Positions 1 through 64,000 of a stretch of DNA of 64,000 bases are shown in pieces (the stretch's first letter is position 1; each line of letters begins with the position of its first letter). The position numbers were made by a program, and so were the translations under genes. This DNA comes from Gilvimarinus chinensis DSM 19667 (GTDB taxonomy: Bacteria > Pseudomonadota > Gammaproteobacteria > Pseudomonadales > Cellvibrionaceae). The notes under the pieces were generated by a model that worked only from the letters and a program-made list of their open reading frames with translations, ran no database searches and was not told the origin of the DNA. Location of the stretch: contig NZ_KB898709.1 of NCBI RefSeq assembly GCF_000377745.1, forward strand, positions 5,001-69,000. Reading direction: 5' to 3'.

Positions 1-213
1 CGCAAGGTCCGAAGATCCCCTGCTTTCCCCCGTAGGGCGTATGCGGTATTAGCAGCCGTTTCCGGCTGTTGTCCCCCACTACTGGGCAGATTCCCACGCG
101 TTACTCACCCGTCCGCCGCTCTACTTGTTCCCGAAGGAACGTTCGCGCTCGACTTGCATGTGTAAGGCCTGCCGCCAGCGTTCAATCTGAGCCATGATCA
201 AACTCTTCAGTTT
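1..213 (-). rRNA. rrs: 16S ribosomal RNA, 5' end only
   Basis: The minus strand reads the canonical 5' part of bacterial 16S rRNA: the AGAGTTTGATCATGGCTCAG primer-site sequence (about 190-208), then the GAACGCTGGCGGCAGGCC and ACATGCAAGTCGAGC blocks. By alignment with the E. coli 5' end the mature RNA should start near 213. The gene runs off the left edge, so only about the first 213 nt are present. Confidence 0.97.
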
Positions 214-440
214 AATCTTTCAAGTGATCTTTACCCTTCCGAAGAAGGTACAACAAAGATCTAAAACTTTGCTCAAATACAGTTGAACGTATTTCTTCAA
301 TGACCGAAGTCATTTAATGAATTGTACGAGTCACTTGCATTCGATATATTGTGTTGCCACATCGACTTCGCAAGTGCCCACACGCATTGCTTGATCTAGC
401 TTTTAAAGAACTCGGTGAGGGCTGCGCCTCGAACCGTGGG
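214..440 (-). other. 16S rRNA leader with boxA-like antitermination element
   Basis: Leader between the most proximal rRNA promoter and mature 16S. On the minus strand it carries TTCTTTAAAA (401-410), which resembles the boxA element (TGCTCTTTAACA) of rRNA antitermination, followed by a GCAATGCGTGTGGGCAC block (about 374-390) typical of gammaproteobacterial 16S leaders. No coding sequence is supported here. Confidence 0.7.
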
Positions 441-446
441 ATGCGA

Positions 447-474
447 ATTATACGCATCAAATTCGTTTTGGCAA
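447..474 (-). promoter_or_regulatory. rRNA promoter P1 (most proximal)
   Basis: Minus strand: -35 TTGCCA (474-469), 16-bp spacer, -10 TATAAT (452-447). A perfect -10 hexamer directly upstream of the leader and 16S; start point expected near 440. Confidence 0.85.
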
Positions 475-570
475 GCACTTTTTTCAAAGTTTTTTGCCGG
501 GTTAAAAGCGCTTTAAAAAGCCTTTTAACCTTTCCCGTTAAGAGCGCTTAGCGCTTTAGCGGGGATGCGC

Positions 571-598
571 ATTATACACATCAACTTTTGTTTGTAAA
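571..598 (-). promoter_or_regulatory. rRNA promoter P2
   Basis: Minus strand: -35 TTTACA (598-593), 16-bp spacer, -10 TATAAT (576-571), then a GC-rich discriminator (GCGC), as expected for stringently and growth-rate controlled rRNA promoters. Confidence 0.82.
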
Positions 599-682
599 CC
601 CTTAATTTCATTAAGTTTTTAACAAACCGGAAACTGAAAAACCTAACCTCAACTCCCGTCTTTCTCAGCGAAAGAGGCGCGC

Positions 683-710
683 ATTATACGCTGAACTTTT
701 CGCTTGGCAA
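683..710 (-). promoter_or_regulatory. rRNA promoter P3
   Basis: Minus strand: -35 TTGCCA (710-705), 16-bp spacer, -10 TATAAT (688-683), GCGCGCC discriminator. Its upstream and -35 sequence resembles P1, suggesting P1/P2 and P3/P4 arose by duplication of a two-promoter unit. Confidence 0.82.
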
Positions 711-829
711 GCACTTTTTGAAAAAGTTTTTGCCGCCGGTTAAACCTTTAAAAGAGCACTCAAAAGAACACCTTAAAGGCCAACCTTTTTACCAACCGCG
801 AACCCTGGAGCTCGCTGCTGGGGAGGCGC

Positions 830-857
830 ATTATACGCATCCGATCCGGCTTGTAAA
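830..857 (-). promoter_or_regulatory. rRNA promoter P4
   Basis: Minus strand: -35 TTTACA (857-852), 16-bp spacer, -10 TATAAT (835-830), GCGCC discriminator. It resembles P2, including a shared TTAAGTGTTTACA-like upstream part. Confidence 0.8.
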
Positions 858-953
858 CACTTAATTTCAACCTTAACTTCAACTAAGTTTTTACCGCCCG
901 GAAATCGCCAAAACCTCTGCCAATTCCCGCTCTCCCCTGGGGAAGAGGCGCGC

Positions 954-981
954 ATTATACGCACCAATCCAAACCGCGCAA
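954..981 (-). promoter_or_regulatory. rRNA promoter P5 (most distal)
   Basis: Minus strand: -35 TTGCGC (981-976), 16-bp spacer, -10 TATAAT (959-954), GCGCGCC discriminator. The -35 is weaker than in the other four, but the -10, spacer and discriminator match exactly. Confidence 0.72.
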
Positions 982-1104
982 GACCTAAATACAAAGTTTT
1001 TAAAAATAAACCAAACATGGTCGGAAGACACTCAAATAGAACAAAGTTCCACCAGTATAACGCCAAATTTGAAACGAGATCACGCTGAATGGCCCGCATA
1101 CGGC

Positions 1105-1127
1105 AAGCCTTGTTACCATTAAGGCTT
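1105..1127 (+). other. Hairpin in the mntP upstream region
   Basis: Perfect 7-bp stem AAGCCTT/AAGGCTT (1105-1111 with 1121-1127) and a 9-nt loop, 23 nt before the mntP start codon. It may affect translation or termination; it is not followed by a T run and matches no riboswitch I know. Confidence 0.4.
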
Positions 1128-1149
1128 TAACACTGCGTGTATTTTTCTT

Positions 1150-1722
1150 ATGTCCCTTACCGCCCTGCTGTTTGTTGCACTCGCCATGTCCACCGACGCC
1201 TTTGCCGCTGCAATAGCAAAAGGGGCACAAATGCCGAAACCCCAAATAGGGTTGGCGATTAAAACGGGTTTACTATTCGGAATTATAGAAGGGTGTACTC
1301 CACTTGTCGGGTGGCTACTTGGAAAAGCTGCCGTACAGTGGATGGCTGCGTGGGATCATTGGATCGCATTTACTCTTCTCGGCGGGCTGGGAATACACAT
1401 GATCATCGAAGGTTTTAATCCCCCCGAAAACAACGATAAGCCAGAGCCAGCCAAAACACGCTATTGGACGCTTGTGATTACCGCTCTTGCAACCAGCATT
1501 GATGCCATGGCCGTGGGCGTCGGCCTCGCTTTTGTTGAGGTAAACATTTTAGCGGCCGCTGCCGCCATCGGTTTTGCCACATTCACGATGGTCACCATTG
1601 GCATTATGCTGGGCCACGCCGCTGGTGCATTTGTGGGTAAAAAAGCCGAAATAGGCGGAGGGATTATTCTTATTGTTGTGGGCGCTCATATTCTCTACAC
1701 ACACCTGAGCACCCACGAGTAA
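1150..1722 (+). CDS. mntP: MntP-type manganese efflux pump
   Basis: 190-residue integral membrane protein of the MntP (DUF204) family, which exports Mn2+ across the inner membrane. The length matches the family and the protein has the expected two-fold internal repeat: AMSTDAFAAAIAKGA near residue 12 and ATSIDAMAVGVGLAF near residue 114. Asp16 and Asp118 align with the conserved acidic residues. About six hydrophobic segments are visible. The ATG at 1150 has no clear ribosome binding site, but the N-terminus aligns from Met1. It is divergent from the rRNA promoters and convergent with pssA, with a 7-bp gap. A 7-bp hairpin (1105-1127) lies in its leader; no clear yybP-ykoY riboswitch was recognised. 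Confidence 0.93.
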   Translation: MSLTALLFVALAMSTDAFAAAIAKGAQMPKPQIGLAIKTGLLFGIIEGCTPLVGWLLGKAAVQWMAAWDHWIAFTLLGGLGIHMIIEGFNPPENNDKPEPAKTRYWTLVITALATSIDAMAVGVGLAFVEVNILAAAAAIGFATFTMVTIGIMLGHAAGAFVGKKAEIGGGIILIVVGAHILYTHLSTHE

Positions 1723-1729
1723 TAACAGC

Positions 1730-2575
1730 TTACTCTTTATCGCTGGATGCTTGCTGATCTGGCCCTTTTTTGCGACTTGCGAAAATATTCTTACGCTTCC
1801 ACCCCCACTGCACAGGGCCAGATGCCGCATACAATACCGCCATGACTAAAAGCACACGCGCCGGATCAATGGTGATAACCACAAAAATAAGTACCACTAT
1901 CAGCATGGCGACAAACGGCACTCGCCCACGAAAATCGATATTTTTAAAGCTTGTGTAGCGAACGTTCGACACCATCAGCAAGGCCGCCAGCACCGTTATC
2001 ACCATTGCCAAAATAGCTAACGGAAGCTCGACATTGGTATCGTGCCCGGTCCAAACCATAGCGGCCAGCAGCGCTGCCGCAGAAGGGCTCGCCAAACCTA
2101 CAAATACACCTTTGTCCACCGTCCCTATCTGGGTATTAAACCTGGCCAGCCGCAACGCCGCGCAGGCGGCAAAGGCAAACGCCGAGGCCCAGCCCAGCTT
2201 ACCTAAATCGACCAGCGCCCAGTTAAACACCACCAAGGCCGGTGCCAAGCCAAACGAGACCATGTCGGACAAGCTGTCGTACTGCTCACCAAAAGCACTC
2301 GAAGTGTTAGTGAGGCGCGCCACCCGGCCGTCCATACCATCAAGCACCATTGCCACAAAAATGGCGATTGCCGCTGCCTCAAAGCGCCCGTTCATGGCTG
2401 AGATAATCGCGTAAAAACCACTGAACAAGGCCGCCGTTGTGAAAAGGTTAGGCAGCAGGTATACGCCACGGTGGCGAACTCGCTTACCGTCCTCTTGTAC
2501 CTCTTCTACATGCTCATCAAACGGCAGCAGACTTTCTTCATCTTCAGGCTGCGACTTGTCGATGTCTTCACTCAT
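1730..2575 (-). CDS. pssA: CDP-diacylglycerol-serine O-phosphatidyltransferase
   Basis: 281-residue membrane enzyme making phosphatidylserine from CDP-diacylglycerol and serine, the entry to phosphatidylethanolamine. The CDP-alcohol phosphatidyltransferase signature D-G-x2-A-R-x8-G-x3-D-x3-D is complete (Asp82, Ala86-Arg87, Gly96, Asp100, Asp104). Six to eight hydrophobic segments follow an acidic cytoplasmic tail of about 35 residues. It lies downstream of ilvC on the same strand, the order found in Pseudomonas, but a strong terminator (2620-2659) separates the two, so expression from ilvC is probably partial. It belongs to the integral-membrane type II subclass rather than the E. coli HKD type. 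Confidence 0.93.
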   Translation of the reverse strand: MSEDIDKSQPEDEESLLPFDEHVEEVQEDGKRVRHRGVYLLPNLFTTAALFSGFYAIISAMNGRFEAAAIAIFVAMVLDGMDGRVARLTNTSSAFGEQYDSLSDMVSFGLAPALVVFNWALVDLGKLGWASAFAFAACAALRLARFNTQIGTVDKGVFVGLASPSAAALLAAMVWTGHDTNVELPLAILAMVITVLAALLMVSNVRYTSFKNIDFRGRVPFVAMLIVVLIFVVITIDPARVLLVMAVLYAASGPVQWGWKRKNIFASRKKGPDQQASSDKE

Positions 2576-2619
2576 ACATAAATACCTTAGAGCGTGCGAT
2601 TAACTAGGCCCCTAGCCTA

Positions 2620-2659
2620 TCATAAAAACGACAAACCCCTGCGCAAGGCAGGGGTTTGT
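2620..2659 (-). terminator. Rho-independent terminator after ilvC
   Basis: Perfect 11-bp stem ACAAACCCCTG/CAGGGGTTTGT (2649-2659 with 2631-2641) with a 7-nt loop, followed on the minus strand by CGTTTTTA. It sits 35 bp past the ilvC stop codon. Confidence 0.85.
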
Positions 2660-2693
2660 GGCGGGGCAACCCCCAATTCGACCAGACCGAAAC

Positions 2694-3719
<1,026 letters not shown>

Positions 3720-3792
3720 CTATAAAAGAGGATGAATAGAAAAATCCCGTGCAGTGTAGTGAATACATGGCGTTACGTAAAATGATATATTC

Positions 3793-3807
3793 GCAACTTA
3801 ATATTGC
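3793..3807. promoter_or_regulatory. Probable IlvY operator in the ilvY-ilvC intergenic region
   Basis: Dyad GCAA-N7-TTGC (3793-3796, 3804-3807) with an AT-rich centre, between the divergent ilvC and ilvY starts. LysR-type regulators bind such dyads, and E. coli IlvY sites also contain TTGC/GCAA half-sites. Assignment is by position and resemblance only. Confidence 0.5.
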
Positions 3808-3824
3808 AAAAACTGAAACGCACT

Positions 3825-4697
3825 ATGGATATTCACAAGCTCAAGCTGTTTACCGCTCTGGCTTCAGCCGGGCACTTTGGCCGGGCCGCCAGTGCCTGCC
3901 ATGTGAGCCCTTCTACTATTAGCCGTAACCTAAAACAATTAGAAGAAGAGCTGGGCACCGAACTGGTGCTGCGCGACAACCGCTCTGTGGCACTGACCGA
4001 GCAGGGTCAACAGTTTTTGCAGTTTGCGCGCGAAACATTACAGCAATGGGAAACCTTCCAGGAATCCCTATTGGCGGGCAGCCAACAGTTGCGTGGTCAA
4101 ATCAGCATTTACTGCTCGGTAACCGCCAGCTACAGCTTTTTATACGACATTCTCACCGAGTTTCGCCGCCACCATCCGGGCATCCATATAAAGTTGCACA
4201 CAGGCGACCCAGCCCAGGCCATTGAACGAGTCACGGCAGGATTTGAAGATATCGCCATTGCCGCACGCCCCGACCGCCTACCCGCCGGGCTGGACTTTAA
4301 GCCCATCGCCGAGTCGCCACTGGTGTTTATCGCGCCCCAGCAACAAACGGTGAGTCAAACCTGGTACCAACAACCGGTGATTGTTTCCGAAGAAGGGTTA
4401 GCCCGCGAGCGTTTTAATACATGGTGCAAAACACAGGATCTGACCCCGAACATCTACGCGGAAGTTAAAGGTAACGAAGCCATTGTCAGTATGGTGAGCC
4501 TGGGTTTTGGGGTAGGACTGGTACCGTTAATTGTATTGGAAAACAGTCCATTAAAAGACAAGGTGCAACGCATCAAACATCAGCCTGACTTAGGGCCGTT
4601 TGAAACGGGCATTTGTGTACTGGAAAAACGGCTTAAAAGCCCGATAGTCTCGGCGCTTTGGCAGCAAATTGCGGAAAAAAACAGTCTTCTACCTTAA
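3825..4697 (+). CDS. ilvY: LysR-family activator of ilvC
   Basis: 290-residue LysR-type regulator. The N-terminal winged helix-turn-helix includes HFGRAASACHVSPSTISR (about residues 16-33), the C-terminal part is a substrate-binding-like effector domain, and the match to E. coli IlvY runs through both (for example CSVTASYSFLYDIL and SMVSLGFGVGLVPLIVLENS). The ATG at 3825 is chosen over an upstream in-frame TTG at 3804 because MDIHKLKLF lines up with the IlvY N-terminus and 3804 falls inside the operator-like dyad. It is divergent from ilvC, as in other gammaproteobacteria. It should sense acetolactate or acetohydroxybutyrate; this is inferred from the family. Confidence 0.92.
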   Translation: MDIHKLKLFTALASAGHFGRAASACHVSPSTISRNLKQLEEELGTELVLRDNRSVALTEQGQQFLQFARETLQQWETFQESLLAGSQQLRGQISIYCSVTASYSFLYDILTEFRRHHPGIHIKLHTGDPAQAIERVTAGFEDIAIAARPDRLPAGLDFKPIAESPLVFIAPQQQTVSQTWYQQPVIVSEEGLARERFNTWCKTQDLTPNIYAEVKGNEAIVSMVSLGFGVGLVPLIVLENSPLKDKVQRIKHQPDLGPFETGICVLEKRLKSPIVSALWQQIAEKNSLLP

Positions 4698-4706
4698 CCA
4701 TAGAAA

Positions 4707-5306
4707 CTAAAGAAAATAATCGTTTTCAATACCCAGCACTTCCAGCACATCAACGCCTGTCATACCGGCCCGCGCCGCCGCCTCAAGTCCAAGCTTTGCG
4801 TCTTCAAACACCACGCATTTTTCCGGCGCTACGCCCATCAGCTCAGCGCAACGTAAAAAAGTATCCGGTGCGGGCTTGGGATTAGCGACAAGATCAGCAC
4901 CGACGATATGATCCAGCAAATGGGCAATCCCACAATGCGTGATAATGCCCCTCGCCTCCTCCGTATAAGCACCCGTGCCTACACTCATCGGCTTTTTGCC
5001 CGCGTATTGCTCCGCCACCGCCAAAAGTGCCGTAGGCTTGACGTACTGCTTCGCCACCTTGGCCACGACAGCCTCTTTGTAGTCGTTCATCTCCTCAAGA
5101 CTGGCCGGAGCCTGCAAGCCATACTTCTCCAACACTATCTCGATGGTTCCTATGGTAGGAACGCCCGCCAGAGAACGCATTAGCGGGCGATCAATGGGCA
5201 AGCCGTAGTGGTTTAGAGTTTCCGTCCAGCCCACTTCATGCAACTGACCACTATCCACCAAGGTGCCATCCATATCGAAAATAATTGCATCGTATTGATC
5301 AAACAA
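4707..5306 (-). CDS. HAD-family sugar-phosphate phosphatase, YqaB-like
   Basis: 199-residue haloacid-dehalogenase hydrolase closest to E. coli YqaB (fructose-1-phosphate phosphatase) and beta-phosphoglucomutase-like proteins. Motif I is FDMDGTLVDSG, with nucleophile Asp11 and general acid Asp13; motif II is near VGTGAY; motif III/IV is KPAPDTFLRCAELMGV followed by CVVFEDAKLGLEAA. The TTG start at 5306 is preferred: AGCAGG lies about 7 nt upstream and the resulting length and N-terminus match YqaB. In-frame upstream starts would add up to 47 residues without family similarity. It is convergent with ilvY with a 9-bp gap. Substrate specificity cannot be read from the sequence. Confidence 0.85.
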   Translation of the reverse strand: MFDQYDAIIFDMDGTLVDSGQLHEVGWTETLNHYGLPIDRPLMRSLAGVPTIGTIEIVLEKYGLQAPASLEEMNDYKEAVVAKVAKQYVKPTALLAVAEQYAGKKPMSVGTGAYTEEARGIITHCGIAHLLDHIVGADLVANPKPAPDTFLRCAELMGVAPEKCVVFEDAKLGLEAAARAGMTGVDVLEVLGIENDYFL

Positions 5307-5513
5307 GGGAATACCTGCTACAGCTATTGAGTGGGGGCCATACCTTAGCACTACCTTTATATAAGCGTCAGCAAAGAACCAGCTTTGATCTTGCGCGCCG
5401 TTTCTCAAACAGTGCCAAACCACCGCGCAAAGCACACCCAACACCACAAATGCCTACAAAATCATCAACTTGCCCGCCGAGGTGATAATTTTAAATTTTT
5501 CTTCGTGAAAGCG

Positions 5514-5542
5514 TTGACAAGCTTTAGGCGCAACCGTATAGT
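5514..5542 (+). promoter_or_regulatory. Promoter of tRNA-Leu
   Basis: TTGACA (5514-5519), 17-bp spacer, TATAGT (5537-5542), then GCGCC, a GC-rich discriminator typical of stable-RNA promoters. It lies 38 bp before the mature tRNA. Confidence 0.85.
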
Positions 5543-5580
5543 GCGCCACCTCAGCTTTAGGCACACGCCAAAAGCTGGAT

Positions 5581-5667
5581 GCCCAGGTGGTGAAATTGGT
5601 AGACACGCTAGCTTCAGGTGCTAGTGGCCTCACGGCCGTGGAGGTTCAAGTCCTCTCCTGGGCACCA
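5581..5667 (+). tRNA. leuT: tRNA-Leu (anticodon CAG)
   Basis: An 87-nt class II tRNA with a 7-bp acceptor stem GCCCAGG/CCTGGGC, encoded CCA end, anticodon stem CTAGC around loop TTCAGGT (anticodon CAG), long variable arm GCCTCACGGC and T-arm GGTTCAAGTCC. It closely resembles E. coli tRNA-Leu(CAG). The gene has its own promoter and terminator. The gene symbol is tentative. Confidence 0.97.
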
Positions 5668-5677
5668 TATTCAAAGA

Positions 5678-5709
5678 AAGGCTGAATCCTCTGGGTTCAG
5701 CCTTTTTTA
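5678..5709 (+). terminator. Terminator of tRNA-Leu
   Basis: 9-bp stem AAGGCTGAA/TTCAGCCTT (5678-5686, 5696-5704) followed by a T run, 10 nt after the CCA end. Confidence 0.9.
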
Positions 5710-5805
5710 TTGGCTGGACATCCCGTTACACAACGTCGAGGACCTTCGTCCTTCGTCGCTCCCGGCATCCTACCTAGCGCGACACTTGTGCATCCATGCA
5801 CATCG

Positions 5806-5817
5806 TCCTGGGCACCA
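5806..5817 (+). repeat. Second copy of the tRNA-Leu 3' end
   Basis: The 12-nt tRNA 3' end TCCTGGGCACCA (5656-5667) recurs exactly at 5806-5817, followed about 10 nt later by another terminator. The sequence just upstream (5731-5805) does not resemble a tRNA body. It could be a remnant of an integration event at the tRNA 3' end or a decayed duplicate gene. Confidence 0.6.
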
Positions 5818-5826
5818 GATATCAAA

Positions 5827-5857
5827 AGCCTCGATCATTTGCTCGGGGCTTTTTTGT
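5827..5857 (+). terminator. Terminator after the tRNA 3'-end repeat
   Basis: Stem AGCCTCGA/TCGGGGCT (5827-5834, 5843-5850; one wobble pair) followed by a T run. It resembles the functional tRNA-Leu terminator in position but not in sequence. Confidence 0.7.
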
Positions 5858-6516
5858 ATGCCCTGCAAAACCAGCCAGAACCCGCTTCAACTTAAAGTAT
5901 CCAAGCCGTCGCAGTGGGAGCACAAAGCAGCACTTTGCAAATGCTCGCCAGACCATATGCTGGGCGCGCGCTCATTAGACTATCGTTTTAAATTGACCTT
6001 AGTGAAAACCTTCCCTTTTTACCCTGCCACTGAATCAGCTACTTGAAACAAATTCTTTTACTGCAGATAACTCGCCAAAGGCTTCATGCACCAAAGAATT
6101 CCTACCTCAGGGCTGGATCAAATCGAGCGATACCACCTGACATTACATTTACCGTTTAGGGCTGGCACCACGATGAAAACTCTGCAAGCCTTTAGCTGGT
6201 CAGCCAAAGCAGCTTGTAATCACTAACGACTGACAAGTACAAAGAGGCAACCTTTTCTGATTCATCGTAGAAAGTAGAAGCAAAAAATTAGCGATAGAGC
6301 TCTCACAGGAATACATGATGAGAATCACCCAAAGCTCGTCGAAGGGAGTTTATATATCCATGCAAACACGAGCGCTCTTGGTTAATCGAGAGCGCAAGAA
6401 GTCTTCACGACCACCGGTTAAAACCAGCAAAAGTGCCAGACTAAATGAAACGAACCAGTCCGGCACTTGCCATATAGAAGCAAGACTGACTAGGAAGGAA
6501 CATAAAGGAAAACGCC
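5858..6516. other. Non-coding stretch without a recognised gene
   Basis: About 660 bp with no reading frame that looks like a protein. It contains an inverted repeat GCGCTCT/AGAGCGC (6372-6378, 6389-6395) and the probable terminator of the next gene (6431-6468). I see no promoter, repeat family or RNA gene that I can name. Confidence 0.5.
6431..6468 (-). terminator. Probable terminator of the 9.8-6.5 kb operon
   Basis: Stem AAGTGCC-GACT/AGTC-GGCACTT (6431-6442, 6457-6468; one mismatch) about 50 bp past the stop of the oxidoreductase gene. The T run on the minus strand is interrupted (TTTTGCTGGTTTT), so strength is uncertain. Confidence 0.5.
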
Positions 6517-7491
6517 TTAGCCACGTCCAACGGCAACCTCTTTAATCATGGCCATATGACGCTGAATAGCATAACTATCGCGCGCCGTTACCACGGATGA
6601 ACTTGCCCTGCCCGCAAGCAGGTCGTTGGTGACGGCCTGAGCTTCGTAATGAAAACCCTCGGTAGCACGCTTATCTACAAAGTGATCGACTCGATCATCC
6701 AACACATACAGAGACGCTTCGCGTGCGCGCCAAAAATCAGGGATAGCGATATAGCCTTGTTCACCAATAATGTAAGCCCAGTTTTGCAGCTTACAGCGGA
6801 AGGACGTACCCAAGCTCGCAACGGATTCTGGATAATTAAATAAGATGGCCAGATCGTCTTCGATCCCGTTAGGCGCATGACGGGCCATCACCTGGAGTTC
6901 CGTCGGGTCTTGCTTCATAAATAGCCACGCCAAAGCTACGGGATATACCCCCATTTCCAACAGACAACCGCCTGCCAAGTTCGCACCGTACACCCGCTTT
7001 TTAGAATCGAAAGGAAGCTGAGGGTACCCAAAATCCGCTTTAATCTGGCAAATGCGTCCAATGCGACCCTCTTTTACCCAACGCAAAGCCGTTTGCACCG
7101 GCGGCAGAAAGTACGTCCACATCGCTTCCATCAGGTAGCCACCTGTACGCTCGGCGACACGCTGTAGCTCTTCGCATTCTTCGGGGGTTACCGTCATCGG
7201 CTTTTCACACAATACCGCTTTGCCATGCTCTAACGCGGACTTGGCGTGCTCAAAGTGCAAATTGTGGGGAGTCCCGATGTAAATCACATCGATTTCTGAA
7301 TCCGCCAGCAGCGGTTCATAACCTGCGTAGGCCTTCTCTATACCGTACTTGCGGGCGAAGGCGCGAGCGGTGTCACCATTGCGGGCAGCCACAGCATGGA
7401 TTACCGCATTTTCCACCGCGCTAAAGTCCTCGGCAAATTGCCCCGCAATGTTGCCCGCACTTAAAAGCCCCCAGCGAATAGTTTGGCTCAT
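6517..7491 (-). CDS. Gfo/Idh/MocA oxidoreductase, D-xylose 1-dehydrogenase-like
   Basis: 324-residue NAD(P)-dependent oxidoreductase. The N-terminal Rossmann fold begins RWGLLSAGNIAGQF, and the family signature is LCEKPMTV near residue 98. YIGTPHNLHFEHAKSAL and YLMEAMWTYFLPPV closely resemble the D-xylose 1-dehydrogenase (NADP)/dimeric dihydrodiol dehydrogenase subfamily. It is last of three genes joined by 4-bp ATGA overlaps, after a sugar porter and a PhyH-type dioxygenase, and lies in a xylan locus. Oxidation of xylose or a xylooligosaccharide-derived sugar is therefore plausible, but the substrate is inferred. Because XylA/XylB are present too, this may be a side route or act on a decorated sugar. 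Confidence 0.85.
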   Translation of the reverse strand: MSQTIRWGLLSAGNIAGQFAEDFSAVENAVIHAVAARNGDTARAFARKYGIEKAYAGYEPLLADSEIDVIYIGTPHNLHFEHAKSALEHGKAVLCEKPMTVTPEECEELQRVAERTGGYLMEAMWTYFLPPVQTALRWVKEGRIGRICQIKADFGYPQLPFDSKKRVYGANLAGGCLLEMGVYPVALAWLFMKQDPTELQVMARHAPNGIEDDLAILFNYPESVASLGTSFRCKLQNWAYIIGEQGYIAIPDFWRAREASLYVLDDRVDHFVDKRATEGFHYEAQAVTNDLLAGRASSSVVTARDSYAIQRHMAMIKEVAVGRG

Positions 7492-9089
7492 GACGTTTCT
7501 CTCCTGGTAAATTCTGCTTCTAATTGTTCTAGGGTTTTACCTTTGGTTTCCGGCAGCAACCAATACACCAACACCAACCCAATAATGGCAAAAACACCGT
7601 AGTTCAAGAAAGTAATGGCGGATCCCCAATTAGACAGCTGCCACGGAAACACAAATTGCACCAAAAAGCTGACGCCACTGTTAATCACTCCGATAAAGGC
7701 CATACCAATGCCACGTAAATGATTGGGGAAAATCTCCGACAGCAAGACCCACATCACCGGCCCTAACGACACCGCAAAAGAGGCCACAAACCCAAGAATA
7801 CCGATCAGGATTAACGTCGGCTGCATATTGATAGCCGCTTTAATAATTTGCCCTTGTTGTTCACGTAATTCACTTTCGCTGAGATGCTCTCGCAAAGCCC
7901 GCTTAAACGCTACATCGCTCTCGTACACCACCCCCTCTAATGGCTGCAAACGGCTTTTTAACTCTGTGCTTTCAATTTCAACGGCCTGAGCATCGTCTAT
8001 CACATAAGTGGCCTGCTTAAACCCATAGGCGCACACGGTCATGCTGATGACGACCCCCAGCAACCCCACAAGCAACAGCGGTCGCCTGCCATAGCGATCT
8101 ATGCAAAACATCGCCACCAAGGTGAACACCACATTGGTTACGCCCACCCAAATAGCCTGAGCAAAGGCGGCATTGGTACCCACACCACTTTGCTCAAAAA
8201 TGGTCGGCGCATAAAAATATATCGCGTTGACCCCGGTAATCTGCTGTGCAACCCCAATCACAAGCCCCACCACCAGCGCGAGACGTACACTCGGTTTCAT
8301 TAACCCCGACAGCCGCTTTAGGAAAGGTTCCATAGCGCTGGAGTGGCTCGCGCGAATTTCACGCACTTCTTGCTCTGCATCCACGCCGGGCATCAGTTTG
8401 TGTATCACGCGTTGCGCGCGCTCAGGTTGATAATTTAAAACCAACCAACGAGGGCTTTCGGGTATGCGCAACAACATTAATACGTAAATACCGGCGGGCA
8501 GTAGCTCAATACCAAGCATCCAGCGCCAGGTGTTCGAATCCAAACCAATCGAACCCACCCAATCAGCACCAGAGGCCGCTGCTTGCAACAGGGCATAGTT
8601 GACAAAATAGGCGGCCGAAAAACCCACTACAATATTCAGTTGATTGATTGACACCATGCGCCCACGCTGAGATGGGTGAGATATCTCAGCTATATAAATC
8701 GGCGCCAGGGTTAACGAACCAAACCCCAACCCACCGATAAAACGGGCCAACGTGATGGTAAGAAAATCAGGGGCCAACGCAGAGAAAGCGGCTGACACGG
8801 CGTAAAGCATGGCGATCACTAACAGTATCGGCTTGCGTCCAAACCGGTCACTTAACGGCCCGGCGGAGCCACCCGCGATAATGCCACCTAAAGTGGGCGA
8901 AGCGACCACCAGGCCCATCTCCCAATCGGATAAAGCAAAGTCCGCCGCAATGGCGTTAATGGCTCCAGAAATAACAGAGGCATCGAAGCCGAAAAGAAAC
9001 CCGCCTAAAGCGACCACAACCGCCAGGCGAAATGTCTGAGCTGTGCCGCTCACTGGTGCTGTCGGCACTGCCGTGGTCGGTTGACTCAT
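7488..9089 (-). CDS. MFS sugar porter (XylE/GLUT type)
   Basis: 533-residue inner-membrane sugar transporter of the sugar porter family with 12 expected membrane segments. Signatures: GFLFGFDASVISGA in helix 1, DRFGRKP after helix 2, IAEISHPSQRGRM after helix 4, PESPRWL before the central loop, DRYGRRPLL in the second half, and PETKGKTLEQLE at the end. A hydrophilic insertion of about 60 residues (around 375-435) lies in the second half, longer than in E. coli XylE. It overlaps both neighbours by 4 bp (ATGA), so translation is coupled. The context suggests xylose or short xylo-oligosaccharide uptake, probably proton-driven. Confidence 0.9.
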   Translation of the reverse strand: MSQPTTAVPTAPVSGTAQTFRLAVVVALGGFLFGFDASVISGAINAIAADFALSDWEMGLVVASPTLGGIIAGGSAGPLSDRFGRKPILLVIAMLYAVSAAFSALAPDFLTITLARFIGGLGFGSLTLAPIYIAEISHPSQRGRMVSINQLNIVVGFSAAYFVNYALLQAAASGADWVGSIGLDSNTWRWMLGIELLPAGIYVLMLLRIPESPRWLVLNYQPERAQRVIHKLMPGVDAEQEVREIRASHSSAMEPFLKRLSGLMKPSVRLALVVGLVIGVAQQITGVNAIYFYAPTIFEQSGVGTNAAFAQAIWVGVTNVVFTLVAMFCIDRYGRRPLLLVGLLGVVISMTVCAYGFKQATYVIDDAQAVEIESTELKSRLQPLEGVVYESDVAFKRALREHLSESELREQQGQIIKAAINMQPTLILIGILGFVASFAVSLGPVMWVLLSEIFPNHLRGIGMAFIGVINSGVSFLVQFVFPWQLSNWGSAITFLNYGVFAIIGLVLVYWLLPETKGKTLEQLEAEFTRRETS

Positions 9090-9808
9090 ACATCACCCCC
9101 TGCCAGCCGATCTTCCACTACCGAACTGGTCTCGAACTGATAACGCATGTTGCGATAAACACACACATCGGTGATATTTTCCGGCGTACCTTGAGGACAG
9201 CAGCGGTAATTAGTGGACACCCGATAGCCCCCGACAACGGGGCGTACCCGATGCCAGGTATGGCCATGAAGCATCACTAAGGTCCCTTTTTTAGGCGTCA
9301 GCACTATTTGATCTGCGAACTCTTCGTTCACGTCACCCACAGTGATCGTGCCCCGCCGATGAGAGCCGGGGACAACCAGTGTCTGGCCACCGATCTCTTC
9401 ACTGATATCATCTGTGTAAATTAGCCGATTAACATTGAAGCGGGCGGCGCTTTCCTGCGGATCACAGTCCTGATGCCAAGCCTGACCTTTGGTTCCCTTG
9501 CGGGAAAACATGGTCATGCAGTACAGCGAATACCACCCCTCGCCTAAAATCGCTTGGGTCAGCGCCGTAAGGCGGGGATCATTCTCCGCCACATCGAAGG
9601 CATTCTGCCCCTCTTGCTGGGGAAACCAGGGAATGACTTCCGTCGCAGACTTATTCAGGAACTCTTCCGTATGAAGAAATGCCGGGCTCGAGCCAAAATG
9701 ACCAACAATGAGTTCCTGGTATTGATCCATCAATTCAGACTCAAAAAAATCTTCCAGTACCAGATAACCATCGCGCCAGAATTGTTGGGCTAACGCTTCG
9801 TAGTTCAT
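9086..9808 (-). CDS. Phytanoyl-CoA dioxygenase (PhyH) family protein
   Basis: 240-residue Fe(II)/2-oxoglutarate-dependent dioxygenase-like protein. The iron-binding facial triad is visible as His112-x-Asp114 in AWHQDCDP and a distal His in HGHTWHRVRP (about 183-186), followed by an Arg for 2-oxoglutarate in YRVSTNYR. The start at 9808 has GGGGG 5 nt upstream; an upstream in-frame ATG at 9856 would add 16 unconserved residues. It is first in a three-gene ATGA-coupled operon with the porter and oxidoreductase. PhyH-type proteins of unknown substrate often occur in bacterial carbohydrate loci; here it may act on a decorated sugar. The function is unproven. Confidence 0.85.
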   Translation of the reverse strand: MNYEALAQQFWRDGYLVLEDFFESELMDQYQELIVGHFGSSPAFLHTEEFLNKSATEVIPWFPQQEGQNAFDVAENDPRLTALTQAILGEGWYSLYCMTMFSRKGTKGQAWHQDCDPQESAARFNVNRLIYTDDISEEIGGQTLVVPGSHRRGTITVGDVNEEFADQIVLTPKKGTLVMLHGHTWHRVRPVVGGYRVSTNYRCCPQGTPENITDVCVYRNMRYQFETSSVVEDRLAGGDV

Positions 9809-9868
9809 AAAACCCCCAGAACCATAGGTATTCGTTATTGTTAAGTCAGGTATCAACAGCGCAATTAA

Positions 9869-9897
9869 GCCGCACTCACTGATCGTGCTCGTGCGGC
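9869..9897. other. Intercistronic hairpin between the GH43 and PhyH genes
   Basis: 7-bp stem GCCGCAC/GTGCGGC (9869-9875, 9891-9897) with a 15-nt loop in the 98-bp gap. There is no T run on the minus strand, so it is more likely an mRNA-processing or stability element than a terminator. Confidence 0.35.
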
Positions 9898-9906
9898 CTA
9901 TTAATG

Positions 9907-11511
9907 TTATTCGTCTCGTTGGTAATAAAAATGATGAAAATCAGCGGCCCGCGCGGTGCCGGTTAAATCCTGACACGCCATACCAATAAAGGTACCGGTA
10001 AAACTTGCGCCCTCGCCTTTACCCGCCTCGCAAGACAAATGCCGGTAATCTAACGTAACAGGCAACTCACACCATTCACTATCGTCGTATCGATAGCTGA
10101 AGGTCAGCTCGGCCCGTCTGATGACGGCTTTTAAGTGTATTTTTTTGTTTGACTCTAACGCAATCGGTGCCATCGGGAAACTCGCTTCCAGCCCCAATTT
10201 TGCATCGCAGGACATGATCGCCAACTGCTTGCCAAGCGCCTCATCGTGAGAGATGTATAAATAATGAAACTTCTGCGAATTGTAATAACACACCAGGCCA
10301 GCCATTTGCTGAAAGTTTTCTGGATTAAATTCCACCACAGCGCCCGCTTCGCAGCTTAAGCTGTCTTGGCGTAAGGCTACTAATGACGATTCAAAATGAC
10401 TTCCCAAAGATTCTCGCCCAAACAGCCGCAAACACCCCGCCCGCTCCGTCAAACTAAACAAACGTTCATGGCGCGGAGTTCGCAACCACTGGAACGCTTG
10501 AGGCAATTCGCTGTTTGTAAAATCAAAATCGGTCGCTTCCGCTGGCCACGGGTGTTCTGGCAGGTTCGGTGCCTGAACCGAGGTTTCCGGCAAGTTCGAC
10601 TCATTGTCGAGGCGCAGCCAGCCTTGATCATCCCAGCGCACTCGCTGTATCGCCGATTCTCGTCCTAATGGACTGAAGCGATCCTCAGGCGATAACGGCC
10701 GCGAACACAAGTGAACCGCATAGTGTTCACTCCCGTTAGGCGTATCCACTACCGCGCCATGGCCGCATCTTTGTATGGCAAGCTCGGGGTTATCTTTGGC
10801 GGTAATAAAGTGACCATTGGGGTCCAGCTCGTAAGGGCCGGTTAAAGAACGCGAACGGGCTAAGGTCATTGCATGATCGTAGCCTGTACCGCCTTCAGCC
10901 GTCAGTAGATAGTAATATCCATCGCGTTTGTATATATGGGGTCCTTCCGTAAACCCTAACGTCGAACCTGCAAAAATATTTTTCGCGGTGCCGATAAGCC
11001 GTTGCGATGACACATCGTACTCCTGCAGTAAAATTCCACCGAAAAATGTTCGCTCGGGCCGATGATCCCACACCATATTCACAAGCCATTTGCGGCCATC
11101 CTCATCGTGAAACAGCGAAGGGTCAAAACCACTGCTGTTGAGGTACACCGGATCGGTCCAGTCACCATCAATACGCTCGCAAGTAGTGAGGTAATTGTGA
11201 GTATCTTTAAAATTACCATCAAAGCGTTTTACATCAGTGTAAATAAGCCAAAAGCGTCCGTCTGCCCAACTGAGGCACGGAGCCCAAACACCGCAAGAAT
11301 CGGGTTCACCCGTCATATCCAATAACGCAGGGCGGTTAAGTGGACGACTCACCAAACGCCAGTTTTTCAAGTCGCGAGAATGGTGAATTTGCACACCGGG
11401 ATACCACTCGAAAGTAGACGTGGCAATATAAAAATCATCGCCAACTCGAACAATAGAAGGGTCAGGGTTAAAACCCGGTAAAATGGGGTTACGAATATTT
11501 TGATTCTTCAT
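9907..11511 (-). CDS. GH43 beta-xylosidase / alpha-L-arabinofuranosidase
   Basis: 534-residue glycoside hydrolase family 43 enzyme. The five-bladed beta-propeller domain spans about residues 8-300, with catalytic base Asp17 (NPDPSI), pKa-modulating Asp130 (GFDPSLFHDEDG) and acid Glu189 (TEGPHIYK), the same spacing as in characterised GH43 xylosidases. A C-terminal beta-sandwich (about 335-530) completes the usual two-domain form. No signal peptide is visible, so it probably acts in the cytoplasm on imported xylo-oligosaccharides. Its upstream region holds a LacI-type operator overlapping a promoter about 430 bp ahead of the start codon. The next three genes may be read from the same promoter. 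Confidence 0.92.
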   Translation of the reverse strand: MKNQNIRNPILPGFNPDPSIVRVGDDFYIATSTFEWYPGVQIHHSRDLKNWRLVSRPLNRPALLDMTGEPDSCGVWAPCLSWADGRFWLIYTDVKRFDGNFKDTHNYLTTCERIDGDWTDPVYLNSSGFDPSLFHDEDGRKWLVNMVWDHRPERTFFGGILLQEYDVSSQRLIGTAKNIFAGSTLGFTEGPHIYKRDGYYYLLTAEGGTGYDHAMTLARSRSLTGPYELDPNGHFITAKDNPELAIQRCGHGAVVDTPNGSEHYAVHLCSRPLSPEDRFSPLGRESAIQRVRWDDQGWLRLDNESNLPETSVQAPNLPEHPWPAEATDFDFTNSELPQAFQWLRTPRHERLFSLTERAGCLRLFGRESLGSHFESSLVALRQDSLSCEAGAVVEFNPENFQQMAGLVCYYNSQKFHYLYISHDEALGKQLAIMSCDAKLGLEASFPMAPIALESNKKIHLKAVIRRAELTFSYRYDDSEWCELPVTLDYRHLSCEAGKGEGASFTGTFIGMACQDLTGTARAADFHHFYYQRDE

Positions 11512-12248
11512 GGCGTAACTTCTGCCTATTACTGATGGTAAGGTCTATCGGTGCACAGTGAGCGTTACACTCACCGAGCTGCGTGCGCGTACAAAACGCA
11601 ATTACGGCCCACTCAGTCATTACCACTTCAACTTGAGGGGTCGTGCAATTTCACAATGCTTTCAATTTTTTATGCTGTATCGTTTTTTAAATTCACCCCT
11701 ACCGGCCACAAACTAACGCCTCAGCAAAAAATAGCTGCCCGCAGGCAGCCCAAGGCACTTAGGGAGGAGGGTTACCTCTTACTAAGTCTAGCTTTGGAGA
11801 GCTCAGCTAGAAGATTGCGTAAACTACTTAGAGTCCAATCCGTCAACCACTCATTTCCTAACGGGGCACTTACGACGCTATACCAAGTATCACCACCGGT
11901 TTCAGGCACTCTAGAACCATTCAAATTTCGTTATCGTTAACGTTAACAAAAGTGCCTTACTGAGGTCAATAAATAATTAACTCAAGCGGTGAAGGCTCTC
12001 GTAAATCGATCAAATTTACGCAGAATAAAGAGCCGCTGCTTACGCATCGAAAAACTAAAAAACAACGAAGGCAACTCAAAGAGGCAAGCTTTTTAAAGCC
12101 AACCCCTGACTACTCACTAAGAAAAGCACCAGCGGCAAAGCAAACTTGTTTTAATGCTGCAACACTCAATGATTCGAGGGCATGCACCTAACATTAAGCG
12201 TATAGGCGCGCCTTGCCAAGTCGACCCCACCAAACCCTGATGCGACCT
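11512..12248. other. Long GH43 upstream region; operator but no gene
   Basis: About 740 bp without a convincing protein. It contains the operator-promoter at 11936-11969, implying an untranslated leader of roughly 420 nt for the GH43 mRNA. The 11948-12248 part lies downstream of the halogenase gene and shows no strong terminator. Confidence 0.55.
11936..11969 (-). promoter_or_regulatory. LacI-type operator overlapping the GH43 operon promoter
   Basis: Perfect 12-bp palindrome GTTAACGTTAAC (11936-11947). On the minus strand TTGACC (11969-11964) stands 17 bp before TTAACG (11946-11941), so the operator covers the -10 region. The same arrangement occurs before the TonB receptor gene. Confidence 0.75.
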
Positions 12249-13721
12249 TTACGCTGAAAGATAGCGTTTTAAAAACTCCGCGTGACTGGGTAACTTGGCA
12301 ATATGCGACTGCACGCCTTGAGATAACTGCTTTAGCAGTGCGGCCAGCTCACTCTCTGGCATTTCATCCACAACGGCGTGATAGGTTTTTGGAATGAGCC
12401 CCTGCCCGATCATCACCTGAAACCAAGAATCGACAAACAGCTCGCCATCTTCCAGAAAGAATCGCCCCGTTTGCTGAAATTGCTCCATACGATGTGCCAG
12501 AGAGTCAGGCACGCTCATGGTGCGACAATGTTGCCAGAATGGCGAATCACTTCGCTCGGTCAAACGATAATGTAAAACGATAAAATCCAACACCTGACGA
12601 TATTCGGAATCCGCCCTTCGGTTAAATTCATCGCGGTCCAATGCGCAATCAATACTATCTGGAAACAACTTAATGAGCTTTAAAATATTCTGCTGAATAA
12701 GGTGAATACTGGTGGACTCCAAAGGCTCCAAAAACCCGCCAGCAAGCCCCAAAGCAATACAGTTTTTATTCCACTGAAGCTTCCGCTTTCCTGTCACAAA
12801 TCGAATTTTATTGGGCTCTGATGTCAGCCCTCCTTGGACGGAGTGATTTAATAAATTTAGCGCTTCATCGTCTGGCAAATAATCACTGGAGTACACAATC
12901 CCGTTACCTCGACGATGCTGAAGAGGAATCTCCCATCGCCAGCCAGCCTTGTGCGCGACTGCGCGAGTATAGGGCTTAGGGTCTCCGGTTAACTCAGTTT
13001 GCAGAGCAATCGCCCTGTCGCAGGGTAACCAATGGCTCCAATCTTCATAACCTGTCTGCAATGTCTGCTCAATCAGCAACGCTGCAAAACCCGTGCAATC
13101 TATAAACAAATCACCGTCAACACTCTTGCCGTTATCCAAGGTAACCGACAGAATATTGCCGCTATCTTTGCACTGATTCACACGTGTGACTTTGCCCTCT
13201 TCCCGTATGGTTCCGTTACGCTCAGCCATTTTCCGTAAATACTGACCATATCGAGTAGCATCCAGGTGGTAAGCGTAGTTCAAGCCACTGTCAGGGCCTA
13301 TTGCAAATCTATCCGCTTGGGCAGCCTGGACTTCACGACAATATCTTCCAAACGATTCAGCGAGCCCCAGCTCGTCACCGCGTCGCCAAAAATTATGGAA
13401 GCCCGCGGCCCAATAGTTTTTACCGGTTTCACCAAAACCGTGGATGTACTTATGCTCCGGTGAACGCCAGCCCTCAAATTGAATTCCGAGCTTAAACGTG
13501 GCTTGAGTCTCTCGAATAAAATCGCGCTCATTAATTCCCAGCAGCTGATTAAAGAATTGCAGTGTCGGTATGGTCGCCTCACCGACACCCACGGTACCGA
13601 TGGAATCCGATTCCACGAGAGTAATTTTTAATCTCTTAAAAACCTTGCTTAACGCTGCGGCGGCCATCCAGCCTGCGGTGCCACCTCCAACAATGGTTAA
13701 CGATTCGACTCTCTGGCTCAT
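12249..13721 (-). CDS. Flavin-dependent tryptophan-halogenase-like protein
   Basis: 490-residue FAD-dependent monooxygenase-fold protein of the tryptophan halogenase family. It has an N-terminal GGGTAGWMAA nucleotide motif, the halogenase signature WRWEIP (in AGWRWEIPLQHRR), the lysine of TFKLGIQF (residue 77, equivalent to PrnA/RebH Lys79) and the EPLESTSIHLI loop carrying the catalytic Glu. The ATG at 13721 has AGAGG 6 nt upstream; an in-frame TTG lies 6 bp earlier. It follows the TonB receptor gene on the same strand, separated by a terminator. Such genes are recurrent partners of TonB receptors in Xanthomonas/Caulobacter-type sugar loci; the physiological substrate is generally unknown. 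Confidence 0.88.
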   Translation of the reverse strand: MSQRVESLTIVGGGTAGWMAAAALSKVFKRLKITLVESDSIGTVGVGEATIPTLQFFNQLLGINERDFIRETQATFKLGIQFEGWRSPEHKYIHGFGETGKNYWAAGFHNFWRRGDELGLAESFGRYCREVQAAQADRFAIGPDSGLNYAYHLDATRYGQYLRKMAERNGTIREEGKVTRVNQCKDSGNILSVTLDNGKSVDGDLFIDCTGFAALLIEQTLQTGYEDWSHWLPCDRAIALQTELTGDPKPYTRAVAHKAGWRWEIPLQHRRGNGIVYSSDYLPDDEALNLLNHSVQGGLTSEPNKIRFVTGKRKLQWNKNCIALGLAGGFLEPLESTSIHLIQQNILKLIKLFPDSIDCALDRDEFNRRADSEYRQVLDFIVLHYRLTERSDSPFWQHCRTMSVPDSLAHRMEQFQQTGRFFLEDGELFVDSWFQVMIGQGLIPKTYHAVVDEMPESELAALLKQLSQGVQSHIAKLPSHAEFLKRYLSA

Positions 13722-13757
13722 ATCCAACCTCTGTTATTATTTTGACTCAACAAAAAG

Positions 13758-13785
13758 AGCCGCTATCGCTTATACGATAGCGGCT
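13758..13785 (-). terminator. Terminator after the TonB receptor gene
   Basis: Perfect 11-bp stem AGCCGCTATCG/CGATAGCGGCT (13775-13785 with 13758-13768), 6-nt loop, then CTTTTTG on the minus strand. It lies 37 bp past the receptor stop and before the halogenase start, so halogenase expression depends on read-through or its own promoter. Confidence 0.88.
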
Positions 13786-13822
13786 AAATATCACTAACAA
13801 CAAGTTTGGTTAAGTGTCACGA

Positions 13823-16810
13823 CTAGAAAGAATAGCGTGCACCCAATGCATACCGAGCACCTTGCTCACCATAAAATACCAGCATGTTGTCAGTGCGCCC
13901 ATGTACACGAACATCTTCTTCGGTGATATTCAATCCTTCCAAGAAGATAGACAAATTATCCGTCAGGTCATAATTAACAGAAATATCTACCTGACCATAG
14001 GCTTCGGTATACACCGGTTCTTGCTGACCATTACCCTGAGCGGTTCCGCTTAAGAAATCGTCGCGCCAGTTGTAAGCAATACGAGCCTGGAGACCATAGT
14101 TATCATAGAAAGCAACCACGTTAGCCGAATCGCTCAAGCCCAATAGGGCAAACTGGTTTTCATCGATAACGTCATTGTTATAGCCAATATCGCCATCCAC
14201 AGTAGTGAAGTTAACAATACCCCCAAAACCTGACTCGCCAAACATGTGCTGCAGCGCAAACTCAAAGCCATCGATAGACGCTTCTTTTTCATTGACCGGT
14301 ACACGTATGGTGTACATCAATGGGTCGTAACTACTGCGATCTCCCAGCAGCTCACCGCTGGTTCCGTCAATCCAACCTTGCGCCACATAATAGTCGCGAA
14401 CATCCTGACCAAAGTTATCAACTGACGCTTGAGCAGCCGCCTCTTCGTAACGAGGACCGGTTGCGGGGTTTACCACTGAGGGGAACAGCACTTCGTTTTC
14501 AATGCTTGTGCCGATAAAATTTTCTACGTCTTTTTGGTAATAACCCAGAGAAACATAGCTGCCTTCGCCGTAATACCATTCGGCGGAGAAATCAAAGTTA
14601 GTGGATTCAAACGGATCCAGATCCGGGTTCCCCGAGCCTGCGGTGCTGTTACCATAAGTACGCGCCTGAGGGCTATCCGGAATAGCCGTGCCCTGTAAAT
14701 CGCCATAGTTAGGGCGCGCAATTGTCTGACTAAACGAGGCACGCACAACGACGTCTTCTGTAGGCTGGATGGAGAAATCAATATTGGGCAGTAAATTATC
14801 GTAAGAGCCCGTTCCCTCACGGAAAATTCCACCATCGGCCTGTAATAGCAATTCGTTCGGCGTGCGCCACTGACCGTTAAAATAATTCGGCAACAAAGAG
14901 TTAGACGTTACGTCAGTTTCTTCGTAGCGCAAACCCAGTGCCAGGTCAGTCGGCATACCGGCACTATCCCAGCCCAGGTTGACTTGAACGTAAGCGGAAG
15001 ACTGCTCTTCTTCCATGCGGTTATCAACCGCGTATTCAGGGTTAATGCAAAGAGTCCCCGGATCACAGAAAGTAAAAGCATTACCACCAGCGCCCTGACC
15101 ATCGGGGTACTGCTCGTAAAAGCGCGCAATATCACCGGCAAACTGATCGTAATTTACATCAACAAATTGACCATAAACCCCGCCAGCAGACAAATCATCA
15201 AACTCCCCCGCCAAGCTTTTAAATTCAAACGCGGAATCATCAAAGTTATTGTCGCCATCACCTGCAGCTGAGTTCCAGTCGCCGCCGATATTGGTGTAAC
15301 CCACACCACCCCAGTTACCCCCCTGATTGAGGCTAAACGCTGTGCGGTTTTCTATTTTGGTCGCCGCCAAGCCAAAATCCAAACTCTTAACCACAGACTC
15401 ATCGAACTCGTAGCTACCGTCTAACTTAACCTGATCGATTTCCGTTTTCTGGTATGAGTTACGGTGACTGGTACCCGTAGCAATAATATCGCTTGCCGTA
15501 AGAGCACCATCGTCCATTTCGACTGTCATTAACGGTAAGTCTTGGCTGAAATCGACGGTCGTTCTGGTTCGGGTAAATGCAGCAGCGGTCGCCACATTGT
15601 CACTGCCACGATAATCCTGAGGCTTGGCTTCGGCCTCCGACGAGTGCGCGTCTAATGCCAGGGTGAGGTTGTCGGTCGCTTGCCACTCTACATTTAAGCC
15701 CAAAGAATCCATCTGGCTGTCGGTGCCCCAGCTGCCAACACCAAAACCAACGTCGCAACAGTCTGGAGCCACCAAATATGAGGGAGTAACGACACTGCTT
15801 TCGCTGTATAACTCGCTCTCACCTTGAGAACTGAAGCCACCACCAAACCAGGCTGAAAGCTCTTGACGCTCACGATCTACGGACTGCTCTGTGTAGGTGT
15901 AATCAGCAGTGGCCGTAATGCTATCCACAGGCTGCCATTGCAAGGTTGCCTGGGCGTTGGTGCGCTCGCGCGAATAATCATCCACACGGTACATATAATT
16001 TTGCGGGGTAGACATTAAATCGCCAGCGGCTACCGGGTAGGCATCGATCAGCGCATCGCCCTCACCGACCCGCAAGCTGTTCCAGCCGGAGGAAACAGTG
16101 CCAGATAACTGCGCTGAATCGCGCTTTTGGTAGCTCGCTGACACCGCAACACCGAAGGTATCGTCAGCAAAGGTGTTGCTGTAAATACCGGAGATCTCAG
16201 GGGTTACATCGTCACCTATACGATTGGTGCTGTCGGCAACGGCTTTAACCCCAAAGCTCGCGTTCAATCCGGCGTTTTCCAGCGGACGAGTCGTTTTAAT
16301 ATTAATGGTCGAACCTATGCCACCGGTGGTTAAGTTCGCCTTGCCGGTTTTATAAATCTCAACACCACTGACGCTTTCCGCAGCCAGCTGAGAAAAGTCA
16401 AAAGAGCGGGAGTTATTCGTACCCGTTTCCCCGAGGTTAGCCGTGGGCATTTGACGACCATTGAGGGTGATCATGTTGTAATCGGGCCCAAAACCACGAA
16501 CGGTCACACGAGAACCTTCGTTGTTCTGCCGATCAATAGACACACCGGTCACCCGCTGTAGCGACTCAGCCAAGTTAGTGTCGGGGAAATCACCAATATC
16601 CTCAGCGGAAATGGCATCAACCACACCCTGAGAGTCGCGCTTCACATCCATCGCCCTATCCAAAGAGGCGCGAATACCGGTAACCACTACCTCTTCTAAT
16701 AACCCAGCATTAGCTTGACCATTTTGCGCCATGGCTCCAGTAGCGCCCCCGCCCATCACCAAGGCAATGGTCGAGGATAAAAGACGTTGTTTTACAGTGA
16801 GTTGGCTCAT
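13823..16810 (-). CDS. TonB-dependent outer-membrane receptor (xylan fragments)
   Basis: 995-residue outer-membrane transporter of the Xanthomonas/Caulobacter-type TonB receptor family. It has a signal peptide ending near AMAQ (residue 29), the TonB-box-like EEVVVTGIRASL (about 39-50), a plug domain with VVDAISAEDIGDFPDTNLAESLQR and TVRGFGPDYNMITLNGR, then a 22-strand-type barrel ending in ALGARYSF with a terminal Phe. GGAG lies 10 nt before the ATG. The promoter upstream carries the GTTAACGTTAAC operator, and the lacI gene follows immediately. Import of xylo-oligosaccharides is inferred from the GH43, GH120 and xylAB genes around it. Confidence 0.93.
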   Translation of the reverse strand: MSQLTVKQRLLSSTIALVMGGGATGAMAQNGQANAGLLEEVVVTGIRASLDRAMDVKRDSQGVVDAISAEDIGDFPDTNLAESLQRVTGVSIDRQNNEGSRVTVRGFGPDYNMITLNGRQMPTANLGETGTNNSRSFDFSQLAAESVSGVEIYKTGKANLTTGGIGSTINIKTTRPLENAGLNASFGVKAVADSTNRIGDDVTPEISGIYSNTFADDTFGVAVSASYQKRDSAQLSGTVSSGWNSLRVGEGDALIDAYPVAAGDLMSTPQNYMYRVDDYSRERTNAQATLQWQPVDSITATADYTYTEQSVDRERQELSAWFGGGFSSQGESELYSESSVVTPSYLVAPDCCDVGFGVGSWGTDSQMDSLGLNVEWQATDNLTLALDAHSSEAEAKPQDYRGSDNVATAAAFTRTRTTVDFSQDLPLMTVEMDDGALTASDIIATGTSHRNSYQKTEIDQVKLDGSYEFDESVVKSLDFGLAATKIENRTAFSLNQGGNWGGVGYTNIGGDWNSAAGDGDNNFDDSAFEFKSLAGEFDDLSAGGVYGQFVDVNYDQFAGDIARFYEQYPDGQGAGGNAFTFCDPGTLCINPEYAVDNRMEEEQSSAYVQVNLGWDSAGMPTDLALGLRYEETDVTSNSLLPNYFNGQWRTPNELLLQADGGIFREGTGSYDNLLPNIDFSIQPTEDVVVRASFSQTIARPNYGDLQGTAIPDSPQARTYGNSTAGSGNPDLDPFESTNFDFSAEWYYGEGSYVSLGYYQKDVENFIGTSIENEVLFPSVVNPATGPRYEEAAAQASVDNFGQDVRDYYVAQGWIDGTSGELLGDRSSYDPLMYTIRVPVNEKEASIDGFEFALQHMFGESGFGGIVNFTTVDGDIGYNNDVIDENQFALLGLSDSANVVAFYDNYGLQARIAYNWRDDFLSGTAQGNGQQEPVYTEAYGQVDISVNYDLTDNLSIFLEGLNITEEDVRVHGRTDNMLVFYGEQGARYALGARYSF

Positions 16811-16898
16811 TATTTTTTTACTCCAGTTATAGGCTTAACAATGAACTGGAAATGGCCTCGCCTCCATATCCAGTAAGCGCACTGAAATGCGCGTTACC

Positions 16899-16932
16899 GT
16901 TAACGTTAACAAAGGCTCTCAGAGCGCGTCAA
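16899..16932 (-). promoter_or_regulatory. LacI-type operator overlapping the TonB receptor promoter
   Basis: Perfect palindrome GTTAACGTTAAC (16899-16910). On the minus strand TTGACG (16932-16927), a 17-bp spacer and TTAACG (16909-16904) form a promoter whose -10 is inside the operator. This is identical in architecture to the GH43 promoter site. Confidence 0.78.
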
Positions 16933-17011
16933 TAGAATTTTTAACAATTACATTCCCCCCCTAATGCTTAGCGGTCTTTAGCTGTTTCGTAGCACTGAAA
17001 ACCCAATGAGC

Positions 17012-18058
17012 TTACTCAGCAGCCGTTGAACCCCGCTGCACAAGAGCGTGGGCCAATACTTCCCGTTTTTGCAGCTTTATCCCCAATACGCTATCGGCCT
17101 TAACCACTTCAATTAACAAGTTAACAGACTCAGAGGACAGCTCTTCAATCGGCTGACGCACGGTTGTGAGCTGAGGAAAAATCGAGGTGGCAATGTTCGT
17201 ATCGTCAAAACCTGCAACGGCCAAGTCCTCAGGAACCCAAAGACTGCGACGGTGTGCCGTTGCAATGACCGCGCTGGCCATATCATCATTACTGGCAAAA
17301 ATTGCCGTCACAGGTTTACCGGCATCCAATATTTTCGCGCAGGCCTTCATCCCACTGTTAAAAGAGAAGTCCCCCTCTGCGACAAGCGCCTCATCAACGC
17401 TCAAGCCATGCTTGCTCATGGCATCCTGAAACCCTTTGTAACGGCTAACGGCGATTCCTTGGTGGGTATCCCCCTTTATGAATCCGATTGATGAATGCCC
17501 TTGCGCAATCAAATGCTCGGTCATTTCAAAGGTGGCCCGGTAGTCGTCGATAGAAACGTAGGAGGATCGCTCCAACTCTAAACCCGGCCCCACACGCACG
17601 TAACGCACACCGGCTTTATCCAGCGCATCTAACAAGGGGACATATTCACACAACGGCGGAGGGATGATCATGCCATCCAGCTTGTAACGTTTGGTTAGCT
17701 CGTCAACCACAGCCTCCACATCATTGTCCCCGTAAGAGCAAGGCTCAATGACGAGGTGATACCCCAGCTCATTGCAGCGCTTAAGAACGCCAATCAGATA
17801 CTGGCTGATGTAGCTACCGAGAGAGTTATCGTAAAAAAAACCGATCAGATAAGACTGCGCCCCAGATAAGCTGCGAGCTGACGCATCCAAGCGATAGTTT
17901 AACGCCTCTACCGCTGCCATTACCTTGTCATAAGTGGCGGCCGCCACCCGATCTTTATTAAGAACCCGTGAAACCGTCATTAAAGACACGCCAGCTCTTT
18001 CGGCGACATCTTTCATAGTGACCCGTGTCGATTTACCCGCGCGTTGTTTTTTACTCAT
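17012..18058 (-). CDS. LacI-family transcriptional repressor (XylR-like)
   Basis: 348-residue LacI/GalR regulator. The helix-turn-helix and hinge are at residues 14-60 (VTMKDVAERAGVSLMTVSRV, then LDASARSL), followed by a periplasmic-binding-protein-like sensor domain with IGFFYDN and FASNDDMASAVI. The ATG at 18058 is preferred over an in-frame TTG 18 bp upstream because typical family N-termini start shortly before the HTH. The gene lies upstream of the TonB receptor on the same strand and divergent from the GH120 gene. It is the only LacI protein in the window, so it is the best candidate to bind the three GTTAACGTTAAC operators and respond to a xylose-derived sugar; this is inference. Confidence 0.9.
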   Translation of the reverse strand: MSKKQRAGKSTRVTMKDVAERAGVSLMTVSRVLNKDRVAAATYDKVMAAVEALNYRLDASARSLSGAQSYLIGFFYDNSLGSYISQYLIGVLKRCNELGYHLVIEPCSYGDNDVEAVVDELTKRYKLDGMIIPPPLCEYVPLLDALDKAGVRYVRVGPGLELERSSYVSIDDYRATFEMTEHLIAQGHSSIGFIKGDTHQGIAVSRYKGFQDAMSKHGLSVDEALVAEGDFSFNSGMKACAKILDAGKPVTAIFASNDDMASAVIATAHRRSLWVPEDLAVAGFDDTNIATSIFPQLTTVRQPIEELSSESVNLLIEVVKADSVLGIKLQKREVLAHALVQRGSTAAE

Positions 18059-18543
18059 CAAATACTCAGTAAACAAGTTTCCAGCGAATCGGCAGCAGAC
18101 GACTTGCCGTTAACCGTGATCAGATTAGTCCGGTGTACCCCGGCGCCCTTTAGTACCACAAACAACGCCACATTACCATTTGCTATCGTGGCAAGGCAGC
18201 ACACGAGTACAGAATTAGTGTCGCGCCTTGCTACTCCAAGCCTTTTGAAATCCGTTTTTTCTAGAGCATCCATCCTGACGACTGAATTTAATGCGCTCGC
18301 GTCGAGTTCGACTTTCTCCCACAAGTTCAGATGAGCGTTTGCAAGCCCTCATCAATAGGCGATTTGCATAATCCTGACTCAGTTCAGCAAAACTCGAACA
18401 CCTTCGGCCATAAAAACGAACCGATAAAAGCGGCCTTCATCACTGCCGCGTGACACGCTGTCCAGCAACAAGTGGCATACTATGGCATTCATTTCACCTT
18501 CTGCAATTTCGCCCCATCCGATAACACTAAGGCAGGACCAATT
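18059..18543. other. Intergenic region between lacI and the GH120 gene
   Basis: About 485 bp between divergent genes with no convincing protein. One CGTTAACC half-operator-like sequence occurs near 18108-18115, but no complete GTTAACGTTAAC palindrome. Promoters for lacI and the GH120 gene should lie here; I could not assign them. Confidence 0.4.
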
Positions 18544-20352
18544 GTGACAAAACCACCCATTAGCTCTCGTATCTATCTATTACTCGCGTTACTCGCCTTC
18601 CTGGGGGGCTGTCAAACCAGCGTTAAGACAGAGTCCCGCGTTTATCACGTCTCGCCTGATGGTGAGATCGATGCCAGCGGTGCTGTTGACGACCCTCTCC
18701 TTTCTATTAATGCTGCCGCGCAAAAAGCGCAGCCAGGCGATACCGTCATAGTTCACACAGGAATCTATCGCGAATGGGTTAACCCGCCACGCGGCGGCAA
18801 CGCCGAGCAAGGCCCGATTCATTTTAAAGCGGCCGATAATGCGCAAGTTCGCATCCTCGGGTCCGAGCGCGTAACTGGCTGGCAGAAACAGGCAAACGGG
18901 TTTTACCGAGTTTCTCTCAGCCCCGAATTTTTCGGTGAGTTCAATCCCTTCGATCAATTAACGCGTCACCCTGAATACGTCAGCGCTGATGAAGAAGGTG
19001 ACGGCTGGGGCTGGCTAAAGTACGGCCGCTGGACTCACCTTGGTGACATTATCGCAGACGGCCAAGGACTGACCGAGCGCAAGACACTGGGAGAGCTAAC
19101 TGACCACCCCATGAGCTGGTACGTGAGTGAAGACCACGGCAACACCATTTTATGGGCCAACTTTGGTGACTTGGACCCGAAGCAGGTGTCGATAGAAGTT
19201 ACCAGTCGCCCTTTCGGTTTTTTCCCGAGTAAGCCGGGCCTAAGTCATATTACCGTTGAGGGGTTTTCCGTTGAAAATATCGCCACTCATTGGGCACCGC
19301 CTACGGTTTTCCAGCCCGGGGCCATCGGCCCTAATGGCGGCAACCACTGGGTGATCAAAAATAATACTGTGCTTTACAGCAAAGGGGTGTGCATATCTAT
19401 TGGCAACCCTAACGGCGCTGCAGACAAAGATGGCAGCGGTTATCATCAAGTCATTGATAATGTATTACTTCGGTGTGGCCAGGGCGGCATTGCCGGTGAA
19501 GCCTGGAATAAACATTCGCTGATAGCGGGTAATCATATCGAAGACATAAACTACCGCGAAGAGTTCGGGGGCTGGGAGACCGCCGGAATAAAACATCACA
19601 ACACATCGAATCTGGTGATCAAAAACAACCTGATCCGCAATGTACATACATTGGACCCAGAACGCGGAGCAGCTCACGGCATCTGGAACGACTTTAAAAA
19701 CAAAGACTGGCGTATCGAAAGTAACGTAATTATCGGTGCAGAGGCCTCATCGATTCTGTTTGAAGCCAACTGGGACGGATATCCTAACGTTTTCGCTAAC
19801 AACGTCATCGTCGGGGGACAGGTTTCGGCCTATTCTTCACGCGGTGACGTCATGCTTCACAATCTATTTTTGGATGTGAAACACACGTGGGGCAATCAAG
19901 ACTGGCAGGGGCGCCCCACACTAGCCGACAGCTACTGGCTGAACAACCTGTTTATTGGCAATGGATTGGATCCGGAAATTGAAGCCACCAATTTTCATTA
20001 CTCTAACAACGCCTACTTGAGTGGCGCTGATGCGTTACCACAAGAAAAACACGCGATGACGTTACCCGGTAAGGCTGAGTGGTCAGTTCAGGAAAATGCG
20101 ACAGACCTGAGCCTACAACTCACGCTGCCGCCGGGCACAGAGACTCTCACGGCAACACCAATCAACACGCAAATGATTGATCTGGCGTTGACCATCGACC
20201 CTACCGTATCCGCAGGGTTCTCAGGAGACAGCCGCCAAACTAAGCAGCTTAAGCCTGGCCCTTTTGTTGATTTGACAGCAGGAACCCATCTTTACCCGCT
20301 ATTGCCGCTCAGCGACCGATATTTACGAGCGAAAGCATTTATAGGGGACTAA
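18544..20352 (+). CDS. GH120 beta-xylosidase, surface lipoprotein
   Basis: 602-residue right-handed parallel beta-helix enzyme closely resembling GH120 xylosidases (Thermoanaerobacterium saccharolyticum XylC type): DTVIVHTGIYREWVNP, FFGEFNPF, and ITVEGFSV followed by ATHWAPPT and QPGAIGPN. The likely nucleophile is Asp383 in GIWNDF and the acid/base Glu407 in LFEANWDG, near XylC Asp382 and Glu405. A GTG start at 18544 is chosen: AGGA lies 6 nt upstream and it yields a compact lipoprotein signal peptide with lipobox LGGC (Cys23). An upstream ATG at 18472 would bury the signal. It should be anchored to a membrane and release xylose from xylo-oligosaccharides. It is divergent from lacI and convergent with the cytochrome gene. 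Confidence 0.9.
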   Translation: MTKPPISSRIYLLLALLAFLGGCQTSVKTESRVYHVSPDGEIDASGAVDDPLLSINAAAQKAQPGDTVIVHTGIYREWVNPPRGGNAEQGPIHFKAADNAQVRILGSERVTGWQKQANGFYRVSLSPEFFGEFNPFDQLTRHPEYVSADEEGDGWGWLKYGRWTHLGDIIADGQGLTERKTLGELTDHPMSWYVSEDHGNTILWANFGDLDPKQVSIEVTSRPFGFFPSKPGLSHITVEGFSVENIATHWAPPTVFQPGAIGPNGGNHWVIKNNTVLYSKGVCISIGNPNGAADKDGSGYHQVIDNVLLRCGQGGIAGEAWNKHSLIAGNHIEDINYREEFGGWETAGIKHHNTSNLVIKNNLIRNVHTLDPERGAAHGIWNDFKNKDWRIESNVIIGAEASSILFEANWDGYPNVFANNVIVGGQVSAYSSRGDVMLHNLFLDVKHTWGNQDWQGRPTLADSYWLNNLFIGNGLDPEIEATNFHYSNNAYLSGADALPQEKHAMTLPGKAEWSVQENATDLSLQLTLPPGTETLTATPINTQMIDLALTIDPTVSAGFSGDSRQTKQLKPGPFVDLTAGTHLYPLLPLSDRYLRAKAFIGD

Positions 20353-20375
20353 GCTTGGCCCACGTCTAAATCCAT

Positions 20376-20397
20376 AGGGCTCACAACAGTGAGCCCT
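20376..20397. terminator. Hairpin between convergent GH120 and cytochrome genes
   Basis: Perfect 9-bp stem AGGGCTCAC/GTGAGCCCT with a 4-nt loop, 23 bp from each flanking stop codon. T runs are poor on both strands; it is probably a bidirectional terminator. Confidence 0.6.
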
Positions 20398-20420
20398 GAT
20401 TGTCTTCGATAAATCGATGT

Positions 20421-21821
20421 TTATAGGGCGCGTTTAGTCAATTTGATCAAGGATGTCGACACAGGCAAAAACACTCGATCGTATATATCCTCAAGATCCA
20501 GAGGATAAAATACGCGGTTCACTTGATAGCGTTGATAACCTGTAAGATAAAATAGATGTACCATCTTAAAGTCGACCACATCAGCTATCGTGCTCACCGT
20601 CGTAGGGCAATCAAGAACACCTGCCTCGGACTTGCGCTCATCCAACACTTGGCTCACATTAGGATCATGATTGCGCAGGTCATTGAGTATTTGCAACATG
20701 AGAAGATCGTAGAGATCGCCGCTGCCTAGACTCCAGTCGGTTACCGGAGGTTCATGACTGTGCAAGGTTGCAAGCGAGAAGGCTTCGCGCGGGTCCAACC
20801 CCAGCCCCTCTAACAAAGCATCTAAACTAAACGCACTGGCGCCCAAGTTATTAGCGAAAGTGGTGGCCCCCCTTTTCTCTGCTGGAGAGAGGTATGCATT
20901 ACCTTTTTTCAAATAGTACGCCAGTATCAGCCCGTATTTCGCTACTTCATATTTAGGGTGACGCTGCAACCGAGTAAATGCCCCTCGGGCCGTCGCACTG
21001 CCCATCGCAATATTGGAAAGCAGAAGCTCTGGGCCAAAATCGTGATGCGCAATCTTCCGCTTTCCTCCGCGTTTTAAAACCTCATCGCGCCAGACCAGAA
21101 AAGTGAATCGGTCAGAAGCCCCCTTGCCCGCCATAACGGCATTCATAACCCGCGCGTGACGATCATCAAGTGCCTCACCCTGCTGGCCCTCGGCAATATT
21201 GTCTCCAAAAACACCCGGCCAATCTAAATTAGTACCCCACACCGGCCTGGCATTTTTATGCCCATGGCACTCTTGGCAGCTTTTGGGGTTTCGGGTCAGA
21301 ACCGGCTCGTCTGGGGTAAAATCCAGCACTGAAAATTCCCAGTCGCCCGTTGTCGTATGCAACTGAGCCATGTCCAGTTTATGGTAGGTGGGATCATCCG
21401 GCTTGGTACCTATATTCATCATTAACAACCCATCAGAGCCGAAAAGAATAATTCTGGGGTGATTTAAGTTTGATTGGCCCGTCGCGCGAGTATGCTCGAC
21501 TAAGGAAAAATTGGTTTGGTAGTGCACCGGAAGCCTGGGCAACAATTCATCAATCGATTGAATATCGTGTTCATTAATGTAGCGCTCAATACCGGATATC
21601 GTCATATCAGTAACAGCTCCATTATCCGGCGTTTGAGTTAAAGGCACTATGGTATCAAACGCACTTTTTGGACAGAGCCTAAAATGACCGGTTACGCCTC
21701 CAGAATGAAAGAACCTCTGATAAGCATCCTCTTGTGTAATCGCACTGGCAGGCTGATGGAACACACAAAAATAAAAAACCGTAAAAAACAAAAAACCATT
21801 ATCTTTTAATTTATTTTGCAA
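20421..21821 (-). CDS. Secreted c-type cytochrome of unknown function
   Basis: 466-residue exported protein with one heme-c attachment motif, CQECH (Cys182, Cys185, His186), in PKSCQECHGHKNARPVWG. I do not recognise a named family. The TTG start at 21821 is chosen: GAGGAGG lies 9 nt upstream and it gives a clean signal peptide ending FHQPASA. It overlaps the end of the upstream gene by 11 bp, so the two are translationally linked. The lone heme motif, the periplasmic location and the neighbouring di-heme oxidoreductase fusion suggest an electron-transfer role for this block. An upstream in-frame start at 21866 would overlap 56 bp and spoil the signal. Confidence 0.7.
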   Translation of the reverse strand: MQNKLKDNGFLFFTVFYFCVFHQPASAITQEDAYQRFFHSGGVTGHFRLCPKSAFDTIVPLTQTPDNGAVTDMTISGIERYINEHDIQSIDELLPRLPVHYQTNFSLVEHTRATGQSNLNHPRIILFGSDGLLMMNIGTKPDDPTYHKLDMAQLHTTTGDWEFSVLDFTPDEPVLTRNPKSCQECHGHKNARPVWGTNLDWPGVFGDNIAEGQQGEALDDRHARVMNAVMAGKGASDRFTFLVWRDEVLKRGGKRKIAHHDFGPELLLSNIAMGSATARGAFTRLQRHPKYEVAKYGLILAYYLKKGNAYLSPAEKRGATTFANNLGASAFSLDALLEGLGLDPREAFSLATLHSHEPPVTDWSLGSGDLYDLLMLQILNDLRNHDPNVSQVLDERKSEAGVLDCPTTVSTIADVVDFKMVHLFYLTGYQRYQVNRVFYPLDLEDIYDRVFLPVSTSLIKLTKRAL

Positions 21822-22425
21822 CCTGACTGCCCTCCTCGGCTGCAACACTTTCTGCCAAATGACCAACCAGATTCACCGGAAGAAACAGGTATTCTCCCGT
21901 CACTTCATCGACCGAGCAAATATAGTAAAAGACCTTAGTCTGGCTGCCATGAACATCGATCAGCGCGACATTAGTTTGGCCATCGACATAGTATCCAGCA
22001 GCCGAGCACCCTTGAAAAGATTCTAACAACTGCCATTTATTGGGATAGTAGATGGGTCCGTCTGCAATAATTCTCTGCCATTGGGACTTCTCTTGTAGAT
22101 AGACCTCTGAGCGAAAGTTTCCGTACTGATCCTGCCAAATTTTTTTACGTTTACTCTCCACAAACTCCTCTGCAGATATTGAAGACGAAATACTCTCTGG
22201 CTTTTCTTCTCTTTCACCGGGCGCCGAATTTTTTTGAACGTTATCAGCCGAGCTGACACTTAGCCCTGCCAGTTCAGTTAGCGAGTTTGAAATTGAGGAT
22301 TCAAAGGATTTAGACGGACCTTTCGACTTAGGTAGCTCTATCTGCATCAAAGTATTAAGCACTGGCCACGACAGCCCTAACACTATTATCATGGCAACTA
22401 CAGCCATATAACTTTTAAGTTCCAT
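21811..22425 (-). CDS. Membrane-anchored protein of unknown function
   Basis: 204-residue protein with one N-terminal membrane segment (about residues 7-27), a Ser-rich, charged linker (about 35-90) and a C-terminal soluble domain (about 95-200) with QWQRIIADGPIYYP and NVALIDVHGSQTKVFYYICS. I do not recognise the family. It overlaps the downstream cytochrome gene by 11 bp, so the pair probably forms a functional unit with this protein tethered to the inner membrane facing the periplasm. The start is the ATG at 22425; no alternative looks better. Confidence 0.6.
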   Translation of the reverse strand: MELKSYMAVVAMIIVLGLSWPVLNTLMQIELPKSKGPSKSFESSISNSLTELAGLSVSSADNVQKNSAPGEREEKPESISSSISAEEFVESKRKKIWQDQYGNFRSEVYLQEKSQWQRIIADGPIYYPNKWQLLESFQGCSAAGYYVDGQTNVALIDVHGSQTKVFYYICSVDEVTGEYLFLPVNLVGHLAESVAAEEGSQVAK

Positions 22426-22480
22426 GGTCTACAACCCCGACATCTGCGACAAGGTACTCCTTGCCGCAGAAACTTCACTT

Positions 22481-23578
22481 TTAAAGGGAACAACCTGCTG
22501 ACGCCGCTTGAGAAGCATCAACGAAACACTGTGAACAGCTTTGAGACCACAGGGGGTGTGAAGCCGGACAGTTAGGATTCGACAAAGCACTGGATACACT
22601 CGAGCTACTGTCAGAGCTTACACTTGAATTACTTGTGCTGGAAACCGAGCTTGAGCTGGCAGATGACACACTACTAGCGCTTGAACTATTCGGATTATTA
22701 CCATTACAGCCACCGCGATATTCACAGGCCTGTGCATTCACACCCGGCTGCCAACTGCGGGTGAATTCAAGCATAGCGGCCTTAACCGAATCATCTAAAT
22801 CGCCGGCGTATTTATCGATGGCTCCATCACCAACATAGAGTCCTACGTAAGCCATGATGTCATCGGTAGACAACCCACACCCAAAGCCGGTATTCAGTAA
22901 TTGTCGCGGATCAGAGCCTTTTGCTTGGCTGGCTTCGTTGCGGGTGACAATATCATCCCCATTGGTATTGAGCAGACTCACCAGCTCTTTACCTTTTTGC
23001 TCGCCAATCAAAGCGCTAAAGTAAATTTCAGCATCCGCCACGGTCATGCTGGGGTTAATAGACGGTGGGGCCCCCTGATATCCAGACATTGCTTGAAACT
23101 GGTCATCAACTTCAATGCCTAAGTTATACTCAATATCAAGAATCGCTTCGCGCGCATTCGCCGGGTCACTACAAATACTGGCATTGCTGACAAAAATCCC
23201 CTCGGCATTCAGACAACCCGTGCCATTACCCACGTAAGTAACGCAAACGGTATCACACCACGGCTGGGTAAATTGTTGGCGTCGACCAGATACTACATGA
23301 GATGGGTTTTCATCGCTGGCACAAGTAAGCTCGTTACTGTTATCTGTAGTATTGGTATTGCTAGTTGAATTGCTCGATGACTGTTCACTGTCACTTGAAT
23401 TTGAGGCAGATGCCTCGCTACAACCACCTGCCTGTGCTTGTGCGGCATCCACAAAACAGGCCCCGCCGCACTGAAACGGATGGCTTGCAGGGCAAGACTG
23501 AGCAAACACCATATGACTTAGTAGCAGTAAAACTGCACCAGCCATAGGGGCAACAAGTAATCGATTAACGTATTGCAT
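22481..23578 (-). CDS. Secreted Ser-rich protein with duplicated Cys modules
   Basis: 365-residue exported protein of unknown function. The ATG at 23578 has AAGGAGAG 6 nt upstream and gives a signal peptide ending MVFAQ. Two copies of a small Cys-rich module flank the protein, CPASHPFQCGGACFVDAAQA at the mature N-terminus and CPASHPLW...CFVDASQAASAGC at the C-terminus, each next to a low-complexity Ser/Asn linker typical of Cellvibrionales secreted enzymes. The middle (about 90-290) includes LLNTNGDDIVTRNEA, an EF-hand-like Ca2+-binding loop. No catalytic motif was recognised. It is a minus-strand neighbour of the cytochrome genes and the GH26-heme fusion. Confidence 0.72.
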   Translation of the reverse strand: MQYVNRLLVAPMAGAVLLLLSHMVFAQSCPASHPFQCGGACFVDAAQAQAGGCSEASASNSSDSEQSSSNSTSNTNTTDNSNELTCASDENPSHVVSGRRQQFTQPWCDTVCVTYVGNGTGCLNAEGIFVSNASICSDPANAREAILDIEYNLGIEVDDQFQAMSGYQGAPPSINPSMTVADAEIYFSALIGEQKGKELVSLLNTNGDDIVTRNEASQAKGSDPRQLLNTGFGCGLSTDDIMAYVGLYVGDGAIDKYAGDLDDSVKAAMLEFTRSWQPGVNAQACEYRGGCNGNNPNSSSASSVSSASSSSVSSTSNSSVSSDSSSSVSSALSNPNCPASHPLWSQSCSQCFVDASQAASAGCSL

Positions 23579-24227
23579 TCTTCTCTCCTTGATAGAGATA
23601 GACCGTGCTAACCACTGCGGAATAGGCACGTATTGGACTTTGGATAGAATTAGCAGCGTGGTTATTATTAATATTTCCCACCTACTGACTTTGCCCTATG
23701 GACCTAAAACAATTCCGTAGGGCTTAATTCAGGCTTGGATATCCCAGCCTGATATTTCTAATCAACGAAACTCTTAATTAGATAAGCGAGACTAATCATT
23801 CCATCTGGCGACTTAAAGTGGAGTAGTCGAAACCCAACAAAAGTAGAACTCGAATGGTTGTTATATGGAAAAAACGAACTGAGAAATGCGCGTTCACTTC
23901 AGTAAAAACGAACACCAGCACAAGCTTTTCAATGGATGATAAACGGAACATTCAGAAGCGAGTTAAGCTCGTCGCCTGATAGACTCACTTTCTTGCTGTA
24001 AAATTCTTGCTGTTTGTCGGCATCAAGTCCACAAACACCTTCCTACGTCAAACGAGTTCTTTAACGGCTACCGGTGTATTTTTTAGTATTCATTATTAAT
24101 CCCTATAGAAACACCAAAACGGCCTGCGCCCCTCCCTAGGCCTGAAAGACCAGATAAGGACACAGAACCGGTTTATTCATGCAACAACGGCTATAAGTAG
24201 CCCTTGCAACATTTAATAATTGATCGA
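23579..24227. other. Intergenic region after the GH26-heme fusion gene
   Basis: About 650 bp without a convincing gene. It contains a 6-bp hairpin CAGGCT/AGCCTG (23730-23735, 23746-23751) and a CCCTATGG/CCGTAGGG near-repeat around 23693-23722. No strong terminator for the 24228 gene is evident on the minus strand. Confidence 0.45.
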
Positions 24228-27200
24228 TTAAAGCGTTTTCACAAATTCCTGAATCGCCGTTTTCTCAGAATCGCTGAGGGCATTGTAGGCATCGGTAACC
24301 GACTGAGCATCACCTCCGTGACGTCTGATAGCGTCGGCAACACTGTCTGAGGCACCATCGTGCATATACAGCATCTCGTGCCCGTTGCGCTCTAACAAGT
24401 GAATATTCTGACCAATGCCCCACAGCGGCGCTGTACGGAAATCGCCCTCGCCCAAATCCCACGTTTTCATGTCGGTATAAGGGCGAATAGTCAGGTTGCG
24501 TAAATGCGTAGGTGCATCGGAGCGGGTTTTTTGCACCGGAGTATGGCAGCTGGCACAACCAATTTCTGTGAACGCCACTTCGCCTTGACTCACCGCTGGG
24601 TCACTGTAAGTGCCAGGGTCACGCGCAGGCACAGTTAACACCTCAACATAGGTGGTTAACAGTTCCAGTAAGCGGGGTGGCATTTCAACCGGGTCTACAC
24701 CATGGTCGACAACCAGCGCCGATTTAACCTGATCGGCCACGGTAGGCTCTGCCCCCTCCCAGTTAAAACCGGCTTCACGACCTTCAATCGCTTCCAGCAG
24801 CTTCACCCCGTACACCGGTGGCGGCAAGCGCATGCCCTTACCCGGTACGTTAACAGGCTCTGTACCACGACCATCACGGAAGTGACAATTACCACAGGTA
24901 TCCTGACCAATTTGTACATCCGGATCGTTAAACTCACTGGAGCCTAGCTTGTTAGGATCTACACCGTGGAACAAGTGGTGCCCCAGAATAAAATCATCCA
25001 CCATGTCTTCTTTGTGCAAGGTAACCATAGGCTGGGTGAAAATCGCGTTGTGCTCTAAATCGATGTAAGCACCCGAGTCAGAGAACACTTGACTGGTACC
25101 CGCTTTACCGGCTGGGTTTAAGCGCGGATCACCGTACTTACCACACCAACCACAACCCACTACATAGTGGGAGAAGTCGTTGTAGGTTTGTGCACCTGTG
25201 TTACCGGCAATAGCGGTTACCTCAAAACTGATCACCTGACCGTAGCTGTAAGCCGAGTCAAAACCGGGGTTTTGAGTCAGGGCAAAAAACTGCTGGCCGT
25301 TTGGCCCACCGGCGGTGTTGCGCATAGATTCATTACGCAAGATGCTGCCGTTGATACCAAAACCTAAGTGCACATCACCGGGGCTGTCTTCGGCCCAGAT
25401 GGTGTACCGGTCAAGGTTACGCAGACGATCATTGTTGTGGTGCGCATCCAGTACGGCTGCGGTGGTACCGTCTTGGGTGATCGGGTGACGGAAACGCATC
25501 CAGTTGGAGGAGCCATCCACAAACGGCTCGTAGTTATGGGGGTTAACCCGCGCACCTTCGGTGGTAAACAAACCTGTCCAAATCCACTGCGTAGCCGGGT
25601 TATTGTTTAGTGCGTTCGGGTGCAAGTAGCGGAAAAAGTAATTGTAATCACCACTACAGGGGATAGTCGCTGTACCACCGCTTACCGCTACTTTCTTAAA
25701 GGTTAAGTCGCCATCGTCCGAGCAGTGCATCTCAAGCCCAGAATCACCGGCGCCCTTCACAATATAAGGCCCCCAGCGCCATGTTAGCTGGTTACCGTCC
25801 ACGTCAAAGGCAAAACCGTGGCTGGTAGGTGCATGCCCATTTTCAGGTGTGGCCAGCGCATACACAGGATTTGCCCGCGGTGGAGGTCCCACTTCACCGT
25901 CGGTGAGTGAATTGCTCGTCCAGTCGAGGTGGGCAAAGGGTGAGTCTGGATCGATATTATCACCCGGATCACCGTTGCCGCCGTCGTTACCGCCATCATT
26001 GCCGCCGTCGGCGCCATTGGTAGTGTAGTCATAACGAGGGAATTGATCAGCGCCCATGCCAGGCACCTTTAACTGTGCGGTAAAGCTACCGCCAGGCAAA
26101 TTTGCGAAGGTGTGCTCGTAACGATCGCCGTTTTGGCTCGCGGTGTAACAGTCGGCTTCCAGATCACGACACAAATAGTAAGTGCCGGAGTCGGGCCAAC
26201 CTGACTGCGTGGCAAACCACAGGGTGCTGCCGCTAACGCCAAACGGCTCATTGCCGTTGCCGCCGTCATCTCCGGGATTGCCATCATCAGCGGCCGCCAC
26301 TTGTACACTCACCTCATCGCGCACGCCGGTCAGGGTGTGATCGGCTTCGGCCAGTTCAACCGCGAGGGTATGGGTGCCCACAGCCAAGCCATCGATAACT
26401 ACGTCGGCGCTGCTGTATAGCGGCCCCTGATCTTCACCATTAACAAAGTAATGAACATGGCCGTCGTTTTGCGCCAGCGGCCAGTTGTTTACCGCAAAGC
26501 CCAGCGTAACGCTCTCACCCTCGGTAAAGCTCGCACCATTGGCGGGTGAGCTGATACCCACCGTGCCTTGCGGGGCTGGTTGATCGCTCACCTGAACTTG
26601 CACGGTATCAGACGCCACAGCGCCGTCGTTATCCGTGGCTTCGACACGAAATTGCCAAGTACCCACTTGATCGGCGGTAATGCTAAAACCGTAGGGTGCA
26701 CTGTTTTTTGTGCTCACCAAGGTCTCAGACATACCCGGGGCGGTCGCGTATAAGGCAACGCTGACAACACTGCCGTCGCTGTCTGAAGCATTTGCCGTAA
26801 GGTTAATTGTGTCTCCTAGGGTCGCAGCGGCCGGTTGGCTTAAGGTTACCGAGGGTGCCTGATTCTCGACAGGGTCTGTACTGCCACCTTGAAGAGTAAA
26901 GTCCAGTAAATCAACATTCATAGCCGCGTCGCCATTTTGATAGCGCACCTCGACACTGGCACCTTGAGGCACCTGAACGTCTACATCAACGGTGTTGTAG
27001 CTACCGACCCAAGAGCCGGTGCTAGCAAAGGGCACAGCCGTATCGCTGCCGTTTACTCGCAACGTGATACGCCCTGATACTTCGGAGGCGTATGTGATAC
27101 TGACAGTATCGGCCTGCGGAGCGCTATCAATGCGAAAGCCTGCGCCATTGCTGCTGATGTAAGCCACACCCTCGCCACCGCTGGCCGCTGTATCCGGGTA

Positions 27201-29249
27201 AAGCTGCGCGCCGCCAAACACGGTGGCGGTTTCGGCCTCCAGTGTCAGGCTGGTGGGGTCGCCACTGCTGCTGTTATCTTGCACCACGGTTTTACTGGTA
27301 GTGGTCTCTGCTGTAGCGCCTTGATCGTCCACGGCCACGGCCCGGAACTGATAGTTGCCTGCCGTATTAACAGCAACGTCGAAGGTGTGAATATTGCCAG
27401 AAACCTGATCTACCCATGTTTCGCTACCGCCGGGGGCAGTCATGAACAAGGTTACAGATTCTACGCTGCCATCACTGTCGTTAGCGTTCACTGCCACTGA
27501 AATCACACCACCCTCGGTAACAACTCCTGAATTTGTGCTGGCCGAAACCGTTGGTGCAAAATTGGGCTCATCTACTGGGGCACTGCTATCTTTAGTAAAA
27601 GTCGCCTGATCCTGCACGGTATACTGACCGCTTTCGTTATCCTGAACTTTAAATTCAATGGTATAGCTTTGACCCAAGGAGCCATTAAAGTTACGGGTAA
27701 ACAAGCCGTCGGTACGGGTCGCAGACAAACAGTAAGCGTCTAAACACAGATAAGCGAAATTGCCTTCCCAGTCCGGATTGTCCTGATGAAATACTTGCAA
27801 GGTGGAGTCGTCGATATAGCGAATTCCAAACTCGGCATTCGGTGCTGGATCGGGATCCCCACCGCCGTCAGCCACGACATTTTTATAGATTATTGTTTCG
27901 TCAGTGCGGCCATCGTTATCGGTGGCCACTGCGCGCAAAACGTAACTACCTGACACTGACGTATTGACGGTGAAGGTATCCGCGTCACCTTGCGAGGTTC
28001 CGACCAGCACTTCGCTGCTGTTGGGCGCGGTAACATACAAACTGATGCTGGTTACCGAACCATCGGCGTCGCTGGCACTGACGTCAACCGTAAAACTCTC
28101 ACCGACCAGTACTTCTGAATTTTGAGCCAGTAAGTTGACGCTAGGGCTTTGCGGATTAACGGAGCCCTGATCACCAAAATTAAGTTCACTGAACAGGTTA
28201 GCCCCAGCGCGAATAAAATCGGTGCCACCAGTAGCGTTTTGCCAACGGTTTAAAATAGTGCTGTTGGCCTGAACCCGGCTATCGCCCCAGTAACCTTCAG
28301 GCCCGTAAATACCATCATTAGGATTCCAGCGCGGCTGCGCATCCCAGTTAGCATTGATATAGGTAATCGCACGCAGAACATCTTTACTGCCGCTTGAGTA
28401 CTCCGCAATAAAATCAAAGTACGGCTGATACCACTCATTCCACACTTGATCGGCGGTTTTGTTGACCGGATTACTGCCAAAAGCCGCGTCGGTTGAATAG
28501 GTTAACGCGCCGGTTTTATAACGCTGCGGAGTGGATTCATTAATAAACAGTGGCTTATTGTGAGCAACGGCAAAGTCTGCCACTTTGCGCACTTCAGCCC
28601 AGTTACAATCCTGTGGCGCAAAATACGAGATACCCACCCAGTCGACTACATCATCGCCGGGGTACCACTCATCGGGGTTAATAGGCACTGGACAGTAGGT
28701 GGCGGTTTGCCAAACCAAGGCGATACGGTCGTCATAGCCTAACTGCTCAATACGATTATGCACATAAGCAAAAGTAGACTTTACCGCAGAGGGACTGTGG
28801 TTATTCCAAGGCCCATCAACTTCATAAGCCCACCGCAAGTACACGGGGCGGTTGTAGCCACCCAAAGTATTTAACAGCGTATCGATATTCGCGTTGTAAT
28901 TACCGGCTGCAACCTGATCAATCACGCCGTTCATAGAGACGCCCACCACCAGCGCCCGATCGGGATAAGTGGCGGCCAGTTCGGCCACATTGTTACGTCC
29001 TGCACCGGCATCAGCGTTATTAGTCAAACCGTCCAGGTTTGCAATCCCCACATAATTAGTGACACCTGCGGGCTGCGTGCTTACCGATGAAACATACTCA
29101 CCAATGCTTTCGATATCCTGCCCTACTGATAGCATGACCCCATCATCTGGAACCAAGGTACCACTGACCGCGTATGCCTGTGAGGCTGCAAGTGTTGCAA
29201 CCCCCAGTGTAAGGCTATGGCGGCGAAACTCTTTCCAATAGCTACTCAT
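24228..29249 (-). CDS. GH26-like hydrolase fused to CBM, Ig and di-heme oxidoreductase
   Basis: A 1673-residue secreted multidomain protein. Signal peptide 1-27; GH26-like (clan A) catalytic domain about 35-345 with probable acid/base Glu143 (LRWAYEVDGPWNN), nucleophile Glu238 (PLFINESTP) and YPGDDVVDWVGISYF. Three Ig-like/PKD-like repeats follow around 368-460, 565-657 and 797-888 (SDSDGSV motifs), two related Cys-containing modules at about 470-552 and 1000-1075, a CBM6/35-like domain at 668-788, and a Gly/Asp/Asn linker near 1080-1100. The C-terminal part (about 1400-1673) is a di-heme DHOR (DUF1111)/MauG-like domain with CGNCH (1452-1456), CASCH (1565-1569) and MHDGASDSVADAIRRHGG. Residues 1100-1400 are unassigned. 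The hydrolase-heme fusion is unusual; see findings. Confidence 0.85.
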   Translation of the reverse strand: MSSYWKEFRRHSLTLGVATLAASQAYAVSGTLVPDDGVMLSVGQDIESIGEYVSSVSTQPAGVTNYVGIANLDGLTNNADAGAGRNNVAELAATYPDRALVVGVSMNGVIDQVAAGNYNANIDTLLNTLGGYNRPVYLRWAYEVDGPWNNHSPSAVKSTFAYVHNRIEQLGYDDRIALVWQTATYCPVPINPDEWYPGDDVVDWVGISYFAPQDCNWAEVRKVADFAVAHNKPLFINESTPQRYKTGALTYSTDAAFGSNPVNKTADQVWNEWYQPYFDFIAEYSSGSKDVLRAITYINANWDAQPRWNPNDGIYGPEGYWGDSRVQANSTILNRWQNATGGTDFIRAGANLFSELNFGDQGSVNPQSPSVNLLAQNSEVLVGESFTVDVSASDADGSVTSISLYVTAPNSSEVLVGTSQGDADTFTVNTSVSGSYVLRAVATDNDGRTDETIIYKNVVADGGGDPDPAPNAEFGIRYIDDSTLQVFHQDNPDWEGNFAYLCLDAYCLSATRTDGLFTRNFNGSLGQSYTIEFKVQDNESGQYTVQDQATFTKDSSAPVDEPNFAPTVSASTNSGVVTEGGVISVAVNANDSDGSVESVTLFMTAPGGSETWVDQVSGNIHTFDVAVNTAGNYQFRAVAVDDQGATAETTTSKTVVQDNSSSGDPTSLTLEAETATVFGGAQLYPDTAASGGEGVAYISSNGAGFRIDSAPQADTVSITYASEVSGRITLRVNGSDTAVPFASTGSWVGSYNTVDVDVQVPQGASVEVRYQNGDAAMNVDLLDFTLQGGSTDPVENQAPSVTLSQPAAATLGDTINLTANASDSDGSVVSVALYATAPGMSETLVSTKNSAPYGFSITADQVGTWQFRVEATDNDGAVASDTVQVQVSDQPAPQGTVGISSPANGASFTEGESVTLGFAVNNWPLAQNDGHVHYFVNGEDQGPLYSSADVVIDGLAVGTHTLAVELAEADHTLTGVRDEVSVQVAAADDGNPGDDGGNGNEPFGVSGSTLWFATQSGWPDSGTYYLCRDLEADCYTASQNGDRYEHTFANLPGGSFTAQLKVPGMGADQFPRYDYTTNGADGGNDGGNDGGNGDPGDNIDPDSPFAHLDWTSNSLTDGEVGPPPRANPVYALATPENGHAPTSHGFAFDVDGNQLTWRWGPYIVKGAGDSGLEMHCSDDGDLTFKKVAVSGGTATIPCSGDYNYFFRYLHPNALNNNPATQWIWTGLFTTEGARVNPHNYEPFVDGSSNWMRFRHPITQDGTTAAVLDAHHNNDRLRNLDRYTIWAEDSPGDVHLGFGINGSILRNESMRNTAGGPNGQQFFALTQNPGFDSAYSYGQVISFEVTAIAGNTGAQTYNDFSHYVVGCGWCGKYGDPRLNPAGKAGTSQVFSDSGAYIDLEHNAIFTQPMVTLHKEDMVDDFILGHHLFHGVDPNKLGSSEFNDPDVQIGQDTCGNCHFRDGRGTEPVNVPGKGMRLPPPVYGVKLLEAIEGREAGFNWEGAEPTVADQVKSALVVDHGVDPVEMPPRLLELLTTYVEVLTVPARDPGTYSDPAVSQGEVAFTEIGCASCHTPVQKTRSDAPTHLRNLTIRPYTDMKTWDLGEGDFRTAPLWGIGQNIHLLERNGHEMLYMHDGASDSVADAIRRHGGDAQSVTDAYNALSDSEKTAIQEFVKTL

Positions 29250-29608
29250 GGCTTACCCTACCTTATTGTCTATTGTCGTTAATGAATGTCCGGTCGGCAA
29301 AAAACCAGATTCAAGGCATAAAAACGCAAACCAAAAGCAGGAGCAAGTTCTAGCTTAGGCAATAGTGGCGTGGAAAACGTACTGCAGAAAAAACAAAAAT
29401 TTTTTACCAGTTTTTAGTGATTATAATTTAGTTCGCCCCACACAGAGGTAACATAATTTCTTTTGTATCCTCGGGGTTTGGCAGCCGACTGTTACCTTAA
29501 AAGCGAACGGTAACAGTTACACATTTAAGCAATGTGCTTCACTTTTTTATTAATCTAAATAATCGTACGAATTTACAAGCAAAAGAATTAACCCCGCAGT
29601 AAAGATAA
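29250..29608. other. Upstream region of the GH26-heme fusion gene
   Basis: About 360 bp between the araC stop and the fusion gene. No coding sequence seen. It contains an AT-rich segment near 29380-29440, likely promoter DNA for the fusion gene, and the inverted repeat at 29489-29516. Confidence 0.5.
29489..29516. repeat. Inverted repeat CTGTTACC/GGTAACAG, possible regulator site
   Basis: Perfect 8-bp arms (29489-29496, 29509-29516) with a 12-bp gap, plus an overlapping GTAACAGTTAC dyad (29510-29520). There is no T run for a terminator, and the site lies 240 bp upstream of the fusion gene start. It may be an operator. Confidence 0.45.
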
Positions 29609-30778
29609 TTAGGCGCCATTTTCCGTGCTGGACTGAAGTGAAGAGTTCGCGTCTCGATATTGACTGGGTGTCATACCCACATGTTTACGAAACAACGTAA
29701 AAAACGATGAGCGTGAACGAAAACCGACAGATTCGTAAATTTCTTGCACCGACGCTTGGGACCACTCATCACTGGTCAAACGCTGCTTCACCTCTTCCAG
29801 TCGATACCCATTGATAAACTCAAAAAAATTTTTCCCAAACTCGCGGTTAATAACTTGAGAAAGCTGACGCGGAGACAGAGACAACTCTTCCGCCAAGCGC
29901 TCGATGTTTAAGCGGGGGCGGCAATACAGCTTATCTTCTTCCATACGCATGGTTATATAGCCCTGCACAGTTTGATCCTCCGCCGAAGAAGGCTCATCAC
30001 TAGCGGTCATTTCCTTCTCGGGCGGCGCGGGAATCTGACGGGTGGCAGGCGCGTAAAAGAGCCCCGCAAAAACAATAAAATAGATTAATCCCAATTCCAG
30101 CACGCCGGGTAAATGAACCACTGTTTCCATCAACGGCCAGGGAGCCCAAGGGTAGAAAAACGGCGGCAGAATTTCTAACGCCCAGACCAACAGAAACCCC
30201 CACACCATAAGCTTGAGCCACCCGTATTCCATCAGCTCGACCGTGCAGAAACGATCTTTTAAACGCTCAGAGTACCGTTTGATATGAATAAGCGCAGCGA
30301 CGGCAAAACCAACAGAAACAGCAAACCCCAGCACACACACCAGAACAAGTTCTCGCCAAAACATTACCTCAAGCATCGAATGCCAACCCAAAGGCTCAGA
30401 AACTACAACGACCAGCCCCGGTGCAAAAGGCCACAAACACGACCAACGCCACGGGTAAGACTCTGAGGTTAGCGCGCGCGTATAGTGGAACAACAACGGC
30501 CCATGCACACTGTAAATCAACGCCCAAAGCGCAAAGCCACTATCGCCCCAGATAGGATGCAGGACTCTAAACAGTGCGGGGTTATAAGTTAAAAGAAAAA
30601 CCAGCTGCCCTACCGCGAGCGAGATCAGAAAGGCGGACAATAATCGCTGACTGAGCGGCCGCGGAGGCCGAAGCAGCATCAATAGCCCAAACATCAGACA
30701 CTGAAACATCAACATGATTAAGATCAGATCATAGGCATTGAACTGAGATTGGTTGAGCCATTCGTAAAATTGGTGCAT
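29609..30778 (-). CDS. Membrane-bound AraC-family regulator
   Basis: 389-residue protein with about seven N-terminal membrane helices (residues 1-240) and a C-terminal AraC-type DNA-binding domain (about 285-380): LNIERLAEELSLSPRQLSQV and SVQEIYESVGFRSRSSFFTL are the two helix-turn-helix regions, ending in MTPSQYRD. The ATG at 30778 has AAGG 7 nt upstream; an in-frame start 69 bp further upstream lacks conservation. Membrane-anchored AraC regulators of this layout are frequent in marine polysaccharide degraders; their signal is usually unknown. It is divergent from xylB, with a LacI-type operator between them, and lies just upstream of the GH26-heme gene, which it may control. Confidence 0.88.
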   Translation of the reverse strand: MHQFYEWLNQSQFNAYDLILIMLMFQCLMFGLLMLLRPPRPLSQRLLSAFLISLAVGQLVFLLTYNPALFRVLHPIWGDSGFALWALIYSVHGPLLFHYTRALTSESYPWRWSCLWPFAPGLVVVVSEPLGWHSMLEVMFWRELVLVCVLGFAVSVGFAVAALIHIKRYSERLKDRFCTVELMEYGWLKLMVWGFLLVWALEILPPFFYPWAPWPLMETVVHLPGVLELGLIYFIVFAGLFYAPATRQIPAPPEKEMTASDEPSSAEDQTVQGYITMRMEEDKLYCRPRLNIERLAEELSLSPRQLSQVINREFGKNFFEFINGYRLEEVKQRLTSDEWSQASVQEIYESVGFRSRSSFFTLFRKHVGMTPSQYRDANSSLQSSTENGA

Positions 30779-31212
30779 TACGGTACCTTGAAGTCGTTTA
30801 TTGCCCCGTATGTTTATCGTTATTGTTGAATTGCGTGCTCTGCCCAAGCTTCAACTTGCTCATCAATATGATATACGTTACAGTTAACGTTAACAACTGA
30901 TCGCTGTACAAGGTTAAAAACTCGGTCGGAGAGACCCCAACATCCCACGGTCCCTCTGAAACCAAAGCATTTCTTTTACCGCTTAACCCAGGCAGTTGTA
31001 GCAAAGAGGGTTCCGTCGAATAGACCATTAGCCTGGATCAGGCAGGATGAAGGGTTTGAGGCTGTTTCCACAAGACCTCCATCGAATTACGACGCATCTG
31101 GAATCGTCACATATTGTTTTACAGCGTTACGTATCGCCCGATTGTCTGCGGCTCCATCGCCGCCCCGACCAATACTGGCCCCTAATAACAAACGAATACA
31201 ACGAGACGCACT
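30779..31212. other. araC-xylB intergenic region
   Basis: About 430 bp between divergent genes with no convincing gene. It contains the operator at 30883-30894 and a TATGAT -10-like hexamer just before it on the plus strand (about 30867-30873). A -35 could not be assigned confidently. Confidence 0.5.
30883..30894. promoter_or_regulatory. LacI-type operator between araC and xylB
   Basis: Third perfect GTTAACGTTAAC palindrome, 319 bp before xylB and 105 bp before the AraC gene start. A TATGAT-like -10 lies about 10 bp upstream on the plus strand, so a bound repressor would sit near the start point of a xylB transcript. Confidence 0.7.
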
Positions 31213-32712
31213 ATGTACTTTCTTGGTTTAGATATCGGCAGCTCCTCGGTTAAATTGTCCGTCATTGATGGCGACAGCGGCGAGCGGGTGGCCAACGCTA
31301 CCTACCCTCCGCAAGAAATGACCATCAATGCCCCTCAATCCGGCTGGGCCGAGCAAGCACCGGAAAACTGGTGGAGCGCCGTTAAAAAAGGTTGCGAGCA
31401 GCTTTGGCAAATAAAGCCGGAAGCCAGAGATAACATCGGCGCCATCGGGATTTCCTACCAAATGCACGGCTTGGTTGCCGTGGACAAAGACGGCAAAGTG
31501 CTGCGTCCGTCCATCATCTGGTGCGACAGCCGCGCGGTGGCCACCGGCGAACAGGCCTTTTCCGAACTGGGCAAGGACTGGTGCATGGCGCACTTGCTGA
31601 ACGCCCCCGGCAACTTCACCGCGGCCAAGCTGCGCTGGGTCCAGGAGAACGAGCCCGAGCTCTACAGCCGTATCGACAAGATTCTGCTTCCCGGTGATTA
31701 TATTGCCTATAAGCTGACTGGCGAATGCACCACCACCGCCTCCGGTTTATCCGAAGGGGTGTTTTGGGATTTTTCGGAAAATCAGGTAGCGGATTCATTA
31801 CTAGAACATTGGCACATTGACCCCGCTTTACTGGCCAGACAAGTCCCTAACCTAGGCATACAGGGTGAGGTGAATGAAATCGCCGCCCGCGAGCTCGGCA
31901 TCAATGCCGGTGCCAAGCTGGCCTTCCGCGCAGGCGATCAAGTTGCCAACGCAATAAGTCTTAATGTACTGGAGCCCGGTGACGTCGCCACTACCGCTGG
32001 CACCTCTGGGGTCGTTTACGCCGTGACCGACAAAAACATCGCCGACCCAGATCAGCGCATCAATACTTTTTTACACGTGAACAAAGGCAATGCCGAGGCA
32101 CACCGTGGCCTACTCGCGTGTATTAACGGTGCAGGGCGAATGAACAGCTGGCTGCGCGGTGTGTTGAGCACAGGTGGCGATATTTCTTACCCCGCATTAA
32201 ATGAACTGAGTGAGTCCGTAGCGCCGGGCAGTGATGGATTAAACGTATACCCGTTTGGTAACGGCGCCGAGCGCATCATGCGTAACAAATTATTGTCTGC
32301 ACAATTGGACGGTCTGGACTTGAACCGCCACGGGGTTAACCATATTGCCCGCGCCACGCAAGAAGGTGTGGCCTATGCAATGAATCTGGGCTTTGACTTA
32401 ATCAAAGGTTTGGGCGCCGAAACCCGGATCGTTCGCGCCGGCCACAGCAATATGTTTTTGAGCCCGATTTTCACTAGCGCGTTCGTCAACCTGATCGGCG
32501 CACCACTGGAGTTGTACCAGACCGACAGCGCCGACGGCGTCGCCCGCGCCGCAGCCTGGGGCTGCGATTTCTACACCAGCCGTGACGACGTGTTCCGCAC
32601 CCTAAGGTGCAAAGCCATACTCGAGCCGCAAACCCAACTACAAAACCAATATCAAGATCTGTACGCGCAATGGCGCACGGCGGTCGAGCAGCGTTTAACA
32701 CAAAACCACTAA
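31213..32712 (+). CDS. xylB: Xylulokinase
   Basis: 499-residue FGGY-family kinase that phosphorylates D-xylulose to xylulose-5-phosphate, feeding the pentose phosphate pathway. The N-terminal ATPase motif is GLDIGSSSVKLSVID; SYQMHGLVAVD and IIWCDSRA are xylulokinase signatures; the catalytic Asp is in FRAGDQVANAISL near residue 240; the second-domain signature spans RIVRAGHSNMFLSPIF. The length is normal. It is followed by xylA 67 bp downstream on the same strand, so it is probably cotranscribed. The upstream GTTAACGTTAAC operator links it to the TonB/GH43 regulon. Confidence 0.95.
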   Translation: MYFLGLDIGSSSVKLSVIDGDSGERVANATYPPQEMTINAPQSGWAEQAPENWWSAVKKGCEQLWQIKPEARDNIGAIGISYQMHGLVAVDKDGKVLRPSIIWCDSRAVATGEQAFSELGKDWCMAHLLNAPGNFTAAKLRWVQENEPELYSRIDKILLPGDYIAYKLTGECTTTASGLSEGVFWDFSENQVADSLLEHWHIDPALLARQVPNLGIQGEVNEIAARELGINAGAKLAFRAGDQVANAISLNVLEPGDVATTAGTSGVVYAVTDKNIADPDQRINTFLHVNKGNAEAHRGLLACINGAGRMNSWLRGVLSTGGDISYPALNELSESVAPGSDGLNVYPFGNGAERIMRNKLLSAQLDGLDLNRHGVNHIARATQEGVAYAMNLGFDLIKGLGAETRIVRAGHSNMFLSPIFTSAFVNLIGAPLELYQTDSADGVARAAAWGCDFYTSRDDVFRTLRCKAILEPQTQLQNQYQDLYAQWRTAVEQRLTQNH

Positions 32713-32779
32713 CCCACTAAAACACGGGCCGCCCTAGGGCAAGGTCCAATCTATTAACCACAGAGCCAAAAGGTTTTTT

Positions 32780-34111
32780 ATGAGCATTACATTAGGTGAT
32801 AAAGAGTATTTCCCCGGAGTCGAAAAAATCGAGTACGAAGGTGCCGAGTCCGATAATCCACTCGCCTTTAAATGGTACGACGAAAACAAAGTCGTCGCCG
32901 GAAAAACCATGAAGGAACACTTCAAGTTTGCAGTCTCCTACTGGCACACCTTCTGCGGCGCCGGTCACGATCCTTTCGGCCCTGGGCCCTTCATCTTCCC
33001 ATGGAACGAAGGCAAAGATGCCGACACCCGCGCACGCATGAAGCTGGACGCAGCTTTTGAATTTTTCACAAAATTAGGCACTCCCTACTACTGCTTCCAC
33101 GATGTAGATGTGATTGAGGAAGGCAACTCCCGCAGCGAGACCAGCGCACGTTTAGCCAAATGGGTAGGCTGGGCCAAAGAGAAACAAAAAGAGTCTGGCG
33201 TTAGATTGTTGTGGGGTACCTCGAACCTGTTCAGCAACCCACGCTTTATGAACGGTGCCTCCACCAACCCAGACTTTAACGTGGTGGCCTACGCTGGAGC
33301 ACAACTTAAAGACGCTATGGATGCCACCATCGAACTCGGCGGTGAAAACTACGTATTCTGGGGCGGCAGAGAAGGTTACATGAGCCTTCTGAATACCGAT
33401 GTAAAGCGCGAACAGGAGCACCTAGCTCGTTTTCTGACGATCGCCCGTGATTACGGACGCGCCAATGGTTTTACAGGTAACTTTCTGATTGAGCCCAAAC
33501 CAATGGAGCCTACCAAACACCAGTACGATTTCGACAGCGAAACCGTTATAGGCTTCTTACGTCATCACGGCCTCGATAAAGACTTCAAGCTGAACATTGA
33601 AACCAACCACGCCACGCTGGCGCAACACACCATGGACCACGAAATGCAAGTCGCCGCCAACGCCGGCATGCTGGGCTCCATCGATGCAAACCGCGGAGAT
33701 TATCAAAACTCGTGGGACACAGATCAGTTCCCCTACAACATTAACGAAACCGTTGAGATGATGCTGGTGCTGCTGCGCCACGGCGGCTTCCAGGGCGGCG
33801 GTGTAAACTTCGATGCGAAACGTCGTCGCAACTCCACCGACATGAACGACACCTTCCACGGACACATCGGCGGCATGGACGTGTTCGCCCGCTCACTGCT
33901 GATTGCAGATGATCTGATCCAAAAGTCTCCGCTGGAAAAAATGCGGGCCGAGCGTTACGCCTCGTTCGATAAAGGTAAAGGCGCCGATTTTGAAAAGGGC
34001 AAACTAACATTAGAGCAACTGGCGGACATCGGTAACAGTATGGGAGAGCCTAATCAGACCAGTGGCCAACAGGAGCTGTACGAAAACATGATTAATCGTT
34101 ATGTTCGCTGA
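32780..34111 (+). CDS. xylA: Xylose isomerase
   Basis: 443-residue TIM-barrel enzyme isomerising D-xylose to D-xylulose, class II length. Characteristic segments are [31 protein letters not shown] with the catalytic His and metal-site acidic residues, [45 protein letters not shown] and [19 protein letters not shown] with the remaining metal ligands. It is the second gene of a xylB-xylA unit and is followed by a strong hairpin. It works with XylB and the locus transporters; it is cytoplasmic. Confidence 0.97.
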
Positions 34112-34140
34112 GCGACTCACGCGATAAGGTAACGACGACC

Positions 34141-34171
34141 AAAGCGGTCTTTGCCGTGCAAAGACCGCTTT
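34141..34171 (+). terminator. Terminator-like hairpin after xylA
   Basis: Perfect 12-bp stem AAAGCGGTCTTT/AAAGACCGCTTT (34141-34152, 34160-34171), 30 bp past the xylA stop. The T run is only TTT, so efficiency is uncertain. Confidence 0.7.
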
Positions 34172-34334
34172 CAACGCTTAGCAAACCAATCCACCACCAC
34201 ATTATTACTAAGCGACTCTACGAGCGAAAGCTTAAACGACCAAATCACTTCTGCACTAACGAGAAAAAGAAGCAATCCTCGTTAAGCCCTAACCCAGTAA
34301 ACACTACACATAACAAGTGACACTTGCTCTCATG

Positions 34335-35285
34335 TTAGTGTTCGGCCACCCTAACCACGGCCTTTTTCTTGTCGTGTTCATTGGAGGCCAGAGCATTGGG
34401 CAGTTCGTTAAAAGAGAAAGTGTTAGCAGGCTCGAGTATAAGACTGCCGTTGACGATATCTTGCATTAACGTTTCCCCGGCGCGCATCAACTTTTGCCAC
34501 TGCCGCGAGTTGCCATAGTCGTGTAAAGCGCCAAGCGCTATCTCATGGTAGGAAATGGTGCGCGTGAACGCTGGATCCACTGGCGTAGCAATGCGCCCCA
34601 GTATACTGACCACATGACCATTAGCTTGCAGCAATGGCACAAGGCTGGCGGCATGCTCGGACCCTGAGGCATCGAAAAGAGCATAGTAATCACCATCTTC
34701 CGGAGCATGCCTATGGAGGGTATGAATACCTAAATGACGCGCATCGTCTTCCGATAAGCTGCCAGATAGCGCATGAACTTCAAACCCGGACTGAACCAAG
34801 AGCTGCACGAGTATTTTATTAACCGCCCCCATGCCGGTAACCAGCACTTTTTCGCCAGCTGCCGCCGGTACCTTAGTGTAGGTTTGCCAAGCCGTGAGCA
34901 TAGGGCAAGGTAAAGCGGCAGCGCTCTCATCTGGTAAGCCATCGGGAATCACCATAAACCGTTCGGCGTTTAATAAGATCGTTTGTGCAAAGCTTCCCTG
35001 CTCGCCAAGACTTTGGTGATAGGCCACACGCCTGCCAATTAAAGAGGCGCTAACCCCTTCCCCGACTGCGATAATCTCACCCGCCCCATCCACGCCGGGA
35101 ACATGTCCGACGGGCCAGGAGCGCGGATCGTTCTGAATAAATTTCCAATCCACCGGGTTAATACCTATCGCCGTATTTTTTACGAGAACCTGTCCCGCCA
35201 GTGGCTGAGGAACGGCTTTTTGCTGCAACAATAACGGCACCCCTTTCCCTTGAAAGGTCCAGGCAGAAGTCAAAGCTTCAGTCAT
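34335..35285 (-). CDS. Quinone-oxidoreductase-like MDR family protein
   Basis: 316-residue medium-chain dehydrogenase/reductase of the zinc-free quinone oxidoreductase type. The N-terminal GroES-like domain has INPVDWKF and GHVPGVDGAGEIIAVGEGV; the Rossmann domain has EKVLVTGMGAVNKILVQLL, where the usual GxGxxG is altered to GMGAVN. It probably uses NADPH to reduce quinones or enals. It lies 3 bp downstream of dkgB on the same strand, so the two are very likely cotranscribed; both are NADPH-linked carbonyl-detoxifying types. The exact substrate is unknown. Confidence 0.8.
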   Translation of the reverse strand: MTEALTSAWTFQGKGVPLLLQQKAVPQPLAGQVLVKNTAIGINPVDWKFIQNDPRSWPVGHVPGVDGAGEIIAVGEGVSASLIGRRVAYHQSLGEQGSFAQTILLNAERFMVIPDGLPDESAAALPCPMLTAWQTYTKVPAAAGEKVLVTGMGAVNKILVQLLVQSGFEVHALSGSLSEDDARHLGIHTLHRHAPEDGDYYALFDASGSEHAASLVPLLQANGHVVSILGRIATPVDPAFTRTISYHEIALGALHDYGNSRQWQKLMRAGETLMQDIVNGSLILEPANTFSFNELPNALASNEHDKKKAVVRVAEH

Positions 35286-35288
35286 GAC

Positions 35289-36101
35289 TTATTGATTCCA
35301 TTCAGGTGAGAAATCTGGATTTGCCTGGCGATCGCCGCAGTTTAGTGCACTGATGGCGGCGACATCGTCAGTCTCCAACTGAATCTCCTGCGCGCTAAAG
35401 TTGGCCTCCAAATTACCGCGCTTGGTGGAGGAGGGAATGGTGACCATGTCTTGGGACAACGACCAAGCCAATACAATTTGCGCCGGTGTCGCGCGATATT
35501 TTTCGGCAATGCTGATAATGGTTTTGTCCTGCAAAACTTTACCCACTGCAAATGGCATATAACCTGTTACTTGAACCTGGTTAATATGGCAATAATCTCG
35601 CAGCGCATCATTGGTCAGATAGGGATGCACCTCAATTTGATTGGTTGCGAGCGCGCCGGCAGGTAAGATATCCAGCGCTTGCTGTGTTTGCGCAATCGTA
35701 AAATTTGACACCCCAATTTGCTTAGCCAAGCCTTCTTGCTGCGCTTTCAGCAGCTCACCCAGATACTCTTGCATTGGCTCCCCACCTTGCGGTGACGGCC
35801 AGTGAATCAGTACTAAATCCACATAATCGGTTTTCAGCTTTTCCAAGCTCTGCTTAACACTGGGTAAAAACTCCTTTTGGCTTAGTTTGTCATTCCAAAC
35901 TTTGGTGGTTATGAATACGTCATTGCGGGCCACCGAACTTTCAGCGATAGCTCTGCCCACATCCTCTTCATTGCCATAAATTTGCGCCGTATCGATGTGA
36001 CGAAAACCGACATCCAGCGCCATCTGTACACTTTTATAGGCCACCTCACCTTGCAGGCGATAAGTACCCATACCCAACTGCGGAATACTGCGATTGATCA
36101 T
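35289..36101 (-). CDS. dkgB: Aldo/keto reductase, 2,5-diketogluconate reductase B
   Basis: 270-residue AKR5-type reductase closely matching E. coli DkgB in length and sequence: GFRHIDTAQIYGNEEDVGRA (catalytic Asp and Tyr), DYVDLVLIHWPSPQGGE, IGVSNFTIAQTQQAL and VTIPSSTKRGNLEANFSAQ. It reduces 2,5-diketo-D-gluconate and small aldehydes such as methylglyoxal with NADPH. The ATG at 36101 is preferred, with GAGAG 7 nt upstream; 36107 is also possible. It is followed after 3 bp by the quinone-oxidoreductase-like gene. A YafC-like LysR regulator lies nearby, paralleling the E. coli dkgB-yafC neighbourhood. Confidence 0.9.
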   Translation of the reverse strand: MINRSIPQLGMGTYRLQGEVAYKSVQMALDVGFRHIDTAQIYGNEEDVGRAIAESSVARNDVFITTKVWNDKLSQKEFLPSVKQSLEKLKTDYVDLVLIHWPSPQGGEPMQEYLGELLKAQQEGLAKQIGVSNFTIAQTQQALDILPAGALATNQIEVHPYLTNDALRDYCHINQVQVTGYMPFAVGKVLQDKTIISIAEKYRATPAQIVLAWSLSQDMVTIPSSTKRGNLEANFSAQEIQLETDDVAAISALNCGDRQANPDFSPEWNQ

Positions 36102-36178
36102 AGTCATGCTCTCTTTAAAAATTAGGTATTTAAAAGCTGAGGACGAAAAAACAATCTTCAAGCGGACTTTTACAAAAG

Positions 36179-37381
36179 TTAATAACTACGCGCACAAGTT
36201 GAACCACGCAGTTCATCGAACTCAGCCCGTCGATCCAAACGGCCTGACACACGGGTGAGTGCCAGTGCACCTAAGGTAATAATCGCGCCGATCCAGGCAG
36301 TGTCGCGCAAACTCATGGACTCAACGATCACGCCTCCCAGTATGGCCCCCAATGCAATGCCTATGTTAAACGCGGCAATATTCAATCCTGACGCCACATC
36401 AACGGCGTTGGGCGTGTACTTTTCGGCGAGCTTTACTACGTATACCTGCAACCCGGGCACGTTACCAAACGCAAACGCGCCCCACACCAGCACGGTACCA
36501 ATCGCAAGCCAGGTATTACTCATGGTGAAAGTAAACGCGAATAAAATAGCCGCAAGCCCCACAAACACAACCGTTAAAGCGCCCACAGGACCCAACTGAT
36601 CAGCCAGCTTGCCACCGTAGATATTGCCCACCGCCACAGAGATTCCATAAACCAGCATCACAACAGCAATTGCCTCAGGTGCCACGCCTGTCACCTGCTC
36701 AAGCATAGGTGCCAAAAAGGTGAACGCGGTAAAAGTGCCGCCGTAACCCAAAACAGTCATCGCATAGACTAATAACAGTCTTGGGTGCATCAGCACGCTG
36801 ATTTGCTCACGCACTTTTGCTGGGGCGGATTGCTTTAAATTTGCGGGCACCAGCCAGGCACTGCCAATTAACGCCACCAGGCCAAGGGCTGAAACCACCA
36901 AAAATGTGGTGCGCCAACCAAAGTTTTGGCCAATCCAGGTACCCAAAGGCACGCCTGTTACCAGCGCCACCGTTAAGCCGGTAAACATAATTGCAATGGC
37001 GCTTGCTTCTTTGTCTTTGCGCACCAGACTGGTCGCAATGGTCGAGCCTATGGAAAAGAACACCCCGTGAGCCAGGCCGGTCAGAACCCGTGCAAGAATC
37101 AAACTGTCGTACCCCGGAGCCTGCCAGGCGAGCAGATTTCCAAGTACAAATAAAGCCATTAAGCTCAGCAAAAGTTTCTTGCGCGGCCAGCGCCCAGTAA
37201 CCGCGGTAAGCACCGGAGCGCCAATAGCCACACCAAAGGCGTATAGGCTAACCAGCAAACCGGCGCTTGGCAGCGTAACGTTCAAATCTGCAGCAATGGT
37301 CGGCACCAGGCCGACAATCACAAATTCAGTGGTACCAATAGCAAAAGCACTTAAGGTAAGCGCCAGTAACGCAACAGGCAT
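36179..37381 (-). CDS. MFS exporter, AraJ/YdhP-type DHA1 family
   Basis: 400-residue inner-membrane exporter with 12 expected helices. Helix 1 has FAIGTTEFVIVGLVPTIA, followed by GAPVLTAVTGRWPRKKLLL (motif A) and VLTGLAHGVFFSIGSTIA; these are typical of AraJ/YdhP/SotB sugar and drug efflux proteins. The ATG at 37381 has AAGGA 7 nt upstream. It is first in a same-strand series with dkgB and the oxidoreductase (77-bp gap to dkgB), and divergent from the LysR gene, which may control it. The substrate is unknown. Confidence 0.87.
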   Translation of the reverse strand: MPVALLALTLSAFAIGTTEFVIVGLVPTIAADLNVTLPSAGLLVSLYAFGVAIGAPVLTAVTGRWPRKKLLLSLMALFVLGNLLAWQAPGYDSLILARVLTGLAHGVFFSIGSTIATSLVRKDKEASAIAIMFTGLTVALVTGVPLGTWIGQNFGWRTTFLVVSALGLVALIGSAWLVPANLKQSAPAKVREQISVLMHPRLLLVYAMTVLGYGGTFTAFTFLAPMLEQVTGVAPEAIAVVMLVYGISVAVGNIYGGKLADQLGPVGALTVVFVGLAAILFAFTFTMSNTWLAIGTVLVWGAFAFGNVPGLQVYVVKLAEKYTPNAVDVASGLNIAAFNIGIALGAILGGVIVESMSLRDTAWIGAIITLGALALTRVSGRLDRRAEFDELRGSTCARSY

Positions 37382-37515
37382 AAGGGTTTCCTTCAAATGG
37401 GTGGCAAATCGCCGTAAGCCGATATGAGGAACGCATTGTGCCTATTGCTAAATATGCGAAAAACAGTGTTAATAGCAAAAGACTTTTGTGACTATTGAGA
37501 ATATTGCTTGTGACC

Positions 37516-38397
37516 GTGCACTCCAAAACCGAAGACCTGGAAGCTTTTATCGCCGTGATAGACAGCGGCAGCTTATCTGCCGCTGCGGATCTTTTAGACG
37601 TGCAGGTCGCGAAAATTTCCCGCGCAATACAGCGTTTAGAAATGCGTCTGGATGCCACCTTGTTAAACCGCACCACTCGCCGGTTGGAGCTTACCGAGGA
37701 AGGCGCCATTTTGCTTGATCATGCCCGTGAGGGGCTCAATACCCTGGAGAAGGGCGAAGAGGCCTTACGCCTGTTGCAGCGCGCGCCATCGGGGCGTTTG
37801 CGGGTAGACGCCGCAAGCCCGTTTGTCTTGCATCAATTGACACCGCTGATCGGCGAGTTTTGCTCGACCTACCCCAAAATTCATCTAGACATTACCTCTC
37901 ATGACAATGTGATTGATCTGTTGGAGCGCAAAACTGATCTCGCCATTCGTATCGGTAAGCTCACGGATTCAAACCTTCATGCTCGGCTTCTCGGGCGCAG
38001 TAAGCTACATTTGGTCGCCAGCCCTGGCTACCTTGCCACGCACCCAGTTCGCGGGCCAATAAGCACGTTAGCGCAGCACCGCTTAATCGGCTTCAGTGAT
38101 GCCTCGCACTTAAATCAGTGGCCTTTAACTCAAGCACAAGAGCTGTCCTTCGCCATATCTGCCAACAGTGGTGAAACTATCCGGCGCCTTTGCCTAGCAG
38201 ACCAGGGCATCGCTTTACTGTCCAATTTTATGGTTGCCGCAGACATCGCATCGGGTGACTTGATCAAGGTGTACCCACGGGCAGTGCAAAGCCCCAACCC
38301 ACGCGAACAAGTGAACGCTGTGTATTACCGCAACAGTGCGGTTTCATCCCGCATTCAATCATTTTTGGATTTTATCGCCCCAAGGCTCACGCTTTGA
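37516..38397 (+). CDS. LysR-family regulator, YafC-like
   Basis: 293-residue LysR regulator resembling E. coli YafC throughout: LEAFIAVIDSGSLSAAADLL (HTH), LLNRTTRRLELTEEG, RLRVDAASPFVLHQLTPLI and SNSGETIRR-type effector residues (SANSGETIRRLCL). The GTG at 37516 is chosen since MHSKTEDLEAF lines up in length with the YafC N-terminus; GTG 37510 and two upstream TTG codons are alternatives and no ribosome binding site decides. It is divergent from the MFS-dkgB-oxidoreductase genes, the usual layout for a LysR protein controlling its neighbours. Confidence 0.85.
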   Translation: MHSKTEDLEAFIAVIDSGSLSAAADLLDVQVAKISRAIQRLEMRLDATLLNRTTRRLELTEEGAILLDHAREGLNTLEKGEEALRLLQRAPSGRLRVDAASPFVLHQLTPLIGEFCSTYPKIHLDITSHDNVIDLLERKTDLAIRIGKLTDSNLHARLLGRSKLHLVASPGYLATHPVRGPISTLAQHRLIGFSDASHLNQWPLTQAQELSFAISANSGETIRRLCLADQGIALLSNFMVAADIASGDLIKVYPRAVQSPNPREQVNAVYYRNSAVSSRIQSFLDFIAPRLTL

Positions 38398-38503
38398 CAT
38401 CCGTGACCGCCACGGCTCAGCGAGTTGAAAGCGGGCTTAAAATCTTCGATTGACTTTATTCCCCAATACGCTAATTTATTCTTTCTGTATCTTGGATTTA
38501 GCC

Positions 38504-38566
38504 ATGCTTATCAATCTGATTAACCGTTTTTTAATGTGGAGACTTGCTCCCATCTTCCCCGCCTGA
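38504..38566 (+). CDS. Candidate 20-residue leader peptide upstream of rnk
   Basis: Small reading frame MLINLINRFLMWRLAPIFPA preceded by TTGGA 7 nt upstream, within the 270-bp rnk leader and ending 104 bp before rnk. It is too short for confident gene calling. The Pro-rich end, the GC-rich hairpin right after the stop (38568-38590) and the T7 tract just before rnk suggest a leader peptide controlling an attenuator. Confidence 0.4.
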   Translation: MLINLINRFLMWRLAPIFPA

Positions 38567-38620
38567 CCGGGCCGCCGTCGGGCGTCCCGTAGTTCTATTA
38601 CTTTTCATTTTGTGATTTTC

Positions 38621-38658
38621 GTTGCTACCCCGGCAAATATCTTGGCTGGGATTTTTTT
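38621..38658 (+). promoter_or_regulatory. Attenuator-like end of the rnk leader
   Basis: An imperfect G/C stem (ACCCCGGC with GGCTGGGA, about 38627-38651) is followed by seven T residues (38652-38658), ending 12 nt before the rnk start codon, so a terminator would act before translation begins. rnk leaders with premature terminators are known in other gammaproteobacteria. Confidence 0.5.
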
Positions 38659-38670
38659 ATTGGAGTACGT

Positions 38671-39063
38671 ATGGCCGTTAAAAAACCAAAAATCGTGGTG
38701 TCTCAAGATGTGTACGATACCTTGTGCCGCATGATTGATGCGCGCGACGGTGATCCTGTCGCAGAGTTACTGCTAGATGAGCTCGAACGAGCCAAGCGAG
38801 TAAAAGCGGGCAAACTGCCCAGCGATGTTGTCACGGTCAATTCAGTCGTGACATTTATAGTGCAAAAAACATCGAAGCACTACACCTACCAGTTGGTGTA
38901 TCCACAACACGCTGGGGGTAACTCTCAGGCTTTATCGGTGTTCAGTCCGGCAGGCAGTGCGCTTTTGGGCCTAAGCCCGGGGCAAAGTATCGACTGGCCG
39001 GTAAAGCCAGGCCAGTCGAGCGTGATAGAGGTGACGGCGGTTAAACCACCCGAGGAGCGGTAA
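38671..39063 (+). CDS. rnk: Nucleoside diphosphate kinase regulator (Rnk)
   Basis: 130-residue GreA/GreB-C-terminal-domain protein matching Rnk, which binds RNA polymerase near the secondary channel and affects nucleotide pools. The short N-terminal coiled coil (about 1-45) is followed by PSDVVTVNSVVTFIVQKTSK, QLVYPQHAGGNSQALSVFSP and GSALLGLSPGQSIDWPV, as in E. coli Rnk. GGAG lies 5 nt before the ATG. The 3' end contains a 9-bp hairpin (38991-39018). It is tail-to-tail with azurin with no gap between the stop codons. Its leader looks like an attenuator. Confidence 0.88.
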   Translation: MAVKKPKIVVSQDVYDTLCRMIDARDGDPVAELLLDELERAKRVKAGKLPSDVVTVNSVVTFIVQKTSKHYTYQLVYPQHAGGNSQALSVFSPAGSALLGLSPGQSIDWPVKPGQSSVIEVTAVKPPEER

Positions 39064-39516
39064 TTATTCGACAGTTACCGTGCCTTTCATCAACGCATAG
39101 TGACCGGCGAAAGAACAAAAAAAGCTGTAATCACCGCCCACCTCAAGCACTGAAGGATCAAAAGTCACCGAAGTGCTTTCACCACCACCTATCACATCGG
39201 TATGAGCGATAACACGCTCATCACCGGGCTTGATGTAATTGTTGTCCAGGCCCGCGCTCATGCCGTCCATCGCAACGCCTTGTAAATCGGATGTTTTTGA
39301 CAGCACCCAATTGTGGCCCATCACATTTTTTGCCATGTTACCGGAGTGCGTCAGGTTCACCGTAAATTCTTCGCAAGACGAGGGGATCGTCATAGCATCG
39401 GTATCAAAGCGCATCTGATCAGTGCTGTCGATGGTGACTGAACATTCCTCGGCTTGAGCGGTTGCCCCGAAAAACACAAAAACACCGGCGGCGACTAATT
39501 TGGTTACAGTTCTCAT
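39064..39516 (-). CDS. azu: Azurin, periplasmic blue-copper electron carrier
   Basis: 150-residue precursor with a signal peptide ending AQA22. In the mature protein all copper ligands fall at the classical azurin positions: His46, Cys112, His117 and Met121; the disulfide cysteines are Cys3 and Cys26. GGAG precedes the ATG at 39516; an upstream in-frame ATG at 39540 would overlap that site. It carries single electrons in the periplasm, for example between c-type cytochromes and reductases. It lies 47 bp downstream of the fbpC stop on the same strand; it could share the iron operon transcript, but no terminator was assigned between them. Confidence 0.96.
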
Positions 39517-39563
39517 AGGTAACTCCTTCAAAGTGATCAAGCTATGAAAGTAAATGAACTTTT

Positions 39564-40577
39564 CTACTCTCGATTAAAAACCGCGAGCGGATGAGTGGTA
39601 GTGATTGCCAGCTGAACCCTGCTGCCAATATCCGCGCGCACTTCGTGACTGACCCGAACTTTGACCTCAGCACCGTTATCCAGGTCAATTGCGAAAAGTC
39701 TGGCACCACCTTCGTACCGTGCCCACCGAATCTGACCATTGCCACCAGAGGGTAAAGGAATTAAGTCGATATCATCTGGCCGCAGTAATAGATCCACCTC
39801 ACCACTAGCCCCCTTCACCGGAGTTCCAGGTGCTTCACCGATGTCAGTAATCACGCGGTTTTGCTCTAACCGTCCCGGCACAAAACTCGCTTCACCCAAA
39901 AAACGCGCCACAAACCGACTGGCAGGCTCACAAAAACACGTTTCCGGGGTATCTAACTGCTCAAGCTTGCCACCGTTTAACACACCGACTCGATCACCCA
40001 CCGACAGAGCCTCTTCCTGATCGTGTGTTACCCAAATGGCAGGAACGCCCGCTTCTTTTAACGCACTGCGAATTTCCCAACGCAAGCTGTCTTTCAATGC
40101 GGCATCCAAATTGGACAAAGGTTCATCCAATAAAATAAACACAGGTTCGTGAGCCAGAGTCCGCGCCAGGGCCACCCGCTGTTTTTGCCCACCGGACAAT
40201 GTACTGGGTTTGGCATTGCGCAGTGCACCTAACCCTAACAAGTCAATCCAGTGATCCGCCAATGCGGTATCTTTTAATCGAAAGCACACATTTTGTTGCA
40301 CACTTAAATGAGGAAACAGCGCAAAATCCTGAAACACCATGCCGACGTTTCGTTTTTCAGGCGGCACCGGATTTTTCGCCGTCGCGCTCCAGGCACCTAA
40401 CGTAATTTCACCATCAGCTATGGGAATTAACCCAGCCAGAGCCTGTAAAATCGTGGTTTTACCACAGCCGGTAGGCCCCACCAACATCAGAATCTCATCG
40501 TCGGCCAAAGCCAGGTTTAATTGGTCCACTACACGAGTAGAGCCGTAATTAACGGTTAGGTTTTGCACGCTTAACAT
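39564..40577 (-). CDS. fbpC: Iron(III) ABC transporter ATP-binding protein
   Basis: 337-residue ABC ATPase with Walker [10 protein letters not shown], signature LSGGQKQR, Walker [13 protein letters not shown] and switch His in [10 protein letters not shown], followed by a C-terminal regulatory domain (TOBE-like, about 240-335). It belongs to the FbpC/PotA-type group energising ferric-iron import. Its ATG overlaps the permease stop by 1 bp (TAATG), so translation is coupled. It is last in a four-gene iron operon preceded by a Fur-box-like site. Confidence 0.92.
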
Positions 40578-42097
40578 TAGCGTTTTGAATCCTCTGTCAC
40601 ATCAAAATCGCCCCGGCGCTCTCCCGTAAGCATCAGCGCCAAACCGAGTCCGGACATCAACACCAGCAGCAAACCGGGTACAGCAGCGCGACCAAAGTAC
40701 CCAGCTTCGTACACCCGCCACAAATAAGTGGCCAAGGTTTCAAAGCCAGTCGGCCCCAACAGCAAGGTTGCGGGCAGTTCGCGCATGGCCTCCAAAAATA
40801 CCAGCGCGGCACCGGCAATCATACCGCGCACCGTAAGTGGTAAAGTTATACGTGTAAATGCTTCTTTTGGACTAGCCCCTAGCAGTCTCGCCGCCTTAAC
40901 CAAACTCGGATCAAGACTTTCTGCAGACGAGCGCACAGAGCCTACCGCCAGCGGCAGGAACCGCAGTACGTAAGCAAGCACCAACAAACCCAGGGTTTGA
41001 TACAGAAAGGGCAGCTTAAGGCCAACATACACCAGCGCAGTCCCCATTACGATGCCAGGCACACCGAAACCGAAATAGGTCACTCGCTCCATCAAGCGCC
41101 CCGCCTTACCGCTAACGGCGGCATGAGCCACCGGCACAGCCAAAATCACCGCCACTACCGCCGCTAACAATGAGGCGTATGTAGAATTCCAGGCATAGCT
41201 AAATTCAAAGCCGCCGGTGCCTTCACGGACCAGCCACAGGGCAAATATACCAAGAGGTAGCACTATAGAGAGTAAAGGCACCGGCATCGCCACCGCCAGC
41301 AGAGTATTCACTTGCCAGCGAGAGGGCCAAAGCACCAAACGCCTGCCTGGGCGCTCGCGCGTGGCTTTAACGTGGGACTCTAAAAACAACACCAGCCCAA
41401 CAATGGCGAGCAACTGTAATGACAGCATCGCTGCCTGGCTCAGGCCAAACGCGTTGTATTCAACGTAGATAACACGAGTGAATGTATCCAGCCGCATGAT
41501 AGCCGGAGTGCCAAAATCCGACAGGGTATACAGCGCCGCTAATAAAGCACCTGCAGCAATGCCATTCACCACTCGGGGTAACACCACTCTCCACAAGCTC
41601 ATGCCCAAAGACATACCTAGGGTGCGAGCCGCATTCACAAGACTGGCATCCAAGCTCAATAACGAGGCACGCGTGGTCAGAAGTACAAACGGGTAGGTAT
41701 AGAGAGTCATCACCAATGCAGCGCCCGGCAAACCGTAAAAGGCGGGGGTTGGCAAGCCCGTCAGGTTATTGATTTCACCGCCCGGACCGAATGCCGCGTA
41801 GAGTGTAAACGCGCCAATGTAGCTGGGCATGGCCAGGGGTGCGGCAAACAAAATAAGCCAGAACTTACGCCAGGGCAGATGCACATATGCCGTCAACAAC
41901 GCCAGAGGCACTCCAATTAACACCGAGCCCAATACGGTAAGCCCCATAAGCGCCAGAGTGTTAATCAACACCTTAAGGTTATGAGTATCAAACAGTTGCG
42001 CAGTGTCGCTGGCAAGAGATACAAGCACCCCCACTGGCACCAGCGCAAACAGCGCTATTAGCAGCGCCAAGGGGTAAGAGCCGGGCAATCGGGTCAT
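40577..42097 (-). CDS. fbpB: Iron(III) ABC transporter permease
   Basis: 506-residue permease with two tandem binding-protein-dependent transport domains, about 12 membrane helices in total. Each half carries an EAA-type loop for the ATPase: AARTLGMSLGMSLWRVVLPRV (about 155-175, first half) and AARLLGASPKEAFTRITLPL (second half). It is the fused permease form typical of FbpB. It overlaps fbpA by 4 bp and fbpC by 1 bp. It imports ferric iron handed over by FbpA. Confidence 0.92.
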   Translation of the reverse strand: MTRLPGSYPLALLIALFALVPVGVLVSLASDTAQLFDTHNLKVLINTLALMGLTVLGSVLIGVPLALLTAYVHLPWRKFWLILFAAPLAMPSYIGAFTLYAAFGPGGEINNLTGLPTPAFYGLPGAALVMTLYTYPFVLLTTRASLLSLDASLVNAARTLGMSLGMSLWRVVLPRVVNGIAAGALLAALYTLSDFGTPAIMRLDTFTRVIYVEYNAFGLSQAAMLSLQLLAIVGLVLFLESHVKATRERPGRRLVLWPSRWQVNTLLAVAMPVPLLSIVLPLGIFALWLVREGTGGFEFSYAWNSTYASLLAAVVAVILAVPVAHAAVSGKAGRLMERVTYFGFGVPGIVMGTALVYVGLKLPFLYQTLGLLVLAYVLRFLPLAVGSVRSSAESLDPSLVKAARLLGASPKEAFTRITLPLTVRGMIAGAALVFLEAMRELPATLLLGPTGFETLATYLWRVYEAGYFGRAAVPGLLLVLMSGLGLALMLTGERRGDFDVTEDSKR

Positions 42098-43131
42098 AGC
42101 ACTCCGACGCGGCGCATCAAGTCCAACGTTGGACGCAAATCGGCGAGACGGGTTAAATCCATTTGTGGCGGTGAAATCGTGTTAAGGGCCGGCAATCCCT
42201 CTGGCGTATCCACGCCACTTACAAGCGGAATCTCATAGGCTTCGCTGGCAAGGTAAGACTGCACCTCGCGCGTCAGTAAATAACGAATAAAGTTAATTGG
42301 CAGCTCGCCATCACTCAAGGTCAAAATGCCAGAGGCGTTCACCAGACAACCGGCATCGTTGTTGGTAAATGCCAGGCCAACTTTTGCATCAGGCTTGCCG
42401 GCTTTTAAGCGCAAGGTGTAGTAGTGGTTCGCAAACCCCACATCCACTTCACCGCGCTCAACGGCCATTACCACGCCCAATTCACCGGCGTAATTTTTAC
42501 CGCGCTTGTTCATCGCTTTCAGCCATTCGCCGGTGGCTTTCTCGCCCTCCAGTAAACGCATAGCGGTGATAAACGATTGAAAAGACGCATAGGCCGGTGC
42601 CCAACCAATGGACAAACCGCTATCCGGCAATGCCGTCACGCTACTGGGGATTTTATCCGCCGTCAGCTTATCGGTATTAAAAGGCAATGTGCGAATACGG
42701 CCCGTCACAGGGGACCAGTTGTCGTAACGAAACCCTTCTTTTAACTGGCCTGTGAGATCCGCAGGCAAGGGCCGGGCAAGCCCTTCATCGTTGACCAGAC
42801 CAATGGCTCCAGAATCGACGGCCCAGAAAACATCCGCTCGTCGAACACCTGCTTTGGCCTCAGCCACAATGGTGTTCGCCAAAGCCGCCGTGACGCCACG
42901 GCGGATATTCAGTGTAAAGTCAGGATTGCGTTTTTGAATCGCCTGTAACACGTTTTCATACAGGCCACCCTCGCCCCGCCCCAGATAAAGCGTTAGCTCG
43001 CCTTTTAACGGCGGCAAATCTTCAACCGATAAGGCACCGGCCGTTGCGGCCAGCGCTCGCGAGACCGACAACGGCAGGCTGCCGGCAATACCGACACCCG
43101 CCAGGGCCTGTAGAAAACTTCTGCGTTGCAC
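42094..43131 (-). CDS. fbpA: Iron(III) ABC transporter substrate-binding protein
   Basis: 345-residue periplasmic binding protein. The N-terminus has a twin-arginine signal (RRSFLQALAGVGIAG) with cleavage near RALAA, suggesting export in a folded or cofactor-bound state. ELTLYLGRGEGGLYENVLQA and FANHYYTLRL (paired Tyr residues) resemble the iron-binding FbpA/transferrin-like fold. It starts immediately after the stop codon of the upstream unknown gene and overlaps fbpB by 4 bp. Use of a Tat signal rather than a Sec signal is less usual for FbpA. Confidence 0.88.
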   Translation of the reverse strand: MQRRSFLQALAGVGIAGSLPLSVSRALAATAGALSVEDLPPLKGELTLYLGRGEGGLYENVLQAIQKRNPDFTLNIRRGVTAALANTIVAEAKAGVRRADVFWAVDSGAIGLVNDEGLARPLPADLTGQLKEGFRYDNWSPVTGRIRTLPFNTDKLTADKIPSSVTALPDSGLSIGWAPAYASFQSFITAMRLLEGEKATGEWLKAMNKRGKNYAGELGVVMAVERGEVDVGFANHYYTLRLKAGKPDAKVGLAFTNNDAGCLVNASGILTLSDGELPINFIRYLLTREVQSYLASEAYEIPLVSGVDTPEGLPALNTISPPQMDLTRLADLRPTLDLMRRVGVL

Positions 43132-43938
43132 TTAGAAAACGTCCTTACGTTCGGATTCGGCTTGTTCCAGCAAATCTTTGGCGTTATCGAGCTTGGTTTG
43201 CATATCAGTTACTACACCACGCACCTGATCTACACTACCACCAGCAGAAATTGCTTTAGGCAGAGTCACATTGAAGTCTTTTTCCAGACTTTCAACCAGC
43301 GCCGCGTCCTGTTCGATCAGCGCCCCTTCAACGCCCTCAAACAGGTTCAGATAGGTATCGTGAACAATGCTGGTGGCCTCTTCGGGAAGCTGTTCGGCAT
43401 ATTTGGCTACCACGCGATCCAGGCGATGCTTTACCTCTTCGAGGGTTGCGCTGGGCGTTGTCGGCGCAGACTCGGTGGTTTTTACCTTATCCAGCAAGCC
43501 ACGCTGCTGATACAGGGCCGCCAGTTTAACCGCACCCAGCGCTTGCCACAATGATTGCTCAAGTTTAGCCTGCTCGGCACGCACTTCGGCCACAGGCTTT
43601 TCGGCATCGATTGCTTCTTTTACACCGTACAACCCCTGCCAAATGCTGGCGTAAATGGGCACGTAGTTCACCTCGATAGCGGAGTGAAACAACACAGCTT
43701 CCCAAATATCCACCACCTGATCAGATTCTGCGGCTTTAGCCCCCTTCGCTTCGTAAGTATCAACCATGTTATCGATACGGCCGTTAATCCAGTTGACCTC
43801 TTTCTCGTATTTACCCAAATTGTCCTGCAGGTGATTAACGTGCTCGCCAATGTCGCCGTTGGCGGAAATCTGCATCGCAGCCAAACATAAAGAAGCCGCA
43901 AGCAACGCTTTGTGACAGTTTCGCAATAAAACCTTCAT
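43132..43938 (-). CDS. Periplasmic alpha-helical protein in the iron operon
   Basis: 268-residue exported protein, signal peptide ending near MQISA. The mature part is mostly helical and charged with long heptad-like stretches. I do not recognise the family with confidence; WEAVLFHSAIEVNYVPIYAS and LWQALGAVKLAALYQQ loosely recall periplasmic iron-uptake helpers of the EfeO/FTR1-associated type, but this is a weak resemblance. It is first in the fbp operon, behind the Fur-box-like site, with no gap before fbpA, so a role in iron acquisition is likely. The ATG at 43938 has GGA 8 nt upstream; an in-frame ATG at 43950 is less likely. Confidence 0.7.
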   Translation of the reverse strand: MKVLLRNCHKALLAASLCLAAMQISANGDIGEHVNHLQDNLGKYEKEVNWINGRIDNMVDTYEAKGAKAAESDQVVDIWEAVLFHSAIEVNYVPIYASIWQGLYGVKEAIDAEKPVAEVRAEQAKLEQSLWQALGAVKLAALYQQRGLLDKVKTTESAPTTPSATLEEVKHRLDRVVAKYAEQLPEEATSIVHDTYLNLFEGVEGALIEQDAALVESLEKDFNVTLPKAISAGGSVDQVRGVVTDMQTKLDNAKDLLEQAESERKDVF

Positions 43939-43970
43939 AAATATTTCCATTCATAAGACTTGACCTGCTA

Positions 43971-43988
43971 AATGATACTTATTATCAG
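43971..43988 (-). promoter_or_regulatory. Fur-box-like site upstream of the iron operon
   Basis: ATGATACTTATTATCAG (43971-43987) matches the inverted TGATAAT/ATTATCA core of the Fur box closely. It lies about 33-50 bp before the first gene of the fbp operon, which should be derepressed under iron limitation. Confidence 0.7.
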
Positions 43989-44117
43989 AAACAAGGTAAA
44001 GAAAGGCGGCCGTAAAGAAACGAAATACCAGTGCCCATGATGCACAAGAGCAACCAACGGCTTACTCAATCGCCAAGACAGGTTAGACTGACGCCCACGC
44101 TTAAGGACTAAGGCCCT

Positions 44118-45272
44118 ATGGACAATCACACCACGCAGTTTCTTATCGTCTCCGACCGCCCCAACGGCAATCTGATGCCGCTGACCGATTCGCGTCTCAA
44201 GCCGGACGAAATTGTGCTGCTCACACCTCCGATCCCCCACCTGGCAGACCACCAGCAATGGTTGATGCAGGTGTGCCAACCTATGGGCATTCACTGCACG
44301 CCGGTGACGATAGCGGAACCGTGGAATATTGATCAGCTGCGACACACTCTGGAACAACTGGTAGAGGCAAGGCTCGCACAGGGCCAAACCCTGCTACTGA
44401 ACAACACCGGCGGCAACGGCCCCATCAGCATCATTGCGCACGAGGTTTTCTTCTATCGCAATTTGCCCGCCTTTTATGTGTATAACGACCACCTGCACTG
44501 GCTGTGCAACCCCGACGCCCGCATGGGCTTCGACCTGGAAGACAAAATCAAGCTGCCCGCTTTTTTGCAAAGCCACGGATTGCACGTCACCCACTACTGC
44601 CGCGATGGCATCGCCAAAGCGCAGCGCACCATTGCCGAGCGCTGGCTCAATAACGCCGACAGCTACAGCAAAGCCATGGGCATTCTCAACTATTACGCAG
44701 CCAGAGCCGAATCCGACTTAAGTACGCAGGTGGACGAAAACCACTTGCGCGGCAATACACCCTTCAATCAGTTACTGGACGACCTGTTACAGCACCAGTT
44801 AGTGCAACTGCACGGCAATCAGTTGAGCTTCAACAGCGAAGCAACACGCTTTTTTGCCAACGGCGGCTGGATGGAAGAGCTGGTGTTCAGCGAACTCTTA
44901 AAACTGCGCAGCGAATTTCCGAAGCTGCAAGACCTGGCGCGCAGCGTCCAGCTCAATTGGCTGGAAAGCCGACGCCAGCGTCCAGTGCGCAACGAGCTGG
45001 ACGTGCTCGCCCTTTACGACAATCGCCTGCTGGCCATTGAGTGTAAAACCAGCCGCTTCGAACAGGGCAACGGCAAAAAAGTGATCTATAAACTCGGCGC
45101 CATGCTCAAGCACCTGGGCGGCCCCAGCGCCCGCGGCTTAATCGTCAGCTTTCACCCTATTAAAGACATACACTGCGAACGCGCCGAACTGTTCGACGTG
45201 CACGTATGCGAACGCAGCCAGCTGCGTAACCTGACACACTTTTTACGTACACTGCTAAAGGAGCTGCAATGA
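44118..45272 (+). CDS. CARF-domain nuclease of the VC1899/Card1 (DUF1887) type
   Basis: 384-residue protein matching the Vibrio cholerae VC1899/Card1-Can2 family. The N-terminal CARF domain (about 1-155) has LLLNNTGGNGPISII (93-107) at the cyclic-oligonucleotide-binding loop; a helical/winged-helix region follows (about 165-245). The C-terminal PD-(D/E)XK nuclease has FFANGGWMEELVF, then RNELDVL (Asp295) and AIECKT (Glu308, Lys310), all catalytic residues intact. Card1-type enzymes cut DNA/RNA when cyclic oligoadenylate binds CARF. No cas genes or CRISPR array occur in this window. It is divergent from the iron operon and overlaps the amidotransferase gene by 4 bp. Confidence 0.88.
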   Translation: MDNHTTQFLIVSDRPNGNLMPLTDSRLKPDEIVLLTPPIPHLADHQQWLMQVCQPMGIHCTPVTIAEPWNIDQLRHTLEQLVEARLAQGQTLLLNNTGGNGPISIIAHEVFFYRNLPAFYVYNDHLHWLCNPDARMGFDLEDKIKLPAFLQSHGLHVTHYCRDGIAKAQRTIAERWLNNADSYSKAMGILNYYAARAESDLSTQVDENHLRGNTPFNQLLDDLLQHQLVQLHGNQLSFNSEATRFFANGGWMEELVFSELLKLRSEFPKLQDLARSVQLNWLESRRQRPVRNELDVLALYDNRLLAIECKTSRFEQGNGKKVIYKLGAMLKHLGGPSARGLIVSFHPIKDIHCERAELFDVHVCERSQLRNLTHFLRTLLKELQ

Positions 45273-45961
45273 AAACCGCCCTCGCCCTTTACCACATCGA
45301 CTTTGAAAAGCTGGGCACGCTTGAACCCGTGCTGGCAGAGTGTGGTTATGAGCTAACGTATATCAACGCCTGCACCACCGATCTGAAAGCCATAGAGGCG
45401 CACAACGCAGATCTATTGATCGTATTGGGCGGCCCCATTGCGGTTGATGACGGCGAGCTCTATCCGTTTGTTCACCAAGAATTAGCACTGCTTAAAGAGC
45501 GCATCGCTAACGGAAAGCCTCTGCTGGGCATTTGCCTGGGCGCGCAGTTGATCGCCAAAGCGTTGGGGGCGCAGGTATCGGCTACCGGGCGTAAAGAAAT
45601 TGGTTTTGCACCGTTAACATTAACCACTTCGGGCGAAGCCTCGCCGCTGGCGCTATTGGCCAATAGCCCGGTGCTGCACTGGCACGGCGATGCCTTTGCC
45701 ATACCCGAGGGCGCGCAGCACTTGGCCAGCACGGACATGTGCGCCACCCAGGCGTTTAGCTTGGGCAAAAATATTCTCGCGCTGCAATTTCACTTAGAAG
45801 CAAGCCCCACTGACATTGAGCGCTGGCTGGTCGGCCATCATTGCGAGATCACTGCGGCCGGTATAGACCCCCGCGATATTCGCAAGCAAGCACAGCAGGC
45901 CAACGCCTTACCGCAAAAAGCTCGTGCGGTGTTTAGCGCCTGGCTGAGTCAGCTGCATTAG
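45269..45961 (+). CDS. Class I glutamine amidotransferase-like protein
   Basis: 230-residue GATase1-fold protein related to the GMP synthase glutaminase domain. The nucleophile is Cys89 in LGICLGAQLIAKALG, with His175 and Glu177 in LQFHLEASP completing the triad. No synthetase domain is attached. It overlaps the CARF-nuclease gene by 4 bp (ATGA) and its 3' end overlaps the convergent ada gene by 29 bp. Standalone proteins of this type are often annotated as GMP synthase homologues of unknown function. Coupling to the CARF-nuclease is the notable point. Confidence 0.85.
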   Translation: MKTALALYHIDFEKLGTLEPVLAECGYELTYINACTTDLKAIEAHNADLLIVLGGPIAVDDGELYPFVHQELALLKERIANGKPLLGICLGAQLIAKALGAQVSATGRKEIGFAPLTLTTSGEASPLALLANSPVLHWHGDAFAIPEGAQHLASTDMCATQAFSLGKNILALQFHLEASPTDIERWLVGHHCEITAAGIDPRDIRKQAQQANALPQKARAVFSAWLSQLH

Positions 45962-47036
45962 ATTCTCTTTGCAATAGCTCGCGTTTGCGCTCTACTCCCC
46001 AGCGATAGCCCGATAAACCGCCATCGCTGCGCACCACCCTATGGCAGGGAACCGCTACCGCCAGTGGGTTCGCCGCGCAGGCACTGGCGACGGCGCGAGC
46101 TGCACCGGGCTGATTAATGGCTTTCGCCAGCTCGCTGTAAGTGAGCGTTTGCCCGGGCACGGTTCGCCCTAACGCCTGCCAAACCTTGCGCTGAAAGGCC
46201 GTGCCCTGCATATCCAGTGGCAGCTTGTGACGCTTATTCGGCGACTCGATCAGACCAATGATCTGAGCGACGGTCTGCTCAAAACCGGCATCCCCACCGA
46301 TAAGCTCGGCGCGAGTAAACCGACGCTGTAAATCCTGCAGCAACTCTTCAGGGTCGTCACCCAGTAAGATGGCACAAACCCCCTTAGCCGTCTGCGCTAC
46401 CAACACCTGACCAAGGGAAGACTCCGCCAGGGCAAAATATATTTTCATGGTTTCTCCTTGCGCTTGATACTGGCGAGGCGTCATACCCAGCAAGGCGTAA
46501 GCCTCAGCGTAAAATCGACTGCCGGCCCCGTAGCCCGCATTGAAAATCGCCTCGGTAATGCTAGAGCCTTTGGCCAGTTGATCTCGTAACCTGTCGGCGC
46601 GCAATTGGCGGGCATACTCTGCCGGGCTCACGCCAACCACACGGCGAAACTGACGCTGCAAGTAAGCCGGACTGATGCCCTCGGCATTGGCCAATTGCGT
46701 AAGCGTTGGCATGGACTCTTCATCTTTCAGCCGTCCGCAAATCCGTACCGCTCGCGCCAGTGCACCATCAGTCGACTTTACACAATCCGGCTCACAACGG
46801 CGGCAGGGCCGAAAGCCTGCCGCACGAGCCTCTGAGCCCTCGGTGAAAAAGCGAATGTTTTTGATCAAAGGCCGACGCGCCGGGCAAGATGGACGGCAAT
46901 AAATGCGGGTAGTGGTAACGCCATAAACAAACTGCCCATCAAAACTCTGGTCGCGCTCACACACAGCTCTCCAACCTAAATCGTGTTCACTCACGGGCAC
47001 CGAGGCAGATAACGTCTGTTGGGGTAAAATCGTCAT
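45933..47036 (-). CDS. ada: Ada: DNA alkylation-repair methyltransferase and regulator
   Basis: 367-residue bifunctional protein. The N-terminal Ada zinc domain has Cys47, Cys51, Cys78 and Cys81 (RIYCRPSCPARRP, RPCRRCEPD), one of which accepts methyl groups from phosphotriesters; an AraC-type HTH domain follows (about 95-190); the C-terminal O6-methylguanine-DNA methyltransferase has the acceptor Cys331 in PCHRV. It repairs alkylated DNA and activates its own regulon. Length and order are normal. Its 3' end overlaps the convergent amidotransferase gene by 29 bp. Confidence 0.95.
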   Translation of the reverse strand: MTILPQQTLSASVPVSEHDLGWRAVCERDQSFDGQFVYGVTTTRIYCRPSCPARRPLIKNIRFFTEGSEARAAGFRPCRRCEPDCVKSTDGALARAVRICGRLKDEESMPTLTQLANAEGISPAYLQRQFRRVVGVSPAEYARQLRADRLRDQLAKGSSITEAIFNAGYGAGSRFYAEAYALLGMTPRQYQAQGETMKIYFALAESSLGQVLVAQTAKGVCAILLGDDPEELLQDLQRRFTRAELIGGDAGFEQTVAQIIGLIESPNKRHKLPLDMQGTAFQRKVWQALGRTVPGQTLTYSELAKAINQPGAARAVASACAANPLAVAVPCHRVVRSDGGLSGYRWGVERKRELLQRESNAADSARR

Positions 47037-47200
47037 ACCGCTATTCTGCCCGCGTGAACACAGGGCGTCATCCCGTATCTTGCGCCTAAATTTTCAGCCA
47101 TTGCGCACCAAAACAGAGTTTTTTCACAAGTCAGCGCCCAGCGTTGGTGCGAGCTTGCACTTTTTTACTTGAACGCTTGTTCATTCTGCCCTACCCTCCC

Positions 47201-47212
47201 GTAACCGTTTAC
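47201..47212. promoter_or_regulatory. Distal LacI-type dyad upstream of TonB receptor 2
   Basis: GTAACCGTTTAC, a near-palindrome with a central CG, 226 bp before the receptor start codon. It resembles a LacI-family half-site pair (TGTAA...TTACA). Confidence 0.45.
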
Positions 47213-47339
47213 AGCTCGGCCGCATCAGATCCAGTAAACACTGAGATCACGCTCGCCAAAATCACAATAAATCCAATAAAAAGCCAATAATCCTGCTCAT
47301 TTCTATTCGAGTAGAGGCATGGTTTTATCTGTGACATCT

Positions 47340-47351
47340 GTAACCGGTTAC
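47340..47351. promoter_or_regulatory. Proximal LacI-type palindrome upstream of TonB receptor 2
   Basis: Perfect palindrome GTAACCGGTTAC, 76 bp before the receptor start codon and 139 bp from the distal copy. A different specificity from the GTTAACGTTAAC sites is likely. Confidence 0.5.
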
Positions 47352-47426
47352 TAAACTGGCCTTTATTGCACAACAATACTCGAACAGCAATGACTGCCAT
47401 GCCTATAAAAATGGAGACCCTGATCG

Positions 47427-50400
47427 ATGAAAGTTAGCCATGTACTTAGCAAAAAACGTCTTGCAGCCTGCGTATCTGCCATTGCGGTGGGCGGCACTGC
47501 CCTTCCCGCACTGGCCCAGCTGGACACGCCACAACTTGAAGAAGTTGTCGTAACCGGTGTGCGCGCTGCTCAGGAAAACTCGGTAAACATCAAACGCGAT
47601 GCCGACTCGGTTGTGGATGCGATTTCCGCCGAAGATATCGGTAAGCTGCCCGATGTGACGATTACCGACTCTCTGCAGCGCATCAGCGGTGTACAAATTC
47701 GCCGCTCTGCCGGTGAAGGCACTGCCCTGAACATTCGCGGCTTGCCACAAGTATTGACCACCCTGAACGGTGAGTCTTACCTGGGCGCCAACTCTCTGAC
47801 TACCGTGCAGCCTAACTACAGCGACATTCCATCGCAGTTGTTCTCTGGTGCAGAGGTTGCCAAATCGCAAACCGCCAGCATGAACGCTGGAGGCATTACC
47901 GGCATTGTTGATTTACACACCTATCGCCCGTTTGATTTCGATGAAGGCTTCACCGTTTCCGGCGCCATCAACGGCACCTACGGCACGGAAACCGAAGAAA
48001 CCGATCCATCTGCCAACCTGCTGCTAAACTGGAACAGCGATCGCGTAGGCGTTATGGCGGCTATCAGCCATCAGGAAGCCACCCTGGCTAACTATTACTC
48101 TGGCGTCATGGGCGATGGCGGCTGGACCGGCTTTACCAACGAGACCGATTACGGCTGGGTAAGCCCTGACAACGCTCAATTTGCCGATCGCTACACCGAC
48201 GGCGGTGTCGACATTAACAATGATGGAGATCTGGATGATCGCTACTGGGCTTACGTGGGCCACACCGCCTACAACCGCGAAACCGAGCGCGAACGCACCG
48301 GTGCCAATCTGGCGGTTCAGGTTGACCTGGGTGCAGGCTTTGAGCTGGTTGCCGAAGCGCTGGTCACCGACCTTGAAGACAACGATTTCCAAGTGGGTAT
48401 TGCAAACTCTGATAAATGGCAGAGCTGGAGCTGGTACGACGCGACTCAGTCTACCGACCACGGCAACGTCAACACCGTGCAGGAATACACCACCTCGGGC
48501 CGCCGCATTAAGTCTTACTCATCGGTGCAGGCGCAAACCGCCGAGTCGCAGAACTACAACCTGGAGTTAAACTACGACAACGGTGGCGACTTCACAGGCG
48601 CTTTGCGCTTGATTCACGGCGAAGCCGAACAAGAACGCCTGAACAGCTACACCGACGTCGACTTGGCCAATGGCAGCCAGTGGGGTGTTGAGTGTCAGTA
48701 CTACCCCGATGGCACCGCAGGCGTTCAAGGCGATTGCGCCGATGGCCAATTGCAAACCAACCCCGGCGGTTACCTGGGCTATCCACAGCTGAGCATTGAT
48801 TACAGCGGCGACAATCCAAGCTGGAGCGGCTTTGATAACAACGCCAACCTCAGCATCAACGGCGAATCAATGGGCGACGCCCGCACCATTGCCGACTACT
48901 TAGGCGATGTAAACAGCTATGCCTTGGGCGCATTTGCCAGCGAAAACAACTTCTCTCGCGAAGGCGAGCTGGACGTTGCGCGCTTTGACGGTGAATATCG
49001 CTTCGACGGTAACTTCCTGACCTCAATCGAATTTGGCGTACGCCTGAGTGAGCGCAGCGTAGACAACTTTGAGTTTGATTTGCTGTCTCCGGTGAATGGC
49101 TGCGACGTAAAATGGAAAGCAACCGATGTGGTGCTAAATGGCGGCGGCGTTGATGGCGCTTGCGTAGCTGGCGACGGTGAAAACTTCTACACCGCCGGCG
49201 TTCCCACCCCATTGGCCGACCTGAACCCTATTCAAGTGAGCGACTTTGGCAGCGTTTCGGGCATTCCCACTCTCTGGGGCGTGGACCCTCGCGCCATGGT
49301 GGACGTAGAGGCTTACCACGAAGCACTTTACCCCGGCACCTATCGCTCTATCTTCCCCGGCCGCTCTTATGAAGTTGAACTGGAAGAGTTGAGCTACTAC
49401 GCCAAAGCTAACTTTGAAACCGGCATCATGAGCGGTAACTTCGGCTTGCGCGCCATTGATTCCGACCTGACCGTTCTGCAAAACCAAGTGGGTGCGGCAC
49501 AAGCCTATGGCGCAGCAGCCGTAGATGCAGGGGACATCACCACCGAGCGCTCGCTGGACTACCTGCTGCCCTCGTTGAACCTGCGCTTTGACCTGAGCGA
49601 CGATTTGATTTTGCGCGCGTCTTACGCTCAAACCATGGCACCTCTGGACTTGGCGCAGTGGGGCGCGGGCTTGTCACCTAACTACGTTATCGACAGCAAC
49701 CCGGACAGCGACACCTACAACCAGTTTATCGTCAGCGGTGGTAACGCCGACGGTAACCCCGAGCTGGATCCATGGGAAGCGACAAACTACGACATCTCGC
49801 TCGAATACTACATGGGCGGCGCCAGCAGCTTGTCTGTGGGCTGGTTCTACATTGATGTCGAGAGCTTTATCGAAAGCGGCACCCTGCAAATGGAACTGCC
49901 TGATCAGGATGGCGTTGTTCGTCGCAGCGTGCCCATTTCCACCAGCGTTCAGGGTGACGGCGGTGTATTGAAGGGTGTTGAGCTGGCCGCAAAACTGGCC
50001 TTTGACGACTTCCTGGATGTGCCCATGCTGAGTGGTTTTGGTATCGACGCCAACTACACCTACTCGCCCAGCGAGTCAGGCAACCAAGGTATGGACGGAC
50101 AAGAGTTACCCTTCCAGGACAACTCAGAAGACGTGGTCAACCTGGTCGGTTGGTATGAAAACGGACCTCTGCAAGCGCGTATCGCCTACAACTACCGCAG
50201 TGAGCGCGTGGTTGGCTTTAACCAAACCTGGGGCGAAGGTACCTTGTGGCAAGAACCTACCGCTTATGTGGATGCGTCTGTTAGCTACGATATTAACGAC
50301 TATGTCAGCGTGTTCTTGAACGCGTCTAACATCACTGAAGAGAAAGAGACTTACTACCTGGAGTACGAAGACCAGTTCGCCTGGCAGTACGAGTACGAAG

Positions 50401-50435
50401 CTCGTTACACCATGGGCGTAAGAGCCACTTTCTAA
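47427..50435 (+). CDS. TonB-dependent outer-membrane receptor 2
   Basis: 1002-residue TonB receptor of the Xanthomonas/Caulobacter carbohydrate type. The signal peptide ends near ALAQ (residue 31), the TonB-box-like EEVVVTGVRAAQ is at about 38-49, the plug contains VVDAISAEDIGKLPDVTITD and LNIRGLPQVLTTLNG, and the barrel ends in YTMGVRATF with a terminal Phe. A ribosome binding site (GGAG) lies about 12 nt upstream. A strong terminator follows at 50510. No sugar genes or regulator flank it, so the substrate is unknown; the two upstream dyads suggest control by a LacI-type protein encoded elsewhere. Confidence 0.92.
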   Translation: MKVSHVLSKKRLAACVSAIAVGGTALPALAQLDTPQLEEVVVTGVRAAQENSVNIKRDADSVVDAISAEDIGKLPDVTITDSLQRISGVQIRRSAGEGTALNIRGLPQVLTTLNGESYLGANSLTTVQPNYSDIPSQLFSGAEVAKSQTASMNAGGITGIVDLHTYRPFDFDEGFTVSGAINGTYGTETEETDPSANLLLNWNSDRVGVMAAISHQEATLANYYSGVMGDGGWTGFTNETDYGWVSPDNAQFADRYTDGGVDINNDGDLDDRYWAYVGHTAYNRETERERTGANLAVQVDLGAGFELVAEALVTDLEDNDFQVGIANSDKWQSWSWYDATQSTDHGNVNTVQEYTTSGRRIKSYSSVQAQTAESQNYNLELNYDNGGDFTGALRLIHGEAEQERLNSYTDVDLANGSQWGVECQYYPDGTAGVQGDCADGQLQTNPGGYLGYPQLSIDYSGDNPSWSGFDNNANLSINGESMGDARTIADYLGDVNSYALGAFASENNFSREGELDVARFDGEYRFDGNFLTSIEFGVRLSERSVDNFEFDLLSPVNGCDVKWKATDVVLNGGGVDGACVAGDGENFYTAGVPTPLADLNPIQVSDFGSVSGIPTLWGVDPRAMVDVEAYHEALYPGTYRSIFPGRSYEVELEELSYYAKANFETGIMSGNFGLRAIDSDLTVLQNQVGAAQAYGAAAVDAGDITTERSLDYLLPSLNLRFDLSDDLILRASYAQTMAPLDLAQWGAGLSPNYVIDSNPDSDTYNQFIVSGGNADGNPELDPWEATNYDISLEYYMGGASSLSVGWFYIDVESFIESGTLQMELPDQDGVVRRSVPISTSVQGDGGVLKGVELAAKLAFDDFLDVPMLSGFGIDANYTYSPSESGNQGMDGQELPFQDNSEDVVNLVGWYENGPLQARIAYNYRSERVVGFNQTWGEGTLWQEPTAYVDASVSYDINDYVSVFLNASNITEEKETYYLEYEDQFAWQYEYEARYTMGVRATF

Positions 50436-50509
50436 GTTCTGTTCGGGGCACCTTGTGCCCCTCCTCACTGTCGTGGAGTTAGGGTTTTATAACCCATGCT
50501 CTCCTGTTT

Positions 50510-50537
50510 GGCGCTCGGGCAACCGAGCGCCTTTTTT
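50510..50537 (+). terminator. Terminator after TonB receptor 2
   Basis: Perfect 9-bp stem GGCGCTCGG/CCGAGCGCC (50510-50518, 50523-50531), loop GCAA, then TTTTTT. A smaller hairpin GGGGCA/TGCCCC (about 50445-50461) comes just after the stop codon. Confidence 0.9.
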
Positions 50538-50654
50538 CTATCTCTACTTTCCCGGGCAACACAAAACGCCCAAATAAACCTGAAAAGTTTTGTCACAGGA
50601 TTTTTCTCGCCACAACCATCAGGTAAGATGCCAATATCGATCAAGGAGATACAA

Positions 50655-51377
50655 GTGCCGGTGACTGCTTACGATTGGATTAATATAGGCGCAGCCATTT
50701 GGCTGTTTGCAGCCTGGATTGGTTACGCCCGCTTTGCCCGCCACCGGGCCCGCACCGACCATTGCCTGGCCTCTGTTCTGCACATCTACCGCAAAAGCTG
50801 GATGATAGAAATGCTCGGGCGGCAAAACCGCATTGCCGATACCGCACTCATTGCCAGCTTAGAGCGTAACGTTTCGTTTTTAGCCTCCACCGCCATTCTA
50901 ATTATTGCCGGTTTGATCACCATCATGGCCTCCATTGATAAGGTGTACCTCACCATCAGCGCCTTGCCGTTTGCCAACGAGTCTATGTCTGCCCGGCAGC
51001 TGCAACTCAAAGTAATTTTGCTGCTGCTTATTTATGTGTACGCGTTTTTCACTCTCACCTGGGCCATGCGTCAGTATGGTTTCTGCGCCATTCTATTTGG
51101 CGCGGCCCCAGCTCACGACGCACCAATCGATGAAGAAGACCGACGTCGCTACGCCATCAGCACCGCAAAAATTATTGACCAAGCCGGCCACAGCTATAAC
51201 TACGGTCTGCGTGCTTACTATTTTTCACTCGCGGTATTGCCCTGGTTTTTTAACACCTGGCTGTTTATTTCGGCAGTGGCGATAGTGGTTGGTGTATTGT
51301 ATCGGCGGGAATTTCGCAGCTCGACGCTGCAAGCGCTGCTGCGGGAAATTAAACAGCGCGAGACGACGGACGCTTGA
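50655..51377 (+). CDS. DUF599-family inner-membrane protein
   Basis: 240-residue protein with about four membrane segments (near 8-28, 70-92, 112-135, 190-212) and a DUF599-type N-terminus, AYDWINIGAAIWLFAAWIGY, followed by the conserved RKSWMIEMLGRQNRIADTAL loop. The GTG at 50655 is chosen since AAGGAG stands 6 nt upstream and the first residues match family starts; an ATG at 50628 and an earlier one at 50496 would extend into the receptor terminator region. The function of DUF599 proteins is unknown. It is probably monocistronic. Confidence 0.83.
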   Translation: MPVTAYDWINIGAAIWLFAAWIGYARFARHRARTDHCLASVLHIYRKSWMIEMLGRQNRIADTALIASLERNVSFLASTAILIIAGLITIMASIDKVYLTISALPFANESMSARQLQLKVILLLLIYVYAFFTLTWAMRQYGFCAILFGAAPAHDAPIDEEDRRRYAISTAKIIDQAGHSYNYGLRAYYFSLAVLPWFFNTWLFISAVAIVVGVLYRREFRSSTLQALLREIKQRETTDA

Positions 51378-51453
51378 CTTAAAAAGTCACAATGCGTGTA
51401 AAATTTCGCACACGTTAACGCACTGTTATTCTATAAATACAGCCCCAATTAGC

Positions 51454-51957
51454 CTAGTGCCGACAAGCCTTAACTATTTGCACCAGTCGGCCAATACGCT
51501 CATTGCTTAACTGCCGATAATCTAAATAAGGCGAGACAATCAAACGCTGAGACTTATTTACCGCAAAATAGGCGTCCTGCCATTCGAGGCCTGGCACGTT
51601 AAGTTCAGCGGCATAGGTTTTACCGGCCACAATGTGAATTCGCGCATTGTCCGCTTGAGGTGGAGGTGAACTAAACAGCAGCGCCGTTTTACTGTCAGCT
51701 TGCAGCAAATAGTGATCGCGGTAATCCTGCCAGCGCTCGGGCCAGCCGGGCTCCGGACCTAACTGATAGATAAACTTTGCGTACACACTGAAGAGCTTGC
51801 GCCAGTGATTACTGGAGTTGGCAACAATGTGCTCAAGCTCGCCGGGCGCGAGTGGCGCAAGGTTGTTCAGCTGCGGGTAATGATCTAACGCAGGGCGATT
51901 TGCGATACAAAAGGCGATGCGATAATTCACATCGCCCAAACCCACAGGCGTTACCAA
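51454..51957 (-). CDS. Hypothetical protein downstream of an SDR gene
   Basis: Up to 167 residues, soluble, without a signal peptide; I do not recognise the family. Conserved-looking blocks include NSSNHWRKLFSVYAKFIYQL and SQRLIVSPYLDYRQLSNERI. The start is uncertain: a TTG at 51957 overlaps the SDR stop by 7 bp and a GTG at 51945 lies just after it. Because it follows directly on the same strand, it is probably cotranscribed with the SDR gene. Confidence 0.6.
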   Translation of the reverse strand: MVTPVGLGDVNYRIAFCIANRPALDHYPQLNNLAPLAPGELEHIVANSSNHWRKLFSVYAKFIYQLGPEPGWPERWQDYRDHYLLQADSKTALLFSSPPPQADNARIHIVAGKTYAAELNVPGLEWQDAYFAVNKSQRLIVSPYLDYRQLSNERIGRLVQIVKACRH

Positions 51958-52616
51958 GGCAACTGCTGGCCGTTGGAATGCCAGAAAGTGCCGGTATTAC
52001 CCAAGTTAAGCTCATCTATACGTGCTACCAAACGCTCGCCGGCTTCGTCTGGTGTTAAGTCACCATGGCCACCGATCATTTCAGTACCCACCAGCCCCGG
52101 ATGCAGAATCGCCACGGCAATGCCGCGCTCTTTCAGGTCACACGCCAAGGACATACCCGCAGCGTTTAACGCGGCCTTAGACATACGGTAACCATAGCGC
52201 CCGCCACTGGTGTTATCAGCAATAGACCCCATGCGACTGGTAATTAACGCAATTTTAGCGTCGCTACTCAGTTGCGCCATCAAGGCTTCAGTGACTCGCA
52301 GCGGTGCCAGGGCATTCACTTCGAACTGATCGCGTATGGTTTTAATATCCAGCTGCCCCAAACGCTCATCGCGCAAAATGCCAGCGTTGTTGATCAGTAG
52401 ATCAATGGTGACGCCTTCAAGAGCTTTGACCAGCGTTTTCAAGCCTTCGTCCGTTCCTACATCGACACCGTCCATAATGCGGGCACCCGAGCCTTCCAGC
52501 TCAGGGGAGGCGCTGCGACAGGCGGCATACACAGTGTAGCCGCGCTGTAAATACAGCTTGGTAAACGATAAACCTATACCTCGGTTGGCTCCGGTGATCA
52601 CTACAGTCTTCGACAT
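51951..52616 (-). CDS. Short-chain dehydrogenase/reductase (C-factor-like)
   Basis: 221-residue classical SDR. It has the TGANRGIGLSF nucleotide motif (about 8-18), NNAG in LLINNAGIL, catalytic Ser near ITSRMGS, and YGYRMSKAAL with the Tyr-x3-Lys pair. The closest described type is the C-factor/YciK-like family; the substrate is unknown. It is divergent from the NAD(P)-binding protein gene at 52683. Confidence 0.85.
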   Translation of the reverse strand: MSKTVVITGANRGIGLSFTKLYLQRGYTVYAACRSASPELEGSGARIMDGVDVGTDEGLKTLVKALEGVTIDLLINNAGILRDERLGQLDIKTIRDQFEVNALAPLRVTEALMAQLSSDAKIALITSRMGSIADNTSGGRYGYRMSKAALNAAGMSLACDLKERGIAVAILHPGLVGTEMIGGHGDLTPDEAGERLVARIDELNLGNTGTFWHSNGQQLPW

Positions 52617-52682
52617 ATTTACCTCATCAATGCGTTACAGTTGTTAAACTTCGTTACTTTAACACAGCCCTTAGGAGCGATT

Positions 52683-53309
52683 ATGACTACGCTAGTAATC
52701 GGTGCGGCCGGACAAATCGGTCGTATGATTATCAAGAAAATGCACGCCGCAGGACAGCCAGTTGTCGCCATGCTCAGAAAGCCCGATTCCGAGCTGGAAG
52801 CCTTGGGCGTCGACATTCGCCTTGCCGACCTAGAGGAAGATTTTAGCCAGGCCTTAGCGGGCTGCGACAAAGTCATTTTTACCGCAGGCTCGGGCGCTAA
52901 AACCGGCGCAGATAAAACCATTCTGGTGGATATGTGGGGCGCGATAAAAACAGTGGATGCCGCGCGGCAATTTGAAGTAAAACAGTTTGTGATGGTCAGC
53001 TCGCGCGGCGCCGAAGACCCGGACAATGGTCCATCGGCCATTAAACACTATTCGGTATGCAAAAAAATGGCGGACGATTACTTGCTCGCCAGCGGTTTAA
53101 GCTACACCATTTTACGCCCAGGCCGATTACTGAATGAGCCCGCCACCGGCGGCGTCAGTACCGTCATGCCCACCGATAAAGAAGCCCAGGTTATTACCCG
53201 CGAAGATGTCGCGGACGCCTGCATCCACTGTCTGAAAACCTCGGACACAATCAATAAAATATACCCGTTAGTAAACGGCAATAGTTCTTTAAGCAACGCT
53301 CTTTCTTAA
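52683..53309 (+). CDS. NAD(P)-binding atypical SDR (YwnB-like)
   Basis: 208-residue Rossmann protein of the atypical SDR5 group: VIGAAGQIGRMIIKKMHAAG at the N-terminus, then DKVIFTAGSGAKTGADKT, QFVMVSSRGAEDPDNG and YTILRPGRLLNEPATG. It probably binds NADPH and senses or reduces small substrates; no catalytic assignment is possible. The ATG at 52683 has AGGAG 5 nt upstream; an upstream ATG at 52641 lacks one. Divergent from the classical SDR gene. Confidence 0.85.
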   Translation: MTTLVIGAAGQIGRMIIKKMHAAGQPVVAMLRKPDSELEALGVDIRLADLEEDFSQALAGCDKVIFTAGSGAKTGADKTILVDMWGAIKTVDAARQFEVKQFVMVSSRGAEDPDNGPSAIKHYSVCKKMADDYLLASGLSYTILRPGRLLNEPATGGVSTVMPTDKEAQVITREDVADACIHCLKTSDTINKIYPLVNGNSSLSNALS

Positions 53310-53357
53310 GCTAACACCGGATACGGACGAGCCTTCGCGCCCGTATCCGGTTTTGTG

Positions 53358-54800
53358 CTAGATCAACGGACTGAACAGGTGGGTAATATTTTCAAAAAAA
53401 CGCGATACAACACTGCGCTGACGCCAGGACTCGGCGCTCACTCTATCGGCATCAGCGCGATAGGCATCCAGCAGGCGCGATAATTCGCAGGCTGTTTCCT
53501 GGTGGTAGATAATCATGGTCATTTCGAAGTTAAGCCACAGTGAGCGCAAATCCATGTTCACCGTGCCAAAAAAGGCTAAGCGTTGGTCCACTACAATGGC
53601 TTTAGTATGTAACAGCCCCGCACGATAAGTGTAAATCTCCACGCCCGATGTCAACAAACCATCAAAGTAAGAATGACTGGCGTGTCGCACCAGGAATGAA
53701 TCCACCTTTTCGGGCACCACCAAGCGAACGGTAACGCCGCGTCTGGCTGCAATACGAAGCGCCTGCTCAAGCGCTTCGCCAGGCACAAAATACGGCGTGA
53801 CGATATCGACGGACTGTTCTGCCGAGTAAATAGCCTGCAACAGCGCACTAAGAATACTTTCTTTCGCCGCATCCGGGCCCGATGGAGCCAATTGCACCAG
53901 TGCCGGAGTTGGGTCGGCGGCCAATTTTTCTTGCAGCAGCGGTAAGTCTTCACCGGTTTCTATATTCCAGTACCAGCGAAATACGGAATCAAAAACCGTC
54001 ACAGCCGGGCCTTCGATACGCGCCATCATATCCACCCACTGACCGACGCCAGAATCCACCTTAAAGTAAGCAGGATCAACCAAGTTAAAACTGCCCATGT
54101 AAGCAACACGGTTATCAACAACGACCGTTTTACGGTGGTTACGCAGGTCATAGCGGGCAAGCTGCCAGGGCGTCATGTTGATGGGGCACGCCTTAACCAT
54201 AATCACACCTACGTCCTTTAAACGCTGGCATTCTTTGGTGGAGAAAAAAGGCGAGCTGCCCACAGCGTCCAGCATCAAACGACATTCAACGCCTTTTGCC
54301 GCCACGGTTTCCAGCGCTTCAATAATGCGGTTAACAAGGCCACCCGCCTGACAAATATAAAACTCTAGATGGCAAAACGACTGTGCACTGAGAATGTCTT
54401 TCTCCAGCGCATCAATAATGACGTTCGTTTCGCCCAGAAATGTCAGCTGGTTGCCGCCTACTGGCGGTATACCTGAGGTGCGGTATTCCAGGCGCGATAA
54501 GGCTCGGCTGGCGGGGTGGTAATCCCCCCAGTCAATCACCGCTTCATTTTGTTGTCGGGTGTGTAAGTAGGCCTGACGCAAGCGCACGCTGCGCTGTGAA
54601 CGTTTAACACCCAGAAAGCGCTCGCCGAACAGAAGGTAAAGCCCCACGCCCACGTAGGGCAGCAGTACAAGCACCAGCAGCCACGCCAAGGATACGCCCA
54701 CCGGCAGGCGTTTCATGATCACACGAACAGAAAACGTAATGACCAGCAGCAAGTGCCCCCAGATTAGCAATTGCTGCAATACACTGAGCACTAAAGACAA
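53358..54800 (-). CDS. clsA: Cardiolipin synthase A
   Basis: 480-residue phospholipase-D-superfamily enzyme condensing two phosphatidylglycerols to cardiolipin. Two N-terminal membrane helices (about 1-60) precede two HKD motifs, HRKTVVVDNRVAYMGSFN and HTKAIVVDQRLAFFGTVN. A TTG start at 54800 is preferred, with GGAGG 6 nt upstream and a length matching ClsA (486); the upstream in-frame TTG at 54836 adds 12 residues. It is followed by no same-strand gene. A second HKD enzyme lies at 55.6-57.1 kb. Confidence 0.9.
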   Translation of the reverse strand: MSLVLSVLQQLLIWGHLLLVITFSVRVIMKRLPVGVSLAWLLVLVLLPYVGVGLYLLFGERFLGVKRSQRSVRLRQAYLHTRQQNEAVIDWGDYHPASRALSRLEYRTSGIPPVGGNQLTFLGETNVIIDALEKDILSAQSFCHLEFYICQAGGLVNRIIEALETVAAKGVECRLMLDAVGSSPFFSTKECQRLKDVGVIMVKACPINMTPWQLARYDLRNHRKTVVVDNRVAYMGSFNLVDPAYFKVDSGVGQWVDMMARIEGPAVTVFDSVFRWYWNIETGEDLPLLQEKLAADPTPALVQLAPSGPDAAKESILSALLQAIYSAEQSVDIVTPYFVPGEALEQALRIAARRGVTVRLVVPEKVDSFLVRHASHSYFDGLLTSGVEIYTYRAGLLHTKAIVVDQRLAFFGTVNMDLRSLWLNFEMTMIIYHQETACELSRLLDAYRADADRVSAESWRQRSVVSRFFENITHLFSPLI

Positions 54801-54921
54801 GTAAAACCTCCATGACGCCGCAGCGGCCTGCGGCAAAACCTGTTAGATAAGGTATTATACGGCCATATCCCGTCACGGATGCAATCAACCCAATTTGCGC
54901 GAATATGCGATAGGAGATCAG

Positions 54922-55548
54922 ATGTTAAACCATACCGCCCGTGGATTACTGCTCACCGCGCTGCTCATCAGCCCACTAAGCCAGGCCGCTAACTTGCAGT
55001 TTATGGGTCGCAGTGTCGCCAGCGAAATGACGTCTGCCGAAGTCACCGAGTTTAAACAAAGCATCGCCCAGGCCCTGAATGAGGCACCGGACCTGCGAAC
55101 CATTAACTGGCAGTCGCAAACCTCAGCGCGCTACGGCCGGGTAAAAATCAAATACAGCTATAAAAACAACGGGCAGGAATGTCGCAAGGCCATTTTTGAT
55201 TTACGCAACGAAGAGCAGCGGCGCGACTTTTTTCATTTTGACGCCTGCAAGCAAAGCAACGGCAAGTGGGTAGTGTCGGAAACCGCCGCCACCGAATTCA
55301 GCAAGGACGATTGGAACCAGCTTAAAGCCATTTTCGTCGATACCATTGAAAACAACCGCGACGGTGAAACCGCCGAATGGGCCAGAGGCGGCAACAGCGC
55401 CAGCATCACTCCACGAACTACGCTTAAAAACGAGCATAATCACTGCCGGGTGATGGACATAACACTGCAAGATAAAGCCGGTGACACGTCTGCCGGGGTA
55501 TATACTTTTTGCAAAGACGAGTACCAATGGCGCCGCCAAGCGCCGTAA
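54922..55548 (+). CDS. Small secreted protein, 17-kDa surface-antigen-like
   Basis: 208-residue exported protein; signal peptide ends near SQAAN. The ATG at 54922 has GGAG 5 nt upstream; an earlier ATG at 54895 does not. Two segments look related: one (about 58-112) with QECRKA and FDACKQSNGKWVVSE, the other (about 148-205) with NHCRVMDI and FCKDEYQWRRQ, both resembling the C-terminal W...C...C...G.W pattern of 17-kDa surface antigen proteins. The function is unknown. It sits between two cardiolipin-synthase-type genes, which are on the opposite strand. Confidence 0.72.
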   Translation: MLNHTARGLLLTALLISPLSQAANLQFMGRSVASEMTSAEVTEFKQSIAQALNEAPDLRTINWQSQTSARYGRVKIKYSYKNNGQECRKAIFDLRNEEQRRDFFHFDACKQSNGKWVVSETAATEFSKDDWNQLKAIFVDTIENNRDGETAEWARGGNSASITPRTTLKNEHNHCRVMDITLQDKAGDTSAGVYTFCKDEYQWRRQAP

Positions 55549-55563
55549 GCAAATCTGTACAAG

Positions 55564-57129
55564 TTACAGCTGGGACTCAACCGGCATAAGCTTTAACACG
55601 CTCGCCATCGCCCGACGCCACCAGCTGGCGTCGGGTTCGGAATCGTAAGTTTCGCCGCTATAAGTGTCCCGCCAAACGATGTCGTCGTCCTGCCATGTCA
55701 CCTGATAAGCAATATTCTGCAGCAGTGAATCCACGCCCTGCAACACCCTCTGAGCCAACTCTGGGGAATCGATCAAGACGCCCATTTCCGAGTTCAGCCA
55801 GGCAGAACGTGGATCAAGGTTAAATGAGCCGACAAACACCCAGCGTTTATCAATAACGAAGGTTTTAGCATGCAAGCTGGAGGACGACGAGATACTCCAC
55901 GCTTTCGGGTCCACGTTGGGGCGCGCTTTTACCTCATAAACATTAACACCGGCCTGCAATAAATCATCGCGCTTTTTAGCATAACCGCTGTGCACCGCCA
56001 CCACATCGGTTGCGGCCAATGCGTTTGTAATAACCGTTACGCTCACTCCCTCTTCTGCTTTGCGAGTCAGAAGCTCAGCACCTTTATCACGGGGAACAAA
56101 ATAAGGAGAAATTAAATACAGCTCGCTATCGGCAGTATCAAACATATTCAGCAGGCGATTGATCACCAAGCCATCGCCTGTATCTTTTGCTTTCATTGCG
56201 GTTAAGTTCGGCGTATCAGACCACACTTGTACCGATGCCCAAGCCATAGGCAAGGTGCCGTTTTTAATTTTTTCGTCAATTTTCGTTGCAACCAAAGCAT
56301 CGCTGTAAATGCTGCTCTCTAAATGAGAAAACGCAACATCTACCGAGTCACCTGCACGCAATTCATCCGAGCTACGGTTAGCTTTCGTGTTCAAAAGCTC
56401 CAGGGGATAAACCAGATCACTGTTCCAGTATTCATCAAACTGTCGAGACACCTCACCTACGGCCGGACCAAAGAGCAACGCATCCATATCACCAAAATTA
56501 ACATCCTGGTTTGCCGCAAAATACTCATCCCCCACATTACGCCCACCAACAATAGTGGCGATGTTATCCGCTGTGAGTGATTTATTGTGCATACGATGAT
56601 TTAAACGGCCAAAGTCAGTAGCCATCTGCCACGCCCTGCCCCCACGCCAGAAAAACGGGTTATACATACGCACATCGATATTAGGGTGTGCGTCCAAATA
56701 CGTTAACGGAAAATCGTGCGGACGTTTTTCCATGTCGTCCAATAACAGACGCACCCGTACACCACGCTCTGCTGCCCGCCATAAAGCCCAAGCTAATATA
56801 GTGCCGGTATCGTCTCGATGGAACAGGTAATACTGTACATCCAGCGTATCTACCGCATTAGCAATTAGCGCCAAACGTGAAGCAAAGGCTTGTGTTCCCT
56901 CACTTAATAAATGTACCCCCGTTTCCCCTGCCTGCCCTCCACCCTGTAATCGTAATGCCTTTTCCGCAGTGACCAAGGGCCCGACCTTCGGTGTCGGTTT
57001 ACTGAATTGCTTTTGCACGTGGAAGCGGTCTGGCGCGGATGCACAGCCCCACAACGCAGAATACAGAAGTGACAAACTCAACAGACGGGTAAAACCCCAT
57101 AACGTGACACGCAAAGCGGTTAGCGACAT
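55564..57129 (-). CDS. Cardiolipin synthase-like lipoprotein (ClsC/YmdC type)
   Basis: 521-residue phospholipase-D-family protein with two HKD motifs, HNKSLTADNIATIVGGRN and HAKTFVIDKRWVFVGSFN, as in ClsC, which makes cardiolipin from phosphatidylglycerol and phosphatidylethanolamine. The ATG at 57129 gives a lipoprotein-type signal with Cys29 in YSALWGCAS; the in-frame ATG at 57162 would place this Cys at residue 40. A lipid anchor would place it in the periplasm, unlike ClsA. Whether it makes cardiolipin or cleaves phospholipids cannot be told from sequence. Confidence 0.83.
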   Translation of the reverse strand: MSLTALRVTLWGFTRLLSLSLLYSALWGCASAPDRFHVQKQFSKPTPKVGPLVTAEKALRLQGGGQAGETGVHLLSEGTQAFASRLALIANAVDTLDVQYYLFHRDDTGTILAWALWRAAERGVRVRLLLDDMEKRPHDFPLTYLDAHPNIDVRMYNPFFWRGGRAWQMATDFGRLNHRMHNKSLTADNIATIVGGRNVGDEYFAANQDVNFGDMDALLFGPAVGEVSRQFDEYWNSDLVYPLELLNTKANRSSDELRAGDSVDVAFSHLESSIYSDALVATKIDEKIKNGTLPMAWASVQVWSDTPNLTAMKAKDTGDGLVINRLLNMFDTADSELYLISPYFVPRDKGAELLTRKAEEGVSVTVITNALAATDVVAVHSGYAKKRDDLLQAGVNVYEVKARPNVDPKAWSISSSSSLHAKTFVIDKRWVFVGSFNLDPRSAWLNSEMGVLIDSPELAQRVLQGVDSLLQNIAYQVTWQDDDIVWRDTYSGETYDSEPDASWWRRAMASVLKLMPVESQL

Positions 57130-57294
57130 GAGTAAGGTCCATTTAACATTGGTAACACTCATCAGTGTAGCAAGAACACCTGCCGCGCCATAGTTTTAGC
57201 CGCAACCCGTATTTAGCAAAGCCATCTTCGCTTATAACTAAATCACTCCCATACATTCAGCGCCAACACGAATCAGATAAAAGTCTGAACCAAA

Positions 57295-57322
57295 AAAAAC
57301 GCCACTTAAAAGTGGCGTTTTT
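57295..57322 (-). terminator. Terminator after purA, probably bidirectional
   Basis: Stem AACGCCACTT/AAGTGGCGTT flanked by A and T runs (57295-57322). On the minus strand it is followed by a run of eight T, 22 bp past the purA stop. Confidence 0.88.
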
Positions 57323-57343
57323 ACCTAGAGCATCCAACAATTT

Positions 57344-58681
<1,338 letters not shown>

Positions 58682-59857
58682 TTACAGCGGCGCCAGTACG
58701 TAAGCGTCGCCGTTTTTAACCAAAGTGTGGTCGCATTCTAACGCCTGCATTTCTTCACGGCTGCTGGCGGCTACCACACGCTTACCCTGTTCACGCAACT
58801 CAGACACCGCCTGCCACTGCGCAGCTGTGCCATCATCACTGTAACCAATTAAGGCCGAGGGCTCGGCGTTCAGCAAACCCAGCTTTGAAAGAGCGGTGAT
58901 GTCCACCGCAAAACCCGTAGCGGGTCGACGACGGCCAAACACTTCGCCGATGTGATCGTATCGACCACCGCTGGCAATAGGGTTGCCATAGCCGGGCGCA
59001 AAGGCCGCGAATACCATACCGGTCAGATAGTGATAACCGCGCAGCTCTCCCAAATCAAAATACAGCTCAGCCTCGGGATAGCGTGCGGCAACCACATCGG
59101 CCACCGCGGCCAGTTCGTCCACCGCATTCACCGCATCACTGGCGACAGCGGCAAACAAGGCACGGGCCTCGGTAAGAATGTTGCGGCTACCGGCCAAGCG
59201 CGGCAGAGCCAATAAGACTTTAGCGATGGTTTTGTCGGTGATGTTTGCAGCAACCCATGCCTGCATTTCTGCCACAGCTTTACGCTGTAACATGGCAAAA
59301 AAGACTTCTTTTTGCGGTGCCGGCACATCCACCTTAGCCATCAGCGCGCGGTAAACACCCACATGCCCCAAATCGATATGCAATTTGGGTAAACCCGCAG
59401 CGCGCAGTGATTCGAGCAGCAGCGATACAACTTCGCTATCCGCGGCCGTACTGGCATCACCATACAGCTCAAGCCCCGCCTGAATAGGGGTGCGAGTAGC
59501 GAGGGGGTTTTTGGGTTTGGTATGCACCACATGCCCTGTGTAACAGAGGCGGCTAGGCCCTTCGCGCTTATAGCTATGAGCATCCATACGCGCGGTTTGC
59601 GGCGTAATATCGGCGCGTATGCCAAGGGTGCGGCCGGTCAGTTGATCGGTCACTTTAAAGGTCAGTAAGTCAACATCGCGACCCAGACCTATGAGAAGAG
59701 AGTCGGTGTATTCCAGCAGAGGCGGAATCACCATTTCATAGCCCCAGCTGCGGTATAGCTCTAGCAACTTGCGGCGTAATAATTCGATGGGCCGGGCCTC
59801 GGTGGGAAGAATTTCTTCAATTCCATCGGGCAACAGCCAGCGGTCGGCATAAGTCAT
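58682..59857 (-). CDS. hisZ: ATP phosphoribosyltransferase regulatory subunit
   Basis: 391-residue HisRS paralogue that lacks aminoacylation and activates the short HisG in histidine synthesis. It has DGIEEILPTEARPIELLRRK, the class II motif region TFKVTDQLTGRTLGIRADIT, and the C-terminal region truncated relative to histidyl-tRNA synthetase. It follows a terminator (59921-59940) after hflC, so it should have its own promoter, and precedes purA by 42 bp. Confidence 0.95.
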   Translation of the reverse strand: MTYADRWLLPDGIEEILPTEARPIELLRRKLLELYRSWGYEMVIPPLLEYTDSLLIGLGRDVDLLTFKVTDQLTGRTLGIRADITPQTARMDAHSYKREGPSRLCYTGHVVHTKPKNPLATRTPIQAGLELYGDASTAADSEVVSLLLESLRAAGLPKLHIDLGHVGVYRALMAKVDVPAPQKEVFFAMLQRKAVAEMQAWVAANITDKTIAKVLLALPRLAGSRNILTEARALFAAVASDAVNAVDELAAVADVVAARYPEAELYFDLGELRGYHYLTGMVFAAFAPGYGNPIASGGRYDHIGEVFGRRRPATGFAVDITALSKLGLLNAEPSALIGYSDDGTAAQWQAVSELREQGKRVVAASSREEMQALECDHTLVKNGDAYVLAPL

Positions 59858-59920
59858 AGCAGACTCTGTTGGTACTCATTTGAAACGGCAGCCAAGAAAC
59901 ACATTGGCCTGACATAAAAA

Positions 59921-59940
59921 AGCCGGGCCTATGCCCGGCT
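59921..59940 (-). terminator. Terminator after hflC
   Basis: Perfect 8-bp stem AGCCGGGC/GCCCGGCT with a 4-nt loop, followed on the minus strand by TTTTTT. It separates hflC from hisZ. Confidence 0.92.
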
Positions 59941-59987
59941 GGGGGATTCTACCACCTTTGGACGGCAAATGTTGAGCGAAAAATCGC

Positions 59988-60863
59988 CTATTTTTGCCCG
60001 TCTATGTTCTTCAAGAAGCGGAAGAAATCGCTTTCAGGGTCTACCACCATCAGGTCTTCCTTGTTGGCGAATGATTTCTTGTACGCCGTTAAAGAACGAA
60101 CAAACGCGTAAAAATCACGGTTCTGGTTGTAGGCCTCGGCAAAGGTCGCAGCAGCGGTGGCGTCGCCTTCACCGCGCACTTTTTCAGCATCGCGATAAGC
60201 GTTGGCCTCTAGCACAGCCACCTGACGATCAGCATCGGCGCGGATCACTTCCGCCTGCTCGGCACCTTTAGAGCGGTACTCACGCGCTTCTTTTTCACGA
60301 TCAGCGGACATACGGTCGAACACCGACTCGCTCACATCGTCAGGCAAGTCAATACGCTTAACACGGATATCAAGCACATCAATACCCAGCAACTCATTGG
60401 CCGACTGATTTAAGCTAACGGTCAGCTCGTGCATTAACTCATCTCGCTTGCCAGACACCACTTCATGCAAGGTGCGGCTACCGATTTGGTTACGCAGCTC
60501 ATCAGCCACCCGGCTCGCCAAACGACTGGCGGCTACCGCCTCATCACCACCGGTAGCTTTGTAGTACTCATCGACATTTTCGATGCGCCATTTTGCGTAG
60601 GAATCTACGATCAAACGCTTGTTTTCGATGGTGTAAAAACTCTCGGGGCGCGCATCGGTGGTCATAATACGACCGTCGAATTTGCGCAATTTGTCTGCAA
60701 ATGGAATCTTTACATGCAAGCCCGGTGCTACATCAGGGTTAATCAGGCGACCAAAGCGCAAGACAACGGCACGCTCGTACTCGGACACAATATAAAGACT
60801 GTTAGCCGCAACCAGAACCACCAGAGCCAGCACCGCCACCCCAAAAAAGGATTTGTTAGACAT
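59988..60863 (-). CDS. hflC: HflC, SPFH membrane protein controlling FtsH
   Basis: 291-residue SPFH/band-7 protein with one N-terminal membrane helix (about 5-25), then YIVSEYERAVVLRFGRLI, a large periplasmic domain and a coiled coil (REKEAREYRSKGAEQAEVIR). It forms the HflKC complex that cages FtsH. Its ATG overlaps the hflK stop by 1 bp (TAATG), coupling translation and stoichiometry. Confidence 0.96.
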   Translation of the reverse strand: MSNKSFFGVAVLALVVLVAANSLYIVSEYERAVVLRFGRLINPDVAPGLHVKIPFADKLRKFDGRIMTTDARPESFYTIENKRLIVDSYAKWRIENVDEYYKATGGDEAVAASRLASRVADELRNQIGSRTLHEVVSGKRDELMHELTVSLNQSANELLGIDVLDIRVKRIDLPDDVSESVFDRMSADREKEAREYRSKGAEQAEVIRADADRQVAVLEANAYRDAEKVRGEGDATAAATFAEAYNQNRDFYAFVRSLTAYKKSFANKEDLMVVDPESDFFRFLKNIDGQK

Positions 60864-62008
60864 TAGCGACCCTCCCGGTAATTACTGGTGTTGTTGGTGC
60901 GGCCCAGCTGGCGAGCCACATAATCACTAATCTGACGCAGCTGATCTTGAGTCAGGGTTGCACTGCGGTTTTGGCTCTCAGAGGCTGACATCAACTTATC
61001 CAAAGGCAAATACATCATGTTATTGCCGCCCTCTACATCTACCAGCACTTTAGAGGCAGAGCCCATCACCTCTTCCAGCGCTTCAATGTACAAGCGCTCG
61101 CGGGTCACCTCAGGGGCCTTTTCGTACTCAGCCAGCAAATTCAAGAAGCGCTCGGTCTCACCTTCCGCACGACTAGTGACTTCAGCTTTATAAGCTTCGG
61201 CTTCTTCCAGCATACGCTGAGCGCGACCACGGGCCGCCGGCACTACCGCATTGGCGTAAGCTTGGGCTTCGTTTTTCAGGCGCTCTTCATCCTCTTTCGC
61301 TTTGATCACGTCATCAAACGCCGCGCGCACCTCTTCCGGTGGACGACCTTCCTGAATATTCACATCGCGAACCAAAATGCCGGTACCGTAGCTGTCCAGA
61401 TACTGCTGCAGACGCACTTCTACTTCATCGGCAATCTTACCGCGCCCTTCAGACAGCACCTGCTCTAATTCGGTAGAACCTACCACGTGGCGCAAAGCAG
61501 AGTCGGCGGCGTGACGCAGGCTGATTTCAGGGTCACGCACATTCAATACATAAGCTTTTACATCGTTAACGTTGTACTGCACGGTAATGGGCAGTTCTAC
61601 GATGCTCTCGTCTTCGGTCAGCATTAAGCCGCGGCTAGGGTACTGACGCTCCTCGGTGACGTTTTCCACAAACACTTCGGTAATCAGCGGCGCATTCCAG
61701 CGCAGCCCCGGCTGCTTGATCTCTTTAAAGGCACCCAGCTGTAACACCACGGCGCGCTCTTTTTCGTCCACCTGGTAAACACCACTGAACGCATACAACA
61801 GCGCAGCAATAACGCCAGCGCCAATCAGTAACGAGCCAAAACCCTTGCCACTGTTGCCACTGCCATCGCCGCCGCCAGATTTACCGCCAAAAATGCCGCC
61901 GAGTTTCTCCTGCAGTTTTTTCAGGGCTTCGTCTAAATCTGGTGGGCCATCGTTATTGCGATTGCCCCAGGGGTCCTTACCCCCGCCTCCCGGTTCATTC
62001 CAGGCCAT
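60863..62008 (-). CDS. hflK: HflK, SPFH membrane protein controlling FtsH
   Basis: 381-residue partner of HflC. A Gly-rich cytoplasmic N-terminus starts with MAWNEPGGGGKDPWGN and includes LDEALKKLQEKLGGIFGG, followed by one membrane helix (about 58-76), YQVDEKERAVVLQLGAF and a coiled-coil C-terminal half. It sits about 110 bp downstream of hflX and is coupled to hflC. Confidence 0.96.
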   Translation of the reverse strand: MAWNEPGGGGKDPWGNRNNDGPPDLDEALKKLQEKLGGIFGGKSGGGDGSGNSGKGFGSLLIGAGVIAALLYAFSGVYQVDEKERAVVLQLGAFKEIKQPGLRWNAPLITEVFVENVTEERQYPSRGLMLTEDESIVELPITVQYNVNDVKAYVLNVRDPEISLRHAADSALRHVVGSTELEQVLSEGRGKIADEVEVRLQQYLDSYGTGILVRDVNIQEGRPPEEVRAAFDDVIKAKEDEERLKNEAQAYANAVVPAARGRAQRMLEEAEAYKAEVTSRAEGETERFLNLLAEYEKAPEVTRERLYIEALEEVMGSASKVLVDVEGGNNMMYLPLDKLMSASESQNRSATLTQDQLRQISDYVARQLGRTNNTSNYREGR

Positions 62009-62119
62009 AGGTTAACTCCGTTGTATTTATACGTAGAGCGAGCGCCGGGCGGCGCTCGCCTGTTAATTTGCTGGCGCAATTCTAGCACTGGCTGCGAGTG
62101 CTTTACACCAAACTCAGAC

Positions 62120-63445
62120 CTAAAAGTTGCCCGCTGCGTGATGATCCACTGGCGCCTCACCTTCCCACTTGAGCTGATCAAAGCGTAGCCCCAAACCACT
62201 GAGAATACGCATCAAATCACTGTGTGGAATACGCACAGTGGCCGTGCTACAGCCGTCTTCGCGGTAAGTCTCTTCATTGATGGCGTGCTGTTCAAACAGA
62301 CGGGCACGCAATCGACCATCGGTCGGGGACAGTATCAGATCGCCTTCTACCATCTCCTCACCCACCAGCTCCGTCACCGCTTGGTAAAGTAATTCAACAC
62401 CGGCACCCGTCTGAGCCGACAACCATACCGCTACAGGCGTGCCATCGTCGTCGCGGTCAATCCTTGGCTCCATATTCAGCAAATCGATCTTATTGAATAC
62501 GCGCAACTGAGGCAGCTCACCCGCGCCAATTTCATCCAGAACTTCGTCCACCTGCTCGATGTAGTGCAGGCGCTCGTCGGCTGCGGCGTCTATCACGTGT
62601 AAGAGCAGGTTGGCGTTCGCCGCCTCTTCCAGGGTGGCACGGAACGCTTCGACCAACTTGTGCGGTAGATGGCTGATAAAACCTACAGTGTCAGCCAGAA
62701 TAACGGCACCGATATCGTCCAGCTCCACCCGACGCATAGTGGGGTCAAGAGTGGCGAACAGCTGATCTTCAGCATACACATCTTCACCGGTAATCTGATT
62801 GAACAGGGTGGATTTGCCGGCATTGGTGTAGCCCACCAGCGACACTGTAGGTATGGATGCGCGCTGCCGCGACCGCCTGCCCTGCTCACGCTGGGTGCGC
62901 ACTTTAGACAGGCGTTTTTCAATATTGGAAATACGCCCGCGCAGCAACCGGCGGTCGGTTTCAAGCTGAGTTTCACCCGGCCCACGTAAACCGATACCAC
63001 CTTTTTGCCGCTCCAAGTGGGTCCATCCGCGCACCAGTCGGGTAGACATGTGGCGTAGCTGCGCCAACTCTACCTGCAACTTACCTTCAAAGGTCCGCGC
63101 GCGCTGGGCGAAAATATCCAGAATCAGACCGGTGCGATCAAGTACCCGGCATTCGAGCGCCTTTTCCAGATTGCGCTCCTGGGAGGGGCTAAGGTTGTGA
63201 TTAAAAATAACAAGTTCTGCCCGGTGCTCTTCCACCAAGGCCTGCAATTCCTGCAGCTTACCCGTGCCGACAAAGTATTTAGCGTGAGGCGCATCGCGAT
63301 GACCACCTACAAACGCCACCGGGTCGCCACCGGCAGACAAAACGAGTTCTTCAAATTCTCGGGGATCTTCGGGCTCTTGCCCACTGGAAAGGTCCAGATG
63401 AACCAGCACGGCCAGCTCACCTGAATCGGGTCGATCAAAAAACAA
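62120..63445 (-). CDS. hflX: GTPase HflX, ribosome-rescue factor
   Basis: 441-residue GTPase that splits stalled or stressed ribosomes. The N-terminal HflX domain is followed by a coiled coil (about 160-195), GPGETQLETDRRLLR, P-loop VGYTNAGKSTLFN, switch DTVGFISHLPH and NKID. It starts with TTG at 63445, with GAGG 7 nt upstream and an N-terminus matching E. coli HflX. It lies 17 bp downstream of hfq. Confidence 0.95.
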   Translation of the reverse strand: MFFDRPDSGELAVLVHLDLSSGQEPEDPREFEELVLSAGGDPVAFVGGHRDAPHAKYFVGTGKLQELQALVEEHRAELVIFNHNLSPSQERNLEKALECRVLDRTGLILDIFAQRARTFEGKLQVELAQLRHMSTRLVRGWTHLERQKGGIGLRGPGETQLETDRRLLRGRISNIEKRLSKVRTQREQGRRSRQRASIPTVSLVGYTNAGKSTLFNQITGEDVYAEDQLFATLDPTMRRVELDDIGAVILADTVGFISHLPHKLVEAFRATLEEAANANLLLHVIDAAADERLHYIEQVDEVLDEIGAGELPQLRVFNKIDLLNMEPRIDRDDDGTPVAVWLSAQTGAGVELLYQAVTELVGEEMVEGDLILSPTDGRLRARLFEQHAINEETYREDGCSTATVRIPHSDLMRILSGLGLRFDQLKWEGEAPVDHHAAGNF

Positions 63446-63462
63446 TGACTTACCTCGTGGAA

Positions 63463-63729
63463 TTACTCGCCCTGAGCATCACCACCGTCTTCGCCCTCAG
63501 CAGCAGGGTTCAGCAGTGGCACGCGAACAGCGCGCGAAGGAACCACAGTAGAAATGGCGTGTTTATAAACCATTTGACTAACAGTGTTTTTCAGCAGCAC
63601 CACAAACTGGTCGAAAGACTCGACCTGGCCCTGCAGCTTAATACCATTTACCAAGTAAATGGATACCGGAACACGCTCTTTACGCAGCACATTCAAGTAA
63701 GGGTCTTGTAAGCTATGCCCTTTTGACAT
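63463..63729 (-). CDS. hfq: RNA chaperone Hfq
   Basis: 88-residue Sm-like hexameric RNA chaperone for small-RNA/mRNA pairing. It has [20 protein letters not shown], the Sm1/Sm2 signature [19 protein letters not shown] and [10 protein letters not shown], then a short acidic tail ending GDAQGE. The ATG at 63729 follows AAGGAG 7-8 nt upstream; the longer frame upstream is not real. It lies between miaA and hflX, the standard order. Confidence 0.97.
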
Positions 63730-63858
63730 CTTTTTTCTCCTTTTGATAATAAAAGTACGCCTAAGTCTTTCTAAAACCGGAAGCATTTCGGCCCGAAAGG
63801 GGGCGATGACAAGCATGAAAAACTGACTAGGTATTTCACAGTTGTATTATATGGCCCC

Positions 63859-64000
63859 CTATGGCAGGTAATTCAAGCTATATCGTACAATTTCTTCTGT
63901 TTTTAACGCTATACCGGCCTCATTTTCGGTAAAAACCCAATTTAAGTCCTGCCAACCTCTCAACCAGGTAAATTGCCGCTTAGCCAACTGCCGCGTAGCG
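63859..64000 (-). CDS. miaA: tRNA dimethylallyltransferase MiaA, C-terminal end
   Basis: Partial; it runs off the right edge. On the minus strand the last 46 codons read [20 protein letters not shown] through to a TAG at 63861-63859, the conserved C-terminal end of MiaA, which adds the isopentenyl group to A37 of tRNAs. It ends 130 bp upstream of hfq, as in other gammaproteobacteria. The C-terminal fragment alone cannot show activity, but the order and sequence fit. Confidence 0.9.

Follow-up and report, generated by a model that had tools for sequence, protein, structure and literature searches.

A secreted beta-1,3-xylanase of Gilvimarinus chinensis joined to a compact di-heme module, with a possible redox role at the polymer surface

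The gene at the center of this analysis appears to encode a secreted beta-1,3-xylanase to which a compact di-heme module of the bCCP/MauG type is joined, and we surmise, at a probability of roughly 40%, that this module oxidizes at the polymer surface in aid of the GH26 domain. The gene lies in the window, i.e. the whole 64,000-nucleotide stretch of Gilvimarinus chinensis DSM 19667 that was analyzed (Table 1); Gilvimarinus is marine and lives in association with algae. Our best guess, as in the original prediction, remains that the module has a redox role on the polymer; it is best read as an arm of beta-1,3-glycan attack that is bound to the polymer and works as a peroxidase/oxidase, with direct sugar oxidation by the module as a plausible, putative activity. 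The GH26-DHOR fusion itself has already been published once and is not new; what is new here is the occurrence of the module with beta-1,3-sugar degradation across four phyla, beyond the single published fusion.

Table 1. Positions in the window of the fusion gene, its parts and neighboring genes
Feature	Position	Strand	Basis or remark
Whole gene, 1673 aa	24228..29249	-	GH26 / CBM31 / Ig / CBM6-like / CBM31 / beta-domain / di-heme DHOR
Signal peptide-like N-terminus, residues 1-28	29166..29249	-	judged by eye; HB14 protein present in culture supernatant (PMC9638140)
GH26 domain, predicted beta-1,3-xylanase, residues 29-360	28170..29165	-	2ddx match; catalytic Glu143, Glu238
First CBM31, residues 468-557	27579..27848	-	PF11606 134 bits; PDB match 2cov; home-made CBM31 profile
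CBM6-like domain, residues 669-786	26892..27245	-	CBM_6 weak; blastp homologues in module proteins
Best-scoring Ig-like Big_7 repeat, residues 799-863	26661..26855	-	Pfam
Second, divergent CBM31, residues 1003-1077	26019..26243	-	36.9 bits, home-made profile
Conserved N-terminal beta-domain of redox module, residues 1115-1400	25050..25907	-	two alignments, AF2 model
Compact di-heme DHOR domain, residues 1401-1673	24231..25049	-	Pfam, Foldseek, alignment
Heme 1 CxxCH, residues 1452-1456	24882..24896	-	kept in 37/37
Inter-heme Trp1497, distal Gln1507, Ala1511, Asp1515	24705..24761	-	each 37/37
Heme 2 CxxCH, residues 1565-1569	24543..24557	-	kept in 37/37
His1644, predicted heme 2 sixth ligand (bCCPs: Met)	24318..24320	-	alignment; 37/37
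Unannotated 481-aa mono-heme (CQECH) protein, candidate redox partner	20421..21866	-	
MFS sugar transporter	7488..9089	-	
GH43 beta-xylosidase-like	9907..11511	-	
TonB-dependent receptor	13823..16810	-	
LacI-family regulator	17012..18076	-	
GH120 beta-xylosidase-like	18472..20352	+	with GH120 insertion domain and beta-helix
AraC-family regulator, directly upstream of fusion gene	29609..30847	-	
Xylulokinase-like FGGY kinase	31213..32712	+	TIGR01312 295 bits, under 380 cut-off
Xylose isomerase XylA	32780..34111	+	TIGR02630 654 bits, cut-off 533

The reading frame is intact, with an ATG start and zero internal stops, in agreement with the original prediction of one unbroken frame joining a GH26-like domain to a di-heme DHOR domain, and E143 (YEVDGPW), E238 (NESTPQ) and the CxxCH motifs at 1452 and 1565 are found where that prediction placed them; the signal-peptide-like N-terminal stretch, as judged by eye, is MSSYWKEFRRHSLTLGVATLAASQAYA. 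Identical architecture is found in the separate assemblies of G. xylanilyticus HB14 and G. gilvus, and the HB14 protein is present in the secretome; the fusion is therefore not an artefact, and a frameshift, chimera or assembly error is ruled out. Against G. gilvus and HB14, respectively, dN/dS was 0.02 and 0.04 for GH26, 0.04 and 0.03 for the N-domain, 0.08 and 0.07 for the DHOR domain, and 0.15 and 0.14 for the Ig repeats and linkers; the second CBM31 had a ratio of 0.85 vs. G. gilvus, with a dS of merely 0.02, and 0.14 vs. HB14. When plasmids were searched with the last 574 residues, 77 records matched, all with <60% identity and none spanning 80% of this query.

For the hydrolase, the closest solved structure is the beta-1,3-xylanase XYL4 (2ddx; E 2.3e-130, phmmer vs. 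PDB), with the Pfam GH26 profile scoring weakly at 18.4 bits, under its cut-off of 20.2, and both catalytic Glu are kept in 11/11 other GH26-DHOR proteins checked. The GH26-like assignment thus stood and could be refined to a predicted beta-1,3-xylanase, as judged by the 2ddx match, the CBM31, the xylose locus and the assayed ortholog Xyn65; the first two of these rule out a mannanase or 1,4-xylanase. The first CBM31, well over the PF11606 cut-off of 25 bits, had been overlooked in the original prediction, and the second, for which the Pfam search gave no match, was detected with a CBM31 profile built from related loci. The CBM6-like domain was upheld under that name only, since its PF03422 score of 24 bits lies under the cut-off of 28.9, and Big_7 was matched in four stretches of the protein where three Ig-like repeats had been claimed.

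The published fusion is Xyn65 of G. xylanilyticus HB14 (WP_253968372.1), described in 2022 as GH26-CBM31-CBM6-Big-DHOR (PMC9638140), which overtakes the earlier statement that no glycoside hydrolase fused to a di-heme DHOR had been described. Xyn65, expressed at ~180 kDa, acts strictly as an endo-1,3-xylanase and, among the 1,3-xylanases that its strain secretes, is the most abundant; the authors left the function of the DHOR domain open (PMC9638140). The recombinant protein, made without signal peptide, was purified and active on xylan (PMC9638140); made in this way, it was probably heme-free, suggesting that xylan hydrolysis can proceed without them. Xyn65 shares its architecture with the window protein (at the HB14 locus, GH26 is 98% and the DHOR module 96% identical), but the paper counts one CBM31 as compared with two in the window protein, and in HB14 a second CBM31-CBM6-DHOR gene, of which the window has none, adjoins the Xyn65 gene; at 4,065,334 vs. 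3,930,865 bases, the window genome and that of HB14 are different genomes. XYL4 and TxyA (GH26-CBM31) have the catalytic domain and CBM31 in common with the window protein, but their architectures (Table 3 of PMC9638140) are without Ig array, beta-domain and DHOR.

Turning to the redox module, the predicted C-terminal DHOR-like domain was borne out by PF06537 (DUF1111) with 65.9 bits against a cut-off of 22, over protein residues 1516-1673 and profile positions 325-499 of 499; a full-length PF06537 domain is not present, as the match is limited to the C-terminal part of the profile, and the module is a compact variant with a shortened inter-heme stretch. The AF2 model of residues 1115-1673 (pLDDT 91) yielded 14 Foldseek matches (E 3e-7 to 8.5e-4, TM by target 0.41-0.54), comprising hydrazine synthase gamma and bCCPs, and the fold of the di-heme unit, as modeled, is bCCP/MauG-like. 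Hydrazine synthase gamma subunit shares the two c-hemes and the fold with the module, and the bCCP/MauG peroxidases share in addition the inter-heme Trp and distal Gln, with the Trp1497-to-Gln1507 spacing of 10 equal to that of Trp98/Gln108 in NgBCCP and Trp93/Gln103 in MauG. Both heme motifs were as predicted and are kept in homologues (37/37 aligned modules); His1630 and His1644 are likewise conserved in all 37, the latter being predicted from the alignment as the sixth ligand of heme 2. Three distal-pocket residues are conserved across bCCPs, MauG and BthA (PMC6405878), two of which are lost here, with the Pro at Gln+4 replaced by Ala1511 and the Glu at Trp+20 by Asp1515 at Trp+18 in 37/37 modules; this loss counts against our redox reading. 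Between heme 1 and the Trp, no conserved His was found among the 37 modules (Tyr at 1480 in 29/37), and nothing thus points to a His loop for reductive activation. The module also differs from bCCP/MauG in its glycan-binding partners and its additional 286-residue beta-domain, for which a Foldseek search of the PDB gave no confident match, only Ig/fn3-like ones with E above 1e-3. This beta-domain, overlooked in the original prediction, travels with the hemes, and W1250, R1252, H1255 and D1260 are among its conserved residues.

The beta-domain and compact di-heme unit were found together in 50 loci of four phyla (Pseudomonadota, Bacteroidota, Acidobacteriota and Planctomycetota), mostly accompanied by CBM31 and without GH26. 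Among the 63 DHOR-bearing ORFs of these loci, CBM31 was matched in 43 and GH26 in 7, with CBM31 absent from the other 20 by blastp. A GH26 1,3-xylanase-like domain is present at 22/50 loci, fused in 7 and separate in 15 (flanks up to ~7 kb), and the module tree, a quick one, implies at least six changes in the joining to GH26. Within the family, CBM31 was found in 10/10 module genomes vs. 4/134 others, in a test that is partly circular given that CBM31 is often in the same protein, and a separate GH26 gene in 9/10 vs. 7/134, a comparison free of this circularity but confounded by kinship and lifestyle. One genome had five places with E <= 1e-100. In a class-level sample of 369 genomes, drawn evenly and hence giving a background rate and not a distribution map, the window's own genome was the single one with the module (E <= 1e-60). 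The genome of the window and 10 relatives also have a GH16-DHOR fusion; its heme half is clearly homologous to that of the module (hhalign probability 100%), with an inter-heme spacing of 221-227 as compared with 112-115 (in one set up to 116) in module ORFs, and in this type Trp is changed to Tyr in 4/11 and Gln to Phe in 2/11. Between the beta-domain and the N-terminal domain of GH16-type DHOR proteins, hhalign found no significant similarity (probability 0.1-0.2); a short motif looks alike in the two.

Besides the genes for xylose use, the locus encodes the mono-heme protein, which we found in 10/10 module genomes vs. 5/134 other family genomes and, at the genus level, in 4/4 vs. 1/28 (p 1.4e-4), a non-circular test yet one confounded by kinship and lifestyle. 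At E <= 1e-10 it was found in none of the 368 other class genomes, only in the window's own, and it was absent from 13/26 genomes in one comparison. Searches of PDB, Pfam and NCBIfam gave no match, and the AF2 model, built from 3 sequences, was set aside at a pLDDT of 53. In G. xylanilyticus, the match has one stop, upstream of an intact 466-residue frame.

We propose that CBM31 would hold the redox module on beta-1,3-xylan, where heme 1 (proximal His1456, pocket Gln1507/Asp1515) would be open and react with H2O2, and that Trp1497 together with heme 2 (His1569/His1644) may act as an electron relay or as a store of the second oxidizing equivalent. This oxidizing power would be directed, where the module sits on the polymer, against the beta-1,3-glycan itself or some wall component associated with it, assisting GH26, with the mono-heme protein as candidate electron partner. 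Counting against this proposal are also the changed Trp and Gln in some GH16-type proteins, the 20 module ORFs with no CBM31 match and the genomes from which the mono-heme protein is absent. We found no report in the literature on redox activity of any DHOR module; in addition, the available text of a 2025 paper on the 'complete' beta-1,3-xylan pathway of Vibrio sp. EA2 carries no heme or cytochrome term (PMC12125979), which suggests that a redox arm is not required for 1,3-xylan use.

A farther-reaching idea, which we regard as tentative and rather doubtful, is that the beta-domain and di-heme unit constitute the founding member of a heme-based polysaccharide-oxidizing class, i.e. an LPMO counterpart for beta-1,3-glycans with its own mono-heme partner family, putatively directed to xylan via CBM31/GH26 partners and to glucan via CBM56/GH16 partners. 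Cbp2D and Cbp2E of Cellvibrio japonicus are likewise CBM-bearing proteins for which a redox role has been proposed, namely direct cellulose cleavage in a 2025 paper (PMC12542752); their substrate is cellulose as compared with beta-1,3-glycans here.

It is unlikely, in our view, that the module is a wall-tethered bCCP-type peroxidase that simply clears H2O2, whether from an oxidative burst of the alga or from further secreted oxidases, guarding enzyme and cell while leaving the polysaccharide untouched. Such scavenging would fit the bCCP-like fold with its conserved Trp and Gln, a mono-heme protein that could donate electrons, and an ortholog whose hydrolase is active alone; however, detoxification would call for nothing as specific as the link to CBM31 and 1,3-xylanase-like genes in four phyla and the several paralogs per genome, the distal Pro and Glu typical of the family have given way to Ala and Asp, and electron supply outside the cell would probably be hard.

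Electron supply to an LPMO or another secreted oxidase, mentioned in the original prediction for separate proteins of Cellvibrionales, strikes us as improbable in general. The c-type hemes on a secreted, CBM-bearing protein invite comparison with Cbp2D/Cbp2E, predicted to pass electrons to Lpmo10B (PMC12542752), and genes for AA10, the one LPMO family searched (with completeness values covering the first ten genomes), occur in 11/20 module genomes, with two such genes in that of the window. AA10 was, however, not found in the other 9, which weakens an obligate LPMO partnership; moreover, neither AA10 gene of the window's genome lies on the window's contig, and a pure carrier would not need the invariant inter-heme Trp and distal Gln. 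More improbable still is that the module oxidizes, in the manner of MauG, a protein or a phenolic component of the wall, as opposed to sugar or peroxide as such: the MauG-type Trp/Gln and the lack of a His loop at heme 1 are compatible with this, but we identified no gene for a candidate protein substrate and the module is targeted to glycans. Finally, the second idea of the Xyn65 authors, namely that the DHOR has lost its redox function and serves binding or stability only, agrees with the purifiable, active and probably heme-free recombinant enzyme but is very improbable given the invariance of both CxxCH motifs, Trp1497, Gln1507, Asp1515, His1630 and His1644 (each 37/37) and the DHOR dN/dS of 0.07-0.08.

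Our preferred reading hence remains that of a polymer-bound oxidizing arm that aids the xylanase. Beta-1,3-xylan, a sugar of algal walls, has been called an overlooked pool of ocean carbon. That the di-heme module accompanies CBM31 and 1,3-xylanases in four phyla suggests that the attack on this polymer has an oxidative arm, for which we found no assay in the literature. DHOR/DUF1111 proteins thereby gain a concrete substrate hypothesis together with a few residues and partners that can be tested, and a counterpart to LPMOs, if true, would be, as far as we know, the first substrate-defined function for these proteins.

The fusion of GH26 to DHOR in one protein is real. The original prediction of a single unbroken frame was borne out by a genuine ORF with an ATG start, carrying both catalytic Glu (143 and 238) and both CxxCH motifs (1452 and 1565) where they had been placed, with residues 29-360 resembling the beta-1,3-xylanase XYL4 (PDB 2ddx, E 2e-130) and the Glu pair retained in 11/11 other GH26-DHOR proteins checked. 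Its C-terminal DHOR-like domain was recovered with PF06537 (65.9 bits), but the match spans profile positions 325-499 only, and the proposed CBM6/35-like domain corresponds to a CBM6-like region scoring under the Pfam cut-off. The beta-domain has a dN/dS ratio of 0.03-0.04 and the DHOR one of 0.07-0.08. Compared with G. gilvus (L036), synonymous divergence along 24231-29165 of the fusion gene is as low as 0.02 in the second CBM31 and reaches about 2 in the first, and this unevenness suggests a recombination mosaic between species.

Coordinates of features in the window, the fusion protein and the fetched loci
Feature	Location	Strand	Remarks
GH26-DHOR fusion gene	24228-29249	-	1673 aa
First CBM31	residues 468-557		134 bits
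Second, divergent CBM31	residues 1003-1077		found with a home-made profile
Mono-heme protein, unannotated	20421-21866	-	481 aa; one CQECH
Tryptophan-halogenase-family protein	12249-13727	-	602 bits
GH16-DHOR fusion, same genome	L004:2194-7341 (contig C1)	+	1715 aa
CBM31-CBM6-DHOR gene, G. xylanilyticus	L035 3857-8079		1216 aa
Planctomycete module protein	L084 3050-8692	+	1880 aa
PF03640 repeats	L035, L038, L040, L042, L046-L050, L068, L074, L077, L086, L100, L103, L106

The genome holding the window (4.07 Mb) is closely related to that of Gilvimarinus xylanilyticus HB14, with about 92% nucleotide identity across the fusion gene and 96-98% protein identity in the module and GH26. The HB14 report describes the ortholog Xyn65 as a 176.6-kDa GH26-CBM31-CBM6-Big-DHOR protein and strict endo-1,3-xylanase accounting for 82.3% of secretome 1,3-xylanase peptide matches; its authors stated that DHOR had not previously been found in GHs, and conjectured a new oxidoreductase activity or a role in binding or stability (PMC9638140). 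Among the matches listed in open-licence full text, which is not proof of absence, no further paper linked DHOR to polysaccharide enzymes. Attachment of c-type heme requires the periplasm. Recombinant Xyn65 was made in E. coli BL21(DE3) without its signal peptide (PMC9638140) and was therefore probably heme-free. Directly downstream of Xyn65, an additional CBM31-CBM6-DHOR gene is present in G. xylanilyticus, and the window genome has only ~225 bp at the same spot (24002/24228), a clean gene presence/absence difference.

Around the fusion gene lie genes for a GH120-like protein, a TonB receptor, LacI and AraC regulators, a GH43 beta-xylosidase-like protein and an MFS sugar transporter, together with a xylose isomerase that passes its cut-off and a kinase resembling xylulokinase that falls short of its own; we read this neighbourhood as a beta-1,3-xylan utilisation locus. 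A tryptophan-halogenase-family gene adjoins the TonB receptor. The sole GH26 1,3-xylanase match (E <= 1e-10) of the genome lies within the fusion protein, as does its sole CBM31 match at E <= 0.001, a threshold that the second CBM31 does not reach.

A beta-domain and a compact di-heme domain together make up one module, residues 1115-1673. A search with the last 574 aa of the protein located this module at 20 places in 10/144 family genomes (E <= 1e-100). Two peptide patterns, searched for in one genome per species (84,980 in all, relatives with neither pattern escaping detection), yielded 50 module loci across Pseudomonadota, Bacteroidota (Aquimarina, Flammeovirga, Xanthovirga, a Cytophagales MAG), Acidobacteriota (Sulfidibacter, Holophagae, Acanthopleuribacter) and Planctomycetota (Phycisphaerae MAGs and others). 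CBM31 was matched in 43 and GH26 in 7 of their 63 DHOR-bearing ORFs, a set in which partial ORFs and two neighbouring genes for ordinary DHOR proteins are counted. A GH26 1,3-xylanase-like domain occurs at 22/50 loci, fused at 7 and in the flanking sequence examined at 15; the search for other hydrolase families covered the module proteins scanned with Pfam. In a quick ML tree built from 40 modules, one of them cut short by a contig end and left unscored, the GH26-fused state requires at least 6 changes. PF03640 'Lipoprotein_15' secreted repeats stand N-terminal to the beta-domain in many, though not all, scanned DHOR proteins. Four planctomycete module proteins (L084, L092, L079, L082) have no Pfam match N-terminal to the hemes (E 0.001), and in L084 and L092 a further DHOR-like gene, with heme spacing 259, lies nearby on the opposite strand. 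Vibrio, Thermotoga and gut Bacteroides, reported to have 1,3-xylanases (PMC9638140 Table 3, PMC12125979), are absent from the 50 loci (L055-L104) of the two-pattern scan, consistent with a role tied to oxygen or peroxide.

A second fusion, GH16-TSP3-CBM35/CBM6-CBM56-DHOR, is encoded in the genome that holds the window. Eleven other frames with this DHOR type (1528-1860 aa), fetched from the list of 574-aa search matches, carry GH16 domains 56-98% identical, in 10 more family genomes; three were also Pfam-scanned, L106 matching the related family PF03935, not PF00722. Judged by the usual specificity of CBM56 and GH16, beta-1,3-glucan is the likely target. Five DHOR proteins gave no GH16 match (L117, L119, L120, L123, L124), a GH16-like ORF adjoining the DHOR gene in L124. 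Some DHOR proteins carry F5/8C domains (L117, L118, L121), so DHOR extends beyond beta-1,3-glycan binders.

The AF2 model of the module (pLDDT 91.1, pTM 0.91) retrieved hydrazine synthase gamma (E 3e-7) and several bacterial cytochrome c peroxidases with Foldseek. Both CxxCH, Trp1497, Gln1507, Asp1515, His1630 and His1644 are invariant in 37/37 aligned modules, Tyr at 1480 is retained in 29/37, and the stretch from heme 1 to Trp1497 lacks a conserved His. His1644 occupies the alignment position of the Met that follows the HDG motif in 1iqc and 3o5c, and we take this Met to be the E-heme ligand; heme 2 is thus predicted to be bis-His. The Trp-Gln distance of 10 equals that of NgBCCP Trp98/Gln108 (PMC10094543) and MauG Trp93/Gln103 (PMC6405878); the latter paper treats the distal Gln, Pro and Glu as a conserved feature of bCCPs, MauG and BthA. 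In contrast to this classical pocket, the module has Ala for Pro at Gln+4 (37/37), and an Asp at Trp+18 stands in for the Glu at Trp+20. All 11 aligned DHOR sequences of the GH16 and F5/8C types share this Ala and Asp (Trp being Tyr in 4 and Gln being Phe in 2), so that by alignment this looks like a DHOR-type pocket.

A candidate redox partner is the mono-heme protein of the window, without a match in Pfam, NCBIfam or PDB. It occurs in 15/144 family genomes (E <= 1e-10), including 10/10 with the module (Fisher p 3.9e-12; by genus 4/4 vs 1/28, p 1.4e-4), and in 0/368 other genomes of the class sample. Of the module genomes reached through named loci, 13/26 have it, two of which (L057, L064) overlap the first family set (G081, G029), for a further count of 11/24: Aquimarina 5/5 and Flammeovirga 4/4 (34-36% identity), one Gynuella MAG and Aliagarivorans marinus. 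In Aquimarina litoralis a copy 45% identical shares its locus with the module. The 3 Acidobacteriota, 3 Planctomycetota and 2 Steroidobacteraceae genomes tested gave no match to it, and neither did Neiella, Xanthovirga, Aliagarivorans taiwanensis, a Spongiibacteraceae MAG or an Alteromonadaceae MAG. Its presence tracks the module in Cellvibrionaceae, Aquimarina and Flammeovirga, but not in 13/26 named-locus genomes.

AA10 is present in 11/20 module genomes, including the window's own (two genes); as it was not found in 9/20, the module does not appear to be tied to an AA10 LPMO. Candidate roles of the module are sugar oxidation, peroxide scavenging or service to another oxidase. The GH26-DHOR fusion is already published, but its redox module represents a broader and uncharacterised system, whose best-supported function is that of a polymer-anchored peroxidase/oxidase aiding beta-1,3-glycan attack.
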